NCBI GenBank assembly: GCA_030144725.1
Contig: JASKMD010000009.1
Coordinates: 5,090,679 to 5,154,678, forward strand
Origin: Haematococcus lacustris
Taxonomy: Eukaryota > Chlorophyta > Chlorophyceae > Chlamydomonadales > Haematococcaceae
Reading direction: 5' to 3'
Length of the DNA stretch: 64,000 nt
The translations under genes were made by a program, and so were the position numbers. The notes under the pieces are model-generated. The model did no database searches. It worked only from the letters and a program-made list of their open reading frames with translations, and was not told where the DNA came from. This document shows, one piece after another, positions 1-64,000 of this stretch; positions within the stretch are counted from its first letter, which is position 1; every line of letters begins with the position of its first letter.

Positions 1-669
1 CTACTGCTTTGGCCTTGCCAGCTGCCCTGTGCCCACCATCTGCACAGCCTCATTCCTTGTGGTAAGCTTGTCACCCAGCAGGCCTTTTGCTATAGTACAC
101 ATCACCGACCCTGACAAGATTCTACTGCACTGTGCTCCCTTGCCCCCCAATACACACAGACACTTATCTACCCCGGTCCCATCCCACTACCCCAAGCCAC
201 CCTCGTTTGTACATGCTGGTTGCCTGCGCAGGAGCTGGCCCTGCTGGACTACAGCATGCTGCGTTGGTCCTACTCCACCCTTGCAGCTGCAGCTATTGTT
301 GCCGCCCACCTGACCACCCGGGTGCCCCTGAACATGGCCTCTCTGCGTCACCTTGGGCCACACCTCCAGCCCAGCCAGCTGGCCGCCTGCTGCAGTGCCC
401 TGGTTGCCCTGCACTCGGAGGCTGCAGCGGTGGTGGCGGCTGCAGCTGCTGCCGAGGCTGCAGCGTTTGCCAATGCTGACAGTGGAGGCGGCGGTGGGCT
501 GGCAGCAGCGGCTGAGCAGCATGGGCAGCAGGCCTCGGCCTCAGCCAGCCCCATGGAGGCCAGCTGCTATGAGGTGTGCAAGAAGTATGCAGGTGTGGAG
601 TGGTCCCAGGTGTCGCTGTATCCGGCTCTGCAGCCACAGCAGGTGCTGGCTTACCTGGCTGGCCAGTAA
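1..669 (+). CDS. Cyclin, 3' part only (inverted copy of the complete gene at 30727-32637)
   Basis: The window opens inside the C-terminal cyclin fold. Exon 1-61 encodes the end of the exon reading ...FGLASCPVPTICTASFLV. Intron 62-231 has GT and AG ends, and the last exon 232-669 ends in TAA. The last exon starts with the helix ELALLDYSMLRWSY, typical of the second cyclin fold, followed by an Ala/Gly-rich tail of about 100 residues. The last-exon protein matches the complete minus-strand copy residue for residue; the few differences seen are in the intron and 3' flank. Cyclins bind and activate cyclin-dependent kinases in the nucleus. Whether this copy is complete cannot be seen, because its 5' exons lie outside the window. 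Confidence 0.85.
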
Positions 670-725
670 TGACAACAGGCTGAACCGGTGTTCCTGGCAG
701 CTCAAAAGCAGCCGGAGCAGGTGTG
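1..725. repeat. Arm of a long inverted duplication (partner 30672-31398)
   Basis: Positions 1-725 read as the reverse complement of about 31398-30672, with only scattered mismatches, including intron and 3' flank. Similarity stops near 725 (partner 30672), just after the shared AGCCGGAGCAGGTGTG. The left limit lies outside the window. Confidence 0.9.
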
Positions 726-2116
726 GGACCTTGGGTTGAAAGGAACTAGCCACATGTGGTGGGGATGGGTGAGCGTGGGGGTGCAGCTGGTTGCCCAAAC
801 CAGGCAGCACAAACTTCAATAGCCTTGAATATACAGTCACTTGGTAGTCACACCAGTCAGTGCGGCAGTTGCAGCCCCTCAGCCAGTACACTCTTCAGTC
901 ACACTCAGCCACAACAAGCAGTCAGATAGAGCACCACTGGGGCCAATTTCAATACAATAACTTCAACCTACATCTGCATGCACTCAACAGTGACAGCAGG
1001 TGCAGAGGAGTTGAAGAGCTTCAGCGACAGCTCTGGATTACACGGGGCACACCAACCTGTGATCCTAGCTGTGTTGCTTTCTCTGCAGCTGTATGAATGC
1101 AAGACCAGATGATCACACCCACCCAACCAATCACAGCCGCAGCACCAGGCTCTATGCGCCGCTATGTTGCGTGCTCTGCCGTCTGCTACTGCCACCTGAG
1201 TGCTGAGCAAGCGAACAACACAGGGTCTTTGTGGATCAGCTTTGGGGGGATTACTAAACTTGTATGCATGCGCTCATGCATGCATGCATAAATCAAATTA
1301 CTCTTGCACCTGCTTGTGGCATGTAGAAATCAGTCGGGCAGAACAGAATAAGTGGGCAGGGTCCCGAGATCCCACCCTTTATGCCATCTTACCTCCTAAA
1401 CCTGGACCTGGGCTGCCATGGTTCGGATGTGGGCTAGATCAGGATGTCGGTGTGTGTGCATGTGCTTGTGTGCAGGCTGAGCAGCATTTCCTAGTCAGAT
1501 TTCCATCCTTTTCACCCTCCCACCCCACCCACACATCTTCCTGTAGAGTAGCTGGCAGGTAGTTGCTTATCCTTTTATTGCTTTTGAGGCCTTCAGCCAG
1601 GCGGCCTCATGCAATGTGTTTTCGTCTATCTTGAGCAGTCCAGAGGGTGGTGAGCATAGAGCAAGTAATGCCTGGATGGAGGAGCATGTCACAGGACAGC
1701 AGACATCTGGCAGGAGGTGTAGGTCCTGTGAACTGCCATCTACATAGGCGTCACTGCCATGACTTCTGAAGGCTGGGCACTGTGCCCCAAGGGATGTGGA
1801 TGTAGGGACGTGCCGCAACGGATGTAGGGACGTGCTGCAGTGGATGTAGGACCTGCTGCAGTACTGCCGCCGTGGCTGCAATGGCAGGCTGTTGCAGCCA
1901 TAGCTGCATGACAGTGAGTCTGGCTGAGTCCTGGTGACTGAGGAGTACTTGTGGATGTAGTTCTGATGAAAATAGTAGTGGTAAATGTGTAACAAGTCTT
2001 GTAATTTGTAACAAGCATCCACATCCATCAACAACCAGCAGCAACCATGCTCAATCAATCTCAATCAAACAATCAAGCTAGCTCAATCAAGCTCCATACG
2101 TCAATCAGTCAATCAG
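670..2116. other. Intergenic, no recognisable gene; short local repeats
   Basis: I find no supported gene here. 1795-1860 holds degenerate copies of a unit like GGATGTAGGGACGTGC. 2045-2125 is rich in TCAATCAA. 1265-1290 is a run of GCATGCAT type. An open frame on the minus strand (1567-2064) is built mostly on these repeats and has no recognisable domain. Confidence 0.5.
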
Positions 2117-2960
2117 TCAATCAAGCTCGATGGGGCATCCCTTGCTGCTTCCAGGCTTGGGGGGTGCCTTGGCTGCCTTGGGGGGTGCCTTGGGGGGTGC
2201 CTTGGCTGCCTTGGCTGCCTTGGCTGCCTTGGGGGGTGCCTTGGGGGGTGCCTTGGCTGCCTTGGCTGCCGCTGTTGCTGCCATGGCCGCTGTTGCCAAC
2301 TCGCCGTTGCATCGGCCCTCGTGGTTTGCGTTGTGCTTGTGGCACAACACATTGCACCGCTGGTCCTTGTGCGAGTACGACTGAATTTTCGACATGATCC
2401 GGTTCACAGTGCCATAGCCGCCGCACAGCTTCAGGGGCCCATCCGGGTCATCTGGGTTGGTCACCAGCTCCACGCATGTGGCGCGTGGCCCGTTAGGTCC
2501 CGCCGGGAACATCAGCGCAGTGTACCTGCGGACCGCAAGCACGGCAAGCACCGCATTTAGCGCCGCTCCACTGCACCACACTGCATTGCGCTGCACTGCT
2601 GCTGGTACTGTGGTGCACTACCAGCAATGCAACCGACACTCACTTGTTGAGCTGCAGCCACGAGCCCAGACCGAACGCCAGCATTGCTCTGCTCTTGTGC
2701 TGGCGCCACGCATTCTGGGCCGAGGTCCTCTTAGCCTGTGCCCTTTCCTGCCTGTCCCTTCGCTTGAAAAGGCACTCTGGGCAAGACTTCATCCCGGGAG
2801 TTACTTCGCGCTTGCAGGACGGTTCCAAGCACTGTGACTCTGTCTTTCCATTGCGATCCTTGGCCCTGCATCGCGCATCTATAGCCTTGCACTGGGGGCA
2901 CAGAGCGCGCCCCTCAACCGCCTCGCGCGTGCAACGACCTCTAGTACACGTACGAACCAT
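2117..2960 (-). CDS. Cys-rich basic protein with repeat-encoded Ala/Lys/Pro tail, unknown function
   Basis: A two-exon model gives 241 residues: exon 2960-2644, intron with GTGAGT donor and CGCAG acceptor, exon 2525-2117. Phases agree (AA joined to G gives Lys). The start is the ATG at 2960. The N-terminal third has two Cys clusters of zinc-ribbon type: CTRGRCTREA...CPQCKAIDARC, then CLEPSCKREV...CPECLFKRR. A highly basic stretch follows. The second exon has further Cys/His (CNVLCHKHNANHEGRC), somewhat like the end of a treble-clef or HNH fold, but I cannot identify a family. The last 60 residues are repeats of AAKA and APPKAPPK, like a histone H1 tail, encoded by a tandem DNA repeat. The protein is probably nuclear and nucleic-acid binding, by inference from charge and Cys pattern only. 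Confidence 0.6.
2155..2285. repeat. Tandem repeat coding for the Ala/Lys/Pro tail
   Basis: Alternating units of GGGGTGCCTTGG and CTGCCTTGG, all multiples of three, sit inside the second exon of the Cys-rich gene. The frame is kept throughout. Confidence 0.75.
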
Positions 2961-3521
2961 AGCTCTGGCAACTGGCTGTTTGTTTCTGGGTATATCTCAC
3001 TCGCCCTACAGCCGTTACATTCATCGGTCGTTACATTCGAGGTGAGGTCGCGACTTGGGGCCAGTGGAAGAGGAAGACGCAGCATACTAGCTGCACCACT
3101 GCCACGTGCTGGTGATGGGTGCTGACCCGCCCCACCCTGCCTGGCTGCTGGCCCTGGCTTCATGCCTGGCCTGGCTCCTGGACACCGCCACTGCTCACAG
3201 CAGCCCAGCAGCAGACCCCTCGTGCAGCAGCAGCAACAACAAGCGCCCACCAGCTGACATAGGCCTGGGTGCGTTTGGACCTGGGTGCGTTTGGAGCTCA
3301 GGCTTTTGGAGCAGCATCCACACACAGGCAAATTAGTCCACATATTCGTCATCCTAGGGGGGTAGTTTTAGTCATAGAGGGTTTTCTGTAGTCAGGTCAA
3401 CACCTCCAGGTCAACACCTCCACAAGTCTTGCATGGATGTCCCCACTTGAGTGTTTGGTGATGCTGCTGCGTTCGTGGGACAAGTTCAGGTGATGTCGGT
3501 GTCCAAGACAATGTAAGATAG

Positions 3522-4335
3522 CTACGCAGTGCGTAAACAGTCATGGGGCCTATCGAGAATTTTAAAATTTTCTCCTTAACCGCTACGCTTTTTGGCCGCC
3601 CGCACGACTGGCTGCAGCTCTCACTGGTCTGACCCCGTAGTATTCTGTTGTGCTGTAGCAGCATCCCGGGGAGTGGTTCAGCGCTGCAAATGGTCGAAGT
3701 TTAGGGGCCTCACTCGGCAGAGATTACTTTCATATTTTCTCCTTTTTCTCGGCCTGGTTTCCCCCGCGGAGTAAAAGGAGTAAATTGAAAATAACGGTTA
3801 CGTGGCCGGCCACACGGTTACGTGGCCGGCCGCGCCCGTAATAGCCCAGGAGGGCCTGCTGGGGGAGGCAAATGCCCTGGCAGTGGCACCCCTCATAGCT
3901 AGAGGGATACAGCCCACGTAGCTGCCGCCGGAGGAGATGCGCCTCCTCAAGGGGCGGTGCCCGCAAACTCGTGCTGCAGCATGTTGTTGTGGAGCAGCTC
4001 AGGCCTCACAGCCTTCATAGCGAATGGTCACCGCGATGTGTGCATGCCCCGCAACGCCTCAAATATGAATATGACCATTATGCTTCGGCCCTACTCGCGG
4101 TCGCACATTTTGGCCGCCCGCCTCACTGACTGGAGCTTTCGGGCTTGTGAGCACGCATCGCTATTGCGTAGTAACTCATTTGCCCTTCGCGCTGCTACAG
4201 AGCGAGGAAGGACGCCATTTTCCGAGGCGGTTGACCCAACCACTACCGAACTAGAAAATCAGAAAATTTGAATTACTAGCCCGTTCGCGGATAGGCCCAT
4301 GATCTGAGTGTATCTGAGTGCGTAAACAGTCACGA
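3522..4335. repeat. Candidate MITE with imperfect terminal inverted repeats
   Basis: 3522-3580 (GTGCGTAAACAGTCATGG ... AATTTTAAAATTTTCTCC) resembles the reverse complement of 4250-4335 (AGAAAATTTGAATT ... GATAGGCCCATGATC ... GTGCGTAAACAGTCAC). GCGTAAACAGTCA itself occurs in the same orientation at both ends, so the structure is not a simple terminal inverted repeat. No ORF with a domain lies inside. Confidence 0.35.
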
Positions 4336-4504
4336 AAAGTGTATGTTTACATACTCGAGTACACGCAACGCTACGCTCCGCTCGCTACGCTCCGCTCCGC
4401 TCGCTACGCTCCGCGGCTGCTGGCTTCGGTCTCGAGCTGTTACGCTCCAGCGCCTCGGCCTCGCGTTTTTAGGGCGCCTAAAACTACCGGCGCTTCCACT
4501 ATCT

Positions 4505-5240
4505 ACTACGTAGTAAATAGTATAGACTAGAGATAGTAAATAGTGTAGACTAGTCGACTATTTCGTCACCAAATCAGCTCATTTCAGTCGCAACGGGGCG
4601 TACATTAGCTCGCCAAACACGTCGTGCCAGTCTTAAGAGCAGTCAGTATCAGTTGCACTTCTGTTGATCCTTCGGCCAAAAAATTGCCCACTTCCTTATC
4701 GACGAACTCCGATGGCTGCAGCTGCTGGCCCATCGGGCGGCACGCAGCCAAAGAGGAAGCTGGGAGCATTACAATTGCAGACAAAGCTTCGAGAGCAAGC
4801 GCTTCTCATTTCAGGTCTATGAGTTTTAAGGACAAAGCGTTTGCAAAGCCGTTTGCGGCGATTGTGACCAGTCCTATAGCTGCGTGAACATGTCTACCAC
4901 AAATGAACACAAGTGCAAGCCAAAGCGACAGCGTGCGGACACGACACCAGATGGACAAGCAGCAACAGCAGCCGCAGAGCTGCCTTTCCAGCGAATCGCG
5001 AAGTGCTGGAATGGTACGGCGACTCAACACTCGACTTTGACTCTATATACTCGATTTTGACTCTATATACATGTGCATATCAACTGCAACAATGATGACA
5101 ACAAGTCTTCCCGCTGAAACTGCTAATAGCTCTGCAGTCGCCTAGGTTTTTTGCATGGAGCGACTAGACTATCTCTATTCTAGTCAAAAATAGTACTATT
5201 TCGACTAGTACTATATCTAGTCTATTTATAGTCTATTTTA
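4505..5240. repeat. Segment bounded by AT-rich inverted TAGACTAG-type repeats
   Basis: 4510-4565 (AGTATAGACTAGAGATAG ... GACTAGTCGACTATTTCG) partly mirrors 5160-5240 (CTAGTCAAAAATAGTAC ... ATTTCGACTAGTACTA). The match is imperfect and AT-rich, so chance similarity cannot be excluded. Confidence 0.3.
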
Positions 5241-5407
5241 GGAACCTTAATTATGACGACACAATCTTCTTCTCTTCCCAACTAAGGACGCGGAGGTAGA
5301 CACCACCTAGTCAGCCACCCTTGCCCGCCGCAGCACATTGCTTATACAACCGTAACGGCCATTACGGCCATCAAACGACTTCATTCCGCTGTCACCATGA
5401 CGAGAGC

Positions 5408-5466
5408 GCGGCATCATATGGCTCACGGTACATTTCACCAAAGAGACCTTGTGGGACCTGGCCTCC
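5408..5466 (+). repeat. Dispersed repeat, partner at 59993-60047
   Basis: A block of about 55 bp containing ATGGCTCACGGTACATTT and AAGAGACCTTGTGGGACCTG recurs in the same orientation near 59993-60047 with a few mismatches. The two sites have unrelated flanks. Confidence 0.7.
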
Positions 5467-5557
5467 AGCCTAACAGTTTGCTGAAGCATCAAGGCCTACC
5501 GCTCACCAGGCTGGTGCCCGTGTCACGACCAGCATTCAGCACCCATCGTCGTTGTTA

Positions 5558-6970
5558 TCATGGGGGCTGTCTGGTGTCCTCCCCTATTGCAGCGCACGAG
5601 CTCATGTGGGCAGTGCAGTTACCCTCATCCCGGTCTTCACCAAAGCTGTGGGGTGTGAGCACATCCACACGCGGCCTCTTCAGCTGGCGCTGCTGACCTT
5701 GAGCGGCTCTGCCCTCATCATGCTCCCACTCCACCCGCAGCCCTTCCCGTTGCTCTTGTACCCGGCCCTGTCCCTGACTCTGCCTCCAGCTGCACTCCTG
5801 CCCCTCAACCACCAACACCCCCCACCCCTTCCCCTGCCCACCACCCTCTACCCCTACCAGCTGCTGCTGCTGCGAAGAGGATGAGGTACCAATGGCAGCA
5901 GCAGCAGTAGCGACAGTCGCTGTTGCTCCACGAGGAACACTCGTCCTGGGGGTATGGGTGGAGGGTCCAGGCTGCATGCACGGCTGCTGCTGGGGGCTGA
6001 GGGAGACCCGTGGCCTGTGAGAGTGGCTTGCCAGGCGCTGCAGGTGAGCCTGCAAGTCCTCCGTCAGAGATGCGGGCAGCACTGTGGAGGGGGTGGAGGC
6101 TGTTTTACTCAGCGTTGCCCACATCTCCATGGCTTGCTGCATGCGCCTGGAAATATGCATGGCGCACATGGCGGCAGGGGGGAGGAGGGGGAGCAGGTGT
6201 GGGGCCTGGGAGTGGGTCGAGGGTGGCAATGCGGTTGAGGTGGGGTGAGGTGGGGATGGGGAAATGGGAGGGAGAGGGAGACGAAAGAGGGAGGGGGTTG
6301 GGGAAGGGAGAGGGTGGAGGGAGGGAATTGGGACACGGAGAACGACAAGGGACGAGTTTGGGGGAGGGTCACAGGCAAGTGGGAAAGGTGAGTGGGCAGA
6401 GGAAAGAGACAACCAGGCCAATTGTCCCCACCTGAACAAGTGACTGTCTGCCACCAGCCCAGCCATTTCCTGCGCTTTCTTATATTTCAGCTCCTCGTCC
6501 GCCTCAGGCAGTGTGATCCCCGCACACGGAGGTGTGACCCCAATGTCGCTGACCAGCGTGGCGCCAAGCGCATTGGAGGAAAGGGATGGCAAGGGTCCCT
6601 GGCCTTGGCTTACAGGGCCCTGGTCCACCGTGCCACGCAGCAGTGGTGGCACCAGCCGCATAGACTCCCGGCCCAGTGGCCGCTCACTGACTGCAGAGGA
6701 GGCCTGGCCTGAGCTGCTGTCCCCTTCAGAGGGTGGTGGTGGTGTCATGGCTTCTGGGGTACCGGGTGGCTGGCTGGGGGCCTGGGCTGAGGCCAGTTGC
6801 GCCACTGCGGTCAAGCAGTAGTTTGCCACCCTCACCTTCACTACTACTCTAGCATGCCGCTTGTGCGCATGCAGCATGCAGGACAGCGACTCCCACCTCT
6901 GCCACATTGCCAGGGCTGTGAGGGCCAGCATGATCCAACTGCAGCCATGACAACGTGTACATGGCTGCAC
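5558..6970 (-). CDS. Hypothetical low-complexity protein (Gln/Ser/Pro-rich)
   Basis: One long open stretch runs through what looks like an intron. A donor CAG/GTGGGG at 6432/6431 and an acceptor TTTCCAG at 6147 define a phase-consistent 285-nt pyrimidine-rich intron (AG joined to G gives Arg). The intron is itself open because its length is a multiple of three. The likely exons are about 6804-6432 (acceptor GACCGCAG) and 6146-5558. The mature part contains LPEADEELKYKKAQEMAGLV, joined to RRMQQAMEMWATLSKTAS, a plausible helical segment, then Gln/Ala/Gly-rich sequence and a TAG stop. The true N-terminus and first exon are not clear. I recognise no family. The gene sits between a repeat region and a Fanzor cluster and could itself belong to a mobile element. 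Confidence 0.4.
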   Translation of the reverse strand: MQPCTRCHGCSWIMLALTALAMWQRWESLSCMLHAHKRHARVVVKVRVANYCLTAVAQLASAQAPSQPPGTPEAMTPPPPSEGDSSSGQASSAVSERPLGRESMRLVPPLLRGTVDQGPVSQGQGPLPSLSSNALGATLVSDIGVTPPCAGITLPEADEELKYKKAQEMAGLVADSHLFRWGQLAWLSLSSAHSPFPLACDPPPNSSLVVLRVPIPSLHPLPSPTPSLFRLPLPPISPSPPHPTSTALPPSTHSQAPHLLPLLPPAAMCAMHISRRMQQAMEMWATLSKTASTPSTVLPASLTEDLQAHLQRLASHSHRPRVSLSPQQQPCMQPGPSTHTPRTSVPRGATATVATAAAAIGTSSSSQQQQLVGVEGGGQGKGWGVLVVEGQECSWRQSQGQGRVQEQREGLRVEWEHDEGRAAQGQQRQLKRPRVDVLTPHSFGEDRDEGNCTAHMSSCAAIGEDTRQPP

Positions 6971-7186
6971 ACCAGGGGCAATGACACCGAGCTTGCTGCT
7001 GTACTGCTGTGCTGGTTACATCAGCCTGGGGCACAAGCTGCTGTGAGCCCAATCAGCCGATAGATACCGATAGATGTACCCCCCTCCTCCACTGTGTGCC
7101 CTTTGGAGGTGCAAGAGTGAGTGACATCGCCTCCTGGGTATATGTAGGTATCAGCAGATATGAGAAGGTATGAGCCTAGTGGCGCA

Positions 7187-8122
7187 ATGCCTCCGAGGAA
7201 GCGGCCCAGCACCGCGGAGCAAGAGCCGCATCCAATTGAAAGCCCGTTGGTATGAAGTGAAAGAGGTGTTGCATGTGACATGCCTGACTGTGTGCTATCA
7301 TGTCAGCCACCCTCTGTCTGCCTTGTGTGTATGGCTGCAGTTAAAGGAGGACATGGCAGAGGTGTCCATGGAGCGCCATGGGCGTGCCAAGCAGCTGGTG
7401 GTGTTCTTTGGAGCAGCGGGCATTGGCACAAGGGGGGGCTGGGGTGCTGATGCGGTGCTGCGTGCCTGCTGCAAGGTGGTGTGCAGGCCCAGGGGGACAG
7501 ACCAGCGGCGGGCAGGGTGGTGCTTGTGGATGTGCACCGCACCAGCCGGGTCAGCTCAGCAATGAATGGCCAGCAGCCCTGTGAGAGGCAGCTGAACAAA
7601 CGCAGGGCCACCAGGCCTGCAGGCTGGAAGCCACCAGCAGGTCAGGTGGAACACCGCCTAGTGCGCCCAGCCTGGAGCCAGCAGCGTGACCAGCCGGTGC
7701 GGGGCATGATGTGGTGCCCTGTAGTGGCCCCACGCAAGCCCCCACAGACCCCACGCAGCAGCCAGGAAGCCTCACAGCCAGCAGCCTCAGAGCCTGGGCC
7801 CAGCACTCCCCTGCCAGCCAAGCGCAGCAAGCGCACCAAGGCTGAGCCAGAGGCAGCTGAGCCCACCAAGGCCCAGGGCAAGGCTGCCAAGGCAAAGCCA
7901 GCACCACAGCCAGGCAGGTGGCTGGACAGGGACTGCAATGCAGCGCTGAACATGCAGCGCATTGGGGAGAGCAAGTGGCGGCCGCTGGAGCTGTGCTTCT
8001 GGCCAGAGCAGGGGAAGCTGCCAGCCAAGGGCAAGGAGTACCCTGGCCTGGGCTACAAGTGGCTGCGAGACAAGCCACCCAAGGCCCAGCAGCAGCAGCA
8101 GCAGCCTGCTGGGGCACATTAG
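7187..8122 (+). pseudogene. Fanzor (TnpB-like) nuclease remnant, copy A
   Basis: Fanzors are eukaryotic relatives of TnpB, RNA-guided DNA nucleases with a split RuvC core. After the N-terminal exon fragment (7187-7246), an acceptor CTGCAG at 7340 leads into LKEDMAEVSMERHGRAKQLV, then VVFFGAAGIGTRGGWGADAV and VVLVDVHRTSRVSSAMNG, then MMWCPVVAPRKPP. A linker with the NLS-like PAKRSKRTKAEP follows, then the RuvC-III type motif GRWLDRDCNAALNMQRIG, which carries the last catalytic Asp, and a Gln-rich C-terminus. Compared with copy D, one G is missing near 7508 (GGCGGGCAGGG against GGCGGGGCAGGG). This puts VVFFGAA and VVLVD in different frames. Most of the wedge and RuvC-I regions are absent. It is dead as a nuclease gene, although the 3' half is intact. 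Confidence 0.72.
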
Positions 8123-8373
8123 TGTGTGTCCCCCCTATCTTGAGCTGTCATCAGCTTACACCTAGTGCATGTATTGTCATGCCAACTCTACGTCATAGCC
8201 CTCCGGGGTCAGGCAATGCTGTAGGTGGTAGGCGACCATGACCATGTGTATGCCATGTATAGGCCATAAGCATGCCATGCGATGGGAACTCCACACAGAA
8301 AAGACACTGTTTTGTAGTGGTCCACAATTAGTGTGTTCGACTGCAATGAAGGCTCAAGGTTGAGAGCCAAGGT
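8123..8373 (+). ncRNA. Conserved 3' module of Fanzor copy A, candidate guide-RNA scaffold
   Basis: The 250 nt after the stop codon are as well conserved between copies as the coding part. They include the block TCAGGCAATGCTGTAGGTGG, a variable number of GTGTATGCCAT units, AACTCCACACAGAAAAGACA, and a terminal hairpin GGCTC-AAGGTTGA-GAGCC just before the element end CAAGGT. In TnpB and Fanzor systems the guide scaffold overlaps the 3' end of the gene and the guide is copied from the DNA just outside the element. Here that would be GCTGCTTACATCAGCC. Transcription has not been shown; this is inference from position, conservation and hairpin. Confidence 0.35.
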
Positions 8374-8781
8374 GCTGCTTACATCAGCCACTCTCCTTAT
8401 CGAGTGATCCAGGTGTGGGGCTCCACCTAGTGGCCTCATGTCATCCTGCTGCCACCCTTACCAAGTCTGTCAGCTTGATGGATCAGCTTTTGCATGATGG
8501 CTGTGGAGGAGAAGGGCTGCGAGGCATGAGCAGGCAGCAGCAGTGCAAGGCAGCGAACAGGCTTAACCTAAACCTCAGCCATGCCAAGGCTACTCATCTT
8601 CATTGTCATGACATGGCACTCTGTTGCTGCTGCAAACATCTCTTACATGGCTTACATGGCTTACATGGCTTACATGGCTTACATGGCTTACAACGTCAAA
8701 TTAACAGCAATTTCCATGACACAAAAATGCCATGTCATCACTATCTGCATGTGACGTTGTCCTATCAGTGCTGTTGCAAAA
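8374..8781. other. No gene; 9-bp tandem array at 8647-8695
   Basis: The only structure seen is about five copies of the 9-mer GCTTACATG at 8647-8695. It may have arisen from the GCTTACAT of the neighbouring Fanzor flank. No supported reading frame is present. Confidence 0.5.
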
Positions 8782-9319
8782 CATAGGATTGTTGACCTAG
8801 TCAGTTTGGTCATGTCCAGTCCTGCATCAGCACATGCGTGACCAAAGGGCTGCACTCTAGTTACCGGCCACAGCCGTAATGTCAGGTCAGCAGCAGCAGC
8901 AGTAGCAACAGCAGCAGCGGCAGCAGCAGCGGCTGTAAGGATGGCAGGAACAGCAGCAACACGTGGCAAAAGCAACAGCATGGGCAAAACCATAAGCAAA
9001 GGTGGCAGATCCAGCTTCAAATCCTGCAGTCCTACTTCTAGCACCAGTACCATAGGATTGTTGACCTAGTCAGTTTGGTCATGTCCAGTCCTGCATCAGC
9101 ACATGCGTGACCAAAGGGCTGCACTCTAGTTACCGGCCACAGCCGTAATGTCAGGTCAGCAGCAGCAGCAGTAGCAACAGCAGCAGCGGCAGCAGCAGCG
9201 GCTGTAAGGATGGCAGGAACAGCAGCAACACGTGGCAAAAGCAACAGCATGGGCAAAACCATAAGCAAAGGTGGCAGATCCAGCTTCAAATCCTGCAGTC
9301 CTACTTCTAGCACCAGTAG
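8782..9319. repeat. Tandem duplication of 269 bp
   Basis: 8782-9050 and 9051-9319 appear identical base for base, from CATAGGATTGTTGACCTAG to TTCTAGCACCAGTA. Each carries CAG/CAGCGG runs. The identity implies a very recent event or an assembly artefact. The minus-strand frames through it (poly-Ala) are repeat artefacts. Confidence 0.9.
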
Positions 9320-9775
9320 TGGCCATTGCCAAAGGTTGCCATGCCTGCAAGGAAGGTGGTGGTGAGTGCAGCTGAGTGGAGATGTGAACTGCTGGTTAGC
9401 ACTGCCAATGAATACATACCATCAAGACCTATGGGCTTAAAGGCCCAGTGGCTAAAGAAGCTCCTACTGCTCATTTACCGCCTCACTCTTCAGGCTGGAA
9501 CATCACACTCTGTGCTCCTCCGTGTAGAGCAGTACAGGCTATTACACCAGTGAGAGTGAGGCCATGCTGGTCGCTGTGGAGCGTGAAGGGGCCTTGGGGT
9601 CAGCCTACCTGCTGCATGATGACCGCCTGCACGGCAGCTCTCAGCTCAATGCCAGTCCGAAGCTTGTCATGCCTGCATGGCGCAACAGGGGCGCACATGC
9701 TACAACACCTGGCTGCTGCTGCCGCTGGGGATGTTGGTTACCTGCGATGCTGAGACACCCACCTGGTGTTGCTGT
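9320..9775. other. No recognised gene
   Basis: 9555-9760 on the plus strand reads MLVAVEREGALGSAYLLHDD and SPKLVMPAWRNRGAH, which looks protein-like. It could be an exon of a decayed gene, perhaps the missing Fanzor middle part, but I cannot assign it. It runs straight into the hexamer array. Confidence 0.3.
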
Positions 9776-9952
9776 TACTCTGGCCCTGGCCCTAGCCCTG
9801 GCCCTGGCCCTAGCCCTGGCCCTGGCCCTGGCCCTGGCCCTGGCCCTGGGCCTGGCCCTGGGCCTGGCCCTGGCCCTGGCCCTGGCCCTGGCCCTGGCCC
9901 TGGCCCTGGCCCTGGTCCTGGTCCTGGTCCTGGCCCTGGTCCTGGCCCTCCA
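9776..9952. repeat. Hexanucleotide array (CCTGGC/CCTGGG variants)
   Basis: About 29 units of CCTGGC, with CCTGGG, CCTAGC and CCTGGT variants. Every frame through it stays open (Pro-Gly, Ala-Leu, Arg-Ala), which produces spurious long ORFs on both strands. Confidence 0.95.
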
Positions 9953-10184
9953 ACCGCCCCTTTCCTGCCTCCCTCCCCCTCGCTCCTTTCTCCCTGATCC
10001 TCCTTCTCTATACACCCCTGGCCATGGCCCTGGCCCTCCCCTTCATGGCTGCTGTGCCAAAGCATGCATTGCTGGCACACCCACTTCTTGACAATCTTCA
10101 CAACGGCAGCAAAGTTCAGCAAGCTCCAGTGCAGCAGCAACACTAGCTCCCCATGCAGGTCCACCAGAGAGACTCGCAACACCT

Positions 10185-10366
10185 GAGTCAGAGTCAGAGT
10201 CAGAGTCAGAGTCAGGGTCAGAGTCAAATAGTCCACCAACGACACTCGCAATACCTGGTGCCATTAGGGTCATTGATTGCTCCCACCAGGGTTCGAACCT
10301 GGGGTTCCTCCCATCCCAGCCCCACACAACTGATTGCTTTGGCAGCCTCTGAGCCACCTGGCCACA
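10185..10366 (-). mobile_element. tRNA-derived SINE
   Basis: On the minus strand a perfect A-box TGGCTCAGAGG (10356-10346) is followed 57 nt later by a perfect B-box GGTTCGAACCC inside the T-arm CCAGGTTCGAACCCTGG (about 10303-10287). The segment ends in a hexamer tail (TGACTC)n at 10226-10190. The seven bases before the A-box do not pair with those after the T-stem, so it is not a functional tRNA. Pol III promoter boxes plus a simple-repeat tail are the hallmark of a SINE. Imperfect copies of GTCCACCA(N)6ACTCGCAA (10159-10181 and 10229-10253) flank the hexamer tail. Confidence 0.75.
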
Positions 10367-10849
10367 AGGTCAGGTCATGCTCCACAGTTCACAACAGTGG
10401 AAAGACCTGTTGCTGGACACAATGCCATGAAGGCAAGGAAGCGCTACTGTTGCACGCAGCCTGGGTGCGTAGCTCCAGTCAGTACACACATGGCCTTGCT
10501 TGGTCATTTTCTATGGCTTATCTTACATGGCCCTGCTTGGCCACTTTCCAGATTTCCTACTCTCAGACACACACACATGGCCTTGCTGGGCCATTGCCTG
10601 TGCTCCTACCTTTCCTGTTCTCCTACCATCAGGGTTTAAGGTATTGATGCCTACCGACCACACACACGGGGCGGCCAACGACTTGACAGCTTGCGTCCCT
10701 GATGGTGGCAGGGTCACACTAAGTGGGTGGGTTCCAAGGGGTGCGGCATGCCTCTTTTTGTGACGACAATCGCATGCTCAGCGCTGCATGGCGCTCATGC
10801 CCATGCAGTGCATCTCATCAATCGCACACCTGGTGCGCGTTCAGCTGCT
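10367..10849. other. No gene; degenerate CATGGCC(C/T)TGCT repeats
   Basis: 10490-10600 contains four diverged copies of ACATGGCCTTGCTTGGCCA spaced 40-50 bp apart. Nothing else is supported. Confidence 0.4.
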
Positions 10850-10864
10850 GCTGTGCTCTGCTAC

Positions 10865-11495
10865 CAATCAGCCGATAGATACCGATAGATGTACCCCCCT
10901 CCTCCACTGTGTGCCCTTTGGAGGTGCCCTTAGGAAGGGCCCTTTGGAGGTGCAAGAGTGAGTGACATTGCCTCCTGGGTATATGTAGGTACGAGCAGAT
11001 ATGAGAAGGTATGAGCCTAGTGGTGCAATGCCTCCGAGGAAGCGGCCCAGTACCGCGGAGCAAGAGCCGCATCCAATTGAAAGCCCGCGAAAACAAGGTT
11101 CGTCGTAGCGTGGAGCTGTGCTACTGGCCGGAGCAGGGGAAGCTGCCAGCCAAGGGCAAGGAGTACCCTGGCCTGGGCTACAAGCGGCTGCGAGACAAGC
11201 CACCCAAGGCCCAGCAGCAGCAGCAGCCTGCTGGGGCACAGTAATGTGTGTCCCCCTTATCTTGAGCTGTCATCAGCTTTCAATCAGTGCATGTTTTGTC
11301 ATCCCAATTCTACGTCATAGCCCTCCGGGGTCAGGCAATGCTGTAGGTGGTAGGCGACCATGACCATGTGTATGCCATGTATATGCCATGAGCATGCCAT
11401 GCGATGGGAACTCCACACAGAAAAGACACTGCTTTGTAGTGGTCCACAATTAGTGTGTTCGACTGCAATGAAGGCTCAAGGTTGAGAGCCAAGGT
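10865..11495 (+). mobile_element. Fanzor element, copy B (large internal deletion)
   Basis: It is flanked by GCTGTG[C/T]TCTGCTAC at 10850-10864 and 11496-11510 (14 of 15 match). The 5' segment starts CAATCAGCCGATAG. An ATG at 11028 gives the same N-terminus MPPRKRPSTAEQEPHP and continues a few codons further than copy A before a stop. The deletion joins it to the C-terminal end at ELCYWPEQGKLPAKGKEYPG (11112-11244, stop TAA). The 3' module 11245-11495 is complete. It is a non-autonomous derivative. Confidence 0.75.
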
Positions 11496-11510
11496 GCTGT
11501 GTTCTGCTAC

Positions 11511-12218
11511 TGCTGTGTGTTCTCTGCCAGACAGGAAGGGGCAGCAGCATGACAGGCAGGGGGAGGAGCAGCTGGAGGTGGGTTAGCAGCAGCCAGACAA
11601 GGGCATCAAGTAGCATGAAGATGTACATGAATGTCGCGCTGCTCAATGTTGTTGTTTTGCTTCCACCGCTAAGCCACCAAGCTAGCGGCTCAGCGGTGGT
11701 AATCAACGCTCAACGCTCAACGCTCCCCACACGCCTTGCACTTCCACACCACACACGCGTCTACACCCACATGCACCTCCTATGCCCTTCATGAGTCATA
11801 GTCGAGTGAGCCAACAACAGATCGATGCTCCCCACACACTTCCACATGCACTCTCACATGCAACCCACACCACACATGCATGTGCAGGCCGTACGCAATG
11901 CCATGCAGAAGAATAGCCTGCCATGGTGCCTGTCACAGGTGGGTGCTTAGCTGCAGGGCATGCAACCCTAGCTGGGACATCCTCCTGGCTGGGTCAGGCT
12001 TGCTGCTGGCTGGGCTACCCGACTATAGGCGGGCTGCCGGGGCTGGCTTGGAGACATGTGCACCAACAGCAGATGCGAGCACCGCCCTTCAGACTAGACT
12101 GGCCCACCTGCACTTGGCGCTTACTCAGGTGGCTTGAGTTGGCGACCTGGTCCGCCAGGGACTGCATGCAGATCACGGCTTCCTCCTCCTTCTCCACTGC
12201 ATGTCACCATGTGCCAGC
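11511..12218. other. No recognised gene
   Basis: 11700-11880 is rich in CACACTTCC/ACACAC-type sequence. The reading frames here are short and show no domain. The start of copy B's right flank (GCTGTGTTCTGCTAC) is the only feature tied to a neighbour. Confidence 0.4.
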
Positions 12219-12266
<48 letters not shown>

Positions 12267-12372
12267 GCCCTGAGCCTGGCCCTGAGCCTGGCCCTGAGCC
12301 TGGCCCTGAGCCTGGCCCTGAGCCTGGCCCTGAGCCTGGCCCTGACCCTGACCCTGAGCCTGACCCTGAGGG
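12219..12372. repeat. Hexanucleotide array (GAGCCT / GGCCCT)
   Basis: About 25 units alternate CTGAGC and CTGGCC, ending in CTGACC variants. As with the array at 9776, all frames stay open through it. Confidence 0.95.
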
Positions 12373-12535
12373 GCAAGCTAGCTGGCGCCACCCTTAGCCT
12401 CCTGAGCACACCGTACACGCATGCAGGCTGCTGGGCCAGCTCAAGCCAATGCTCTGCTCTGCTCTGCTCAGCTTGTCAGACCTACGCACTGCCTCCGCCT
12501 GTCGCCGACCTTGTTAGCCATGCTGCTTACGTGTG

Positions 12536-12690
12536 CTGTAGGTGGTAGGCGACCATGACCATGTGTATGCCATGTATAGGCCATGAGCATGCCATGCGAT
12601 GGGAACTCCACACAGAAAAGACACTGTTTTGTAGTGGTCCACAATTAGTGTGTTCGACTGCAATGAAGGCTCAAGGTTGAGAGCCAAGGT
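12536..12690 (+). mobile_element. Solo Fanzor 3' module, 155 bp
   Basis: Only the last 155 bp of the element are present (CTGTAGGTGGTAGGCGACC ... GAGAGCCAAGGT). It is bounded by a perfect 14-bp direct repeat GCTGCTTACGTGTG at 12522-12535 and 12691-12704. This shows that the short 3' module alone could be inserted, or that the copy was 5'-truncated as it integrated. Confidence 0.85.
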
Positions 12691-12704
12691 GCTGCTTACG
12701 TGTG

Positions 12705-13800
12705 ATGCTTCACGGTGAGACACGCCATGAGCCCTGGGTTGCCTGTCTCCTGGCCATGCTAGGCAATGTTATAGTGTGGATGAAGGGAGCTGCGGCCCTG
12801 CCTGGGCATCACGATAGATCCGCATGGATGTAGCCTGGTCATGCCTGGATGCCTGGATCAGCATGTGCAGCCTGGCATGTGCCACTGAAGCGTTGCAAGG
12901 TAGTCAAAATGTCAGCATGTCTTTTCAAGCTTAGCATTCTGTCGAGTCTGTGAGGAAGCAAGCATTGCCTCCTCCAGCCCTCCTGAGCCTACTGCCCTCT
13001 CAACTGAACACCAAGGCCATGAGGTGCCCCACACATGCCAGTGCATAAGGGTGTGCTGGGCTTCCTGCGAGGCTCACTGAACACTGGCTGACACACTGTC
13101 GCACACTGGCCCTGTGGCTTGTTGCTTTGGTGTCTACCAGCTGAAAGTCACTGCCAAACAAACAGACAAACTCACTGAAAAAGGTGTTGAACCTGCGCAA
13201 GTCCTGGTCCAGAGTGGCCAAGAAGGTCTGCTGCTCAGCTGACAGCTGTCGTCCCTCAACCTGCAGCAGAACAGGCAGTGACAGCCGCGCTCATTGTCAT
13301 CGCAGTCAACCCTGTCGCGCCACTGCCCCTGCTGCTGCTGTGGTGGCGGCGGCGGCGGCGGCGTTCGCCGCTGCTGGTGCGGGCGTCGCCGCTGCTGCTG
13401 CTACTGGTGCTGGTGCCATAGGGTCTGGTGCAGGTGCAGGCCGGTGGCTGGGGTCTGCTACTCTTCATACTCCTGCTCCTTTCTCCGAACATACAGAGTC
13501 AGCATGGTCCAGGTGCCCTGCAGCGCTCTTATAGGTTCGTAACCCCTCTAGCAGCTTACTTGTGCACTTCTGGTGCTTGGGTCACCGCCCTTGCAGGCAG
13601 AGGCGCTGCCCTGACCATCTACGGGCAGGCACACAGAAGCGGTGCATCAAGCCATGACAGCCAACCAGGGAGTGGCAGCAGCAGGGTAAGCTGTAGGGAC
13701 CCTAGTGCAGGGATGTTGGTAGAGAGTTCTATGGTAGGGTGTTGGTCATGCGCCCAACACGATTATGAGACACCATAGTCAAGCAATCACTGGCATCCCA
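12705..13800. other. No recognised gene
   Basis: 13300-13420 contains GGC/GCC-rich trinucleotide stretches that give poly-Ala or Gly frames. An open frame at 13184-13534 (+) is of this kind. No splice-consistent protein was found. Confidence 0.4.
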
Positions 13801-14781
13801 GCTTCACATCTGGCGCCCGGCTCTCCCCTGCCAGCCAAGCGCACCAAGCGCACTGGGGCTGAGCAGGCAGCTGAGTCCTCTACGGCCGAGAGCAACATCA
13901 CGGCTGACAGGCCCACCCCCCAGCAGTGCAGCCTGGATGGTTAACAGACCAGGGTTGCAATGCAGCGCTGAACATGCAGCGCATTGGGGAGGCCAAGTGG
14001 CGCCCACTGGAGCTGGGTTGGTGGCCTCAGCTGCCTGAGCTACATGCCTGCCAACCCTGACCTGGGGCACAAGCTGCTGCGAGACCAATCATGGTGCCCT
14101 TAGGATGTGCCCTTTGGAGGTGCCCTTTGGAAGTGCCCTTTGGAGGTGCAAGAGTGAGTGACATCGCCTCCTGGGTATATGTAGGTACGAGCAGATATGA
14201 GAAGGTATGAGCCTAGTGGCGCAATGCCTCCGAGGAAGCGGCCCAGTACCGCGGAGCAAGAGCCGCATCCAATAGTGCATGTTTTGTCATGCCAACTCTA
14301 CGGTGTAGCCCTAACGGGTCAGGCAATGCTGTAGGTGGTAGGCGACCATGACCATGTGTATGCCATGTGTATGCCATGTGTATGCCATGTGTAGGCCATG
14401 AGCATGCCATGCGATGGGAACTCCACACAGAAAAGATACTGTTTTGTAGTGGTTCACAATTAGTGTGTTCGACTGCAATGAAGGCTCAAGGTTGAGAGCC
14501 AAGGTGCTGCGAGACCAATCATTCAAGGCCCAGTCACAGCAACTGCGGCACAGTAGCATGCCCCAGGGATCCCCATGAGCCATCATCAGATCACATCAGC
14601 GCCAGTCGGTCATGCCAATGCTAGGCTAAAGCCCTGTCACAGGGGTCAGGCAACAGTGTGGGTGGAAGGCGCCGGTGGAGCATGCATGAGAGGATCACTC
14701 CATTCAAACAGAACACCACCCTTAGTGTGAGGGTACATTATCTGTGTTTGTGTCAATGCCCACTTGGCTGCTGAGGGAGGT
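13801..14781 (+). mobile_element. Old, diverged Fanzor copy interrupted by copy C
   Basis: 13801-14092 encodes a diverged C-terminus with stops: PAKRTKRTGAEQAAE, then GCAATGCAGCGCTGAACATG (the NAALNM motif), then GCACAAGCTGCTGCGAGACC. The sequence resumes after copy C at 14506 (CTGCGAGACCAATCATTCAA ... CACAGTAG). A second type of 3' module with CCCTGTCACAGGGGTCAGGC follows and ends GGGAGGT at 14781, again followed by GCTG. It represents an older subfamily. Confidence 0.65.
14093..14505 (+). mobile_element. Fanzor-derived non-autonomous element, copy C
   Basis: This 413-bp element sits inside the old Fanzor copy, between perfect 17-bp repeats GCTGCGAGACCAATCAT (14076-14092 and 14506-14522). 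It carries the 5' segment with extra copies of GTGCCCTTTGGA, the N-terminal fragment from the ATG at 14224, then a deletion to AGTGCATGTTTTGTCATG and the complete 3' module. It has no C-terminal coding part. The nesting gives a relative age: the host copy is older. Confidence 0.82.
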
Positions 14782-17354
14782 GCTGCGTTAGTGCGGGGAG
14801 TGGTTAGCTGGTAAGGCGCCTGTGAAGACAATTGATGGATGGTTTCCGATTCTGAGCCATTGCGTAGCGTGCTTTGAGACGGCTGGGGAGATGTCATCCA
14901 GCCCATCGCACCTGTGGTCTGAATTACCTGTTTTATGTACCATTTTGTAAAGTTATGTGCGTGACATGCAGTCATTGAGCATGTTCCATGCCTGGTTTTG
15001 TATGCATAGGATGGTGTGAAGTCGCCTGTGTGTCAAGGCAGGCAAGGCGAGATGTGCATGGCATAGGGTCTAGAACGTTTGCATCCATCCACACCAGTGT
15101 TATTGTTTTCCTGCTGTATGTTTTCACGCAGTGTTTTTATTTTTGCGACTATATATAGCTTTCGCTATGAAATGCCATACTTCAGGTGTCGTTGCGTACC
15201 ACGCATTGCACTGTAAAACATGACCTTCAACCTGCAGCTTTGCGTATTTTAGCGTACTTTCTGCCATATATTTCACCTGAGCGATGTTGAAGTTGAAGTA
15301 AGGTCTAGATGTTCATGGCATAGGGTATAAACCTATGCCATGATACACTGATCAACATCACATGTGCAGGCAATTGATGAGTGGTGAGGTGATATCATCC
15401 AGCCCATCACAGCTATGCATTGAATAACCTGGGTCATGCATATAGAGACGTGTTCTGTAGGCCAGCCTGAAGGTCTTGTTTTCTTGGCAATAGACAGCCA
15501 TAGACAGCCATAAACAGCCCCTAACACTCACTGCTGCTTGGCTGGTGCTCTTGCATATCACCCTCAGGGCCAGCCAGGGATGGGAAACCATGCCACTGGC
15601 CGGCATGGCAACTTGGCCGCACAAAGTCCCAGCTAGCATGCATAACTCAACTCACACAGCTCACGTCTCTTTGATGCCCAAGGCACTGGTAAGGAGTTTT
15701 CCAGGGTGTGGAACCACTAGGACATCTGCTGCAGAGCATAGTCAGGATATTCGCTACAAAGCCTTACATGCTTGCCTGATGGTGAAGCCGCCTGTTGGGT
15801 GCTTGCTATAGCCTTTAGGACACGCTTCAACTGCAAGCGCACAGGCAACCGGAAGGGCAACAGCAAGTGCACTGCCAACCTGACATGTTGGCAATGTACT
15901 GCCTCATCGTCACAGTGATGCATAGGCTCTGTCCAGCCTGTGCATGTGCCCATGCATGTGTCGAGGCTTGCATGGTCTGGGCTGCATGCACTATCTGGAC
16001 TGTATAGACACTGGGTCTGGATGCCTGGATTCTATGGACACTGGGCTTGCTTCGGCATTGACTTTGCACTATGGCTATATCATTAATGCCCTGCCCACAT
16101 CACAGTCCTGTGGCTTGTTTAAAAGATGGCAATGTGTGCAGGCTAGACCGACCTGCTTGTATCGTAAGAAAAAGGGTGCCAGATGGGGGCAGCCATCATG
16201 AGCCAAACTGAGCATCTTGCCTGCCAGTGCGATGAAGCAGCTTGTCAAAGCTTATCGAATTGCTCCCTACTCAGCTCCCCAAGCGGTCTTACCGAACTTC
16301 ATGCCCTCCCGCTATGTGCCTCCTTTGCTATCGCACCAAACAGACAGCTTGATAGCAAGGTGGGCGCGACAGTGAGGGGCTGTATTGGTGCGTATGGCAG
16401 TCGGGTCCCAGTGTTGCGAGCAGAAACGAGCTTGGGCGAGCGCCGCAATCCTTTATGCTCCGCAGGTATATCTCCGCATCTGGCATCTGCCAAGTTCATC
16501 ATTACTGAGACGCCTGCACTGGCACGCCTGCACTGGCACACCCGCACTGGTGCATGAACGACGGCTGAGCTCCCGACGCTTTGCGCCCCGTGTCTATCCC
16601 GTGTTGAAAAGACTTCGTGCTCTAGAAACCTAGACTGCACAGTTGAACTATGTAGCGCTCCAAGCACTGCTGGTACTAGTGAACAACCGGACCGAAAGGA
16701 GAAGCGTGAGGATGAGAGGGACGGCCGGCAAGGGGACCGGCCTGGGTGCGGCGGCATCGAAGGCGGCAAAAGGGGAGGCAGGTCGTCCTTAGTCCCAAGC
16801 CAGGCAGTGCCAGGCAGTGCTAGTACAAGGGCAGCGGAGCGGATGCCGCAGGCAGCGCTTGCACGGCAAACGGCCTCTTGACCAGTGTGTAGATTAGCAC
16901 AAAGCTCGGAGCATTTGCCCTGCATTTAAATATGAGCTTTAGGGATCAAACTTTCGAGATGTCGAGTTGCCCGGTCACACATGGCATGGAATTGAGCCGC
17001 AAATATGTCCCGAAAAACGTTGACAACTGGCCGACGCTCTGTCAGCGGTAACAGCTGAGGAACAGCGCCCGCGCCTGGTAGCGTTGGTCAACCCAGGCCA
17101 GGCCAGGTGGGGCAGCTCACACCACACCCATAACTCCGCCACAGCGTAGCGCAACGCAGCAGCGTTGATGCCGGTAGCATCATTGCTCGCGAGCACACTA
17201 ACAGGCGGTGACAGATGGTGTGCGCTCGCTGCAGGGGGCGATGTCCTGGCTACCCCGGCATGTTTAACGGAGCTGTGAGTGTCTCCTACAGGTTGCCCTC
17301 CAGCTCTCGCCCTCCAGCTCTGATAAGCCTATCTTGTTCATCTCCAGGTGAACC
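14782..17354. other. Intergenic with one dispersed repeat, no recognised gene
   Basis: 15671-15813 is a dispersed repeat listed separately. 16500-16560 has CTGGCACGCCTGCA units. 15110-15170 is AT-rich (TTTTTATTTTTGCGACTATA). The reading frames around 16183-16925 have no domain or clear exon structure. Confidence 0.45.
15671..15813 (+). repeat. Dispersed repeat, partner at 47191-47333
   Basis: About 143 bp shared with 47191-47333 in the same orientation and with few mismatches, from TTTGATGCCCAAGGCACTGG to TGCTATAGCCTT. At 47 kb a Fanzor copy begins directly after it. Here there is none, so this copy shows the sequence without the insertion. Confidence 0.85.
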
Positions 17355-18171
17355 ATGCCTCCCAAGGGCAAGAGAGAGCCCAAGCCCAAAGCCATGCTGA
17401 AGGCCAAACAAGAGGCTAGCAAACGCAAAGTTGGCAGCCCATCTTCTCGTTTGAGAGTAGCCCTGACAGAGTTCGAGAAGCTGGCCAAAGCAGAAAGCCA
17501 AGCTGTCAGCCGGAAACGGACTCGGTTCCACAGGCTAGGAGCACGCTACCACCGTAAGCACCACAGGGCATCTTTTTTCTCGTTCAGTGCTACTGGAAAG
17601 CAAAGCAAGGCAACATCTCTGAGTTGCCATAGTTCAGCTCTTGCTGAAGACGATACAGACCTCACCACCTCCCTCCATGTCATTTTGAACGGTCTCATCT
17701 GCCCCGATCCAATCTTGCAGCAAGCAGCAAGAGCAACTGTGGTGAAGGGAGCTTTGCACCTCCTTCAGCGTTCCAACAACAGTCTAAAACCCCGCAAACT
17801 TACAGCCCCCAACCTCCTTCCCCCTAACATTGGTGACAACAGCGATGTGGACAGCAGCGATGACTACAGCAGTGATTCAGACACACAGCCTGCAGCACCT
17901 GGTGATGATGCAGCCACAGGCGTACGCACAGCCCAACAACTACCAGGCGAGGTTCCTAGACCTCCACCTGGTGCAGCCATCGCAAACCAGCCTAGGGCCA
18001 GCTTGGGGTCGGGGCTGCCAGGTGGAGTTGAAGCGCTTGATTGGACTGGCTTGCAACAGCCAAGGGCAAACGTACCTGGCCCGTTTGGCGGAGCTGGCGC
18101 GCAGCAGCCTGGGCGTGGAAGTCTGAGTGCGCTAGACACCTCTGATATAGGGCTTGGCACGTGGCCGCTTG
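17355..18171 (+). CDS. Hypothetical basic protein, first exon(s)
   Basis: The ATG at 17355 follows CTCCAGGTGAACC. The N-terminus is strongly basic (MPPKGKREPKPKAMLKAKQE, then SRKRTRFHRLGARYHRKHHR), followed by a plausible helical segment (DLTTSLHVILNGLICPDPIL, VVKGALHLLQRSNN) and a low-complexity Ser/Asp, Pro and Gly tail. A GTAAGT donor at 18172 is probably the exon end. Possible later exons are 18197-18290 (from DALFPTSLHTMIAHREPPVA to FWNGYSQAD, with a GTAAGC donor) and a piece ending at 19247 (ALMREVYRVMMTREGGETNL). The phases of the first join do not fit simply, so the model is incomplete. No family is recognised. The charge suggests a nucleic-acid-binding protein, possibly of transposon origin. 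Confidence 0.4.
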
Positions 18172-19851
18172 GTAAGTAGGATGTTGATGCTACCCCAGGA
18201 TGCCTTATTCCCTACCTCCCTACACACAATGATTGCACATAGAGAGCCACCTGTAGCTGCCTTCTGGAATGGCTACAGTCAGGCTGACGTAAGCAACGCA
18301 CACACTTGCACACTCACACATTCCCACACACCCTTCCCCACACACCCCACATACACTAACAAACAGATGCCATGTCATGCTCACACATAAGCACCTACAC
18401 ACACAATGCTCACAGTGTAGTGCATTGCCTTGTGCGTGAATGCAGGCTTGGGAGTGTTCAACACGACTGGAGTGCAACTGAATCTTGGTGCGGCCAATGC
18501 CCTTTTGCCTTGGGCTGCCTACATGCCTGCCTACCCACATGCCTGACAGCCTGCCTGCCTACATGCCTGACAGCCTGCCTGACACCCTACATGCCTGCCT
18601 GCCTGTCTGCCTGCCCACCTGCCCTATTAGCCCACCTGCCCTATTAGCCCACCTGCCCTGCCTACCAGCCTTGCCCTGCGCACCGCTTCATCTCACTGGC
18701 CTTGCCTACCAGCCCATCGCCTACTGCCCACATGCACAGGTGGTTGGCAAGCACCCCCTCCAATCCCCTATGTGGGCGCACACAGTGGGCACCCACCAGG
18801 TGTGCATTTGCTTGCTGTTGCCTACCTTGTTGCTTGCAACATGCTTGCAACATTGCTTGCAACATGATGTCTAGTCACATACCTCCGTTTCTCACATCCG
18901 GGTGCGCACAACATGCGTGCACAATTGTTGCATGCCTTTCTGGTGCATGCGTGCAGGCGACCAGCGGCCACTTCTTCCATTGCCACCAACAGATCTACAT
19001 TGTCCTACCACAGCTCATGGAGGTGTGTCTCTGCAGCTTTTGGCTAGCCGCACTGCTTGTGCCATTGGCTCTTGTGACTTGTTCGTTGCCTGTTCTCACA
19101 GGCCTTAAGCAACCTTGGGTGAACATGGCGTTGGAAGGACTGGGAGGGCATGCAAACCTTGGCATGCACAACAACGACGTCGCATTGATGCGAGAGGTTT
19201 ATCGTGTCATGATGACCCGTGAAGGAGGAGAGACCAACCTGATGTAGAATCTGCAAGGATCTGCACTCACAGCTACGAAAGCTGCGTTGACTAGAATGCA
19301 CACTAGCCAAACATTGGCTGACTGGCTAATGGTCAGATGACATGACATGTTGAGCCGTAAGCGATTGGAAGAAGATGAAGTTGGTTCGGGACCTACCGTG
19401 ATGCAAACATGATTAGCTATGTAACATGGTTGAATTACATCATGACAAGATGCTGGCCGCTCTTCCCCTCCGGCTCCGGGACTTTCTACTTCAAAGGACA
19501 CTTCAAAGCAAGGTGCACAGACAAAGCTGCACATGTTCTGACCGAAATGGATTGGCAAGCAACTGTTGTTGGTACACAGCGCTTGATAGCCAGCTTGTTA
19601 TGGTTGCTCGGTACAGGGAAGGCATGATGCTGGCAGGAATACCATGCATCCAGTTGACCATCACGCGCACAGCCTTCGAGCTCGAGGGTTTGCCTCCAGC
19701 ATCCACATACCGTGCCCAGGTGGTCTACAAGGCATGACACATGGCTTGACAACAGGGGCATGACACAGCGCATGACGACAGGCATGGCACTTAAACAAAG
19801 TGCATTCACCATCAATAGGCAACCATGGCCGCACACCTTCAGGCGACAGTC
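18172..19851. other. Possible later exons of the gene at 17355, plus CTGCCTACATGC repeats
   Basis: 18520-18620 is a run of diverged GCCTGCCTACATGCCTGACA units. 18960-19050 and 19102-19247 hold protein-like stretches with CACAG and GCAG acceptors. 19409-19627 is another open frame with protein-like sequence (WPLFPSGSGTFYFKGHFKAR). No single splice chain could be closed. Confidence 0.3.
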
Positions 19852-20501
19852 GCAAGGTGGTGTGCAGGCCCAGGGGGACAGACCAGCGGCGGGGCAGGGT
19901 GGTGCTTGTGGATGAGCACCGCACCAGCCGGGTCAGCTCAGCAATGAATGGCCAGCAGCCCTGTGAGAGGCAGCTGAACAAACGCAGGGCCACCAGGCCT
20001 GCAGGCTGGAAGCCACCAGCAGGTCAGGTGGAACACTGCCTAGTGCGCCCAGCCTGGAGCCAGCAGCGTGACCAGCCGGTGCGGGGCATGATGTGGTGCC
20101 CTGTAGTGGCCCCACGCAAGCCCCCACAGGCCCCACGCAGCAGCCAGGAAGCCTCACAGGCAGCAGCCTCAGAGCCTGGGCCCAGCACTCCCCTGCCAGC
20201 CAAGCGCAGCAAGCGCACCAAGGCTGAGCCGGCAGCTGAGCCCACCAAGGCCCAGGGCAAGGCTGCCAAGGCAAAGCCAGCACCACAGCCGGGCAGGTGG
20301 CTGGACAGGGACTGCAATGCAGCGCTGAACATGCAGCGCATTGGGGAGAGCAAGTGGCGGCCGGTGGAGCTGTGCTACTGGCCAGAGCAGGGGAAGCTGC
20401 CAGCCAAGGGCAAGGAGTACCCTGGCCTGGGCTACAAGCGGCTGCGAGACAAGCCACCCAAGGCCCAGCAGCAGCAGCAGCAGCCTGCTGGGGCACAGTA
20501 G
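19852..20501 (+). pseudogene. Fanzor nuclease C-terminal half, copy D, open frame
   Basis: The frame is unbroken from KVVCRPRGTDQRRGRVVLVD through EHRTSRVSSAMNGQQPC, MMWCPVVAPRKPPQ, the basic linker PAKRSKRTKAEP, and GRWLDRDCNAALNMQRIG to the Gln-rich end and TAG. EHRTSR matches the usual TnpB/Fanzor (E)xRTS motif better than the VHRTSR of copy A. The RuvC-III Asp of LDRD is present. RuvC-I and the rest of the N-terminus are missing, so it cannot be a complete nuclease. It is the best template here for recognising full-length relatives elsewhere. Confidence 0.72.
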
Positions 20502-20773
20502 TGTGTGTCCCCCCTATCTTGAGCTGTCATCAGCTTTCAATCAGTGCATGTTTGTCATGCCAACTCTACGTCATAGCCCTCCGGGGTCAGGCAATGCTGT
20601 AGGTGGTAGGCGACCATGACCATGTGTATGCCATGTGTATGCCATGTGTATGCCATGTGTAGGCCATGAGCATGCCATGTGATGGGAACTCCACACAGAA
20701 AAGACACTGTTTTGTAGTGGTCCACAATTAGTGTGTTCGACTGCAATGAAGGCTCAAGGTTGAGAGCCAAGGT
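20502..20773 (+). ncRNA. Conserved 3' module of Fanzor copy D, candidate guide-RNA scaffold
   Basis: Same ordered blocks as in copy A, with the terminal hairpin GGCTC/GAGCC and three GTGTATGCCAT units. The adjacent DNA that would form a guide is GCTGGCCTCCCTTCTTGC. It is a candidate by homology and position only. Confidence 0.35.
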
Positions 20774-21605
20774 GCTGGCCTCCCTTCTTGCAACGTGTGC
20801 CGGAGTCAATGAGCACCCTCTGTCTTGTGGTGGCACATTGCTGCATGGCTTGCTGCACTGCCAGCTGCAGCTGGGGGCTGGTGAGCACTCTGTCCAACAG
20901 CTGAGCCTGCTGTTCTGCTGTGCCACAGCGCCCAAACACCTTCATTAGCTCCTGACCCATGCGCTCAAACTGCTTGTCACGGGGACCCGCTGCTGATCCG
21001 CGCTTCCTGCCCCTGCCCCTGCCCCAGCCCCTCTCCCTGCTCCTCCCCTTGTCGGTGTGGGGTGCACTGCGTTGCGCTGTGACAGCACGGGTGGCAGCTG
21101 CGGGGGGGGGGGGGCTGCTGCGGGGGAGGGGGAGGGGGAGTGAGGGGGGCAGCAACATGCCCGCAGCTTTGGCAGCCCCCCTCTCTCTGAGGAGCTGTAT
21201 GTTGCTGGGTGAAAAGCACCTGCTCCGTTCAGCAGGGCTAATGCCCAGCGGACAGGCCAGGTTTTGGTCGTGCCAAGGGCAGGGGTCGGGGCTAGGGCTG
21301 CAGCTGGAGCAGGGGCTGGGGCAGGGGTTGGGGCTGTGATGAGGGCTAAGGTGAGGGCGAGGGCTGGGATGGTGGCAGGGGCTGGCATGGGGGCGAGGGC
21401 AAGGACTGTGGCTGGCGATGGGGCTAGTCCTGGGCTCATGCTGGGGCTGGGTTGGCGGCTGCATGGAGGCTGATGGCATGCTGTCAGCCGGCGTATTGAC
21501 CTCGCAGTGGATGGCCCCTTGCTGCTGGGGTGCGGGAGTGCCACGACCCTGCTCCCCAGGTAATGCTGCCAGTGGGGATGTCAAGAAGGGCCTGCAGCAC
21601 ATCAT
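20754..21605 (-). CDS. Hypothetical Pro/Ser/Arg-rich protein, C-terminus supplied by a Fanzor end
   Basis: A 283-codon open frame. The N-terminal two thirds are Pro/Ser/His-rich and repeat-driven. The last 70 residues look like a real folded segment (RDKQFERMGQELMKVFGRCG, AEQQAQLLDRVLTSPQLQLA, VQQAMQQC), probably helical. The final residues QHLGSQP and the TGA lie in the antisense of the Fanzor terminus (20773-20754), so the element truncated or replaced the original C-terminus. CTGCAG/GCCCTTCTTGAC near 21595 could be a splice acceptor, so the start is uncertain. No family is recognised. Confidence 0.4.
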   Translation of the reverse strand: MMCCRPFLTSPLAALPGEQGRGTPAPQQQGAIHCEVNTPADSMPSASMQPPTQPQHEPRTSPIASHSPCPRPHASPCHHPSPRPHLSPHHSPNPCPSPCSSCSPSPDPCPWHDQNLACPLGISPAERSRCFSPSNIQLLRERGAAKAAGMLLPPSLPLPLPRSSPPPPAAATRAVTAQRSAPHTDKGRSRERGWGRGRGRKRGSAAGPRDKQFERMGQELMKVFGRCGTAEQQAQLLDRVLTSPQLQLAVQQAMQQCATTRQRVLIDSGTRCKKGGQHLGSQP

Positions 21606-22189
21606 GGCAGGGCAGGTAGCATGCAGGTAGCAGTACCTTCAGCTGTACCTTAAGCTTCACATGTGCCTCATTCATTGTCCCCACTCCCAGCCCCACACCC
21701 TACCCCTCCCTCCCTTGTTACCTAGGTTGCATGATGTGCTGCAGCCCAACTTCCAATCAGCCAAGCTGTACCTCAGCATCTTGCTGTGTTTACAGCTCAG
21801 TCGGCGTTGTCACAGCACTGTAGGGTGGGAGGGGTGGAGCATCTTGCTATCAGGCTGTCACTGCAGAGGGCGCAACGGTGTGGGTACTTGCTGTATCTGC
21901 TGGAGAAGTGCAACAGCAATTGACTTGCTGGCCTGTGCCTCGCTGCAAGACCTGCAGCCAAAGGACCAATGAAGGGCAGGGCAAGTCAGGCTAGGGCCAT
22001 AGCCAGGGCAGGGCTGGTGCAGGGCAGGCCTGGTGCAGGGCAGGCACACAGGAGTGATGAGTGGTGCTGCCACCAGGGTGTGGTGCTGGGTGGAGTGACG
22101 AAACAGGCTGTAACGTGAGTGTGCAGCTGGCTTGCCTTGTCAGCCCATCACTCAGGCGACCCCAACTAGCAAAAAATGACAGGAAATGA
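21606..22189. other. No recognised gene
   Basis: 21985-22045 has short repeats of GGGCAGG(C/G)CTGGTGCA. Otherwise nothing is supported. Confidence 0.45.
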
Positions 22190-22430
22190 TAGGAAACCGA
22201 CCCCTGGTAATCAAAACGACGCCGCGTCTCAGCCACGTGGTTTCTATTTATGTTTCGCACATCCCTGGATAGAGGACTCTGTCAGCTATGCGGTGCAGCT
22301 TGTAACATTAAATACCGTGCAGTGTGCTGGGTGCTATGGCGGCTCAAATCTTGACATTCAACTTCATGCCAGTTTTGCTCATGCGGGCCTCGCCGCGACC
22401 GACCGCCGCGACCGACGTGGCCCAGTAGCC
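22190..22430 (+). repeat. Dispersed repeat, 5' part (partner 53560-53785)
   Basis: Shared landmarks are GACGCCGCGTCTCAGCCACG, AGCTATGCGGTGCA, GTGCAGTGTGCTG and GACCGCCGCGACCGAC. In the 53.5 kb copy the next block (GGCATGGCCTCACTCGCAAG) follows at once. Here that block lies 1.4 kb downstream at 23861. Confidence 0.8.
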
Positions 22431-22711
22431 TCTGCAAACAGTCAGGGACAGTCGCCGCAGTCAAAACAATGCACATGGCACGCCAAACCGATGTAACGAC
22501 GCCCCTCCACCCATGCTCGGAAGTATACAAGGCTGCTGCATTGCTTGACCGGTTCGTGAGTAGTACCTACTACCTGGCCACTCGGTAAGGCCACTCAAGG
22601 TGTGTAGGACATTGCTACGTTACCTTGCTCGACATGTTGGGTCCGATCCCTCCCGCCCGCCCTCGCTTGCGTGTCGAGCTTGTGTCCAGCTCCGCCCTGA
22701 CCCCCTGCTGC

Positions 22712-23284
22712 TCAGCTGGAGGGGTGGGCAGCCCAGGGGCAGCACCAGCACCAGCTGTCTGCTGCTGCCAAGGGGGGTGCAGCAGGAGGGGGGGGCAGGT
22801 CAGGGGCGGCACCAGCACCAGCTGCCTGCTGCTGCCAGGGGGGTGCAACAGGAGGGGGGGGCAGGTCAGGGGCAGCACCAGCACCAGCTGTCTGCTGCTG
22901 CCAGGGGGGTGCAGCAGGAGGGGGGGGCAGGTCAGGGGCGGCACCAGCACCAGCTGCCTGCTGCTGCCAAGGGGGTGCAGCAGGAGGGGGGGGCAGGTCA
23001 GGGGCGGCTACTGTGTTGCAGATATGGGCCATGACAAGACCCTTCAGCTTGGGCTTCAGCCACCCCTTCATAAGCTCCTGCTGGTGGAAGCGAAGGTAAG
23101 CTTGCAACTCCCTAACAGATAGCTTCTCAGCCTCCTGGACAGTGGTGTGGCTGTAATTGTATATATATGTGCCATGCGCGTCCCACACACGAGGGTCACA
23201 CATTGGCAGCCGCTGCCCTGTCCTCTTCTGCTGCTGGCCCTCCACTTCCTGCTGTTGCTGCTGGTCTTCCTGTTCTTGCTGCAT
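22712..23284 (-). CDS. Gln-rich protein with SAP-like helix-turn and Pro-rich minisatellite tail
   Basis: From the ATG at about 23284 the protein is Gln-rich (MQQEQEDQQQQQEVEG). A folded-looking part follows (RLPMCDPRVWDAHGTYIYNY), then KLSVRELQAYLRFHQQELMK and GWLKPKLKGLVMAHI. The latter resembles a SAP motif (two helices, DNA-binding), but that call is weak. The rest is four repeats of APDLPPPPAAPPWQQQAAGA encoded by the minisatellite. A splice acceptor upstream of the ATG (CTGCAAAG) is possible, so an upstream exon may exist. Function unknown. Confidence 0.4.
   Translation of the reverse strand: MQQEQEDQQQQQEVEGQQQKRTGQRLPMCDPRVWDAHGTYIYNYSHTTVQEAEKLSVRELQAYLRFHQQELMKGWLKPKLKGLVMAHICNTVAAPDLPPPPAAPPWQQQAAGAGAAPDLPPPPAAPPWQQQTAGAGAAPDLPPPPVAPPWQQQAAGAGAAPDLPPPPAAPPLAAADSWCWCCPWAAHPSS
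22738..23010. repeat. Minisatellite, about four 66-bp units
   Basis: The units start at about 22741, 22809, 22875 and 22939 and contain GCACCAGCACCAGCTGTCTG, then GGGGGGTGCAGCAGGAGG. Unit lengths vary slightly through G-run length. Confidence 0.85.
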
Positions 23285-25452
23285 CCTCTTTGCAGTGAGG
23301 GGGCTGGGAGGGGGTGGGAGGGGGGGTTAGAGGGCCGGGCTGGGGTTGGGAGGGGGTGAGCGGAGGTAGGAAGGCGATGCTGGGCTGGGGAGGGGGGGGG
23401 GCTGCAATGGGCAGGGTCGGATGGGCTAATCATTCCTGCAAGGCAAAGTCGGGTCACGCCAATGTCATTTCAAGCAGGCCTGATCAACTAATTGCCATGC
23501 TTTCTTCTCCAGCAGTTGTGGCGTTGAGTAAGGAACAGAGTTATGTAGCGAAACACTGGAAAGTCACAGTGGTCAGCTCACAACATGCCATTTTGTTAAT
23601 GAGGGTCCCTTTTCCTGTGTGACTAGCGAGAGAGAGACGCACATTTCCCGCATTTGCAACAATGTCGCTACATCACATGCCCAGCGATGGCCCTCCAACA
23701 CCGCCTGCACCAACAAAAGGCTCGCGGAGCGAGCCTGGCGGGCTGTAATGTGATTGTACTTCCGGCTGGATGCCAGGCGGAGTTCCCTCATTGGTGCCAC
23801 TACTCACCACTAGAACAATCGATAGTGAGCAGCTGAGGTGTGTCCGCGCTCGCTTGCGCCGGCATGGCCTCACTCGCAAGAGTTAACGCGCCGCTTGCCA
23901 GTAGATGGGCAATAATTTGCAGCTGCCAGTGTGATGAACACTATCGAAAACGGTTCAGTATGGTGAGGTCAGTGGCTCGGTGGCAGGCCTAGTGAGGATA
24001 GAGAGCCCCGGCAGGTGGGGTGCAGATACATGTTGGGAAGTGGCTTTCTTACACAGCCTTGCACACAGTGAACTCAAACGAACATGGTCCGAAGTCCCAA
24101 ACCCCTAGTGGGCGGCCAAGCAGCCTGACGGCTGACGGCTTAAGCGGTGTAAGCCACCTATCAGGAAATGAACACGGTGCCAAAGCAACAGTCAGGACTG
24201 ACAAAAACTCCATGATCTGTACGTCCACCATAAATCAGAGCCTCCCAACTCTCTTGAAAAGAGGGTGTGTCCTTTACACGAGGTTTATTTCTCGCTCAGG
24301 ATGCCGATTGAGCATCGAAACACACCAGTGTGTAGAGGACTCGCTTGGCTACACGTAATGCCTGTTCTCAGCTCTATTGAATTTGTACATGATGCAGTAC
24401 CTGGGCGTGAACCTGGCATACATTTTGTGGGCAGATATCACCATGCACGCCTCCTCCACCCTCGACCTTCTTAATGACGCTGTGATGACGCAAACCCAAG
24501 TATGTGTGCAGTCGCGCTTTGTGTTGCGATGGCCGAAATCGCGAGTTTGAAACCTAAGAAGCTGAAATGCCTCTTTAACGCACCCACACCACTACTTATG
24601 TTGCGATTAGGACAGCTGCATACTTCTTAGCATCGATTACCTTTCACTCGTCATTTGTGTCGCTCGCGCTGTCACGCGTAAGACGGAGTAGTTGTATGCT
24701 CTAGCGGTTCAACAAGACACTATGTGCCCCCTTCACCTTTGATTACAGTAGACTATCTGGCCTGATAGTCAAACTGACCGCGGGACCCTTCATACTCACG
24801 CCTTTTCTGCTCGTTTCGCTGTCTACGCCCCGTATTCGTTGTAGCTAGAGCATGTGTGCAGATGCACAGTCTTCGTTCTGTCGCTAAAGCGATTTCGGAC
24901 ATCGCCACCGAGACATGTGGTTCGGTCCACGGTGCTAATACCAAATGCACTCCCTCGCTCACCATGCCCTCCCACCTGGCCCGACTCGCACCCCATGGCA
25001 AGGCAAGGCCTCTACACTCCACAGCTAAAGCCCCCTGGCAACACCACTTTTCACATCTACGTTGACCACTTGCATGCGCTGCCTCTACCAGAATGCCGTG
25101 GCCCAGGTGCCACTGCCAAACCCCTTGCCCTCTCATTTAGACGTCCCTGTACTAGCATGGTTAGAGGGAGGGGAGGCGGGGGCAGCCTAGGATGTGTAAA
25201 CATGCAGGAGCCTTTGCTTTAACGACAATTTGTGTCATGCATGCCACGACGTGCATACCACATTGGTTGGGACTGCAAGCACCCTTCCCAGGCAACTGCA
25301 ACGTCCAAATGCACTCCCCCGCCGTGCCACCACATCGCACCATCTCATGGCGCAACACAATATGACACAATATGGCACATGGCTGCCATAGCTTGACCAA
25401 GCTACACAAGCAAGCACCAGGCATCACATAACTACAAAAAGGGAGAGTGACC
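23285..25452. other. Intergenic, dispersed repeats only
   Basis: 23858-23960 is the displaced 3' part of the repeat begun at 22190. 24205-24260 carries short repeats shared with 29706-29766. No exon chain or domain was found. An open frame at 24753-25136 (-) has no recognisable features. Confidence 0.45.
23858..23960 (+). repeat. Dispersed repeat, 3' part (partner 53779-53880)
   Basis: GGCATGGCCTCACTCGCAAG, GAGTTAACGCGCCGCTTGCC and a diverged end CTAT(C/T)GAAAACGGT are shared with 53779-53875 in the same orientation. Confidence 0.8.
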
Positions 25453-28400
25453 TTAGGCAACACACCCTGGGCCTGAGGAAAGAGCTGCTTTGGTACGCTG
25501 CTCAATGTGCTGCTTCACAAAGCGTCGAAGATTCTGCAACAAGGTCTTTTGGGCTGGTCGGTGCTTGGGTGGGATCTTGTAGAAGTTGATGTAGCCCCAC
25601 AACTGTGCCAAAGTGAAGGCCGCAGCTTCTTTAAGTGTGGTTGCACTGTAGTCAGCTCCTCGAGGATGCCTGCTGCTAGCTGCTCTCAATTGGCCGAGGC
25701 TAGCGACGGTGCCAATGTTGAGCACCAGCTGCTTGTTGCCCCCCACCATGCAAGACTCAGTCACCGCCTTGCGTGCTGCTCGTGCCACTGCAGTCTTGGC
25801 GGCGGATGCACGCTCCATGTCACGTTGTTCTTTCCGGAGGGCCTTCATCCGTGGCTGGAGGTCCACGGCGTCCATGGCACGGAATGATGCAGGGTCAGTC
25901 TTGGCGATGACAGTGCCTAGCAATGCTGCCAGCCCTTGCTTGCTGCCATGTCCATGCTTGGCGTGTTGGAGGGCTGACTCCACATGCGCATTGGACGTTG
26001 GCGCTGCCCCAAAGAAGTGCACCAAGTGCATGAAGAGTCGTGGGCTGCATGCCTCGTTGGCAGCCATGGCTTCGATGTCGGCACGGAACATGGATATAGT
26101 GTTGAACGGATCGTACTCTGCTGGGTTGCATGACTGGGGTGGTAACGACCGGCGCATGCGCTTGCGGTTGCCGTGATCTTGTTGACGCTCCTCCTCCTGT
26201 TGTTGCTCCTCCCAAGCCTCCCACTGCTTGCGGTTCGCAGCATCCTCTTCCAACACCCTCCTGGCTGCGTGGGCTGCATATGTTGCATCGGAAGACGCCA
26301 TTGCAGGAAGGAGATGGGGAAGTTGCAGGTACACTTTGCTGTGCGCACCCAAGTACTTGAACATAGCGTCGATGTGCTGAGTGATGAGGTGGACTAGCTC
26401 AAGCTTGACCACCTCCCACTGTGAAGGGGGGACGAGCTCTTGTGCCCGTGAGAAGAGTTCAGGGAAGTCCTCGTCCACAAGTGCCCCCAATAGGCTGTCT
26501 GACAGGGCTTCTACATGCCGCGCCACCTCAAATGCGTGCATGCCCCCCCCAGTGGCAGCCCAGCCTAGCTCGGGCATAATGATCTGCTGCCCCACCACAG
26601 CCACCACCATGACTTGCAAGGTGAATGTGGTGTTAAGCAACAGGCCACTCAGCTCCGCTGCCCAGTCCGGGGCCAAAGCTCCCCGCTCTTCCATGATGAT
26701 AGCCACGGCCTTGGTGACGGGCCCAAGCACACGGGTAAGGGATAGGCAAGCTGTCACGAAGCTGCCCCACCGGGTAAGGGTAGGGAAGCTGGGCTTGGAC
26801 CACCCCCCCATATTGGGCAGCCCATCCCAATGCCCCATGATGAGGCTGCAAAGTCGCTCAATGCTAAAGGCAACCTCCGCTGACAACCCTTGCCGCCCAC
26901 GGTCCTCTGCCTTGCCCCATGCTGTCAGGCCCTGGTGCAAAACATTGTGGTAGAGATGGCTGAGGCAAGGCCAGAACATGATTAGGGCCAGGCCTTGACG
27001 CCTGCGGGAAAGGTTGACGAGGGCGACAAGGCCACCCGTGCGCCCAACATTGCTTGCAGCACTGTCCACTGTGACACTAGCCAGCAACTCCCACAGATTG
27101 GCCTCTTTGAGTAGCTGCTCCAAATCATGTGCTTGTGCTGCCGCAGTGCTGTCGGGGCACTTGCGGATATCAAGCACTCGACACAAGATCCTGGACGGCT
27201 CTTGGCCATGTGTTAGGATCTGGGCGGGCGTAGGGGGGCCAGCAGCCAAGGGCGTAGGGGGGCCAGCAGCCAAGGGCGTAGGGGGGCCAGCAGCCAAGGG
27301 CGTAGGGGGGCCAGCAGCCAAGGGCGTAGGGGGGTCAGCAGCCAAGGGCGTAGGGGGGCCAGCAGCCAAGGGCGTAGGGGGGCCAGCAGCCAAGGGCGTA
27401 GGGGGGCCAGCAGCCAAGGGCGTAGGGGGGCCAGCAGCCAAGGGCGTAGGGGGGCCAGCAGCCAAGGGCGTAGGGGGGCCAGCAGCCAAGGGCGTAGGGG
27501 GGCCAGCAGCCAAGGGCGTAGGGGGGCCAGCAGTCAGGCTTGAGGTGGGCAGGGAGGGGACAGGAGCTGGGATGGATGCACTTGCACAAAACAGCACAAC
27601 CTTGCCATTCTTGATGGTGCAGCCATCCATCTGGACGTGAACTGCTGGCGCTTTGCTCAACTGGCCTGCGCATGCACACACGCACATCCCAACTCCAGTC
27701 CAGCTTATTCAAATTTTGGCACTACCACATATCAACACCCCATGGTAACAACCCATGGAGACCCCCCATAACAGCATCCCACAACAACCTCACCACAACA
27801 ACCCATAACAACACCTCATGGTAACACCCCATGGTAACACTCTGGTAACATTCCATGGTACTCACTTTTGAATGTGCCTTGGATTTTACGAGTGAGCATC
27901 AGCTGGTGGCGACGTACTGTGGAAGGCCCAGCTTGAGGTTGAGGTGGGGCATCTGGGAACTCTGCAGCCGCCACAGCTGTGCGCAGGGGGCCAAGCTGCT
28001 GGCATGACACGTTGGGCAAAGTCAACAGCGCCGCGTTGCTGCATGCATAGGCTGCAGTGAAGGCTCCCGTCACAGTATCACGCTCCTTGTGGCAAGGGGG
28101 GGGGGGGGGCCTTGAAGGCTGTTGCTGGGCTGGCTGCTTGTGTGCATGGCGGTGCACCCCACATGGCATGCCATCGCTTCAAGGTGTAGAGTGACACCTC
28201 ATTGCGTTGCAGCCAAGACATTTTGTCTCGCACGTCCTTGGGCATGGCCTTCCTAGCTGCTGCTTGCTGTGCCTGCGTGACCGCCAGCTGGGTTCCCATG
28301 CTCCTGACCTTGCTCTTACATGCTGCCAGCTCTTGTTTTGCAGCTGAAAGTTTTGCTTGGCAGCGGTGCAAAGACACTTGCAAGGCAAGCACCTCGTTCT

Positions 28401-28689
28401 CAGACTGCTGCAGCGCGCGCTGGGACCGGTGCAATTGCTCTTGGCACACTTGGAGGTCGGTGGCGGTGCGCATGTTCACACTCTGGCATGAGCGAAGCTG
28501 AGATCTGGCCTCTTCAAGTTCTGCCTCAGTGTCAGCAGCTGCCTCTGTGGCAGCAGTTGCCTCTGTGGCAGCAGCTGCCTCTGTGGCAGCAGACATGAGA
28601 GTTTGTTGTTGCTGAGCTGCTGCTGCAAGAGCAAGCCCCAGAGCACGGTTGGCCCTACTGGCCTTGGTGCGTTTGCTGAGACCACCCAT
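25453..28689 (-). CDS. hAT-like transposase with N-terminal coiled coil (frame break at a 14-C run)
   Basis: Model: segment 28689-27866, intron with GTGAGT donor and GCGCAG acceptor, exon 27665-25453 (A joined to GC gives Ser). The ATG at 28689 opens a 150-residue Glu/Gln/Ala coiled coil. Then come KIQGTFKS and VHVQMDGCTIKNGKVVLF (first catalytic Asp region), an insertion of 13 AAGPPTPL repeats, VTVDSAASNVGRTGG (second Asp), FWPCLSHLYHNVL, SFPTLTRWGSF, and near the C-terminus FFGAAPTSNAHVESALQ, like the hAT segment carrying the Glu. No BED zinc finger is visible. Between the coiled coil and ERDTVTGAF the frame changes at a run of 14 C (minus strand, 28109-28096). One base fewer would leave about 1,011 codons open. 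This is either a decayed gene or a homopolymer-length error. hAT transposases act by cut and paste in the nucleus. Terminal inverted repeats were not found with confidence. Confidence 0.7.
27228..27534. repeat. 24-bp minisatellite inside the transposase gene, 13 units
   Basis: The unit is GGCGTAGGGGGG plus CCAGCAGCCAAG, in frame, giving PPTPLAAG on the minus strand. One unit has a G-to-D change (GGTCAG at about 27331). The near identity of the units points to recent expansion. Confidence 0.95.
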
Positions 28690-30726
28690 AGGATGGCTGG
28701 CTGAGCTGGAGCGGTAGGTGGAGGCAGGCTAGGAGGTGGTGGTGATCGTGGTGGTGGTGGTAGCGGCTGAGATTGGGTAAATCCTGCAACAGTTGGCAAC
28801 AATGGTGGTGTAGGGGTGTAGCTATGCATACGGTGGATAACTCTATGGCTGTAACTATAAGGCTGGGACTGAAGGCTGAGGATGCCATCATGGGTGTAGA
28901 GACTAGGATTGGGTGGTGGTAGGCACATGGTGCAGGGCAGGGCAGGTTTGGGCAAAGCGATGCTGCGTTAAAGTAACTTACTAGCAGGTTGTAGCAGGGA
29001 GAGGGGGCTTGCTCTTGGCTGCTGGGTAGTGTAGGGAGAGGGCTGCTATGTCAAGGAGGGGGTGGAGGGAGGGGGGAAGTGGGAGGGCTGGGCTGGGTGG
29101 TGGTGGTAGGCTAGGAGGTAGTGGTGGAGGTGGTAGTGGTGGTGGTGGTGTTGCTAGTAAGAGGGCTCCTGCAACAATAGCCAAAGATGGTGATGGGGGT
29201 AGCTATGCACGAAGTGGATAACTGCCTGGTTACCTATGCTTTGTCTACATTGAGAGTGGTAGCAAGGGCAGGTCACTCTCCTTCATATGGCATACTCATC
29301 AACAGCAACATAGCAAGCTTGGTGTAGGCTGCTGACCTTGAAATGGAAGGTATATGTAAGCGTAAGGCCCATCAACGAGTAAGCATTCACAGAAGTAGAA
29401 CTGGGTGCGCGTCTACATCCAGGAAACACTGTCGGGTTAATTGAGCCGGGAGGAATCACAAGCGCCGGCTGTACTTGCCCTTAGAGCGCTAGGAGTCCAC
29501 CACGGTATTGCGAAGCACTCCCATAGCTGACTTGCGCTGCGCGATGTGGTGAGAGCGACCGGCTGATTGGTGGGCGCACTTTTTCGTTTACGGGGTTCCT
29601 GGCATTACGGGCGTATAGAAGACTAAGCGGTCATCGCATGCCGCACGGTGCTACGCCTATCGCACACGTCTCGGCACCGGGACATGCATGACAAGGTTGT
29701 GTAAAAGCCATTAACAGAGTTGGGAGGGTCTGACCATAAAAAGTCCATGATCTGTACGTCCACGAAAAAAGAGTGTTAACATTCCTCCAACTGTGTCACG
29801 AGTCCTGCGTGAGCTCAAAAATCTAGCACACAAACATTCATGCCAATCGAGCATAAAACCTAAGGCAGCCAGATATGTGTCAACGTCCAGAGTCACTACC
29901 ATACGTCCTCCCATCCCTTCCAGGCACAAAACAAATACATCACATCATCAAGGCGGCACACACTTGCAAATTTCCTGTATTGAAGAAACAATGATCAAAG
30001 AACCAAGCCTGAATAAACTTGCACGCAACCTACAATTTTGTAAACCTCCAGGCCACCCAGCCCAGCACTTAGGTCATAGCAGCAGTATGACACCATGCAC
30101 ATACAATTTAACCGATACTCCCTAGGAGAGACCAGATTATGTAGGAAAGTGTGGAACATAAGCATGCGTCATGCCCTCCCAGCCTGTTGTGAAGTGTGGC
30201 AAAAGCCAGCCTGACTTGATAGCTCTAATCTAACACATTGGTTGACCTCCCAACCTTATCAGTCATCTCTATCCCCATTGATATCATCATGGGGCAAAGC
30301 ATTTGGCATGAGGGCCTGCATGGTCTGCAGCTGTGTTGTGGTCGCTGCATGGTCGACATTACTGACCCCACCTACACCCACTAGTCAAGTGATCCTCATA
30401 GGACAACCTCCTCCTCCTCCTGCATCCTGCAACCTAACAAGCACCTAGCTGAAGGGAGGGTCGCATACACAAGCAGAGGCTTGTTGCTGTCACTAAGTGA
30501 AAGGAGGTCTGCATCTCACCCTCCTCAACCGCCCTTGGCTAATACATTATTTGTGCATTGCCAACACAGTAGACCATGGAGGGTGCAGCTGACGTACTAG
30601 GCAGTTGCTGCTCAAGTGAGTGATAACATAGCTTTGGAACATGCACACCTGCTCCCTTGGGTATTGCTCGCACACCTGCTCCGGCTGCTTTTGAGCTGCT
30701 AGGAAGACCGGTTCAGCTTGCTGTCA
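28690..30726. other. Intergenic; GGT-rich tracts, possible transposon flank
   Basis: 28730-28770 and 29090-29160 are GGTGGT-rich and give poly-Pro frames on the minus strand. 29706-29766 holds AGAGTTGGGAGGGTCTGA and the 20-mer TCCATGATCTGTACGTCCAC, which also occurs at 24209-24228. 30672-30726 belongs to the inverted duplication. No gene is supported. Confidence 0.45.
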
Positions 30727-32637
30727 TTACTGGCCAGCCAGGTAAGCCAGCACCTGCTGTGGCTGCAGAGCCGGATACAGCGACACCTGGGACCACTCCA
30801 CACCTGCATACTTCTTGCACACCTCATAGCAGCTGGCCTCCATGGGGCTGGCTGAGGCTGAGGCCTGCTGCCCATGCTGCTCAGCCGCTGCTGCCAGGCC
30901 ACCGCCGCCTCCACTGTCAGCATTGGCAAACGCTGCAGCCTCGGCAGCAGCTGCAGCCGCCACCACCGCTGCAGCCTCCGAGTGCAGGGCAACCAGGGCA
31001 CTGCAGCAGGCGGCCAGCTGGCTGGGCTGGAGGTGTGGCCCAAGGTGACGCAGAGAGGCCATGTTCAGGGGCACCCGGGTGGTCAGGTGGGCGGCAACAA
31101 TAGCTGCAGCTGCAAGGGTGGAGTAGGACCAACGCAGCATGCTGTAGTCCAGCAGGGCCAGCTCCTGCGCAGGCAACCAGCATGTACAAACGAGGGTGGC
31201 TTGGGGTAGTGGGGTGGGACCGGGGTAGACAAGTGTCTGTGTGTATTGGGGGGCAAGGGAGCACAGTGCAGTAGAATCTTGTCAGGGCCGGTGATGTGTA
31301 CTATAGCAAGAGGCCTGCTGGGTGACAAGCTTACCACAAGGAATGAGGCTGTGCAGATGGTGGGCACAGGGCAGCTGGCAAGGCCAAAGCAGTAGAGGTG
31401 GAGGAAAGAGTAGGGAGTGGGAGTGCGCAGGCGCCAGTTCAGGTTATCCATCACCAGCCACTCCATGCGGACGAGGTCTTCACACTGCACTAGACATGTG
31501 GCAAACAAGAGCCTTGCAGACACCGAGCAGAGACTGCACTGCACGGCTGGTGGCAGCAAAAGTAGTACCACCAGCAGCAGGAGAAGCAGCAGCAGCATGA
31601 CCCACCGTGAAGGATTGCTGGGCGATGCGGGCCCAGTCAGCGGGGTCCAGCTGTTTGACCTGAGCAGGTCAGACCACGTGATTGTGAAAACCGCAGTCGG
31701 CGACGCGCAAGTCAACGCGGCACCCACCTCCTCTTGTTTGCAGGCAAGCGAGAGGCAGGCGACAGCTACCAGTTGCAGCATCGCCGTCGGCACACCCTGC
31801 GATGGAGCATCAGGCAGATGCGCTGCAGGAGGAGAAGAAGACTCGCGATGACTAGCCTGGACTTACCCTGGAGGAGGTCAGGAAGCGGTCCATATAAGAC
31901 ACAGCTAGGAACAGCGTCTCCTGGTTCAGCTTGTACTCTGCTACAACCTCTACCAGCCAGGAGATCGCTGTCTGTCGCGCAGCTGCAGTGATACCTGGTG
32001 CATCGGCTGTGCTCGGATGCTGATCGAGGAACATCGGGCTTGGGGCTATGGCGATCTCGCGGGCTGCCTCGTTACTGCGGCGTCACGGAATGCGGCGCGC
32101 GTCAGGCAACATGATTTCTTAGGAACCCTGGACCGCGATCCTTACCTGATCATCTCTACGACGTCCTCGCTGGGCTGCTGGGTTGATGGCAGATGATGAC
32201 AGATGGTTGGCTCCGATGACAGCGCTGGGCTGGTACAGCTCGCCTTCGGCTGCTCGGACAGGAGAAGCTCGTCGCACACCAGCGTCTCCTGCTCGGATGC
32301 CATCGAGTCGGTCGAGAACTCCTCCGCAAGTCCATACTGGGCTGTGCAAGTTGGGCCCTGCAAGTTGTCGCCTCAATGTTTTCAACTCACCCTCCGGCGC
32401 CCTTCAGCAGCTGTCCCAACATAATGGTACGCTGCCGACCCTGACTGACTGAGACGCACACGGCGTAAGGGAGCGCACCTGTTTGCTTTGGAGCACATCA
32501 GGCCACATGGAGCCCCCAGTGCTCTTGCTACTGTCGGGGAGCCATTCATTGCTCGTGGTAGTCGCAGCGGCAATGTCCCGTTTCTTACTAGCACGGTTGG
32601 TAGAATCTACTGGGACAGACGCTACTACTTGAGCCAT
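30727..32637 (-). CDS. Cyclin (A-type-like), complete
   Basis: Seven exons: 32637-32479, 32357-32146, 32074-31867, 31796-31728, 31650-31606, 31484-31335, 31164-30727. All have GT-AG introns and consistent phases, giving 426 residues. The start is the ATG at 32637 (MAQVVASVPV). The cyclin box begins around residue 140 with TAISWLVEVVAEYKLNQETL and AVSYMDRFLTS, then GVPTAMLQLVAVACLSLACK, LDPADWARIAQQSFT, and RMEWLVMDNLNWRLRTPTPY. The second fold contains ELALLDYSMLRW. The tail is Ala/Gly-rich. W-L-V-E-V and Y-K-L resemble A-type cyclins, while the CKQEE turn is nearer to D-type, so the subclass is open. The protein activates a cyclin-dependent kinase in the nucleus during the cell cycle. No destruction box is obvious near the N-terminus. 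Its 3' third is duplicated in inverted orientation at 1-725. Confidence 0.85.
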
Positions 32638-34367
32638 GACAGTGTCTACCTGCGACCTACGTCAGCAACCTACACCATTGTGCTAAAGGCCTCACATTCC
32701 ACGTGCCGGCAGGGAGGGAGGTGGTTGTGACAGTTGCAATTGGGTGGTAAAGCGTTGGGGGCGTGTTTTCATTGCCTGGCTATCGTTTGGCCACTGCCAC
32801 TTTCACTCCCCTGCCGACTGTTCGCTGCCATTCTGCCATCAGCGAAGCATACAAGAAGTCAGCATGCTCGATATGCATGCTCTTACCGTCTTGTGACACG
32901 GCATCAAACCGCTGCCATCGCAGACCGCTGTGGCCTGCCTACCACCCATCATATGTAAGACAAGCAGCACAGTAATCCGCTGCCTGGGCCACACACTGTC
33001 AGCAGATTTGATATGCAAGCCGTCCCGCACATGCAAGCACAACCGTATGCATGTGTCGGTGCGTCCTGCAGCCTCTGGGCGAATTCCACTTGCTAGCCGC
33101 CATCACACCAAGGGGCTATCCTGCGGTCATGTCATTGAGAACTACATCACCTGCCATGTCCATCAGCTCGCGGCAGGCCTGGTGCACCACCTTCCTACCC
33201 CACCCACCCAGTGTGCCAAGGCTGGCTGCACAGAAGACCAACACCAGCTGCCTGACCTGGCACTCGTACAGCTCATTTGAAAGCTAATAAGCTAACAAGC
33301 ACAGCTCATATTGCATGCAAGTCAGGGTGGTGGAAAATTAGTCCCGACAAGTCTCCCTGGCATTTTTATCTTTACTCGCATTTCCACGTCTCCGACCACC
33401 ATACCATCATCACTACTCATCCTCCAATTTGTCAAGGTGTGTTGAACCATGCGCTCCTGGGCACGGTACAGCCCCATGCACTTCTGGCGCCATCGGGGTC
33501 TTCAGCTATACTCCTCACACAGCTTGCCCAGGGACTCCCATGGGCACCTATGAGGGAGCCCCCAGGGCACCTATGAGGGCACCTTCAGTCATGTATTGCA
33601 TGCTGTTGCCAGCCCGGAGGGCTGTCACAACCATGGGCGTGACTGTGCGGTTTGCGTGACATGGGCTGCTGCCAACAGCTGCAAGCGCAGCTGGATGGTC
33701 TAGCAGGCTGTGTCCCACTTCCCATGCTGCCATGGCCCATCAGCCATGCTTGAGGTGCACCCTCAGCTGGGTGTGCAAGGGGTTGGGAGGGTGAACCTGA
33801 TGCCCGCACCCCAACAATCTGGTTTGCACGGCACGCAAAGTGGACACCAACGCTCATGCCAGCTGTGTCTACCCTTTTTGCCTGCCCACATGTGGTACTT
33901 TGCGGCTTGCTGGTCAGTTTGTAGATGATGAAGCTAACCAAGTTCTCTATGCTAGGAGCATTAACATCCAGGTAGCAATACCCAGAGCAGACTACGAGAT
34001 GGTGCTCACGTTTGAGTCCGCGGCCATGCAAATTGCAATAGAATTTGCATAGTCCTTTGGTATACGGATGACCACTTAGCACGCCATTCGGCGCGTAGTC
34101 GTGTGAGCCGTGAACATACGACGGCAGTGAATCGCTCGCGCCTATTGTTGCAGAGCTTGCTCACTAGAAGCATAATGCAGCTACATCGCGGCTGCGCTGG
34201 CGCACTTCGGCCGCCCTGCAAGGTTTGTCGTGCAGCTGGTTCTAAAGTGGCGAAGTCGTAGTGAGCAAGCGCGCCGCTTGCAGGCTAGCAGACGTCCCTC
34301 GCAACTGCGATGCGTTGCGAGCGACATCAACTCGAATGGCTCTCAACCCACTTGCCGCTCACTCAGC
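32638..34367. other. Intergenic between divergently transcribed cyclin and RETICULATA-related genes
   Basis: The two genes point away from each other, so both promoters should lie here. No TATA-like element stands out. 33600-33660 resembles 44660-44715 (GCGTGACTGTGC(A/G)G(A/T)) as a diverged repeat. No exon is supported. Confidence 0.45.
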
Positions 34368-37300
34368 ATGCCGCCTCAGTGGCTGGCTCAAAGGCTGAGG
34401 CATGTGTTTGGGCACAGCACCGCGCCCTGCAGGACGACGGGAGCTGCTAGCAAGCTCGGATCCCCTTCATATGCTCAGAGCAGCAGCAGCAGTGGTAGTG
34501 GAGTAGGTAACAATGGTGGCCAAGGAGGCTCAGGTGGGGGTGGTGGCCAAGGTGACGGCAGCGGCAGTTCAAACAACAACGATGACGAAGACAGCAAGGT
34601 TCTCTCCCTGACAGAGGTGTGAGTGCTGCAGCATAGCTGCCGCCATTTAGGTATGCCACCATGTCCTCTGCCCACGTCCATGCAGTCACAGTGCGATGAG
34701 TGACCATGTAGCAAAGCATGCCTACTGTGACTGAACAAATGCCTGCTTCTTGGCTGCTGCCTGATGTCATGTGTCAGCAGTGCAAGCAAGGGTCCAAGGG
34801 TAGCAAGACTATGCCAGCCTGGCAGTGGGAGTAAGCAACTTGATAAGCTTATTGCAACAGCTTGTTGTTGGAGGGCGGACTGGCCAGCCTCAGGCCACCC
34901 AATCCACATGTGATGAACGTGTGCAGTTATCGACTGTGCAACTTCACTTTCGCTGGGTCATTGTTGCTCCAAAACATGCCCCCATGCTTGCATGTCAGGT
35001 GGAAGCCCTGGCCCTGGCCAAGGGTGTCAGGTTACCAGCTGACATGCTAGAGCTAGCCGCCAAGTATGGGCTGCGAGCGTCAGCCCTGGCAGCCTACTTC
35101 ACTGCCCAGGTGCGTGTGCAGCAGTTTGGGATGCTTGGGAGCTGTTGTTTGGCATTTGTTTGGGAGGCTGCTGTGCTGGCTGTCCATAGGAAGGTGATGC
35201 AAGCCTCGAGTGGGGGTGTGGGGTGCTGGGGAACCTGCAAGCAGAACTGCTATCAGCCTCACCACTCCTCCGCAAACTCCGCAAGCCCATGCATCACTGT
35301 GTCCCACTGGCGGTAGGGTAGCAAGGGGTTGCACCCAATGCTCCCTCCCTTCGTAATCACCCACTGGTAAGTTTGAAGGCTAAAATGTTCTCAGTGTGTC
35401 CCGGCCACGTCACAGCAGCTGTTGATTATGGCAATGAGGTATCTCGGCAGTGCACCTGTCGCAGTCATATGATGTACTGCATATGCTGGGCATGTGATAG
35501 GCATGAGTCTGCTGGCTAAACACTTCACAGTAAAAGAAAATGCTACTAGCTCATTGCTTCTACATGCTATTCTCTCCCAAAGTGGATCTACTGTCCATAA
35601 CTATGCCCATAACTATAGAAAAAGCATGTTTGGAGGAGCTGTGTCCAACAGCATACTAGACAGCCACCAAATTGCGTGTCATGACGACGTGCTGCAAAGC
35701 AGTGTCACCAAAGATAGCTCTCTATTCTGAACGTTTCCGTTGTTTCCCCGATATTCTCAGTGTTTCGTTTTGTCGTATCCTACTTTTGCGAGATGTCACC
35801 AGTTCAAATCCTTCTAGTATACTTTCCTGGTAACCGAATCCAATCGGAAATCGAGCATCCATAGAAAGAAGATACCGTGTTTATGTTGGGTAGCATCGGC
35901 GGAATAGATGCCTATTTCCACATTGCGGTCAACAGCAGTCAATGATCAACATAGGACTCTTTCGTACCCCAATGTTCCACTGCATTCCATGAGCCTACAC
36001 CATGCCATGCTCACCTTTAGGGGCGGTCACAACTGTGACGGTGGCAACTTGGCTATGACATGGCACACAGCAGCCCATGCAGCCATGTAGCCATGAGCAA
36101 TAGGGCAGGCAAGGTGAGGGAGTCGACAGATCTACCCTGATGTTTAACAACCCCAAGCATGACATGGTAGTCATGGCATCTGCAGCAGCCTTGGGTGACA
36201 CCTTCGCAAGGGCTAGACTCAACAGCCCCATTACAAGCTCGCTTGCGTGCAGATGCAGGAGGTTAGGGTGCCTAGCCACATGCAGAGTGCGTGGCTGTTA
36301 GGCATGAGCCCAAGGTCTGCTCACGTTTCTCACGCCCAGTCCTGCATGTCCGCATTCGCCAGCTTGCCCTTGTTCCCACCTTGCTCACAGCTTGCTCTTG
36401 TGAAGGTCTGGCACTTGAGTCTGCTGCAGCTGGCGCACAATGGCCTGCAGGGTGGGGTGTCTGGCTTCCTGGTACGCACTGTGCCGTACATGCGGGATCG
36501 AATCCTGGCGGACAACATGTTTTTGTTCAAGGTTGGCGCCGAGGTCGTCATAGACTCAGGTCGGTCATGGGCGCTGCTCCTAACCATGCACTGCCTATAA
36601 CTATGCATTGCCTCCTCCAGCATGATAGGGCAGTACGTCAGCCATGCAGCATGACAACCCAAGCGCCAGGTGGCGGTCATCCCAACCGCTGCTCCTCCTT
36701 GTCCCCAGCAGTGCATTACCGGTGCTGTAAAACGCTGCCAAAGCTCGCATATGCTGAATGACTTCATCAATGTGATGACAATGAAGAAGATGGCATTCCA
36801 TATAATGACGGTGCCACATTATGGTGACGAGGAGGAAAATGATGGCGTTTTCAGCAGCTACATGGCTCACGCAGCAAGCCCTGCTTTCCACAAACCATCC
36901 TGGGCTTGGTACCTGCAGGGTGCGCCACTGTGGCTGAGGTGCGCAAGCGAGGCAAAGACTTCTGGGCAGAGTTTGACTTCTACCTGTCTGACCTTGTGGT
37001 CGGCTTGGTGGGTGCGGCCTGCTGCCCTGCATGGAACCCTGATCATGCTTTGGGTCTTGCATGGCTGCCTGCCCAGCCCCCTGCCCCCAGCACCAGCACA
37101 GTGCCCCTGCCCCACAGTGCCCCCCTGCCCTCACACCCTGCACTCCAGCCTGCCTAAATCCCACAACTCACTAACCCACCACTCATTAACACATAACCCA
37201 CCTTACCCAAACCCAACAGCGACCAGACGCCCTGCACTGCTTCCCTGACCACTTTTGTCCCTTATCCAACTCCACCATGATGCTTTGCCATGCTCTGCCA

Positions 37301-39336
37301 TTCTATGCCAAGCTCCTATCGGAGTTCACCGGACTGCCCTACTGCCTTCTCTGTACCCATCATTCCACTGTAGTGCAATGGCCTGCACCTGCAACTCTCA
37401 CCCTCACCCTACCCTCACTGCCCACCCTTATCGTGCCATGGTCACACTTGCCTCGCACTTCTCTCACACTATTTATCACACTGACCTGGGACACTGTGCT
37501 CGCTGCCAGGTGCTGGATGTGGCATTGGTGTCCCTCATGGCGCCAGCAGCTGTGCTAGGGGGCGCATCCAGGGCTGCCATGACCACAGGCTGGCTGCAGC
37601 GTGCCCTGGCCTCTGTGCCTAGCGCTGTATTTGAGGCCAACATCCGGGTGGGTATGTCCAGCATGGTGCAGGTCATCGCCGTCATGGCTGAAAGCATGAG
37701 GTTTGCAGCCACCATAAGAAGCTGCAATGCATGGGACTGAGGGTTTACACCCCCGCTGTTCAGGTCTAGTGAGGGTTTTTAATGAGTCATGGGGGGTGGC
37801 ATGTTCGCATTGGCAAGAGTGTGTGAGAGCTCACCCTGATTGTCAAGGTGAGGATTGGAGCATCATGACCCTGCGTGGCTCACACCACTGCATCACCCAC
37901 ATCAGCTCGCCAAACACTACCAGCCATCTGGTGCCCAAGTGCAAGTGCCACAGCTCTGCTGTGTATTGCCCTGGGCACCACACTCGTGGAAAAGATCGCA
38001 AGCAAAGTTGCATGCAAACGATGCTGTTGTCTGTTTGGTGGCATGACGTGACCTCCATGCCTGCATGCATGCGTAATGAGGCGTAAGCCACCAGCTTCAA
38101 CTCGGTGCTGCTCAGCTGCTCGGTGCTGCTCAGCTTGGTGTAGGAGCCCTCATCTACCATCAGCTTACACCAGGTGAAGGACCACAATGGGGTCACCTGC
38201 AACAGTTAGCATCCACCATCGCTTGCCCTGCTGGTGGTGCAGGGCGTGAAGTCGTTCAGCCTGGGTAGCCGGGTAGCCTGCCTGGGTGTCAAGTTCCTGG
38301 AGTACAGCCTGGCGGGCATCAGCTGTGGGCTGGTGGGGCAGGGCGTCTGCAATGCCATCATGCACCTCAAGTGAGGCCCTCCAGACTCAGCCTGGCTGGC
38401 GCTCCCAGCCCACTGCCACCTCAGCAGCTGCAGGAGCCTGCCACTGACACCCCAGCCACTGCAGAGGGGCCAGGTGCTCCCTCATTGTTGTGAGGGGGCG
38501 CACACAGAGCACAGGGCCAGGTCCCTTTGGATAAGAGACAAAAACTCCCCACCACCACCACTACCGGTCACTGGCTGCTACTCATCATCATTACCACCAT
38601 CATTGCTTGGCATTTGCCCCTGTGCCGCCCAATTGGATTCCACCAGTGCCACTGCAAATGTGCTGGTACTCGTATTACTGGTACTCAAGTTACATAACAC
38701 TCATACTCATGGTGGTCCTGCTAGGTGTGGCTGCCCTGCCCTGGCTCCATGGCATGTGGCTGCCCTGAACCAGGCGTTGAGCCAGCCAGCCAATTCAGCC
38801 AGCCTGCCAGCACCATGTTACCATGCCAGTCACCCTGTCAGACAAAGTTTACCTTCAGCCAGCCTGCCTGCCAGCCAGCCACAGCCTAGTCAGCCTGCCC
38901 ACCTGTCCCTCAGCTACCCAAGCAGCTAGCCAGCCTACCCCTACCCAGCTAGCTAGCAGCTAGCCAACAGCAGCCTGGCTGCCCACCCCTGACCTGTGCC
39001 CAGGCGCTCCATCCATGGCACCAAGGAGGATGACGTTGCCGTCCCACCCCTGATGAAGACGGCGCTGGTGTGGGGCCTGTTCATGGGCCTCTCCTCCAAC
39101 ATCCGCTACCAGGTGGTGTACGGGCTGGAGCGGGTGGTGGACCTCACTGTGGCCAAGCACGTGCCTGCTGTGGCCTATGGCTCCACCCTCGCCATCCGGT
39201 TCGTCAACAACGTCATAGGTGAGAAGTGGAGGGGATGGGAGGAGGGGGGCTCACAGTGATGATGATCGTTCACTCTTGTGTAACCCTCAGCCTGGTATGC
39301 TTGCTTTGGCCTTGCCCAGAAGCAAGTTGGGAATGA
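34368..39336 (+). CDS. RETICULATA-related (DUF3411) plastid membrane protein
   Basis: Eight exons: 34368-34616, 34999-35109, 36451-36559, 36919-37007, 37510-37647, 38243-38370, 39004-39218, 39320-39336. Phases agree throughout, giving 351 residues. An Arg/Ser-rich N-terminus (MPPQWLAQRLRHVFGHS) followed by Gly/Ser-rich sequence fits a transit peptide. The family signature follows in order: EALALAKGVRLPADMLELAA, RTVPYMRDRILADNMFLFKV, GCATVAEVRKRGKDFWAEFD, LDVALVSLMAPAAVLGG, GISCGLVGQGVCNAIMH, VWGLFMGLSSNIRYQVVYGL. These match the plant RETICULATA/LCD1 family, proteins of the chloroplast envelope needed for normal mesophyll; their biochemical role is not settled to my knowledge. Exon 3 could start at 36430 instead. 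The short last exon is the least certain part. Confidence 0.88.
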
Positions 39337-41580
39337 CAGCCGGTGGCCCTCTCCATGGCAGCATGGAGAAGTGCACACACCTCCAAACAGTTTGTGAATT
39401 GTTTCATGTCCCTGCCATCAAACCTCCATCTTCAGGGTAGTGGACAGGGTGGGGGGTAGCAGTTTGCAGGCCGTTTGTGAGGGTGCTGGGCTGTCATGAG
39501 GTCATGAGGGGTGCTAGGGTCCCATGAGGGGGAGATGGGTTAAAGTGGGGACAGCTGAGAGGGTCTGCTGGCTAGGTTTAGCTGGGCAGCAAAGATGTCA
39601 GCGGGCCATTGCATGGTGTACTGCAACAAAGCAAAATCCAGGCGAGGTGAGTGTACAGCACAAAGGCACCTGCATGGCTTGCTCAACTTTAGTGTTCTGC
39701 ATCACTAAAATGCTGCTGGCAGTCTCTGGTTCACCCCCTGCCTCAATATGCAAAAGATTGCAAAGCTGATTTGACGACCAGCATGCTGTACATGGAGTGC
39801 AGGGGGCGAGAACTTCATCGACATGGCGCGCTGGGCTGGTGTGCAGTGATGGCGGTTGTCTTGCCGGCGGCTGCCTGGTCCAGGGCCAGCAATTATTGTC
39901 GCAGTCACTAGCACACTTGTTAAGGCGCGCCGGCATGCCAGGAACAGCCTAGTTGATGGTTCATGCCGTGCCAAGCCATCGCAGGAAGGCCAGCTTTGCA
40001 ATGACTAGCAGCCACGCGATAGATGGGCAAGCACAAGGCCTTTGGATTGCAATTGAACCACTGTCACCCCATACTTGGGTTGGTACTTGGGTTCCCATTG
40101 CAGCGCAGCTTACAGCGCGACACCATCATTACAATTATTGCTACCTACATTGGCTGGCAAACGCCATTAATCCATGTGACTATGAAATGCGATGATGATG
40201 GATAAGTTGAGAGAGCGTATTGTGCAGAGCCGACGTACCTTGCAAGGTGGTTCACTCCGGTTAACCGCTTGCTCAGACATGGCTGCTGCAGGGTCCCGGC
40301 TCCTACTTGTGTGAAGGCTTGGGCTAAGGACTTGCTCGCTGATAGAATCAATGAATGAGTCTGCTGAGCAATACGTGGTGGCTGATGGCTAATCTGGCTC
40401 TAATCTGTTTGCCTATTCACCAGCTGATCCTTGATAGATAGACACACTAAGACACTCTGACAGCTAAGCCTCTGATACCAGCCAAGTCTCTGACACACTG
40501 CCCACTGGGTGTTCTGAAGATCTGACCAGGTTTCTAAGACGTAAGGTTTCCAAGACGTCATCACCACTTGTGCCTGCGGGTGAAATGCAAGCCAGGAGGC
40601 GGGGGTAAGAAGGTCCTGGTGTGCTCCACAAAGTTACAATATCATTAACGCCGTGTGATTACATGTAGTTAAAATGTGAATCTGCATCACTGGATGATAT
40701 GTGTGTTGCACGTCACTGAAGCATTCAGCCAGCACGCAGCCTGCTAGCCCAGTCGGGAGCAAGAACCTGATGAGATGCGGTTGTGCTGGGGTTGTGATGC
40801 ACCCCTTGGCTGGCACCCTAAGCACCCTGGACATTGACACAAGCGTGGCAGGCAGGGTGCACTCAATCCTCACCCCTTCAATGCGCCTTCCAGCACGCCT
40901 GCCACCACACCCTCCAAGACGTTCCTCAAGACTCCCTTCTTGGCCTTCTTGGGCTTGTGGCCAGGCCCACAGTGCGCTGCAGCAACAGCAGCAAAGAGAC
41001 CTGCCCACTGGCAGCCCTGCAGCCAGGGCTTGACCATGTCCTAGGTATGCTCGTCACACACAGGTTGACTTGACTTTGCCCAAAGGAGTGGTCCGTGACT
41101 TTCCTGTCCTGTCCTTTCGTGACCAAGCCACCCTTTCCCGTGCATCACCCATTTCTCATGCAGCTCTTCTAGGGGTGCATGAGCACCAGGGGTGGTGCAT
41201 GAGACGCACATGTCAGACCCACTGGGATGCCAACCTTAAGCCATGCAGGAAGCACAAGTGTCAACGGGCTGCTGCTCCAGCCGTTACCTTTGCTCGAGCC
41301 TCATGTGTCGGATTTGGTTGTGCTCATTGTGTGTCAGCATCATGACCTGGGGATGATGGCGATCAGCTCACCTGGCACTGCCCCGCCATGCACATGTCCA
41401 TAGCCTGGGGCAGGAGGACCTGCGTGCCAGAGGAGGCCATGCAAGCTCATGGGCCAATGCAAGCGCATGTAGCCATCGCTAGTCTGGCCTCATTCTTCAA
41501 TGATGGCACCATCAGGCTTTGTCCCCTGCTCCCTATGATTGCTTGAGCTGCTGATTAATGCCAAGAGGTTTAAGAACCAG
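39337..41580. other. Intergenic, no recognised gene
   Basis: 38790-38960 (inside the last large intron) and this region contain CAGC(C/T)AGCC repeats. 40420-40520 repeats TCTGA(C/T)A-type motifs. The reading frames are short and lack domains. Confidence 0.45.
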
Positions 41581-42826
41581 TCAACAGGTGGTGACGAGTG
41601 ACTCATGTTTGGCAGGGAGCTCACAGTTGAAGGCGTGGCGTGCAATGGCACCTGGAACATCACAGGGCTGGCACCTCAGTACCACTCCATGTGCTGACAC
41701 ATGGCGTACCTGTGGGGGGTGGGTATTGACTTGGCGGTGGGTATTGGCCTGGAGGTGGGTAGTAGCTGGCAGGGGGATACTGAGCAGCAGGAGGGTACTG
41801 GCCAGGGGCAGGGTACTGGCCCTGGGGAGGGTACTGACCAGCAGGGTGTGACATCCCCTGCATGCAAGCATGGCACCACATGCACATCGTGGTCACAGGT
41901 GCCTACCCCAGCCAGCAGGTTGCCAGGGTACAGCAGCGCGGCATGTGAGTGTCATGGCCTCTGTAGCCCAGCACTCTATGCTGTGTGAAGCGCGGAGGCT
42001 GGGCAGCTGGGTAGGCAGGGCTGCCCTGGGGCTGCTGGCGCCCACACCCACATTCGGGGTGAAGGTGAGGGACACATGCAGGGTGCCACGCGCGTGGTTC
42101 TTGCGCGAGTACAGCTGTACTGCCTGGCGGTCAGTGCCACGCTGACGGACAGCAGCCAGGCTGACGGTCCCGCTGCCTAGGTGGTCATCAGAACCAACTG
42201 CAGCCAGTAATCCAGAACCTTGCTGGTGGCCCTGCACAGCCCCCAGAGGCTGCTGCGCAACGCCAGCAGAGTGCGCTGACGAGCATCACTTGCCATCCTC
42301 GTCCATCAGCTTCACATTGATCTCCTTCTCTTCGAGTACTGAGAATTCGAATTCTTCATTCCACACTGCACGGCAGGCCAGGCCAGGCCTGGGAGAGTAT
42401 GCACAAGGTTCAGGCCTGGCGGCAGCATGGGCATACCTGGCTTGGTGCCACCATCGACACAAGTCCTGGACCTGTAATGCTGGTTGCCGCATGTCACCAC
42501 AGCATAGGGGTCCTGCTTGCCAAACCTGCGAGCATAGTGCACTCCAGGAGATAAATCAGCGTGACACGGCATTTTAGCACATGTGCCTGCCGTTCAAGCC
42601 TGCCAGACACGCACTCGTACATCTAGCTAAGTTTGCTCTAGGATACTTGCGTTGCTGTTAGCATGTGCTGCTGCGGCCTCGCTTGTGACCCACCAATCCT
42701 TGTCCTTCAAGCCCTCCGCAAACTCCCTGCACGCGCATCAGGTATATTAGCACGCAGCGCACGCAGATGCATGTTATTGACGGGGACTCACAGCACAAGC
42801 TTGACCTTGCCCGCTCCTGCTGCCAT
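41581..42826 (-). CDS. C2-domain protein with Pro/Tyr/Gln-rich tail, copy 1
   Basis: Exons: 42826-42792 (MAAGAGKVKLV), 42726-42694, 42525-42437, 42365-42294, 42197-42052, 41857-41710, and a tentative last exon 41651-41581. Phases agree. The C2 domain reads KVKLVLEFAEGLKDKDW, FGKQDPYAVVTCGNQHYRSR, VWNEEFEFSVLEEKEI, MDEDVGSDDHLGSGTVSL, GTLHVSLTFTPN. The Asp ligands of the calcium loops (DKDW..QDPY and DEDVGSDD) are present. The tail repeats GQYPP(P/A). C2 plus a Pro-rich tail resembles plant SRC2-type proteins that bind membranes in a calcium-dependent way. Intron 4 begins with GC (G/GCAAGT) instead of GT. The last exon differs from that of copy 2. Confidence 0.8.
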
Positions 42827-45346
42827 TGTACGGACGCACTAGCAGTAGCCTTTACGACAGCGCGCTTGCAGCGGCCTGTGTTTACAGCGGCCTGTGTTTG
42901 ATTACTCTTGGTGTAGCATGCTGAAAACCTGTACGGACGGGTAACTTGAATCAAGTTGAAGCATCCTCGGTCGCACCCTTGATGACTGCCAACCCCACAC
43001 CAGAGGCATGTTCCGTGGGCCAACCCCCACGGCCCCCACAGCCCAACTGCTGTTCCCTTGAGAAAGGGATGGGATGGGTCATTGTGGTACGTTCAGCATC
43101 ACCAGCAGAACCAAGACTAGCAGCAGCAGGTATTGTGATGTCAGGCTCAGACTTGCAAGCGGCTGCCAATGGTCACCCCCGCCATTGGCTGCACCCCTGA
43201 TAAAATCTTTCTGGTCTTTAAGAGTTTTACAGCGATTCGAGCGCAGGGCTGTGCAGCTCATCAAAGCGAAGCTAGCGGGCTGCTCGGGCTGATGTGCACC
43301 TGTGCCGGGGCGGGCGGGGGTGTTGGAAGATAGGGTCGCGTTGTGCCGGGAATGGCCTGCTTAGTGGGGCTGTGGTCAGAGAACAGCTATCGCGCTCAGA
43401 GGCCCAGCTTTTCAAATGTTTGAATTTCTTGTCGGGCGCAGGATTTCTTGTCGGGCGCGGGACCCCCCTTGACATGTGTTCTAGTGCTGTTGATATGCTT
43501 GAGAGTGCTGGTATGGCTTTTGGGCTGTCCTTGCACCACAACAGCGTGCAACTCGTGTCGCGTCACCCCATGTCAGTTTTTCATGTTTTTTTACTTTCTG
43601 GACAATTTTTCAGAGTCCAACCATGACGTCAAATGATAAACTGCCAGTTCTATGCTGCTCCTTGCGTGGGCTTCAAACGTCTAATCAGGACAGAAGTGCG
43701 ATGTCATCATGTTTGGGCCGTTTCATGAGTGGGCGGTCAACTTTTTCCCAGCTCAGTTTCTACATGTTTTTGACCAATTCTTGCTGCGCGTGGTTGCTCG
43801 GAAGTCGCAGGCATTAATGATCAGAGCATCCTGCAATTTCGCAACTTGGCAGCAACTTGCACATGGCACAGGTTCAGCAGCAATCCGCCGTCGCGGTCAC
43901 GCCTCCAGCTTGGGAGATGGTATCGATGCGTGCTGGGACGCAGCGGCACTGTCGCGTGCTGACCTGAAAATTTGAAATGTCCTTCGCGGGTTGGGGCCAG
44001 CCACCCGGCAATTCGCTGGGGCTGGCTCCACTCTAGTTAGGCCATAAGCAGCTCATCGCACCAATCGGCGGCCTCATCCGTGCAGAAACGAGAAAGTTTC
44101 TATCTCTTGAGCCACGGGGGTGCGGCCAATGGCGGGGGTGACCCAATGGCGCCACCACATAGGATCCATGTCACATGGAACAGCCTATGCATGTATTGCT
44201 TATGGGCTAGGTCAAGCCGCCATACCATCAGTCAGTGACGGTTGCGGATTGGTAGACTATAATCTACATCGTTCCACCTCGTCTGCACAACTTATGCCAG
44301 CGCAGCACTGTAGTGGACAGCATCATCATGTGTGAGCTAACACAGCTTGTATGGTTCCTACCGCACATTGATGTGGAATGTGCCTCTATTGCAGACGACC
44401 AAGCACCGAAGCGTGTCTTCCTCCCCTCCTTCCCTGGTCCTCAGCCACAAAAGTGACATCCTTCAAATGTCTGAAAATGGAGGGCCTAGCCACACAAGCA
44501 GCACAGCTTCCGACCCAAGGTGCGCAGGGAAGGTGCCGAGGTGGTCACCTGGCACTGGCCATGGACACCATGCATGTCGCCTGTCCACATGTACATAGCC
44601 TGTTCACGAACCCCCTACCTGGTTCTAATGCTCAGGCAGCTGAGGCCACCAACCCAGCAAAGCTGTCACAGCATGTGTGACAGTCAGGAGCGTGACTGTG
44701 CAGAATGCGTGACTCACACATCCCATTGCGTGAGAGGCAGTTATTAACAAAGCAATACCGTGAAGTCTGGCTGCCTAGGTGGCTGCCTACCCTGAGGTCT
44801 TAAAGGTTCACGAGGTCACACTTAGGACCTAAGTGATAGGGCACTTCCTTGTTATTCGTCTGCATGATGTTCACAACCACATATCCGACATCCCTTATTG
44901 TCTATGCACCACGGTAACCTGCGCAGGCAGTACAGCATGCATTCATGACACCAGCTTCATCCATGGGGCATCAACGGCCAGCAAAGCCCCACAAAAGCAT
45001 CAGCAAAGGCATTGGCTAAGGCTAGAGTGGTGAGGCATTGAGGAGCAAGGAGGCCAGGGTCGGCATAGCCAGCAGGATGAGCCCATGGCCAGCAAGGTGC
45101 AGCATAAACGGGCCAAGCGCACAAGGAGGGCAGGACGAGGGCGAGCCGCAGGGCATGGTTACAACACAGCGCCACAGAAGCAGAGCTGGCCAGGTTAATG
45201 TTGAGGTGGGTCGCAGAGCTGGCTACAAGCAAGCCCAGGGCAGGCAGGATTGTAATGACAGGATGGTGGCCTGCTGCTTATGGCACAGGGGTTGACTCAG
45301 GTGCAGCTTGAAATGAGCTAAGCGTGGATAGCCACACAGGGCTGGG
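42827..45346. other. Spacer between the two C2 genes; one old Fanzor scrap
   Basis: 44632-44665 reads, on the minus strand, as GGTTGGTGGCCTCAGCTGCC, identical to part of the old Fanzor copy at 14020-14040. 43430-43460 repeats TTTCTTGTCGGGCGC in tandem. 43560-43800 is T-rich. No gene is supported. Confidence 0.4.
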
Positions 45347-46881
45347 TCAGCACCTTGCCATGAAAACACTGAAGTGGGCCGAGCACTGACTGCATGGTAT
45401 CCTCAAGGAGTACCCACCAGGGTAGGCCGCAGGAGGGTAGCACGCTGCAGGGGGGTACCCAGGCTGGGGGTAGCTTGTGGGAGGGTAGCCTGCAGCAGGT
45501 GGGTACTGGGCTGGTGGATACTGCCCAGGAGGTGGGTACTGAGCGGGTGGATAACCTGCAGGCACACCATGACACCCTCAGCCGCATACCACCCCTGACA
45601 TCACCAGCTTGCCGGCTACACCGCCACCAACGGCAGTTTGCCGCCGCCGCACCAACCAATCCCTGCTTGACCAAGCTGCCTTCCCAACCTGGATGGTAGA
45701 GAAAACTCTAGGTTGCTCACAGCTGGTTGGTAGCTACCTTGCTAGCAGTGTCTACCTTCCGTTCTGAACCACCAGCTCAGCACTGACCTGCTGGAGGGGG
45801 GTAGCCAGCTTGAGGGTACTGGCCAGCAGGGGGATATTGGCTGGGGGGCGGGTAGCATGCCGGTGGGTATTGACTTGGCGGTGGGTATTGGCCAGGTGGT
45901 GGGTAGTAGCTGGCAGGGGGATACTGAGCAGCAGGAGGGTACTGGCCAGGGGCAGGGTACTGGCCCTGGGGAGGGTACTGACCAGCAGGGTGTGACATCC
46001 CCTGCATGCAAGCATGGCACCACATGCACATTGTGGTCACAGGTGCCTACCCCAGCCAGCAGGTCACCAGGGTACAGCAGCATGGCATGTGAGTGTCATG
46101 GCCTCTGTAGCCCAGCACTCTATGCTGTGTGAAGCGCGGAGGCTGGGCAGCTGGGCAGGCAGGCCTGCCCTGGGGCTGCTGGCGCTCACACCCACATTCG
46201 GGGTGAAGGTGAGGGACACATGCAGAGTGCCACGCGCGTGGTTCTTTCGCGAGTACAGCTGTACTGCCTGGCGGTCAGTGCCACGCTGACGGACAGCAGC
46301 CAGGCTGACGGTCCCGTTGCCTAGGTGGTCATCGGGTCCACCTAAAGAACAAAGGAGTCCCAACAGAGAGCATAAGCAAGGGTGGCTCATGGCTGCAAAC
46401 CCTGGCTGTCCTTACTTACAGTCATCATCCATTAGCTTGATGTGAACCTCATTTTCATTCACTACTGTGAAATTGAAGTCTTGGTTCCAAACTGCACGTC
46501 AAAACAGGACAGCAATGTGTCAGCAGCACGACATGGCTCGTGCATGCGTTGGGATTCTACCAGGTTCAGGCCTGGCAACAGCACGGGCATACCTGGCTTG
46601 GTGCCACCATCGACACAAGTCCTGGACCTGTAATGCTGGTTGCCGCATGTCACCACAGCATATGGGTCCTGCTTGCCAAACCTGCGAGCATAGTGCACTC
46701 CAGGAGCAAGTTAGCGTGACACGGCATTTTAGCACATGTGCCTGCCGTGCAAGCCTGCCAGACACGCACTCGTACATCTAGCTAAGTTTGCTCTAGGATA
46801 TTTGCGTTGCTGTTGGCATGTGCTGCTGCGGCCTCGCTGGCGACCCACCAATCCTTATCCTTCAAGCCCTCCGCGAATTCC
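45347..46881 (-). CDS. C2-domain protein with Pro/Tyr/Gln-rich tail, copy 2 (first exon not found)
   Basis: Exons homologous to copy 1: 46881-46849, 46681-46593, 46491-46420, 46341-46196, 46001-45788, plus a last exon 45555-45347 that continues the GYPPAQYPPPG repeats and ends ...FSVFMARC. Phases agree throughout. Exon 3 is identical to copy 1 at protein level and exon 5 nearly so. Exon 4 is very different (VWNQDFNFTVVNENEVHIKL). Calcium-loop Asp residues are kept (DDDCGPDDHLG). The exon encoding MAAGAGKVKLV in copy 1 has no counterpart above 46881. The upstream sequence is unrelated, so the copy is 5'-truncated or uses another first exon. Intron 4 has a normal GTAAGT donor. Confidence 0.75.
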
Positions 46882-47190
46882 CTGCACGCACGTCGGTGTG
46901 CCAGGACAATGAGTAACACCTTGTTGCTACTGGGCGACACGGTCGAGGTGCAGCTGCGAGGAAGCTATGCCTAGCACTCACAAAACAAAACGTATTCTGC
47001 CTGCTGTCAGTGCCATCTGCGCAATATGTGTGGTGTGGACGTTGTGGCTGGTTGTGTGTTTCCGATGTCTTTCCTTCAAGCAAACAGTGTACCGTTCAAA
47101 AATGCATGCTCGCTGCCAGGTAGCTGCAGGGTAGGTTGTCAGTTAAGCGGAGTACTTGTCGCACACTTCATGTTACATCAGCTGCTGGCT
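46882..47190. other. Spacer, no recognised gene
   Basis: This is the unrelated sequence upstream of C2 copy 2. I see no start exon with the correct phase (two bases over) for the exon at 46881. Confidence 0.4.
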
Positions 47191-47333
47191 TTGATGCCCA
47201 AGGCACTGGTAAGGAGTTTTCCAGGGTGTGGAACCACTAGGACATCTGCTGCAGAGCCTAATCAGGATATTTGCTACAAAGCCTTATATGCTTGCCTGAT
47301 GGTGAAGCCGCCTGTTATCTCTTGCTATAGCCT
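47191..47333 (+). repeat. Dispersed repeat, partner at 15671-15813
   Basis: The same sequence as at 15.7 kb. Its end (TGCTATAGCCTT) is directly followed by the 3' terminus of Fanzor copy E. Confidence 0.85.
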
Positions 47334-47338
47334 TCAGC

Positions 47339-47980
47339 ACCTTGGCTCTCAACCTTGAGCCTTCATTGCAGTCGAACACACTAATTGTGAACCACTACAA
47401 AACAGTGTCTTTTCTGTGTGGAGTTCCCATCGCATGGCATGCTCATGGCCTACACATGGCATACACATGGTCATGGTCGCCTACCACCTACAGCATTGCC
47501 TGACCCCTGTGACAGGGCGATGCATAGAGTTGGCATGACAAAACATGCACTGATTGAAAGCTGATGACAGCTCAAGATAGGGGGGACACACACTAATGTG
47601 CCCCAGCAGGCTGCTGCTGCTGCTGCTGGGCCTTGGGTGGCTTGTCTCGCAGCCGCTTGTAGCCCAGGCCAGGGTACTCCTTGCCCTTGGCTGGCAGAGC
47701 TCCCTGCTCTGGCCAGTAGCACAGCTCCAGCGGCCTCCACTTGCTCTCCCCAATGCGCTGCATGTTCAGCGCTGCATTGCAGTCCCTGTCCAGCCACCTG
47801 CCTGGCTGTGGTGCTTGCTTTGCCTTGGCAGCCTTGCCCTGGGCCTTGGTGGGCCCAGCTGCCTCTGGCTCAGCCTTGGTGCGCTTGCTGCGCTTGGCTG
47901 GCAGGGGAGTGCTGGGCCCAGGCTCTGAGGCTGCTGGCTGTGAGGCTTCCTGGCTGCTGCGTGGGGCCTGTGGGGGCTTG
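47339..47980 (-). mobile_element. Fanzor element, copy E (5'-truncated)
   Basis: The minus-strand 3' end (CAAGGT) lies at 47339, followed outward by GCTGAAGGCTATAGC. The 3' module spans 47339-47592. The coding remnant 47593-47980 runs from KPPQAPRSSQEASQ through GRWLDRDCNAALNMQRIG to the Gln-rich end. Upstream of 47980 similarity stops. No matching direct repeat was found, so the 5' end may be rearranged. It lies just downstream of the EF-hand gene. Confidence 0.75.
47593..47980 (-). pseudogene. Fanzor C-terminal remnant, copy E
   Basis: About 129 codons, open, starting in the linker before the basic motif PAKRSKRTKAEP and containing the RuvC-III Asp (LDRDCNAALN) and ELCYWPEQGALPAKGKEY. It uses ALPAKG where copies A, B, D and G have KLPAKG. 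It lacks the RTS and Cys motifs, so it is non-functional. Confidence 0.7.
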
Positions 47981-48226
47981 TGCAGCCTGGCATTCCAGGG
48001 TTTGCTGCTCTCGTCATACCCATCTACACCTTGATGGCGTAACGGAGGCCAGTCAGCTGCATGGCACAGCTCGAATGGCCCTTTTGCACGCTCACCAGCT
48101 GCAGGTTGTGCCGAGCTGCTGTCCCTGTCACCCACTGGGGGGCTGGCTGAGGTGGACTTGGTGCTGGATGCGAGGGAGTGGAAAGTCTCTCAATTTGTCG
48201 CAGGCACCAGGCATCAGGCACAGCAG

Positions 48227-49907
48227 CTATTCCACTGAGTCTGCATCGCTGTCCCTGTCGGCTGCTTGCAGGATCTTGAACTGCTTGTGCTGTGATGTCA
48301 CATACCTGCATGGTACAGCACAGCATGCAGCCCATGCAATGCACGTTGGGCTAAAGCTGCAGCTGTGACGTCCAAGGTTAGCAGGCCTCAGTCAGCAGCT
48401 TTCAGTTGCTGGTTGCAGGCATATGGGCATATGGGCCTACAGGCGCAGGCGAGTATTTGACGCTCCCCCTTCTGCATGCTGCGAAGCTGGCTGCAAACAA
48501 GCAAAGGCTGATGGCATTCTCTCCATGCGACCTGCTGCTGCCACCCCGCACGGCAGCCTAGACAGCTGGCTATTGCATGGCTTGACATCTGAGGTTGGCA
48601 CTCAACTCTAGCTGGGTACCATTGCGAGGGTTTACAGGGTAAGGTTCACAGGCCTCGTTAGGCAGCTTTCAGTTGCTGGTTGCAGGCATATGGCTGCTGC
48701 AATCCACGCTGCTTCCAACTTACCACGCCTCAAACTCCTGGAAAGACACCTCGCCTGACCCGTCCACATCCATTTCCTTGAACATGGCGTGAATGTCATG
48801 GGGCTCAAAACCTGTCGAGCAGGTGCAAGAGCAACCTTGCAAAAATACGACAACATGCCAAGTGCTATCCCAACAACGTCACACTCAGGCTGCCCCACAC
48901 CTCACACCAAAGCCAATACAGCAGGACCCTGCTCTACCCACCTACAACAGCCCCCTTGTCCCTCACTAGGGCCTCCATTTGAGCCGGATCAGTAGTACCC
49001 ACTAGCAGCCACTAGCGGGATTATACTAGTGGGCAATAGTGACCCGACTCAAACAGTGTTATTGGGCTGTGTGGAGTAAACCCAGTGCACATGGCACATG
49101 AGCCGCCTACCACCTACAATATCGCCTGACCACAAGGGCTATGTGTAGAGTTGGCATGACCTGCATGCACTAATTGTAAGCTGATGACAGCTCAACAAAG
49201 GGGGCACACACTACTGTGCCTCAGCAGGCTGCTGCTGCTGCTGGGACTTGGGTGGCTTGTCTCGCAGCCGCTTGTAGCCCAGGCCAGGGTACTCCTTGCC
49301 CTTGGCTGGCAGCTTCCCCTGCTCTGGCCAGTAGCACAGCTCCAGCGGCCTCCACTTGCTCTGCCCAATGCGCTGCATGTTCAGCGCTGCATTGCAGTCC
49401 CTGTCCAGCCACCTGCCTGGCTGTGGTGCTGGCTTTGCCTTGGCAGCCTTGCCCTGGGCCTTGGTGGGCCCAGCTGCCTCTGGCTCAGCCTTGGTGCGCT
49501 TGCTGCGCTTGGCTGGCAGGGGAGTGCTGGGCCCAGGCTCTGAGGCTGCTGGCTGTGAGGCTTCCTGGCTGCTGCGTGGGGCCTGTGGGGGCTTGCGTGG
49601 GGCCACTACAGGGCACCACATCATGCCCCGCACCGGCTGCACCGGCGGCACCTACCTACAACAGCCATGGCATGACTGAACTCCTCCTGATCCAAGGTGC
49701 CACTGCGATTGTCGTCATAGATGGCAAAGATTGATTTCACCTCGGCCACAAGCTCTTCATCGGGTGGAGCTGCCGGCGCAAACTCCTGCGTGGTGCCCAT
49801 GGCATAAGCAATAATGACTTGCATGCCAGCTCATGAACGGAGCTGTCAACATGGTCTCCCGCAGCATATCGACACCCCTACCGTGCCCTTGCCTTGCCCT
49901 TGCAATC

Positions 49908-49942
<35 letters not shown>

Positions 49943-52900
49943 CTAGCCCTCCAGGTCTTTGCTGATTGCATGTGTCCTTCCACTGCCCCGCTGCTGATCA
50001 GACAAGAGCATAGCCTGTGACCCTGAGATGATCCCCATGTGAAAGTGAGGGCTGAACATGGGTGAGGGCAGCTTGACCCCTCAGGGGCTCAGGTGGCGAC
50101 CAGGTCATGACTGCAGTTGAAACCCTTTGATGCATGGTTTGTTGGCGACCAGGTCATGACTGCAGTTGAACCCCTTTGCCCAAGGCAGGCTGGGTGGTGA
50201 GGGTAGCTGCACTCACGTCCGGGCGCGCCAGTCGGATCATCAGTGCCACATCTGCCTTCGAGGCCTCAGGAAACAGGCAGCACAGCAGCTCCTGCAGTTG
50301 GCGGGGACGTGCAGGCAGGAGGTTAAAACGTCTGGTAAGAATAAGCTGGGTAGGTTGTCATCCAATAGCATTGGGCATGCAGGCGCATCTGCATGCTGGC
50401 AGTCCAACTTAGTGTATCTGCAATTTGGTGGCACTTTGCAAATTCTGAAGTTAGTGAGGAGCCTCAGCAGCACTGGTCGGTCTCAAAGCCTCAGGGCCGG
50501 GCACATGATGTGGGTAGCTGAATGGCACCCTGATGGATGCGCCTTCTATGACTTGCCTCAGCTTAGGTTGGTATCAAGGCGGCTGATGGTGTGGTGGACA
50601 TGGGCTGGTGCTCACCCGGAAGGAGATGCTGCCGTCCTTGTTGCGGTCCATGGACTTGAAGATGGAGGTGGCCATGTGCGCTATATGGGGCTGCTTTCGC
50701 TTCATGTACCTGTTGCGGCAGGGCAGTCAGTGATGACTTTCTGACAGGGAGTCAGACTTGGCAGCATAGACAGTGAAAGCATGGAAGCATATGAACACAA
50801 CCGCATGAAAACCACAGTAGCAAAAATCCTAATCTATAACGGTTCTTCATTGAGGTGGGTGTGCCAAGGGCAGGGGGTGAGGGGCCGAGGTCTGCTGATT
50901 GCCCACCATGTGGCCCCACCCCCATGTGACCTGCTAGGTGCCATGGCTCAGATGCAATGCGCACTGTGTTTGCGCACTAACTTCTTGCTTAAGCAGCACC
51001 AAACAGCCTGGGTCTGGACACTGACAAAGCTCCCAAAAGATACATAAAGGACCATCAGGACGCCTCAGCAATGTCCAGCGGCTGTGCCAGGTGCCGGTAC
51101 CAGATGGCTTAGTCTTGACATGCTATGGGTGCCATAACAACAACAGTGCTGCAATGGCAACCTCTTCAATGTGTACCAAAGGATAGAAGCCCCATGCCTC
51201 ACCTCTTGAACTCAGACAAGGAGATGAAGTGGTTCTTGTCAATGTCCAGTTCCTTGAACAACTCCCACAGGTTCTTCATGGACTGCTTGCTGGAGGCAAG
51301 GTGAGTGGACAGCACAGAGGCAACTGCATGGCTTGCGTGAAACCCCAAAGTGCTTGAAATCACACCCGTTGCCAACATGAGTGCCTCACTGCCTCGCCTT
51401 GCAAGGGAGTGCTGCTGGGCGCCCATGGCACCCATTGCATGCTGCACATGGCAGACATGTGTTGCAGAGCAATGCAGGATGGCAGCTGGGACATGGCGTG
51501 CATGCAGCCAGCCCACTCTTACTTGACGACCTCCAGCCCAAAGCACTTTGTGTGTGATCTGGCATTCATGACGCTGCTGCCTGGGATGACGTGGTTGCGA
51601 GGCAGTTGGGTGCTCAGCTTGTCCATGTCGTAGTACTGCTGCAGCAGAACATGGCAGCGGTGGATAACCTGCAACCAGCAGGACATGGCAGCGGTGAATG
51701 ACCTGCCAGCAGCAGTACATGGCTGCCTTGCAAGGCACCCCAGCCTGCAGCGACAGCGCAGAGGCTGAGGCAAGAGGACGAGATGTTGCTGTTGGACAAG
51801 GCTTCCACCTGCTGGGGCGGCTCAAGTGTGCAGGCCTTGGAACCAGCAGCTGGGCTGGAGCCAGTGTAGCAAACTGGGTGTGGTGTCCTCACAAAGAAGG
51901 GTGAGTGTGTGACAGTTGGGCGGTTCATTTTATGATCATGGTAGAGGGCTATCCCGTCCAGAAAGCTGCTGGGTGTTTGGTTGCCCCAACCCAGATTATT
52001 TGGATACACAGAGGGTACATAGTCCCACCGGCTGATGCATTCCTTCTGTTTGGTAAGGTTGGCTTAGGCTATACCCTGCCGTGCAGGCAGGGGATACTGG
52101 GCCACCCATTCTCAATCCCAAGTACAATTGTGCCTTTTGAGCCGTCACTAGCTTACATCGGTGCATGTTTCATGCAGACACTAGGCCATAGACCTGTCAC
52201 AGGGGTCAGGCAATAGTGTAAGTGGAAGGCGCCAATGCCATGTGCATGGGGACCTATCTGCATACAGATGAAACCACCCCTAGTGAGGGGACCTGATTCT
52301 GCCGTTGCGTTGCCTGCTGAGCTGATGAGGGAGGTGCTGCCATAAGGTCAATGATCCCACTCGTGGGTCAGGCACTGGCTGGTCACTGTTCATGTGTGAT
52401 GTTGAGCACTCGTCGACTTTGGCAGGCAGTCTCAGTACATTGATGTGCCTTGTGACCCTAAGGGCTGGTGACGAAGGTTGCATATGTCTGCCTGGTACGC
52501 TGCTTGGTCTTGGCCATATGCAAGATGGGCATGGAAACTGGTGACACGCTCCATGGTACCTTCTGAAGGTGTTAAGGTAGGTGCCTGCTATGGCAGCTAT
52601 CTTCAGCTAGCCGCTGGAGGGAATGAAACCTATGCAATGGCTCTGACCTGTGTGAACTCATCCTCTGAGATGGCACCATCCCCACTGATGTCCAGCTTTG
52701 AGAACAGTGTTTCTACTGTCTTCCAGCTGATGCCAGCCTGCAAATGCGACCGATGTGACATGGAAGCAGCGACAATGGCTAGCCCTCAGAGCAGATGTGC
52801 CAATGGCAGTAAGCTCTTACAGAACTAGTATTGACCATGTAGGCGTACAGTTCATGGCTAGTGATTTTCGGCTGCTCTCCCTCGTCGCCCTCCCGGCTTG

Positions 52901-53048
52901 CACATATGGCTTTGAACATGCCGCTTGCAACCCTGTCGATGTCCGCATGCTTTGGCACATTACCCTGCCCGCCAAACAGCGTCAACAAAGCCTTCTTTAA
53001 TGCTCTCTCGCCCTGCCGAAACTCGCCCTTCAACCGTGCGGGCGGCAT
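48227..53048 (-). CDS. Multi-EF-hand calcium-binding protein
   Basis: Nine exons: 53048-52821, 52737-52648, 51668-51523, 51289-51203, 50709-50616, 50291-50217, 49785-49656, 48811-48724, 48305-48227. Phases fit at each junction, giving 338 residues and a TAG stop. Five canonical 12-residue loops are seen: DISGDGAISEDE, DIDKNHFISLSE, DRNKDGSISFRE (split by an intron before the last Glu), DDNRSGTLDQEE and DVDGSGEVSFQE. The first exon (MPPARLKGEFRQGERALKKA) may hold a degenerate sixth. The exon at 51668 (KLSTQLPRNHVIPGSSVMNA) is a non-EF linker. The protein is a likely calcium sensor without a catalytic domain. Its partner is unknown, and it is not obviously centrin, CDPK or calcineurin B. Fanzor copy G lies in the intron between the last two EF-hand exons. 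A short tandem duplication (GCAGGTTATCCACCGCTGCC type) precedes the 51668 exon. Confidence 0.85.
49060..49640 (-). mobile_element. Fanzor element, copy G, inside an EF-hand gene intron
   Basis: A coding remnant from GMMWCPVVAPRKPP through LDRDCNAALNMQRIGQSKWR to the TAG at 49211 is open. Its 3' module (49210 down to about 49060) is diverged and lacks the terminal hairpin, so this copy is older or its end was deleted. It is inserted in the intron 49655-48812 in the same orientation as the host gene. Confidence 0.7.
52130..52335 (+). mobile_element. Solo 3' module of the older Fanzor subfamily
   Basis: It aligns with the 3' part of the old copy at 14590-14781: CCTGTCACAGGGGTCAGGCA, GTGGAAGGCGCC, and the end GATGAGGGAGGT, followed by GCTGCC. 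It lies in the intron 52647-51669 of the EF-hand gene, opposite in orientation to that gene. Confidence 0.6.
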
Positions 53049-54384
53049 GTTCAAGCTGCTGCGTGGACGTCTCTGAAACCTACATGGTTGGCATGGATGG
53101 ACTGGAATGAATGAAGTAAATGGATGAACTGCCTATGTGAGCGACGGTCACACTGCCTAACTCTACCGCGACATATGCCTAACTCTACCAAGCTCTACCG
53201 CGACATATCAATGCTATGTTACACGCATGTTACAGTTCTAAGCATTTGACCACCAACCAAATTTAGCCACCAATCCCCGAGCCCTCCGAACAGCGTCAAC
53301 AAAGCCTTCTTTTAGTACAGGCAATAGCATTAGGCCTCATAGCTTACGTAGGACAAGCAGCACCACCCACACCCCCTGGCATGGGTGGCAACGGCGAGTT
53401 AAACTGACTGTGTGAGACTGCCGGTTTAAAGGCTATGAAAATTGCGTTGTGAGTACACTTCAACATGTTCACCGACGAGTTATGGGACCCAGGCACAGCC
53501 GTCATAAATACAATGGCGCACGAGGCATAAGAGTCATCCTACCCCTGATAATTAAGACGACGCCGCGTCTCAGCCACGTGATTGTAGGTGCCTGCTATCG
53601 CAGCTATCTTCAGCTATGTCCCCGGATAGAAGGCTCTGCCAGCTATGCGGTGCAACTTGTATCACTAAATATGGTGCAGTGTGCTGAGTGCAATGGCGGC
53701 TCAAAACTCGACATTCCAATTCACGCATTGTTTGCTCATGCGGGCGTCGTCGCGAGAGACCGCCGCGACCGACCCGGCATGGCCTCACTCGCAAGAGTTA
53801 ACGCGCCGCTTGCCAGGAGATGTGCATTACTGCGCAAAATGCCAGTGCGAGAAATGCTATTGAAAACGGTGCTTTTGTAGAGAGTACTTGCATAACGATC
53901 ACCAACTCCATGTTAAGACATCCTGAATGTCATGACAATATTTAGTAGCTCAGGAATAGTAGAACACACGCGACGCATTACTTAACAGGTGCAGGGTAGG
54001 TCAGCAGAAAGAATAAGCTCCTACACAACGCGGCTGCTATGGCAGGATGAGTTACCCCGACATAAATTGGCACATGGCAATGCTTATCTTCACAGCCCCT
54101 GCTCCACAGCCTGTAGTACAGGCAGTAGTAGAGTCAGTAGCATCAGGCCTCATAGCTTTCGTAGGACAAGCAGCACCACCCACAGCCCCGGGCATGGGTG
54201 TCACAACAGCAGGCAGGAAGGGCTGTGGGCCTTCTTTTATCATGGGCCAGGGAGAAGTCCACGTAATTATCAGCTGCAGCTCAACTCCCAGTGGCCATGG
54301 TCATCAGCCGTGCAGTGGGAGCAGGTCATGCCCCACAGGCGGTAGTCTCTTTCTTCTTCTCCTCTGTCTTCTCCTACTTCTCCT
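53049..54384. other. Spacer between EF-hand and SWEET genes; patchwork of duplicated pieces
   Basis: 53288-53311 repeats 24 bp of the EF-hand first exon (52976-52999). 53325-53396 repeats 54135-54206 (GGCCTCATAGCTT(A/T)CGTAGG, GACAAGCAGCACCACCCACA). 53560-53880 is the dispersed repeat also found at 22190 and 23858. 53584-53617 repeats 52573-52606 (TAGGTGCCTGCTAT(C/G)GCAG). 53160-53210 repeats AACTCTACC(G/A)CGACATAT. No gene is supported. Confidence 0.55.
53560..53880 (+). repeat. Dispersed repeat, uninterrupted copy
   Basis: This copy contains both blocks found apart at 22190-22430 and 23858-23960, here contiguous. It shows the original order. Confidence 0.8.
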
Positions 54385-57898
<3,514 letters not shown>

Positions 57899-60509
57899 TT
57901 CGTATTGAACTGCTGGGAAAATGTATACAAGAGGTCAGGAAAAGCTGAGGATCAGGGCTGCCCTCTCCTCCCCACAGCTGTGTTATCGTGGGTGCAGGAA
58001 CGTACACTAGGCTGATAGATACACACCCTGCCAACTGTAGCTGCAATCGCTTCGCCGCCGATTGTGTGTAACACGCACGACAATCAAATGTGCTCTCTAT
58101 CGCGCCTGCGTGCCAATCATTCAACTAGCATTGTTGGGTGGCATAGTCTAGCGTGGTAGGTCAAAGTCCATTGGCATCTGACACAGTTTACATGTCTCCT
58201 GATAAACAGAGTGAAAACCAAGGGGGAAAACAGCCAGTATTGCACAGCAATAGTTGGTTGCTGGCTGTTTAGTAGTGAGCTGTAAACATCCAACCCTTCT
58301 GCTGTGCTCCAGCTTTGTCGACTTTACACGGTCAGCAAATTTCTTTCGCCTAACTACTGACTAGGGAGCGTCCTGGTGTAACCATCAGGGCAGGTTGCTG
58401 CCCCTAGCCTGTAGCAAGCGGCATGGCAAGCAAGTACAGGGCATGATGTGAGTCCCCAATGGGGACTCCCCATTCTAGCTTCAGGTCACCCCGCCACAGC
58501 CACCACGCAGCCAGGGCAAACAGTTGTATCTTAGCCTTGTCCCATTGAGCACCATAACGCCTCGTGCAGAAGTCGTAGCTAGACGCACACGAGCCCAACA
58601 CGAAGACATGCAGAACCCTTGTCTGTTATGGACTATTTTCACAAACTGGAGCTCATCTGATATGATATCACAGGCTGCTCTCAGGTTTATGATGACTCAA
58701 TCTACCTCCATGCTTCAGTCATGCAACACGCATGCGGCCCTCTGGGTGCCAGAAGTCAGGTCCCACAAGGTCAGGTAAAATGGCTCGAAAAAATGTACCG
58801 TCACTTTTTGTCGCGTATACTGAACTCCAAGAGGTCAAACCGCGACGCCCCGCTGCGGCGTGCTGCAGCTTGGCCTGCGAGGGACGGGCTAAAGTCAACT
58901 TTGCCCCCCTCCGCGGTATCCTGGCACCAGTGACTCCTTGCACCCTAACGGTAGTGCACGTGCATACAATAACGCCGCAACGACGAGCGAGGTAGAGCGG
59001 CCACTAGTCGGTCGGTCGGCGTACCGGGATGGGGTGGCGTCATGCAAATCTGCAGTGCTATTTTTGAGATCGATTTGCTGCTTGTTGCTGATACGTAACC
59101 GCCTGGTTTCTGCGCCCTAGCTTTGAAGTATGCCCATAGCTCCCATTAGAAGCTATTGCAGTGTATTACATCTGCCCTGCGCAGGTTGGGAAGCTCCTGG
59201 AAATATCGTGCGTAGAAGTCTTATTTCTAGGCAGGAAGTGCATCAAACGCCGTGCTGACCTCCTTCATAGATGCAAGAGGTGTGCCTCGAGCATCTCTAC
59301 CTTGCCCGATAGCGTTATCCTTAGGATTGACACCCATAGATACACCAGACATACCTACCATGCTCATGTCTGATTTGCTCCATTATCTCGCGCTCATCAG
59401 GCTGCGACGAAGGTAGAGATTGTTCAGGTTCCTCCAAGCTACCACCAGCGTTCATCAGCGGCACAAATGATGCAGATTTGCGGCCATTTTTAGCAATGGG
59501 CCGGCGCAGTCAGCGTAGTAAGAATAGGAAGGATAGGAAAGCATAGGACAGCAGAGGATAGCAGAGGATAGCATAGGAAAGCCTAAGAAGGCATAGGAAG
59601 CTCTCACCATTCATCAGCCCTCTCAATAATGTCGTCGAAGGAGAGACCAGAAAAAAACAGTTCCTTCAGTCATGTTGCCTGCAGCTCATAGTATATGCTT
59701 TGATGTGGTGGAGGAGGAGGGCCATTGCAACGCTTAGGCATGTTGCGAGCGAGCTGCAGCAGCCCGATGCGAGATGCGAGCCACCCGGTTAACCGACATA
59801 ACCGCCGGCCCTCGCGCTTGCGCTGTTGTGTACCGTACCTACCAGCACCCGCTTACAAAAGAGCGCCGCATCCATCTACAGTAAACTTGCCAGCTGGACA
59901 CTTGGCAAGGGTTGGTGGGCGTCCAGGCCGTGCAGGCCCTTTGATGCAGTAGGCATATCGGAAAGGCTCGCTGATCAGGGCTGCGTAAGCGCGGCATCAA
60001 ATGGCTCACGGTACATTTTGCCAAAGAGACCTTGTGGGACCTGACCAGAAGCATGAAGCTGCACAAGGAAACGATTAGAAGACCTACAGTACCAAACATA
60101 CCAATACTCCTGTGTTCACGTTGGTGCCTAGGGCCTCATTGGGGCAAGCAGCTCAAACAACAGCAGGGAAGTACGAGGCACTACTAGGCTGTGCTTCGGC
60201 CAGGTAGGTTACCGTGTTTGCCACGCAAGGAGTTCGTGTCTGGTTTGCAACCATGCTGGACCCTGGCCTGGGGCGTCTGTTTGCACACTGCGCTGGTCGC
60301 TGGACACTTCAAACCGCCAGCCGCCGAAGATGGCGTGCTGTGCATGAGTTTGCCTGATGAAACTTCTTGGGCATTGCAATATGAAGTTAGCGCTGGAGAA
60401 ACAGGAAGCACGCGATGCAAGTCTATCGCAAGTCAAACATTGACTTGGCGTTGACTTATGATTGATCCCGACGGGTAGTGCAAGCAAATGCTCAAGTGAC
60501 AGCTGGGTG
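57899..60509. other. Spacer between divergently transcribed SWEET and SAS-4 genes
   Basis: 59520-59605 repeats ATAGGAAAGC/AGAGGATAGC. 59993-60047 is the dispersed repeat shared with 5408. 58780-58995 (+) is a short open frame (MARKNVPSLFVAYTELQEVK) of unknown value. Both flanking promoters should be in this interval. No classic elements were identified. Confidence 0.4.
59993..60047 (+). repeat. Dispersed repeat, partner at 5408-5466
   Basis: It shares GCGCGGCATCA(A/T)ATGGCTC and AAGAGACCTTGTGGGACCTG with the copy near 5.4 kb, in the same orientation. Confidence 0.7.
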
Positions 60510-63500
60510 ATGGACGCGGCAAGTGCTAGTGACACCGCCTCTAAGACCACGAAACGCGCATTTCTTAAACGCGGCGAGGGGGTCACAAAGCGTATTTATG
60601 GCCCCGTCATAAGAAAGAGTCAACAGGAGGTATTGGCCGCATCTGTGGATGAGGAGGCCCCGCAGCGAACAGAGCCAAGGGGTCGGGCGGATGCGCATTC
60701 CGTCCTTGACCAATCTGGTCCTAAGAGCCGTACAGCAAAGGCAGTGTACACCGCTGACAAATGGGATGATGCAATCACAGAAGCCGGCCATGAAGAGCTC
60801 CAATCCAGCACGGTGCTCCTACCTCATACAGGTGTTGTGGCCCTTGTGCGCCATGTCCATAGTCCCAGCTATTCACAGCCACTGTGGGCGCACGTGTGCA
60901 GGGTCCCAACGCACATCTGGCAGTATTACAAACAGCCTGCGCGCAGCACCTCGCAACACAGTGAGTGTACAGATTGGCTTGTGTGATGGTTTATGGAGAA
61001 TGACACAGGCAAACATGTATTGCCTGCCCTGTGGATGAAGCAGGCGCCCCAGCCCAACATGCCTTGCTGCTGTGTGCTGTCCAGCATGACATGGAGTTGG
61101 AGGAGTTTGAGGCCTTGGAGCAGCAGATCAAGAGAGATGTCCAACCTCAAGCCTCGCAGCCCCACTCAGTCGGAGCTGCAGCCAGCATTGCCAGACCCAC
61201 TGGGTCCCTGCTGCAACAGCAGCACAGACAACAGACCGGATATGCCCACAATCACAGTCGCAGTGTCGGCAGCGCAGATGCTCAGCATCAGCACCTTATG
61301 CATCAACAGTTTGGCCTGGGGCTACCGGCGATGTCTACACCATCACCTCATGTGCCAGACTTGCCCACCAGGCCCAGAACAGCAGCTGATGTGGTTAAAC
61401 CTCTGTCAACTGCCTCAGGCACTGCTGCAGACGGCAAAGTGTCCAGACATGCAGCTCGTCAGCATGCTGAGCCCAGCCCCCAGCAGTCATGGGGTGATGA
61501 AGCTCAAGATGGTTGGGGTGAGGAGCTCAGTGCCAAGAGCCACACCGGCTACCAGCGCCCACAGCAGCCTGGAGGGCTGCCGGCCGCTGCCAGGTCTCAC
61601 AGCCGTGCGGACCAACACAGTCTGGCCAGCAGCCTGTCTGCTTGGGCAATGCCGTTAGCTGAGCCCCAGCAGCCCGAGGGCTCCTTGGCCGCCACCCCCA
61701 GAATATCTGCAGCTTCGCCCAGATCAGCTGTAGGCCATAGCAACAGTGGTTTCTATTTTGACGATGATGCAGAGATTGCAGAGGATGGTGGCGAGGGGGA
61801 TGGCAGGGTGCCACACGGCAGTGGCTGGGAGACCCAGCCAGGCAGGGCAGGTGCCGGGCCCTCCCCTGCCCAATCTCATGCACACCATGGTTATGGGGTA
61901 GACACACCGTACAGTGCTGACTCACAAGGGGAACAGCTTGGGGCTCAGCATGCCCAACAAGCTGCAGCAGGTGGCTCCACTTTGACGCAGCCCTTTGTGC
62001 GTTCCTTGTTCAAGCAGCAGCAGCAGCAGCAGATTGGCGGCAAGGCCGCTGGGGGCCCAGCCGTTCCTCCAGGACGGGCAGCAGGTGCTGCTGCAGGACC
62101 CCAGCCTGGGCATGGTGGGCAGTCAGAGATCAGCATGTCGCAGTTGGAGGCTGAGATGGCCAGAGTACAGCAGGTGAGCAGGCAAAGGCTAGGGTAGGGT
62201 CGCCTGGCAGCATGCGTGACCTTGGCAGTGTCAATCCTACCACCATCAAACACCGTGGTCCATGCGTGATGTTCAAGGCCATTAGGAGTGACTGCTCTAT
62301 GTGGGTGCCTGTCATGCTGTTTCATGCCCTCCAGGCTGCAGGTTGACGTCAGACAGGCATAGTCCTCAAGCTGTGAGTCACTGATATAGCAGTTATGGCG
62401 TCCATGCCATCTCTAGCAGGCCACTTTGCCTTCTAGAGACAACCCCATGCACACATGGGGTGGGTAACAACAGGAGTCTCTGCACCTTCATAGACTTCTT
62501 GCCCTCCACCTTGGGCCTCACTGCTGCCCCTGCACAGGACAAGGCCGCCCTGTCCCGGCTGCGGACAGAGCTGGAGAAGGGCGCTGTTAAGCTTGAGGCG
62601 GAGCGGCAGGCTGCAGAGCGTAAGCAGGTGCGCATGGACCAGGCTTACCCCAGCAGGCAATCAAACCTAGCACGAGAGCTCTGACGGAGCAAAGGCGGGC
62701 GGGCGCAGCTTGGTCGCAGGGGCAGCTGTATAGAAGCTTGTACAGGCGTAGTGGTAGCATCATTGTGTGCTGTCGGTTTCCACTGCATGGCCCTACTGTG
62801 TGCTGTCTGTAGCTGCTCTTACACAGCAAGGGCTGCAACCTAATGACGATGCATGGACCTTGTGGCATATGTATGCTAGGATTTGTTGAGCTGTGCATCA
62901 TCTCAGCTGCTTAGAGTTGTTGTTCACAGTCATAAGCAATGCACAGGTCCTCATGTTGCTTTGCAGCCACCCTGGTGTGGTGACAGACGCTTTCGACCAC
63001 AGGCTCAGTGCCTAGCCGTCTGCAAAGCCAGTCAAAACACGCTTGAACACATGACATCCTACACCTTCTGCTACTCTGCTGTGCTGGGCAATCGCCTTCT
63101 CCTCACGCCCTGCTGGAGCCTACAGAACTCTTGTTGATCCGGACGCTACCTACCCAAGCACCACAGCAGCCCCTCACCGCCAGGCCCTGCCAGCTATAGA
63201 AGATTGCAACCCCTTCAGTCACCCCTTGGGGCAGTGTGATGGATTGGAAGGCTGTGGGGTGGGAGGGTGACGGGTGCAGCCACTCCTCACGGGCGCAGGC
63301 TGAAGAGGCCAGTGCCTTTGCGTCCTGGCGAGCTGCAGAAGAGGCCCGGCTGGCACGGGAGCGGCGGGTGGTGGACAAGCAGAGCAAGGCAATCCTGAAG
63401 GTGCGTCTGCCTGCCTTCGCTGCCTGCATCCTGGCCACCTCTTGCGTTGACGGCAGCTGAGGGCTAGCCTGGGTGTTTGCATGTCATGACTAGCAGCTGG

Positions 63501-63814
63501 GGCTAGACAGCACATGGTGTGTGGCGATATCCTTTAGAAGCAGATTGTGTCGGCTAAACACCAGAGAGGTGTTTTCCATGTTTCTGGCAGCTTGCTTCAG
63601 CAATTCCTTCAGCATAAGGCAGAGCTGATGGCCCATGCAAGCAAGTATGGAAGCGTGTGTGACCATGCATGTGTAGCTGCCCACCAAGAAGGAGCGCAGT
63701 GCAGTGGAGGCAGTGGAGGCAGCCCTGGACATGGAGCGCAAGGAGGGGCGGGCCAGGGAGGCGCGCCACAAGCTCGCCATGGAGCGCTTACGTCAGCAGC
63801 TGCTGGAGCAGCAG
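60510..63814 (+). CDS. SAS-4/CPAP (CENPJ)-like centriole assembly protein, 5' part; continues beyond the window
   Basis: Exons in phase: 60510 to about 60812 (donor tentative), 61085-62173, 62538-62627, 63299-63400, 63677-63814, each of the last four with clear GT-AG ends. The N-terminus MDAASASDTASKTTKRAFLK runs into FLKRGEG, a motif of CPAP/TCP10-type proteins. Next come ELEEFEALEQQIKRD, a 300-residue low-complexity linker, then a long coiled coil: SRLRTELEKGAVKLEAERQA, FASWRAAEEARLARERRVVD, LPTKKERSAVEAVEAALDME, REARHKLAMERLRQQLLEQQ. The LPTKKERS turn between ERRV..K and the R..L..E heptads is characteristic of CPAP. The C-terminal G-box/TCP10 domain must lie beyond 64000. The protein controls centriole length and tubulin addition at basal bodies, which fits a flagellate. 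Confidence 0.8.
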
Positions 63815-64000
63815 GTGAGGTGCTGGAGAGCTCGACTGGGACTAATCTTGGGCAGCCCTCTTTCCCTCCTATCCTTCAGTTCTATAATGTACGAAGGACA
63901 TAGTATCGTGCTTTGCTATACTTCTCCTACTCGGCACCATCATCACCGCCACCATCTCATTACAAAACCCTTCCCAGCCCTCCCCTCCCTTCCCACCACT

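Follow-up and report, generated by a model that had tools for sequence, protein, structure and literature searches.

Incomplete copies of a likely Fanzor1-type element of Haematococcus lacustris, with a common 3′ end and no zinc-finger cysteines

The repeats found in a 64,000-nucleotide stretch of Haematococcus lacustris DNA (hereafter the window) are likely to be incomplete copies, about a dozen in number, of a transposable element of this alga. Fanzors are eukaryotic RNA-guided nucleases under development as genome editors, and the full-length relatives of these repeats, judged from the arrangement of their conserved residues, are likely to encode a predicted Fanzor1-type RNA-guided nuclease that has no zinc finger. 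The Fanzor label that the original prediction gave to the family is probably right; what the present analysis adds to it is the missing zinc finger and the rule that target duplications follow TGCTG. Our preferred reading, to which we assign a probability of about 0.58, is a zinc-finger-less Fanzor1-type element that spreads by target-primed copying from a fixed 3′ end and stops short.

Copies were located by repeat finding and by BLAST searches of the copies against the window. All sites of the original prediction were recovered with slightly moved boundaries, together with two further short relics at 33161–33259 (minus strand; a coding stretch around MAEVSM...FFGAA) and 58399–58450 (plus strand; 52 nt, 77% identity). 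Weak BLAST matches at 2165–2223 (in a tandem repeat), 44630–44658 and 49923–49942 were left out of the count, which stands at 13: an identical 25-nt 3′ end is shared by seven copies, an eighth young copy lacks it, and the other five are older or very short relics. Every copy (7 + 1 + 5) is incomplete, and the RuvC1 part is absent from the window copies. Copy A (7027–8377, plus strand) comprises a 5′ leader, a partial intron, the coding part from the shifted Glu (Ealt) to RuvC3, and the 3′ region; its coding part changes frame near 7511 and carries Val where the catalytic Glu would stand, and an apparent 3′ intron end is kept ahead of the exon at 7341. The annotated protein P0007 (QJQ45_005937) corresponds to copy A in two exact pieces, 7170–7265 and 7487–8119. 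In copy C (10865–11499, plus strand) an internal deletion has fused the leader in frame with the C-terminal coding part, and the 3′ end is full. The best-preserved coding part in the window belongs to copy D (19852–20777, plus strand, start approximate), in which the Ealt Glu, the RuvC3 Asp and the full 3′ end are kept and the RuvC1 part is missing; its 3′ non-coding region (20502–20777, plus strand) is a candidate guide-RNA scaffold. Copy G (47335–47980, minus strand) retains the 3′ coding part and the full 3′ end, and copies E (12536–12694, plus strand, 159 nt) and K (56501–56708, minus strand) are bare 3′ ends. Copy F (14093–14509, plus strand), a 5′ leader fused to the 3′ end, interrupts an older related relic (13787–14785, plus strand) that terminates in GAGGTGCTG. 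The other older relics are a 3′ end only (52131–52339, plus strand) and a RuvC3 part of the DRDCNAALNM type (54663–55083, plus strand). Copy H (49088–49639, minus strand) consists of a coding part, its 3′ end being unmatched over roughly the final 130 nt, and is flanked on either side by an exon of an EF-hand-like gene.

The common 3′ end that had been proposed proved to be identical over 25 nt in seven copies: a search of the window for CTCAAGGTTGAGAGCCAAGGTGCTG, allowing up to six mismatches, returned seven occurrences, all of them mismatch-free. The last five bases of the element are TGCTG. The 5′ ends differ between copies, and both 5′ shortening and internal deletions are present. A possible subterminal hairpin, GGCTC-8 nt-GAGCC, lies 9 nt before the 3′ end; in two older relics it is not preserved as such. 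RNA folding of the 3′ region gave z = −1.82, with 10 of 200 shuffles equally good, and a compensatory change was seen at one of 60 consensus pairs, figures that weigh little for or against a guide RNA. Neither a tRNA nor an Rfam family was found in the window, and a tRNA-derived SINE is therefore without any indication.

Target duplications of 10–13 bp were found at five of the seven copies sharing the 3′ end, and in all five cases TGCTG, which has a background frequency of 0.0054 per position, lies directly 5′ of the duplication. At copy A the 5′ duplication gttacatcagcc (7015–7026, plus strand) is directly preceded by TGCTG at 7010–7014, and its 3′ partner cttacatcagcc (8378–8389, plus strand) differs from it by one mismatch. 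The duplications of copies C (10854–10864/11500–11510, plus strand) and K (56709–56718/56491–56500, minus strand, 10 bp) likewise have one mismatch, and those of copies E (12526–12535/12695–12704, plus strand, 10 bp, cttacgtgtg) and F (14080–14092/14510–14522, plus strand, 13 bp) are perfect. No duplication was found when the flanks of copies D and G were checked.

Of the protein features first described, both C-terminal motifs, VVLVD(E/V)HRTSR (copies D and A) and LDRDCNAALNM, were seen in the window. The basic N-terminus MPPRKRPSTAEQ is probably not the main one. The 5′ leader has two overlapping frames, to one of which MPPRKRPSTAEQ belongs, and this sequence is contained in none of 326 retrieved relatives; 31 of the 326 start with MSLVAQ, from the other leader frame, and five with MPPRKRP. 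In copy C, the C-terminal coding part continues the MSLVAQ frame.

Full-length members had been expected elsewhere in the genome, and 62 of the 326 relatives are indeed near full length. From these, 50 rows were hand-picked for an alignment (A1), the members of which are 71–96% identical to P0238; 10 of the 12 omitted rows do not match one or more of three simple motif patterns, and residue counts were redone over all 62 relatives rather than over A1 only. Of the 56 rows scorable at all three positions, 53 keep the whole D-E-D triad (D356, E541 and D672 in P0238), as do 46 of 47 within A1 alone. At RuvC1, the DPG residues are kept in 58/60 (D), 59/60 (P, P357) and 59/60 (G) non-gap rows, and the Ealt residue E541 in 61/61. 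E541 stands six residues ahead of S548, the first zinc-finger place, and the distance from D to TS is 188, within the published range of 125–275. In the available text of PMC10711439, DPG together with the shifted Glu is defined as a Fanzor fingerprint, and the DPG, Ealt and RD residues of the full-length relatives match the published fingerprint in order and spacing.

The zinc finger itself is missing. The first CxxC pair was present in 0 of 60 scorable rows and the second in 0 of 54 among the 62 near-full-length relatives, and across the 326 proteins none of the 310 Ealt sites has CxxC there. A Pro-, Ala- and Lys-rich stretch of about 65 residues separates the zinc-finger place from RuvC3. 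Chlamydomonas Fanzors appear similar at the zinc-finger place, although this was not used as evidence. The C4 zinc finger is part of the Bao–Jurka Fanzor motif, and the portion of PMC10711439 consulted gives it for ‘many’ members; with the cysteines absent, the family is therefore classed as a Fanzor variant and not as a standard member.

Profile searches gave low scores. Copy D, for which an HMM search had been proposed, matched Pfam PF07282 at 16.3 bits, below the cut-off of 26.3, and copy A gave no PF07282 row in the Pfam search. Among A1 members, 13 of 50 matched PF07282 at E ≤ 0.1 (best 0.0029), and a precomputed match is recorded for six of the 326 relatives, several of which are fused or double copies. 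A TnpB profile built from 67 sequences matched 288 of the 326 at E ≤ 10, and at E ≤ 1 still 45, compared with 0/326 reversed and 1/326 shuffled controls at E ≤ 10. Most of the profile signal stems from the short RuvC3 motif. No curated TnpB profile was matched over the full length with a score above its cut-off. The 50-member profile matched no solved structure in the PDB, and a sequence search of the PDB returned a single unrelated ribosomal protein (E 0.15). Comparison with TnpB by hhalign gave probabilities of 0.2% and 8.4%, the latter match scoring 29.3 against 18.2 for the best of 30 column shuffles. Weak matches to TIGR01765 ‘transposase N-terminal’ in NCBIfam (P0238, E 0.027) and to phrog_506 ‘transposase’ in PHROGs (P0250, E 0.00018) were accompanied by weak matches to unrelated families. 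Two AlphaFold2 runs (pLDDT 42.1 and 44.6) gave no confident fold, and structural searches with these low-confidence models gave no significant match; among the 50 of 182 Foldseek matches listed there was no Fanzor, and the HIV RT and Prp8 RNase H-like domains that appear there at E 3 to 6 are not evidence. On viral contigs, the DE-type Ealt pattern was not found and a scan with alignment A1 gave no confirmed match. Given these weak scores and the lack of a confident fold, we infer the RuvC fold from the motifs.

These negative results are what would be expected if the repeats encoded a protein that is not a TnpB/Fanzor nuclease and carries the DRDxNAAxN motif by chance. We regard this as very unlikely, because the three separated motifs occur in order and with their spacing, an arrangement reproduced by none of 200,000 shuffled versions of P0238, because the catalytic residues are nearly invariant across 62 paralogues, and because fragments of other H. 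lacustris subfamilies show the same Ealt arrangement. The proposed Fanzor identity is supported by the order and spacing of DPG, Ealt and RD; it did not find support in a PF07282 score above cut-off, a PDB match or a confident fold. How the copies spread is a separate question, on which the CRe-1, CRe-2 and CRe-3 elements of Chlamydomonas reinhardtii bear most directly. In the available text of Bao and Jurka (2013; PMC3627910) these green-algal, Fanzor1-coding elements are read as one-ended Helitrons, and a Fanzor1 element moved in the same way, as a non-autonomous Helitron2 by one-ended rolling-circle transposition, with an HUH nuclease recognising TGCTG at the element end and the target alike, is a possible if less likely account of the present family. 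As described there, CRe-1,2,3 show the same frequent 5′ truncation and internal deletion with a nearly always intact 3′ end, target duplications of variable size (7–19 bp), 5′ ends that now and then carry additional sequence, and a match of the 5′ ends to those of Helitrons. The possible hairpin near the 3′ end is also a Helitron2 feature, and DNA-level copying directly accounts for the intron remnant in copy A (the same text gives five to ten exons for the CRe genes). However, Helitron2 insertion is expected to leave no duplication; in that source, insertions of Helitron-1N1_CRe rarely duplicate the target (one in 200), whereas five of seven copies do so here. The CRe-1,2,3 duplications follow TTTT rather than TGCTG, and copies A and C, whose 5′ ends are possibly truncated themselves, showed no asymmetrical terminal inverted repeat of the Helitron2 type there. 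The first 60 nt of these copies fold weakly (copy C −4.3, copy A −5.6 kcal/mol). When their first 80 nt were compared with the last 120 nt, the longest exact inverted match was 7 nt, 79 nt from the 3′ end; a cut-and-paste element with terminal inverted repeats was rejected on the same comparison.

Target-primed copying fits slightly better than the one-ended Helitron reading. Under this mechanism the RNA 3′ end (UGCUG) would anneal to a nicked CAGCA target and prime copying by a reverse transcriptase probably supplied in trans by a LINE. Copying would begin at the fixed 3′ end and end early, yielding 5′-shortened copies, and TGCTG would be the start of a 15–18 bp target duplication, pairing with the last five bases of the element. 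The encoded protein is predicted to fold as RuvC and to cleave DNA as directed by a guide RNA that comprises the 3′ region and the flank. A fixed 3′ end, variable 5′ truncation and duplications (5/7) are features of LINE-mobilised retroposons. Helraiser, a tested Helitron, depends on its 5′ end but does not strictly need its 3′ end, which is variable, as far as the available text of PMC4778049 describes; this polarity is opposite to that of the present family and therefore favours target-primed copying. Counting against it are the lack of any poly(A) or simple tail at the copies and the lack of duplications at copies D and G. Retroposon copies should be free of introns, but copy A has an apparent intron end, so any RNA template there would have been unspliced. 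It also counts against this mechanism that no reverse transcriptase was found among ten window ORFs scanned.

SpuFz1, GtFz1 and other characterised Fanzor1 nucleases, as far as described in the available parts of PMC10432273 and PMC11423790, share with the family the D-E-D RuvC residues and a eukaryotic mobile-element origin, and by analogy with them the guide RNA would be expected from the 3′ region. They differ in possessing the C4 zinc finger; the H. lacustris proteins have the Pro/Ala/Lys-rich segment before RuvC3, and show no sequence match to any solved chain. Similar at the zinc-finger place are bacterial and viral zinc-finger-less Ealt TnpB-like proteins (L039, L048, L055 and L083 among others), in which the catalytic Glu adjoins TS and Ser likewise occupies the first cysteine place (EESYTSKASF-type); in those proteins RuvC1 is mostly DLG and RuvC3 NAD, whereas the H. 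lacustris family has DPG and DRD. In the accessible portions of the H. lacustris genome papers (PMC7617258, PMC10400597) we found neither Fanzor-like nor Helitron repeats mentioned. The most abundant repeat of Auxenochlorella, an uncharacterised and highly amplified green-algal element that codes for a Fanzor, is similar by its description in the available text of PMC12633428.

A more speculative extension, which we think improbable, is that a zinc-finger-less lineage moves as RNA, through target-primed reverse transcription at TGCTG, and that its many 3′ stubs are orphan guide-RNA genes, armed by insertion and used in trans. If so, full-length Fanzor proteins and stubs with different guides would form a self-writing guide library. 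As intact copies end in TGCTG beside their own guide, TGCTG could then serve as a normal target-adjacent motif only at the price of self-cutting, and the Fanzor would be either avoiding or exploiting cuts at its own 3′ junction.

With the catalytic residues kept and the cysteines gone, so large a family within a single industrial alga offers a natural set for testing the need for the zinc finger, and a rule that places duplications after the same five bases with which the element ends makes the choice between Helitron and target-primed copying countable in a finished genome. For annotation, a caution is that at least 326 different predicted H. lacustris ‘proteins’ include pieces of the repeat, possibly over a thousand if further matches come from the same alga.

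BLAST of the copies against the window, together with a repeat finder, identified seven young copies that share exactly the same 25-nt 3′ end (A, 7027-8377; C, 10865-11499; E, 12536-12694; F, 14093-14509 and D, 19852-20777 on the plus strand; G, 47335-47980 and K, 56501-56708 on the minus strand), a young copy that has lost its 3′ end (H, 49088-49639, minus strand), as well as five relics that are either older or very short, bearing out the repeat family described in the original prediction. The seven identical-ended copies range from 159 nt (E) to 1351 nt (A), the 5′ start is different in every copy, and copy F sits inside an older relative of the element. In tblastn comparisons of seven long relatives with the window, matches fell in the 5′ leader and in the region that starts at about MAEVSM, and never in the RuvC1 part. 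The catalytic Glu is kept in copy D and replaced by Val in copy A, which also has a frame change near 7511. Copy A exactly encodes an annotated H. lacustris protein, P0007 (QJQ45_005937), in two pieces, residues 1-32 at 7170-7265 and residues 33-243 at 7487-8119. Repeats are reported to make up 47.3% of an H. lacustris genome and to be mostly interspersed and shorter than 2 kb (PMC7617258), a profile with which a family of truncated copies would be compatible. Exons of an EF-hand-like gene were recognised by eye in translations of 48716-53060 on the minus strand (MFKEMDVDGSGEVSFQEFEAW, SIFAIYDDNRSGTLDQEEF, LFKELDIDKNHFISLSEFKR and LFSKLDISGDGAISEDEF); copy H lies in sense between its last two exons, and a relic at 52131-52339 lies antisense between others.

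Three protein searches yielded 1279, 1307 and 719 hits. H. lacustris was named in every row among the best 120 of each, and these gave 326 different proteins, 62 of which were near-full-length, covering 630 or more positions within residues 31-731 of the reference relative P0238. Among these 62, 56 rows have a residue at each position of the triad D356-E541-D672, and 53 of those keep it complete; P357 was kept in 59/60 rows and E541 in 61/61. The zinc-finger cysteine pairs were missing from all scorable rows (first pair, 60/60; second pair, 54/54), the four cysteine places reading S, V, C, V. An alignment of 50 rows, picked by hand and biased toward intact ones, had the triad in 46/47 and the cysteines in 0/50, and no CxxC followed any of 310 sites of the shifted catalytic Glu (Ealt) in the 326 proteins. 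The Glu stands exactly six residues ahead of the first cysteine place, and a Pro-, Ala- and Lys-rich stretch of about 65 residues separates the zinc-finger place from RuvC3. Inserts are tolerated here, since the stretch is missing from the fragment of another subfamily in P0220, and the one in P0280 is proline-rich. The RuvC1 motif DPG and Ealt are described as the molecular fingerprint of Fanzors, many but not all of which carry a zinc finger (PMC10711439), and the motif by which Bao and Jurka define the group contains a C4 zinc finger (PMC3627910). As the fingerprint is kept and the cysteines are missing, we class the element as a zinc-finger-less variant. The loss has precedent in the wider family, because these cysteines are likewise missing from many of the bacterial Ealt proteins, and from some viral ones, among the TnpB-like ORFs collected (EESYTSKASF-type); examples are L039, L045, L048, L055, L059, L062 and L083, and in L059, titled Flavobacteriaceae, DPG is the sole D-x-G triplet. 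Seven annotated H. lacustris proteins (P0271, P0280, P0306, P0220, P0168, P0050 and P0250) contain C-terminal pieces of other Fanzor-like subfamilies, of VDEFRTSRVSS-, DTNPCLN- and YDRDVSAALN-types, with Ser at the first zinc-finger place wherever the Ealt part is present.

Judged by profile, the apparent sequence homology to TnpB/Fanzor is thin. Copy D matched PF07282 with an E-value of 0.011, but its 16.3 bits fell below the cut-off of 26.3; 13 of the 50 aligned members reached E 0.1, and a profile search of the PDB gave no match. A TnpB-like profile, built from 67 of 86 collected ORFs retained by length, matched 288/326 relatives at E≤10, of which 45 reached E≤1 (best E 0.0006), compared with 0/326 reversed and 1/326 shuffled controls at E≤10; among the alignments listed, its matches covered the RuvC3 motif only. 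With hhalign, the probability was 0.2% against a four-sequence TnpB profile and 8.4% against this larger one, where the score was 29.3 and none of 30 column shuffles exceeded 18.2. The ordered three-motif pattern occurred in none of 200,000 shuffles of P0238, and two AlphaFold2 predictions gave no usable model. The Fanzor identity originally proposed is likely rather than demonstrated, with a probability that we judge to be roughly 0.87, and it relies on motifs. What this analysis adds is the absence of the zinc finger, a TGCTG rule at insertion sites and a close likeness to the CRe elements of Chlamydomonas.

Target duplications were sought by comparing the first ten bases flanking each of the seven 3′ ends with the sequence near the 5′ junction. 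Copies E and F matched at 10/10 bases and A, C and K at 9/10; in 2000 random placements per copy, matches this good came up at a rate of 0.15 to 0.85%. By the same search D (7/10) and G (6/10) had no duplication. TGCTG, found at 0.54% of positions, directly precedes the duplication in all five copies that have one. Since the element itself ends in TGCTG, an equally good reading makes TGCTG the start of the duplication (15-18 bp). The same pattern, with TTTT in place of TGCTG, is described for CRe-1, CRe-2 and CRe-3 (PMC3627910).

Target-primed copying would account in a single step for the duplications, for the constancy of the 3′ end and for the TGCTG that element and target share, and by our judgement we lean slightly towards it as the copying mechanism. 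Also counted in its favour is the report on Helraiser that the 5′ end is what a Helitron cannot lack (PMC4778049). Against it, the copies have no tail and no partner LINE was found within the window. Copy A, moreover, retains 78 nt without a match to any relative's protein over at least 8 residues, ended by CTGCAG at the exon; splicing of its template was therefore incomplete. That intron would be accounted for by a Helitron2 route, as would the 3′ hairpin, but such a route leaves the duplications unexplained, and the Helitron2 inverted repeat was not found in copies A and C; of the two mechanisms that remain, we judge this one the less likely.

All seven intact-ended copies have only the final 159 nt in common, and both older relics aligned contain a closely similar block around GGGGTCAGGCAATnnTGTAGGTGGnAGGCG. 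By analogy with the Fanzor literature (PMC10432273), this 3′ region is a candidate guide RNA. It folds mildly better than chance (z −1.82; 10/200 shuffles as good), with covariation nearly nil (1/60 pairs).

Other repeats in the window include a perfect (100% identical), probably very recent, 269-bp tandem duplication at 8782-9318, an array of about 90 AGGC tetranucleotides at 57146-57508, tandem arrays at 22713-23005 (66 bp × 4.4) and 27226-27533 (24 bp × 12.8, within a 744-aa ORF without a Pfam match), and segments at 41718-42739 and 45862-46894, about 4.15 kb apart, with 94-97% identity. The start of a minus-strand ORF at 31083-31793 shows a short match to Cyclin_N (E 3.5e-6).
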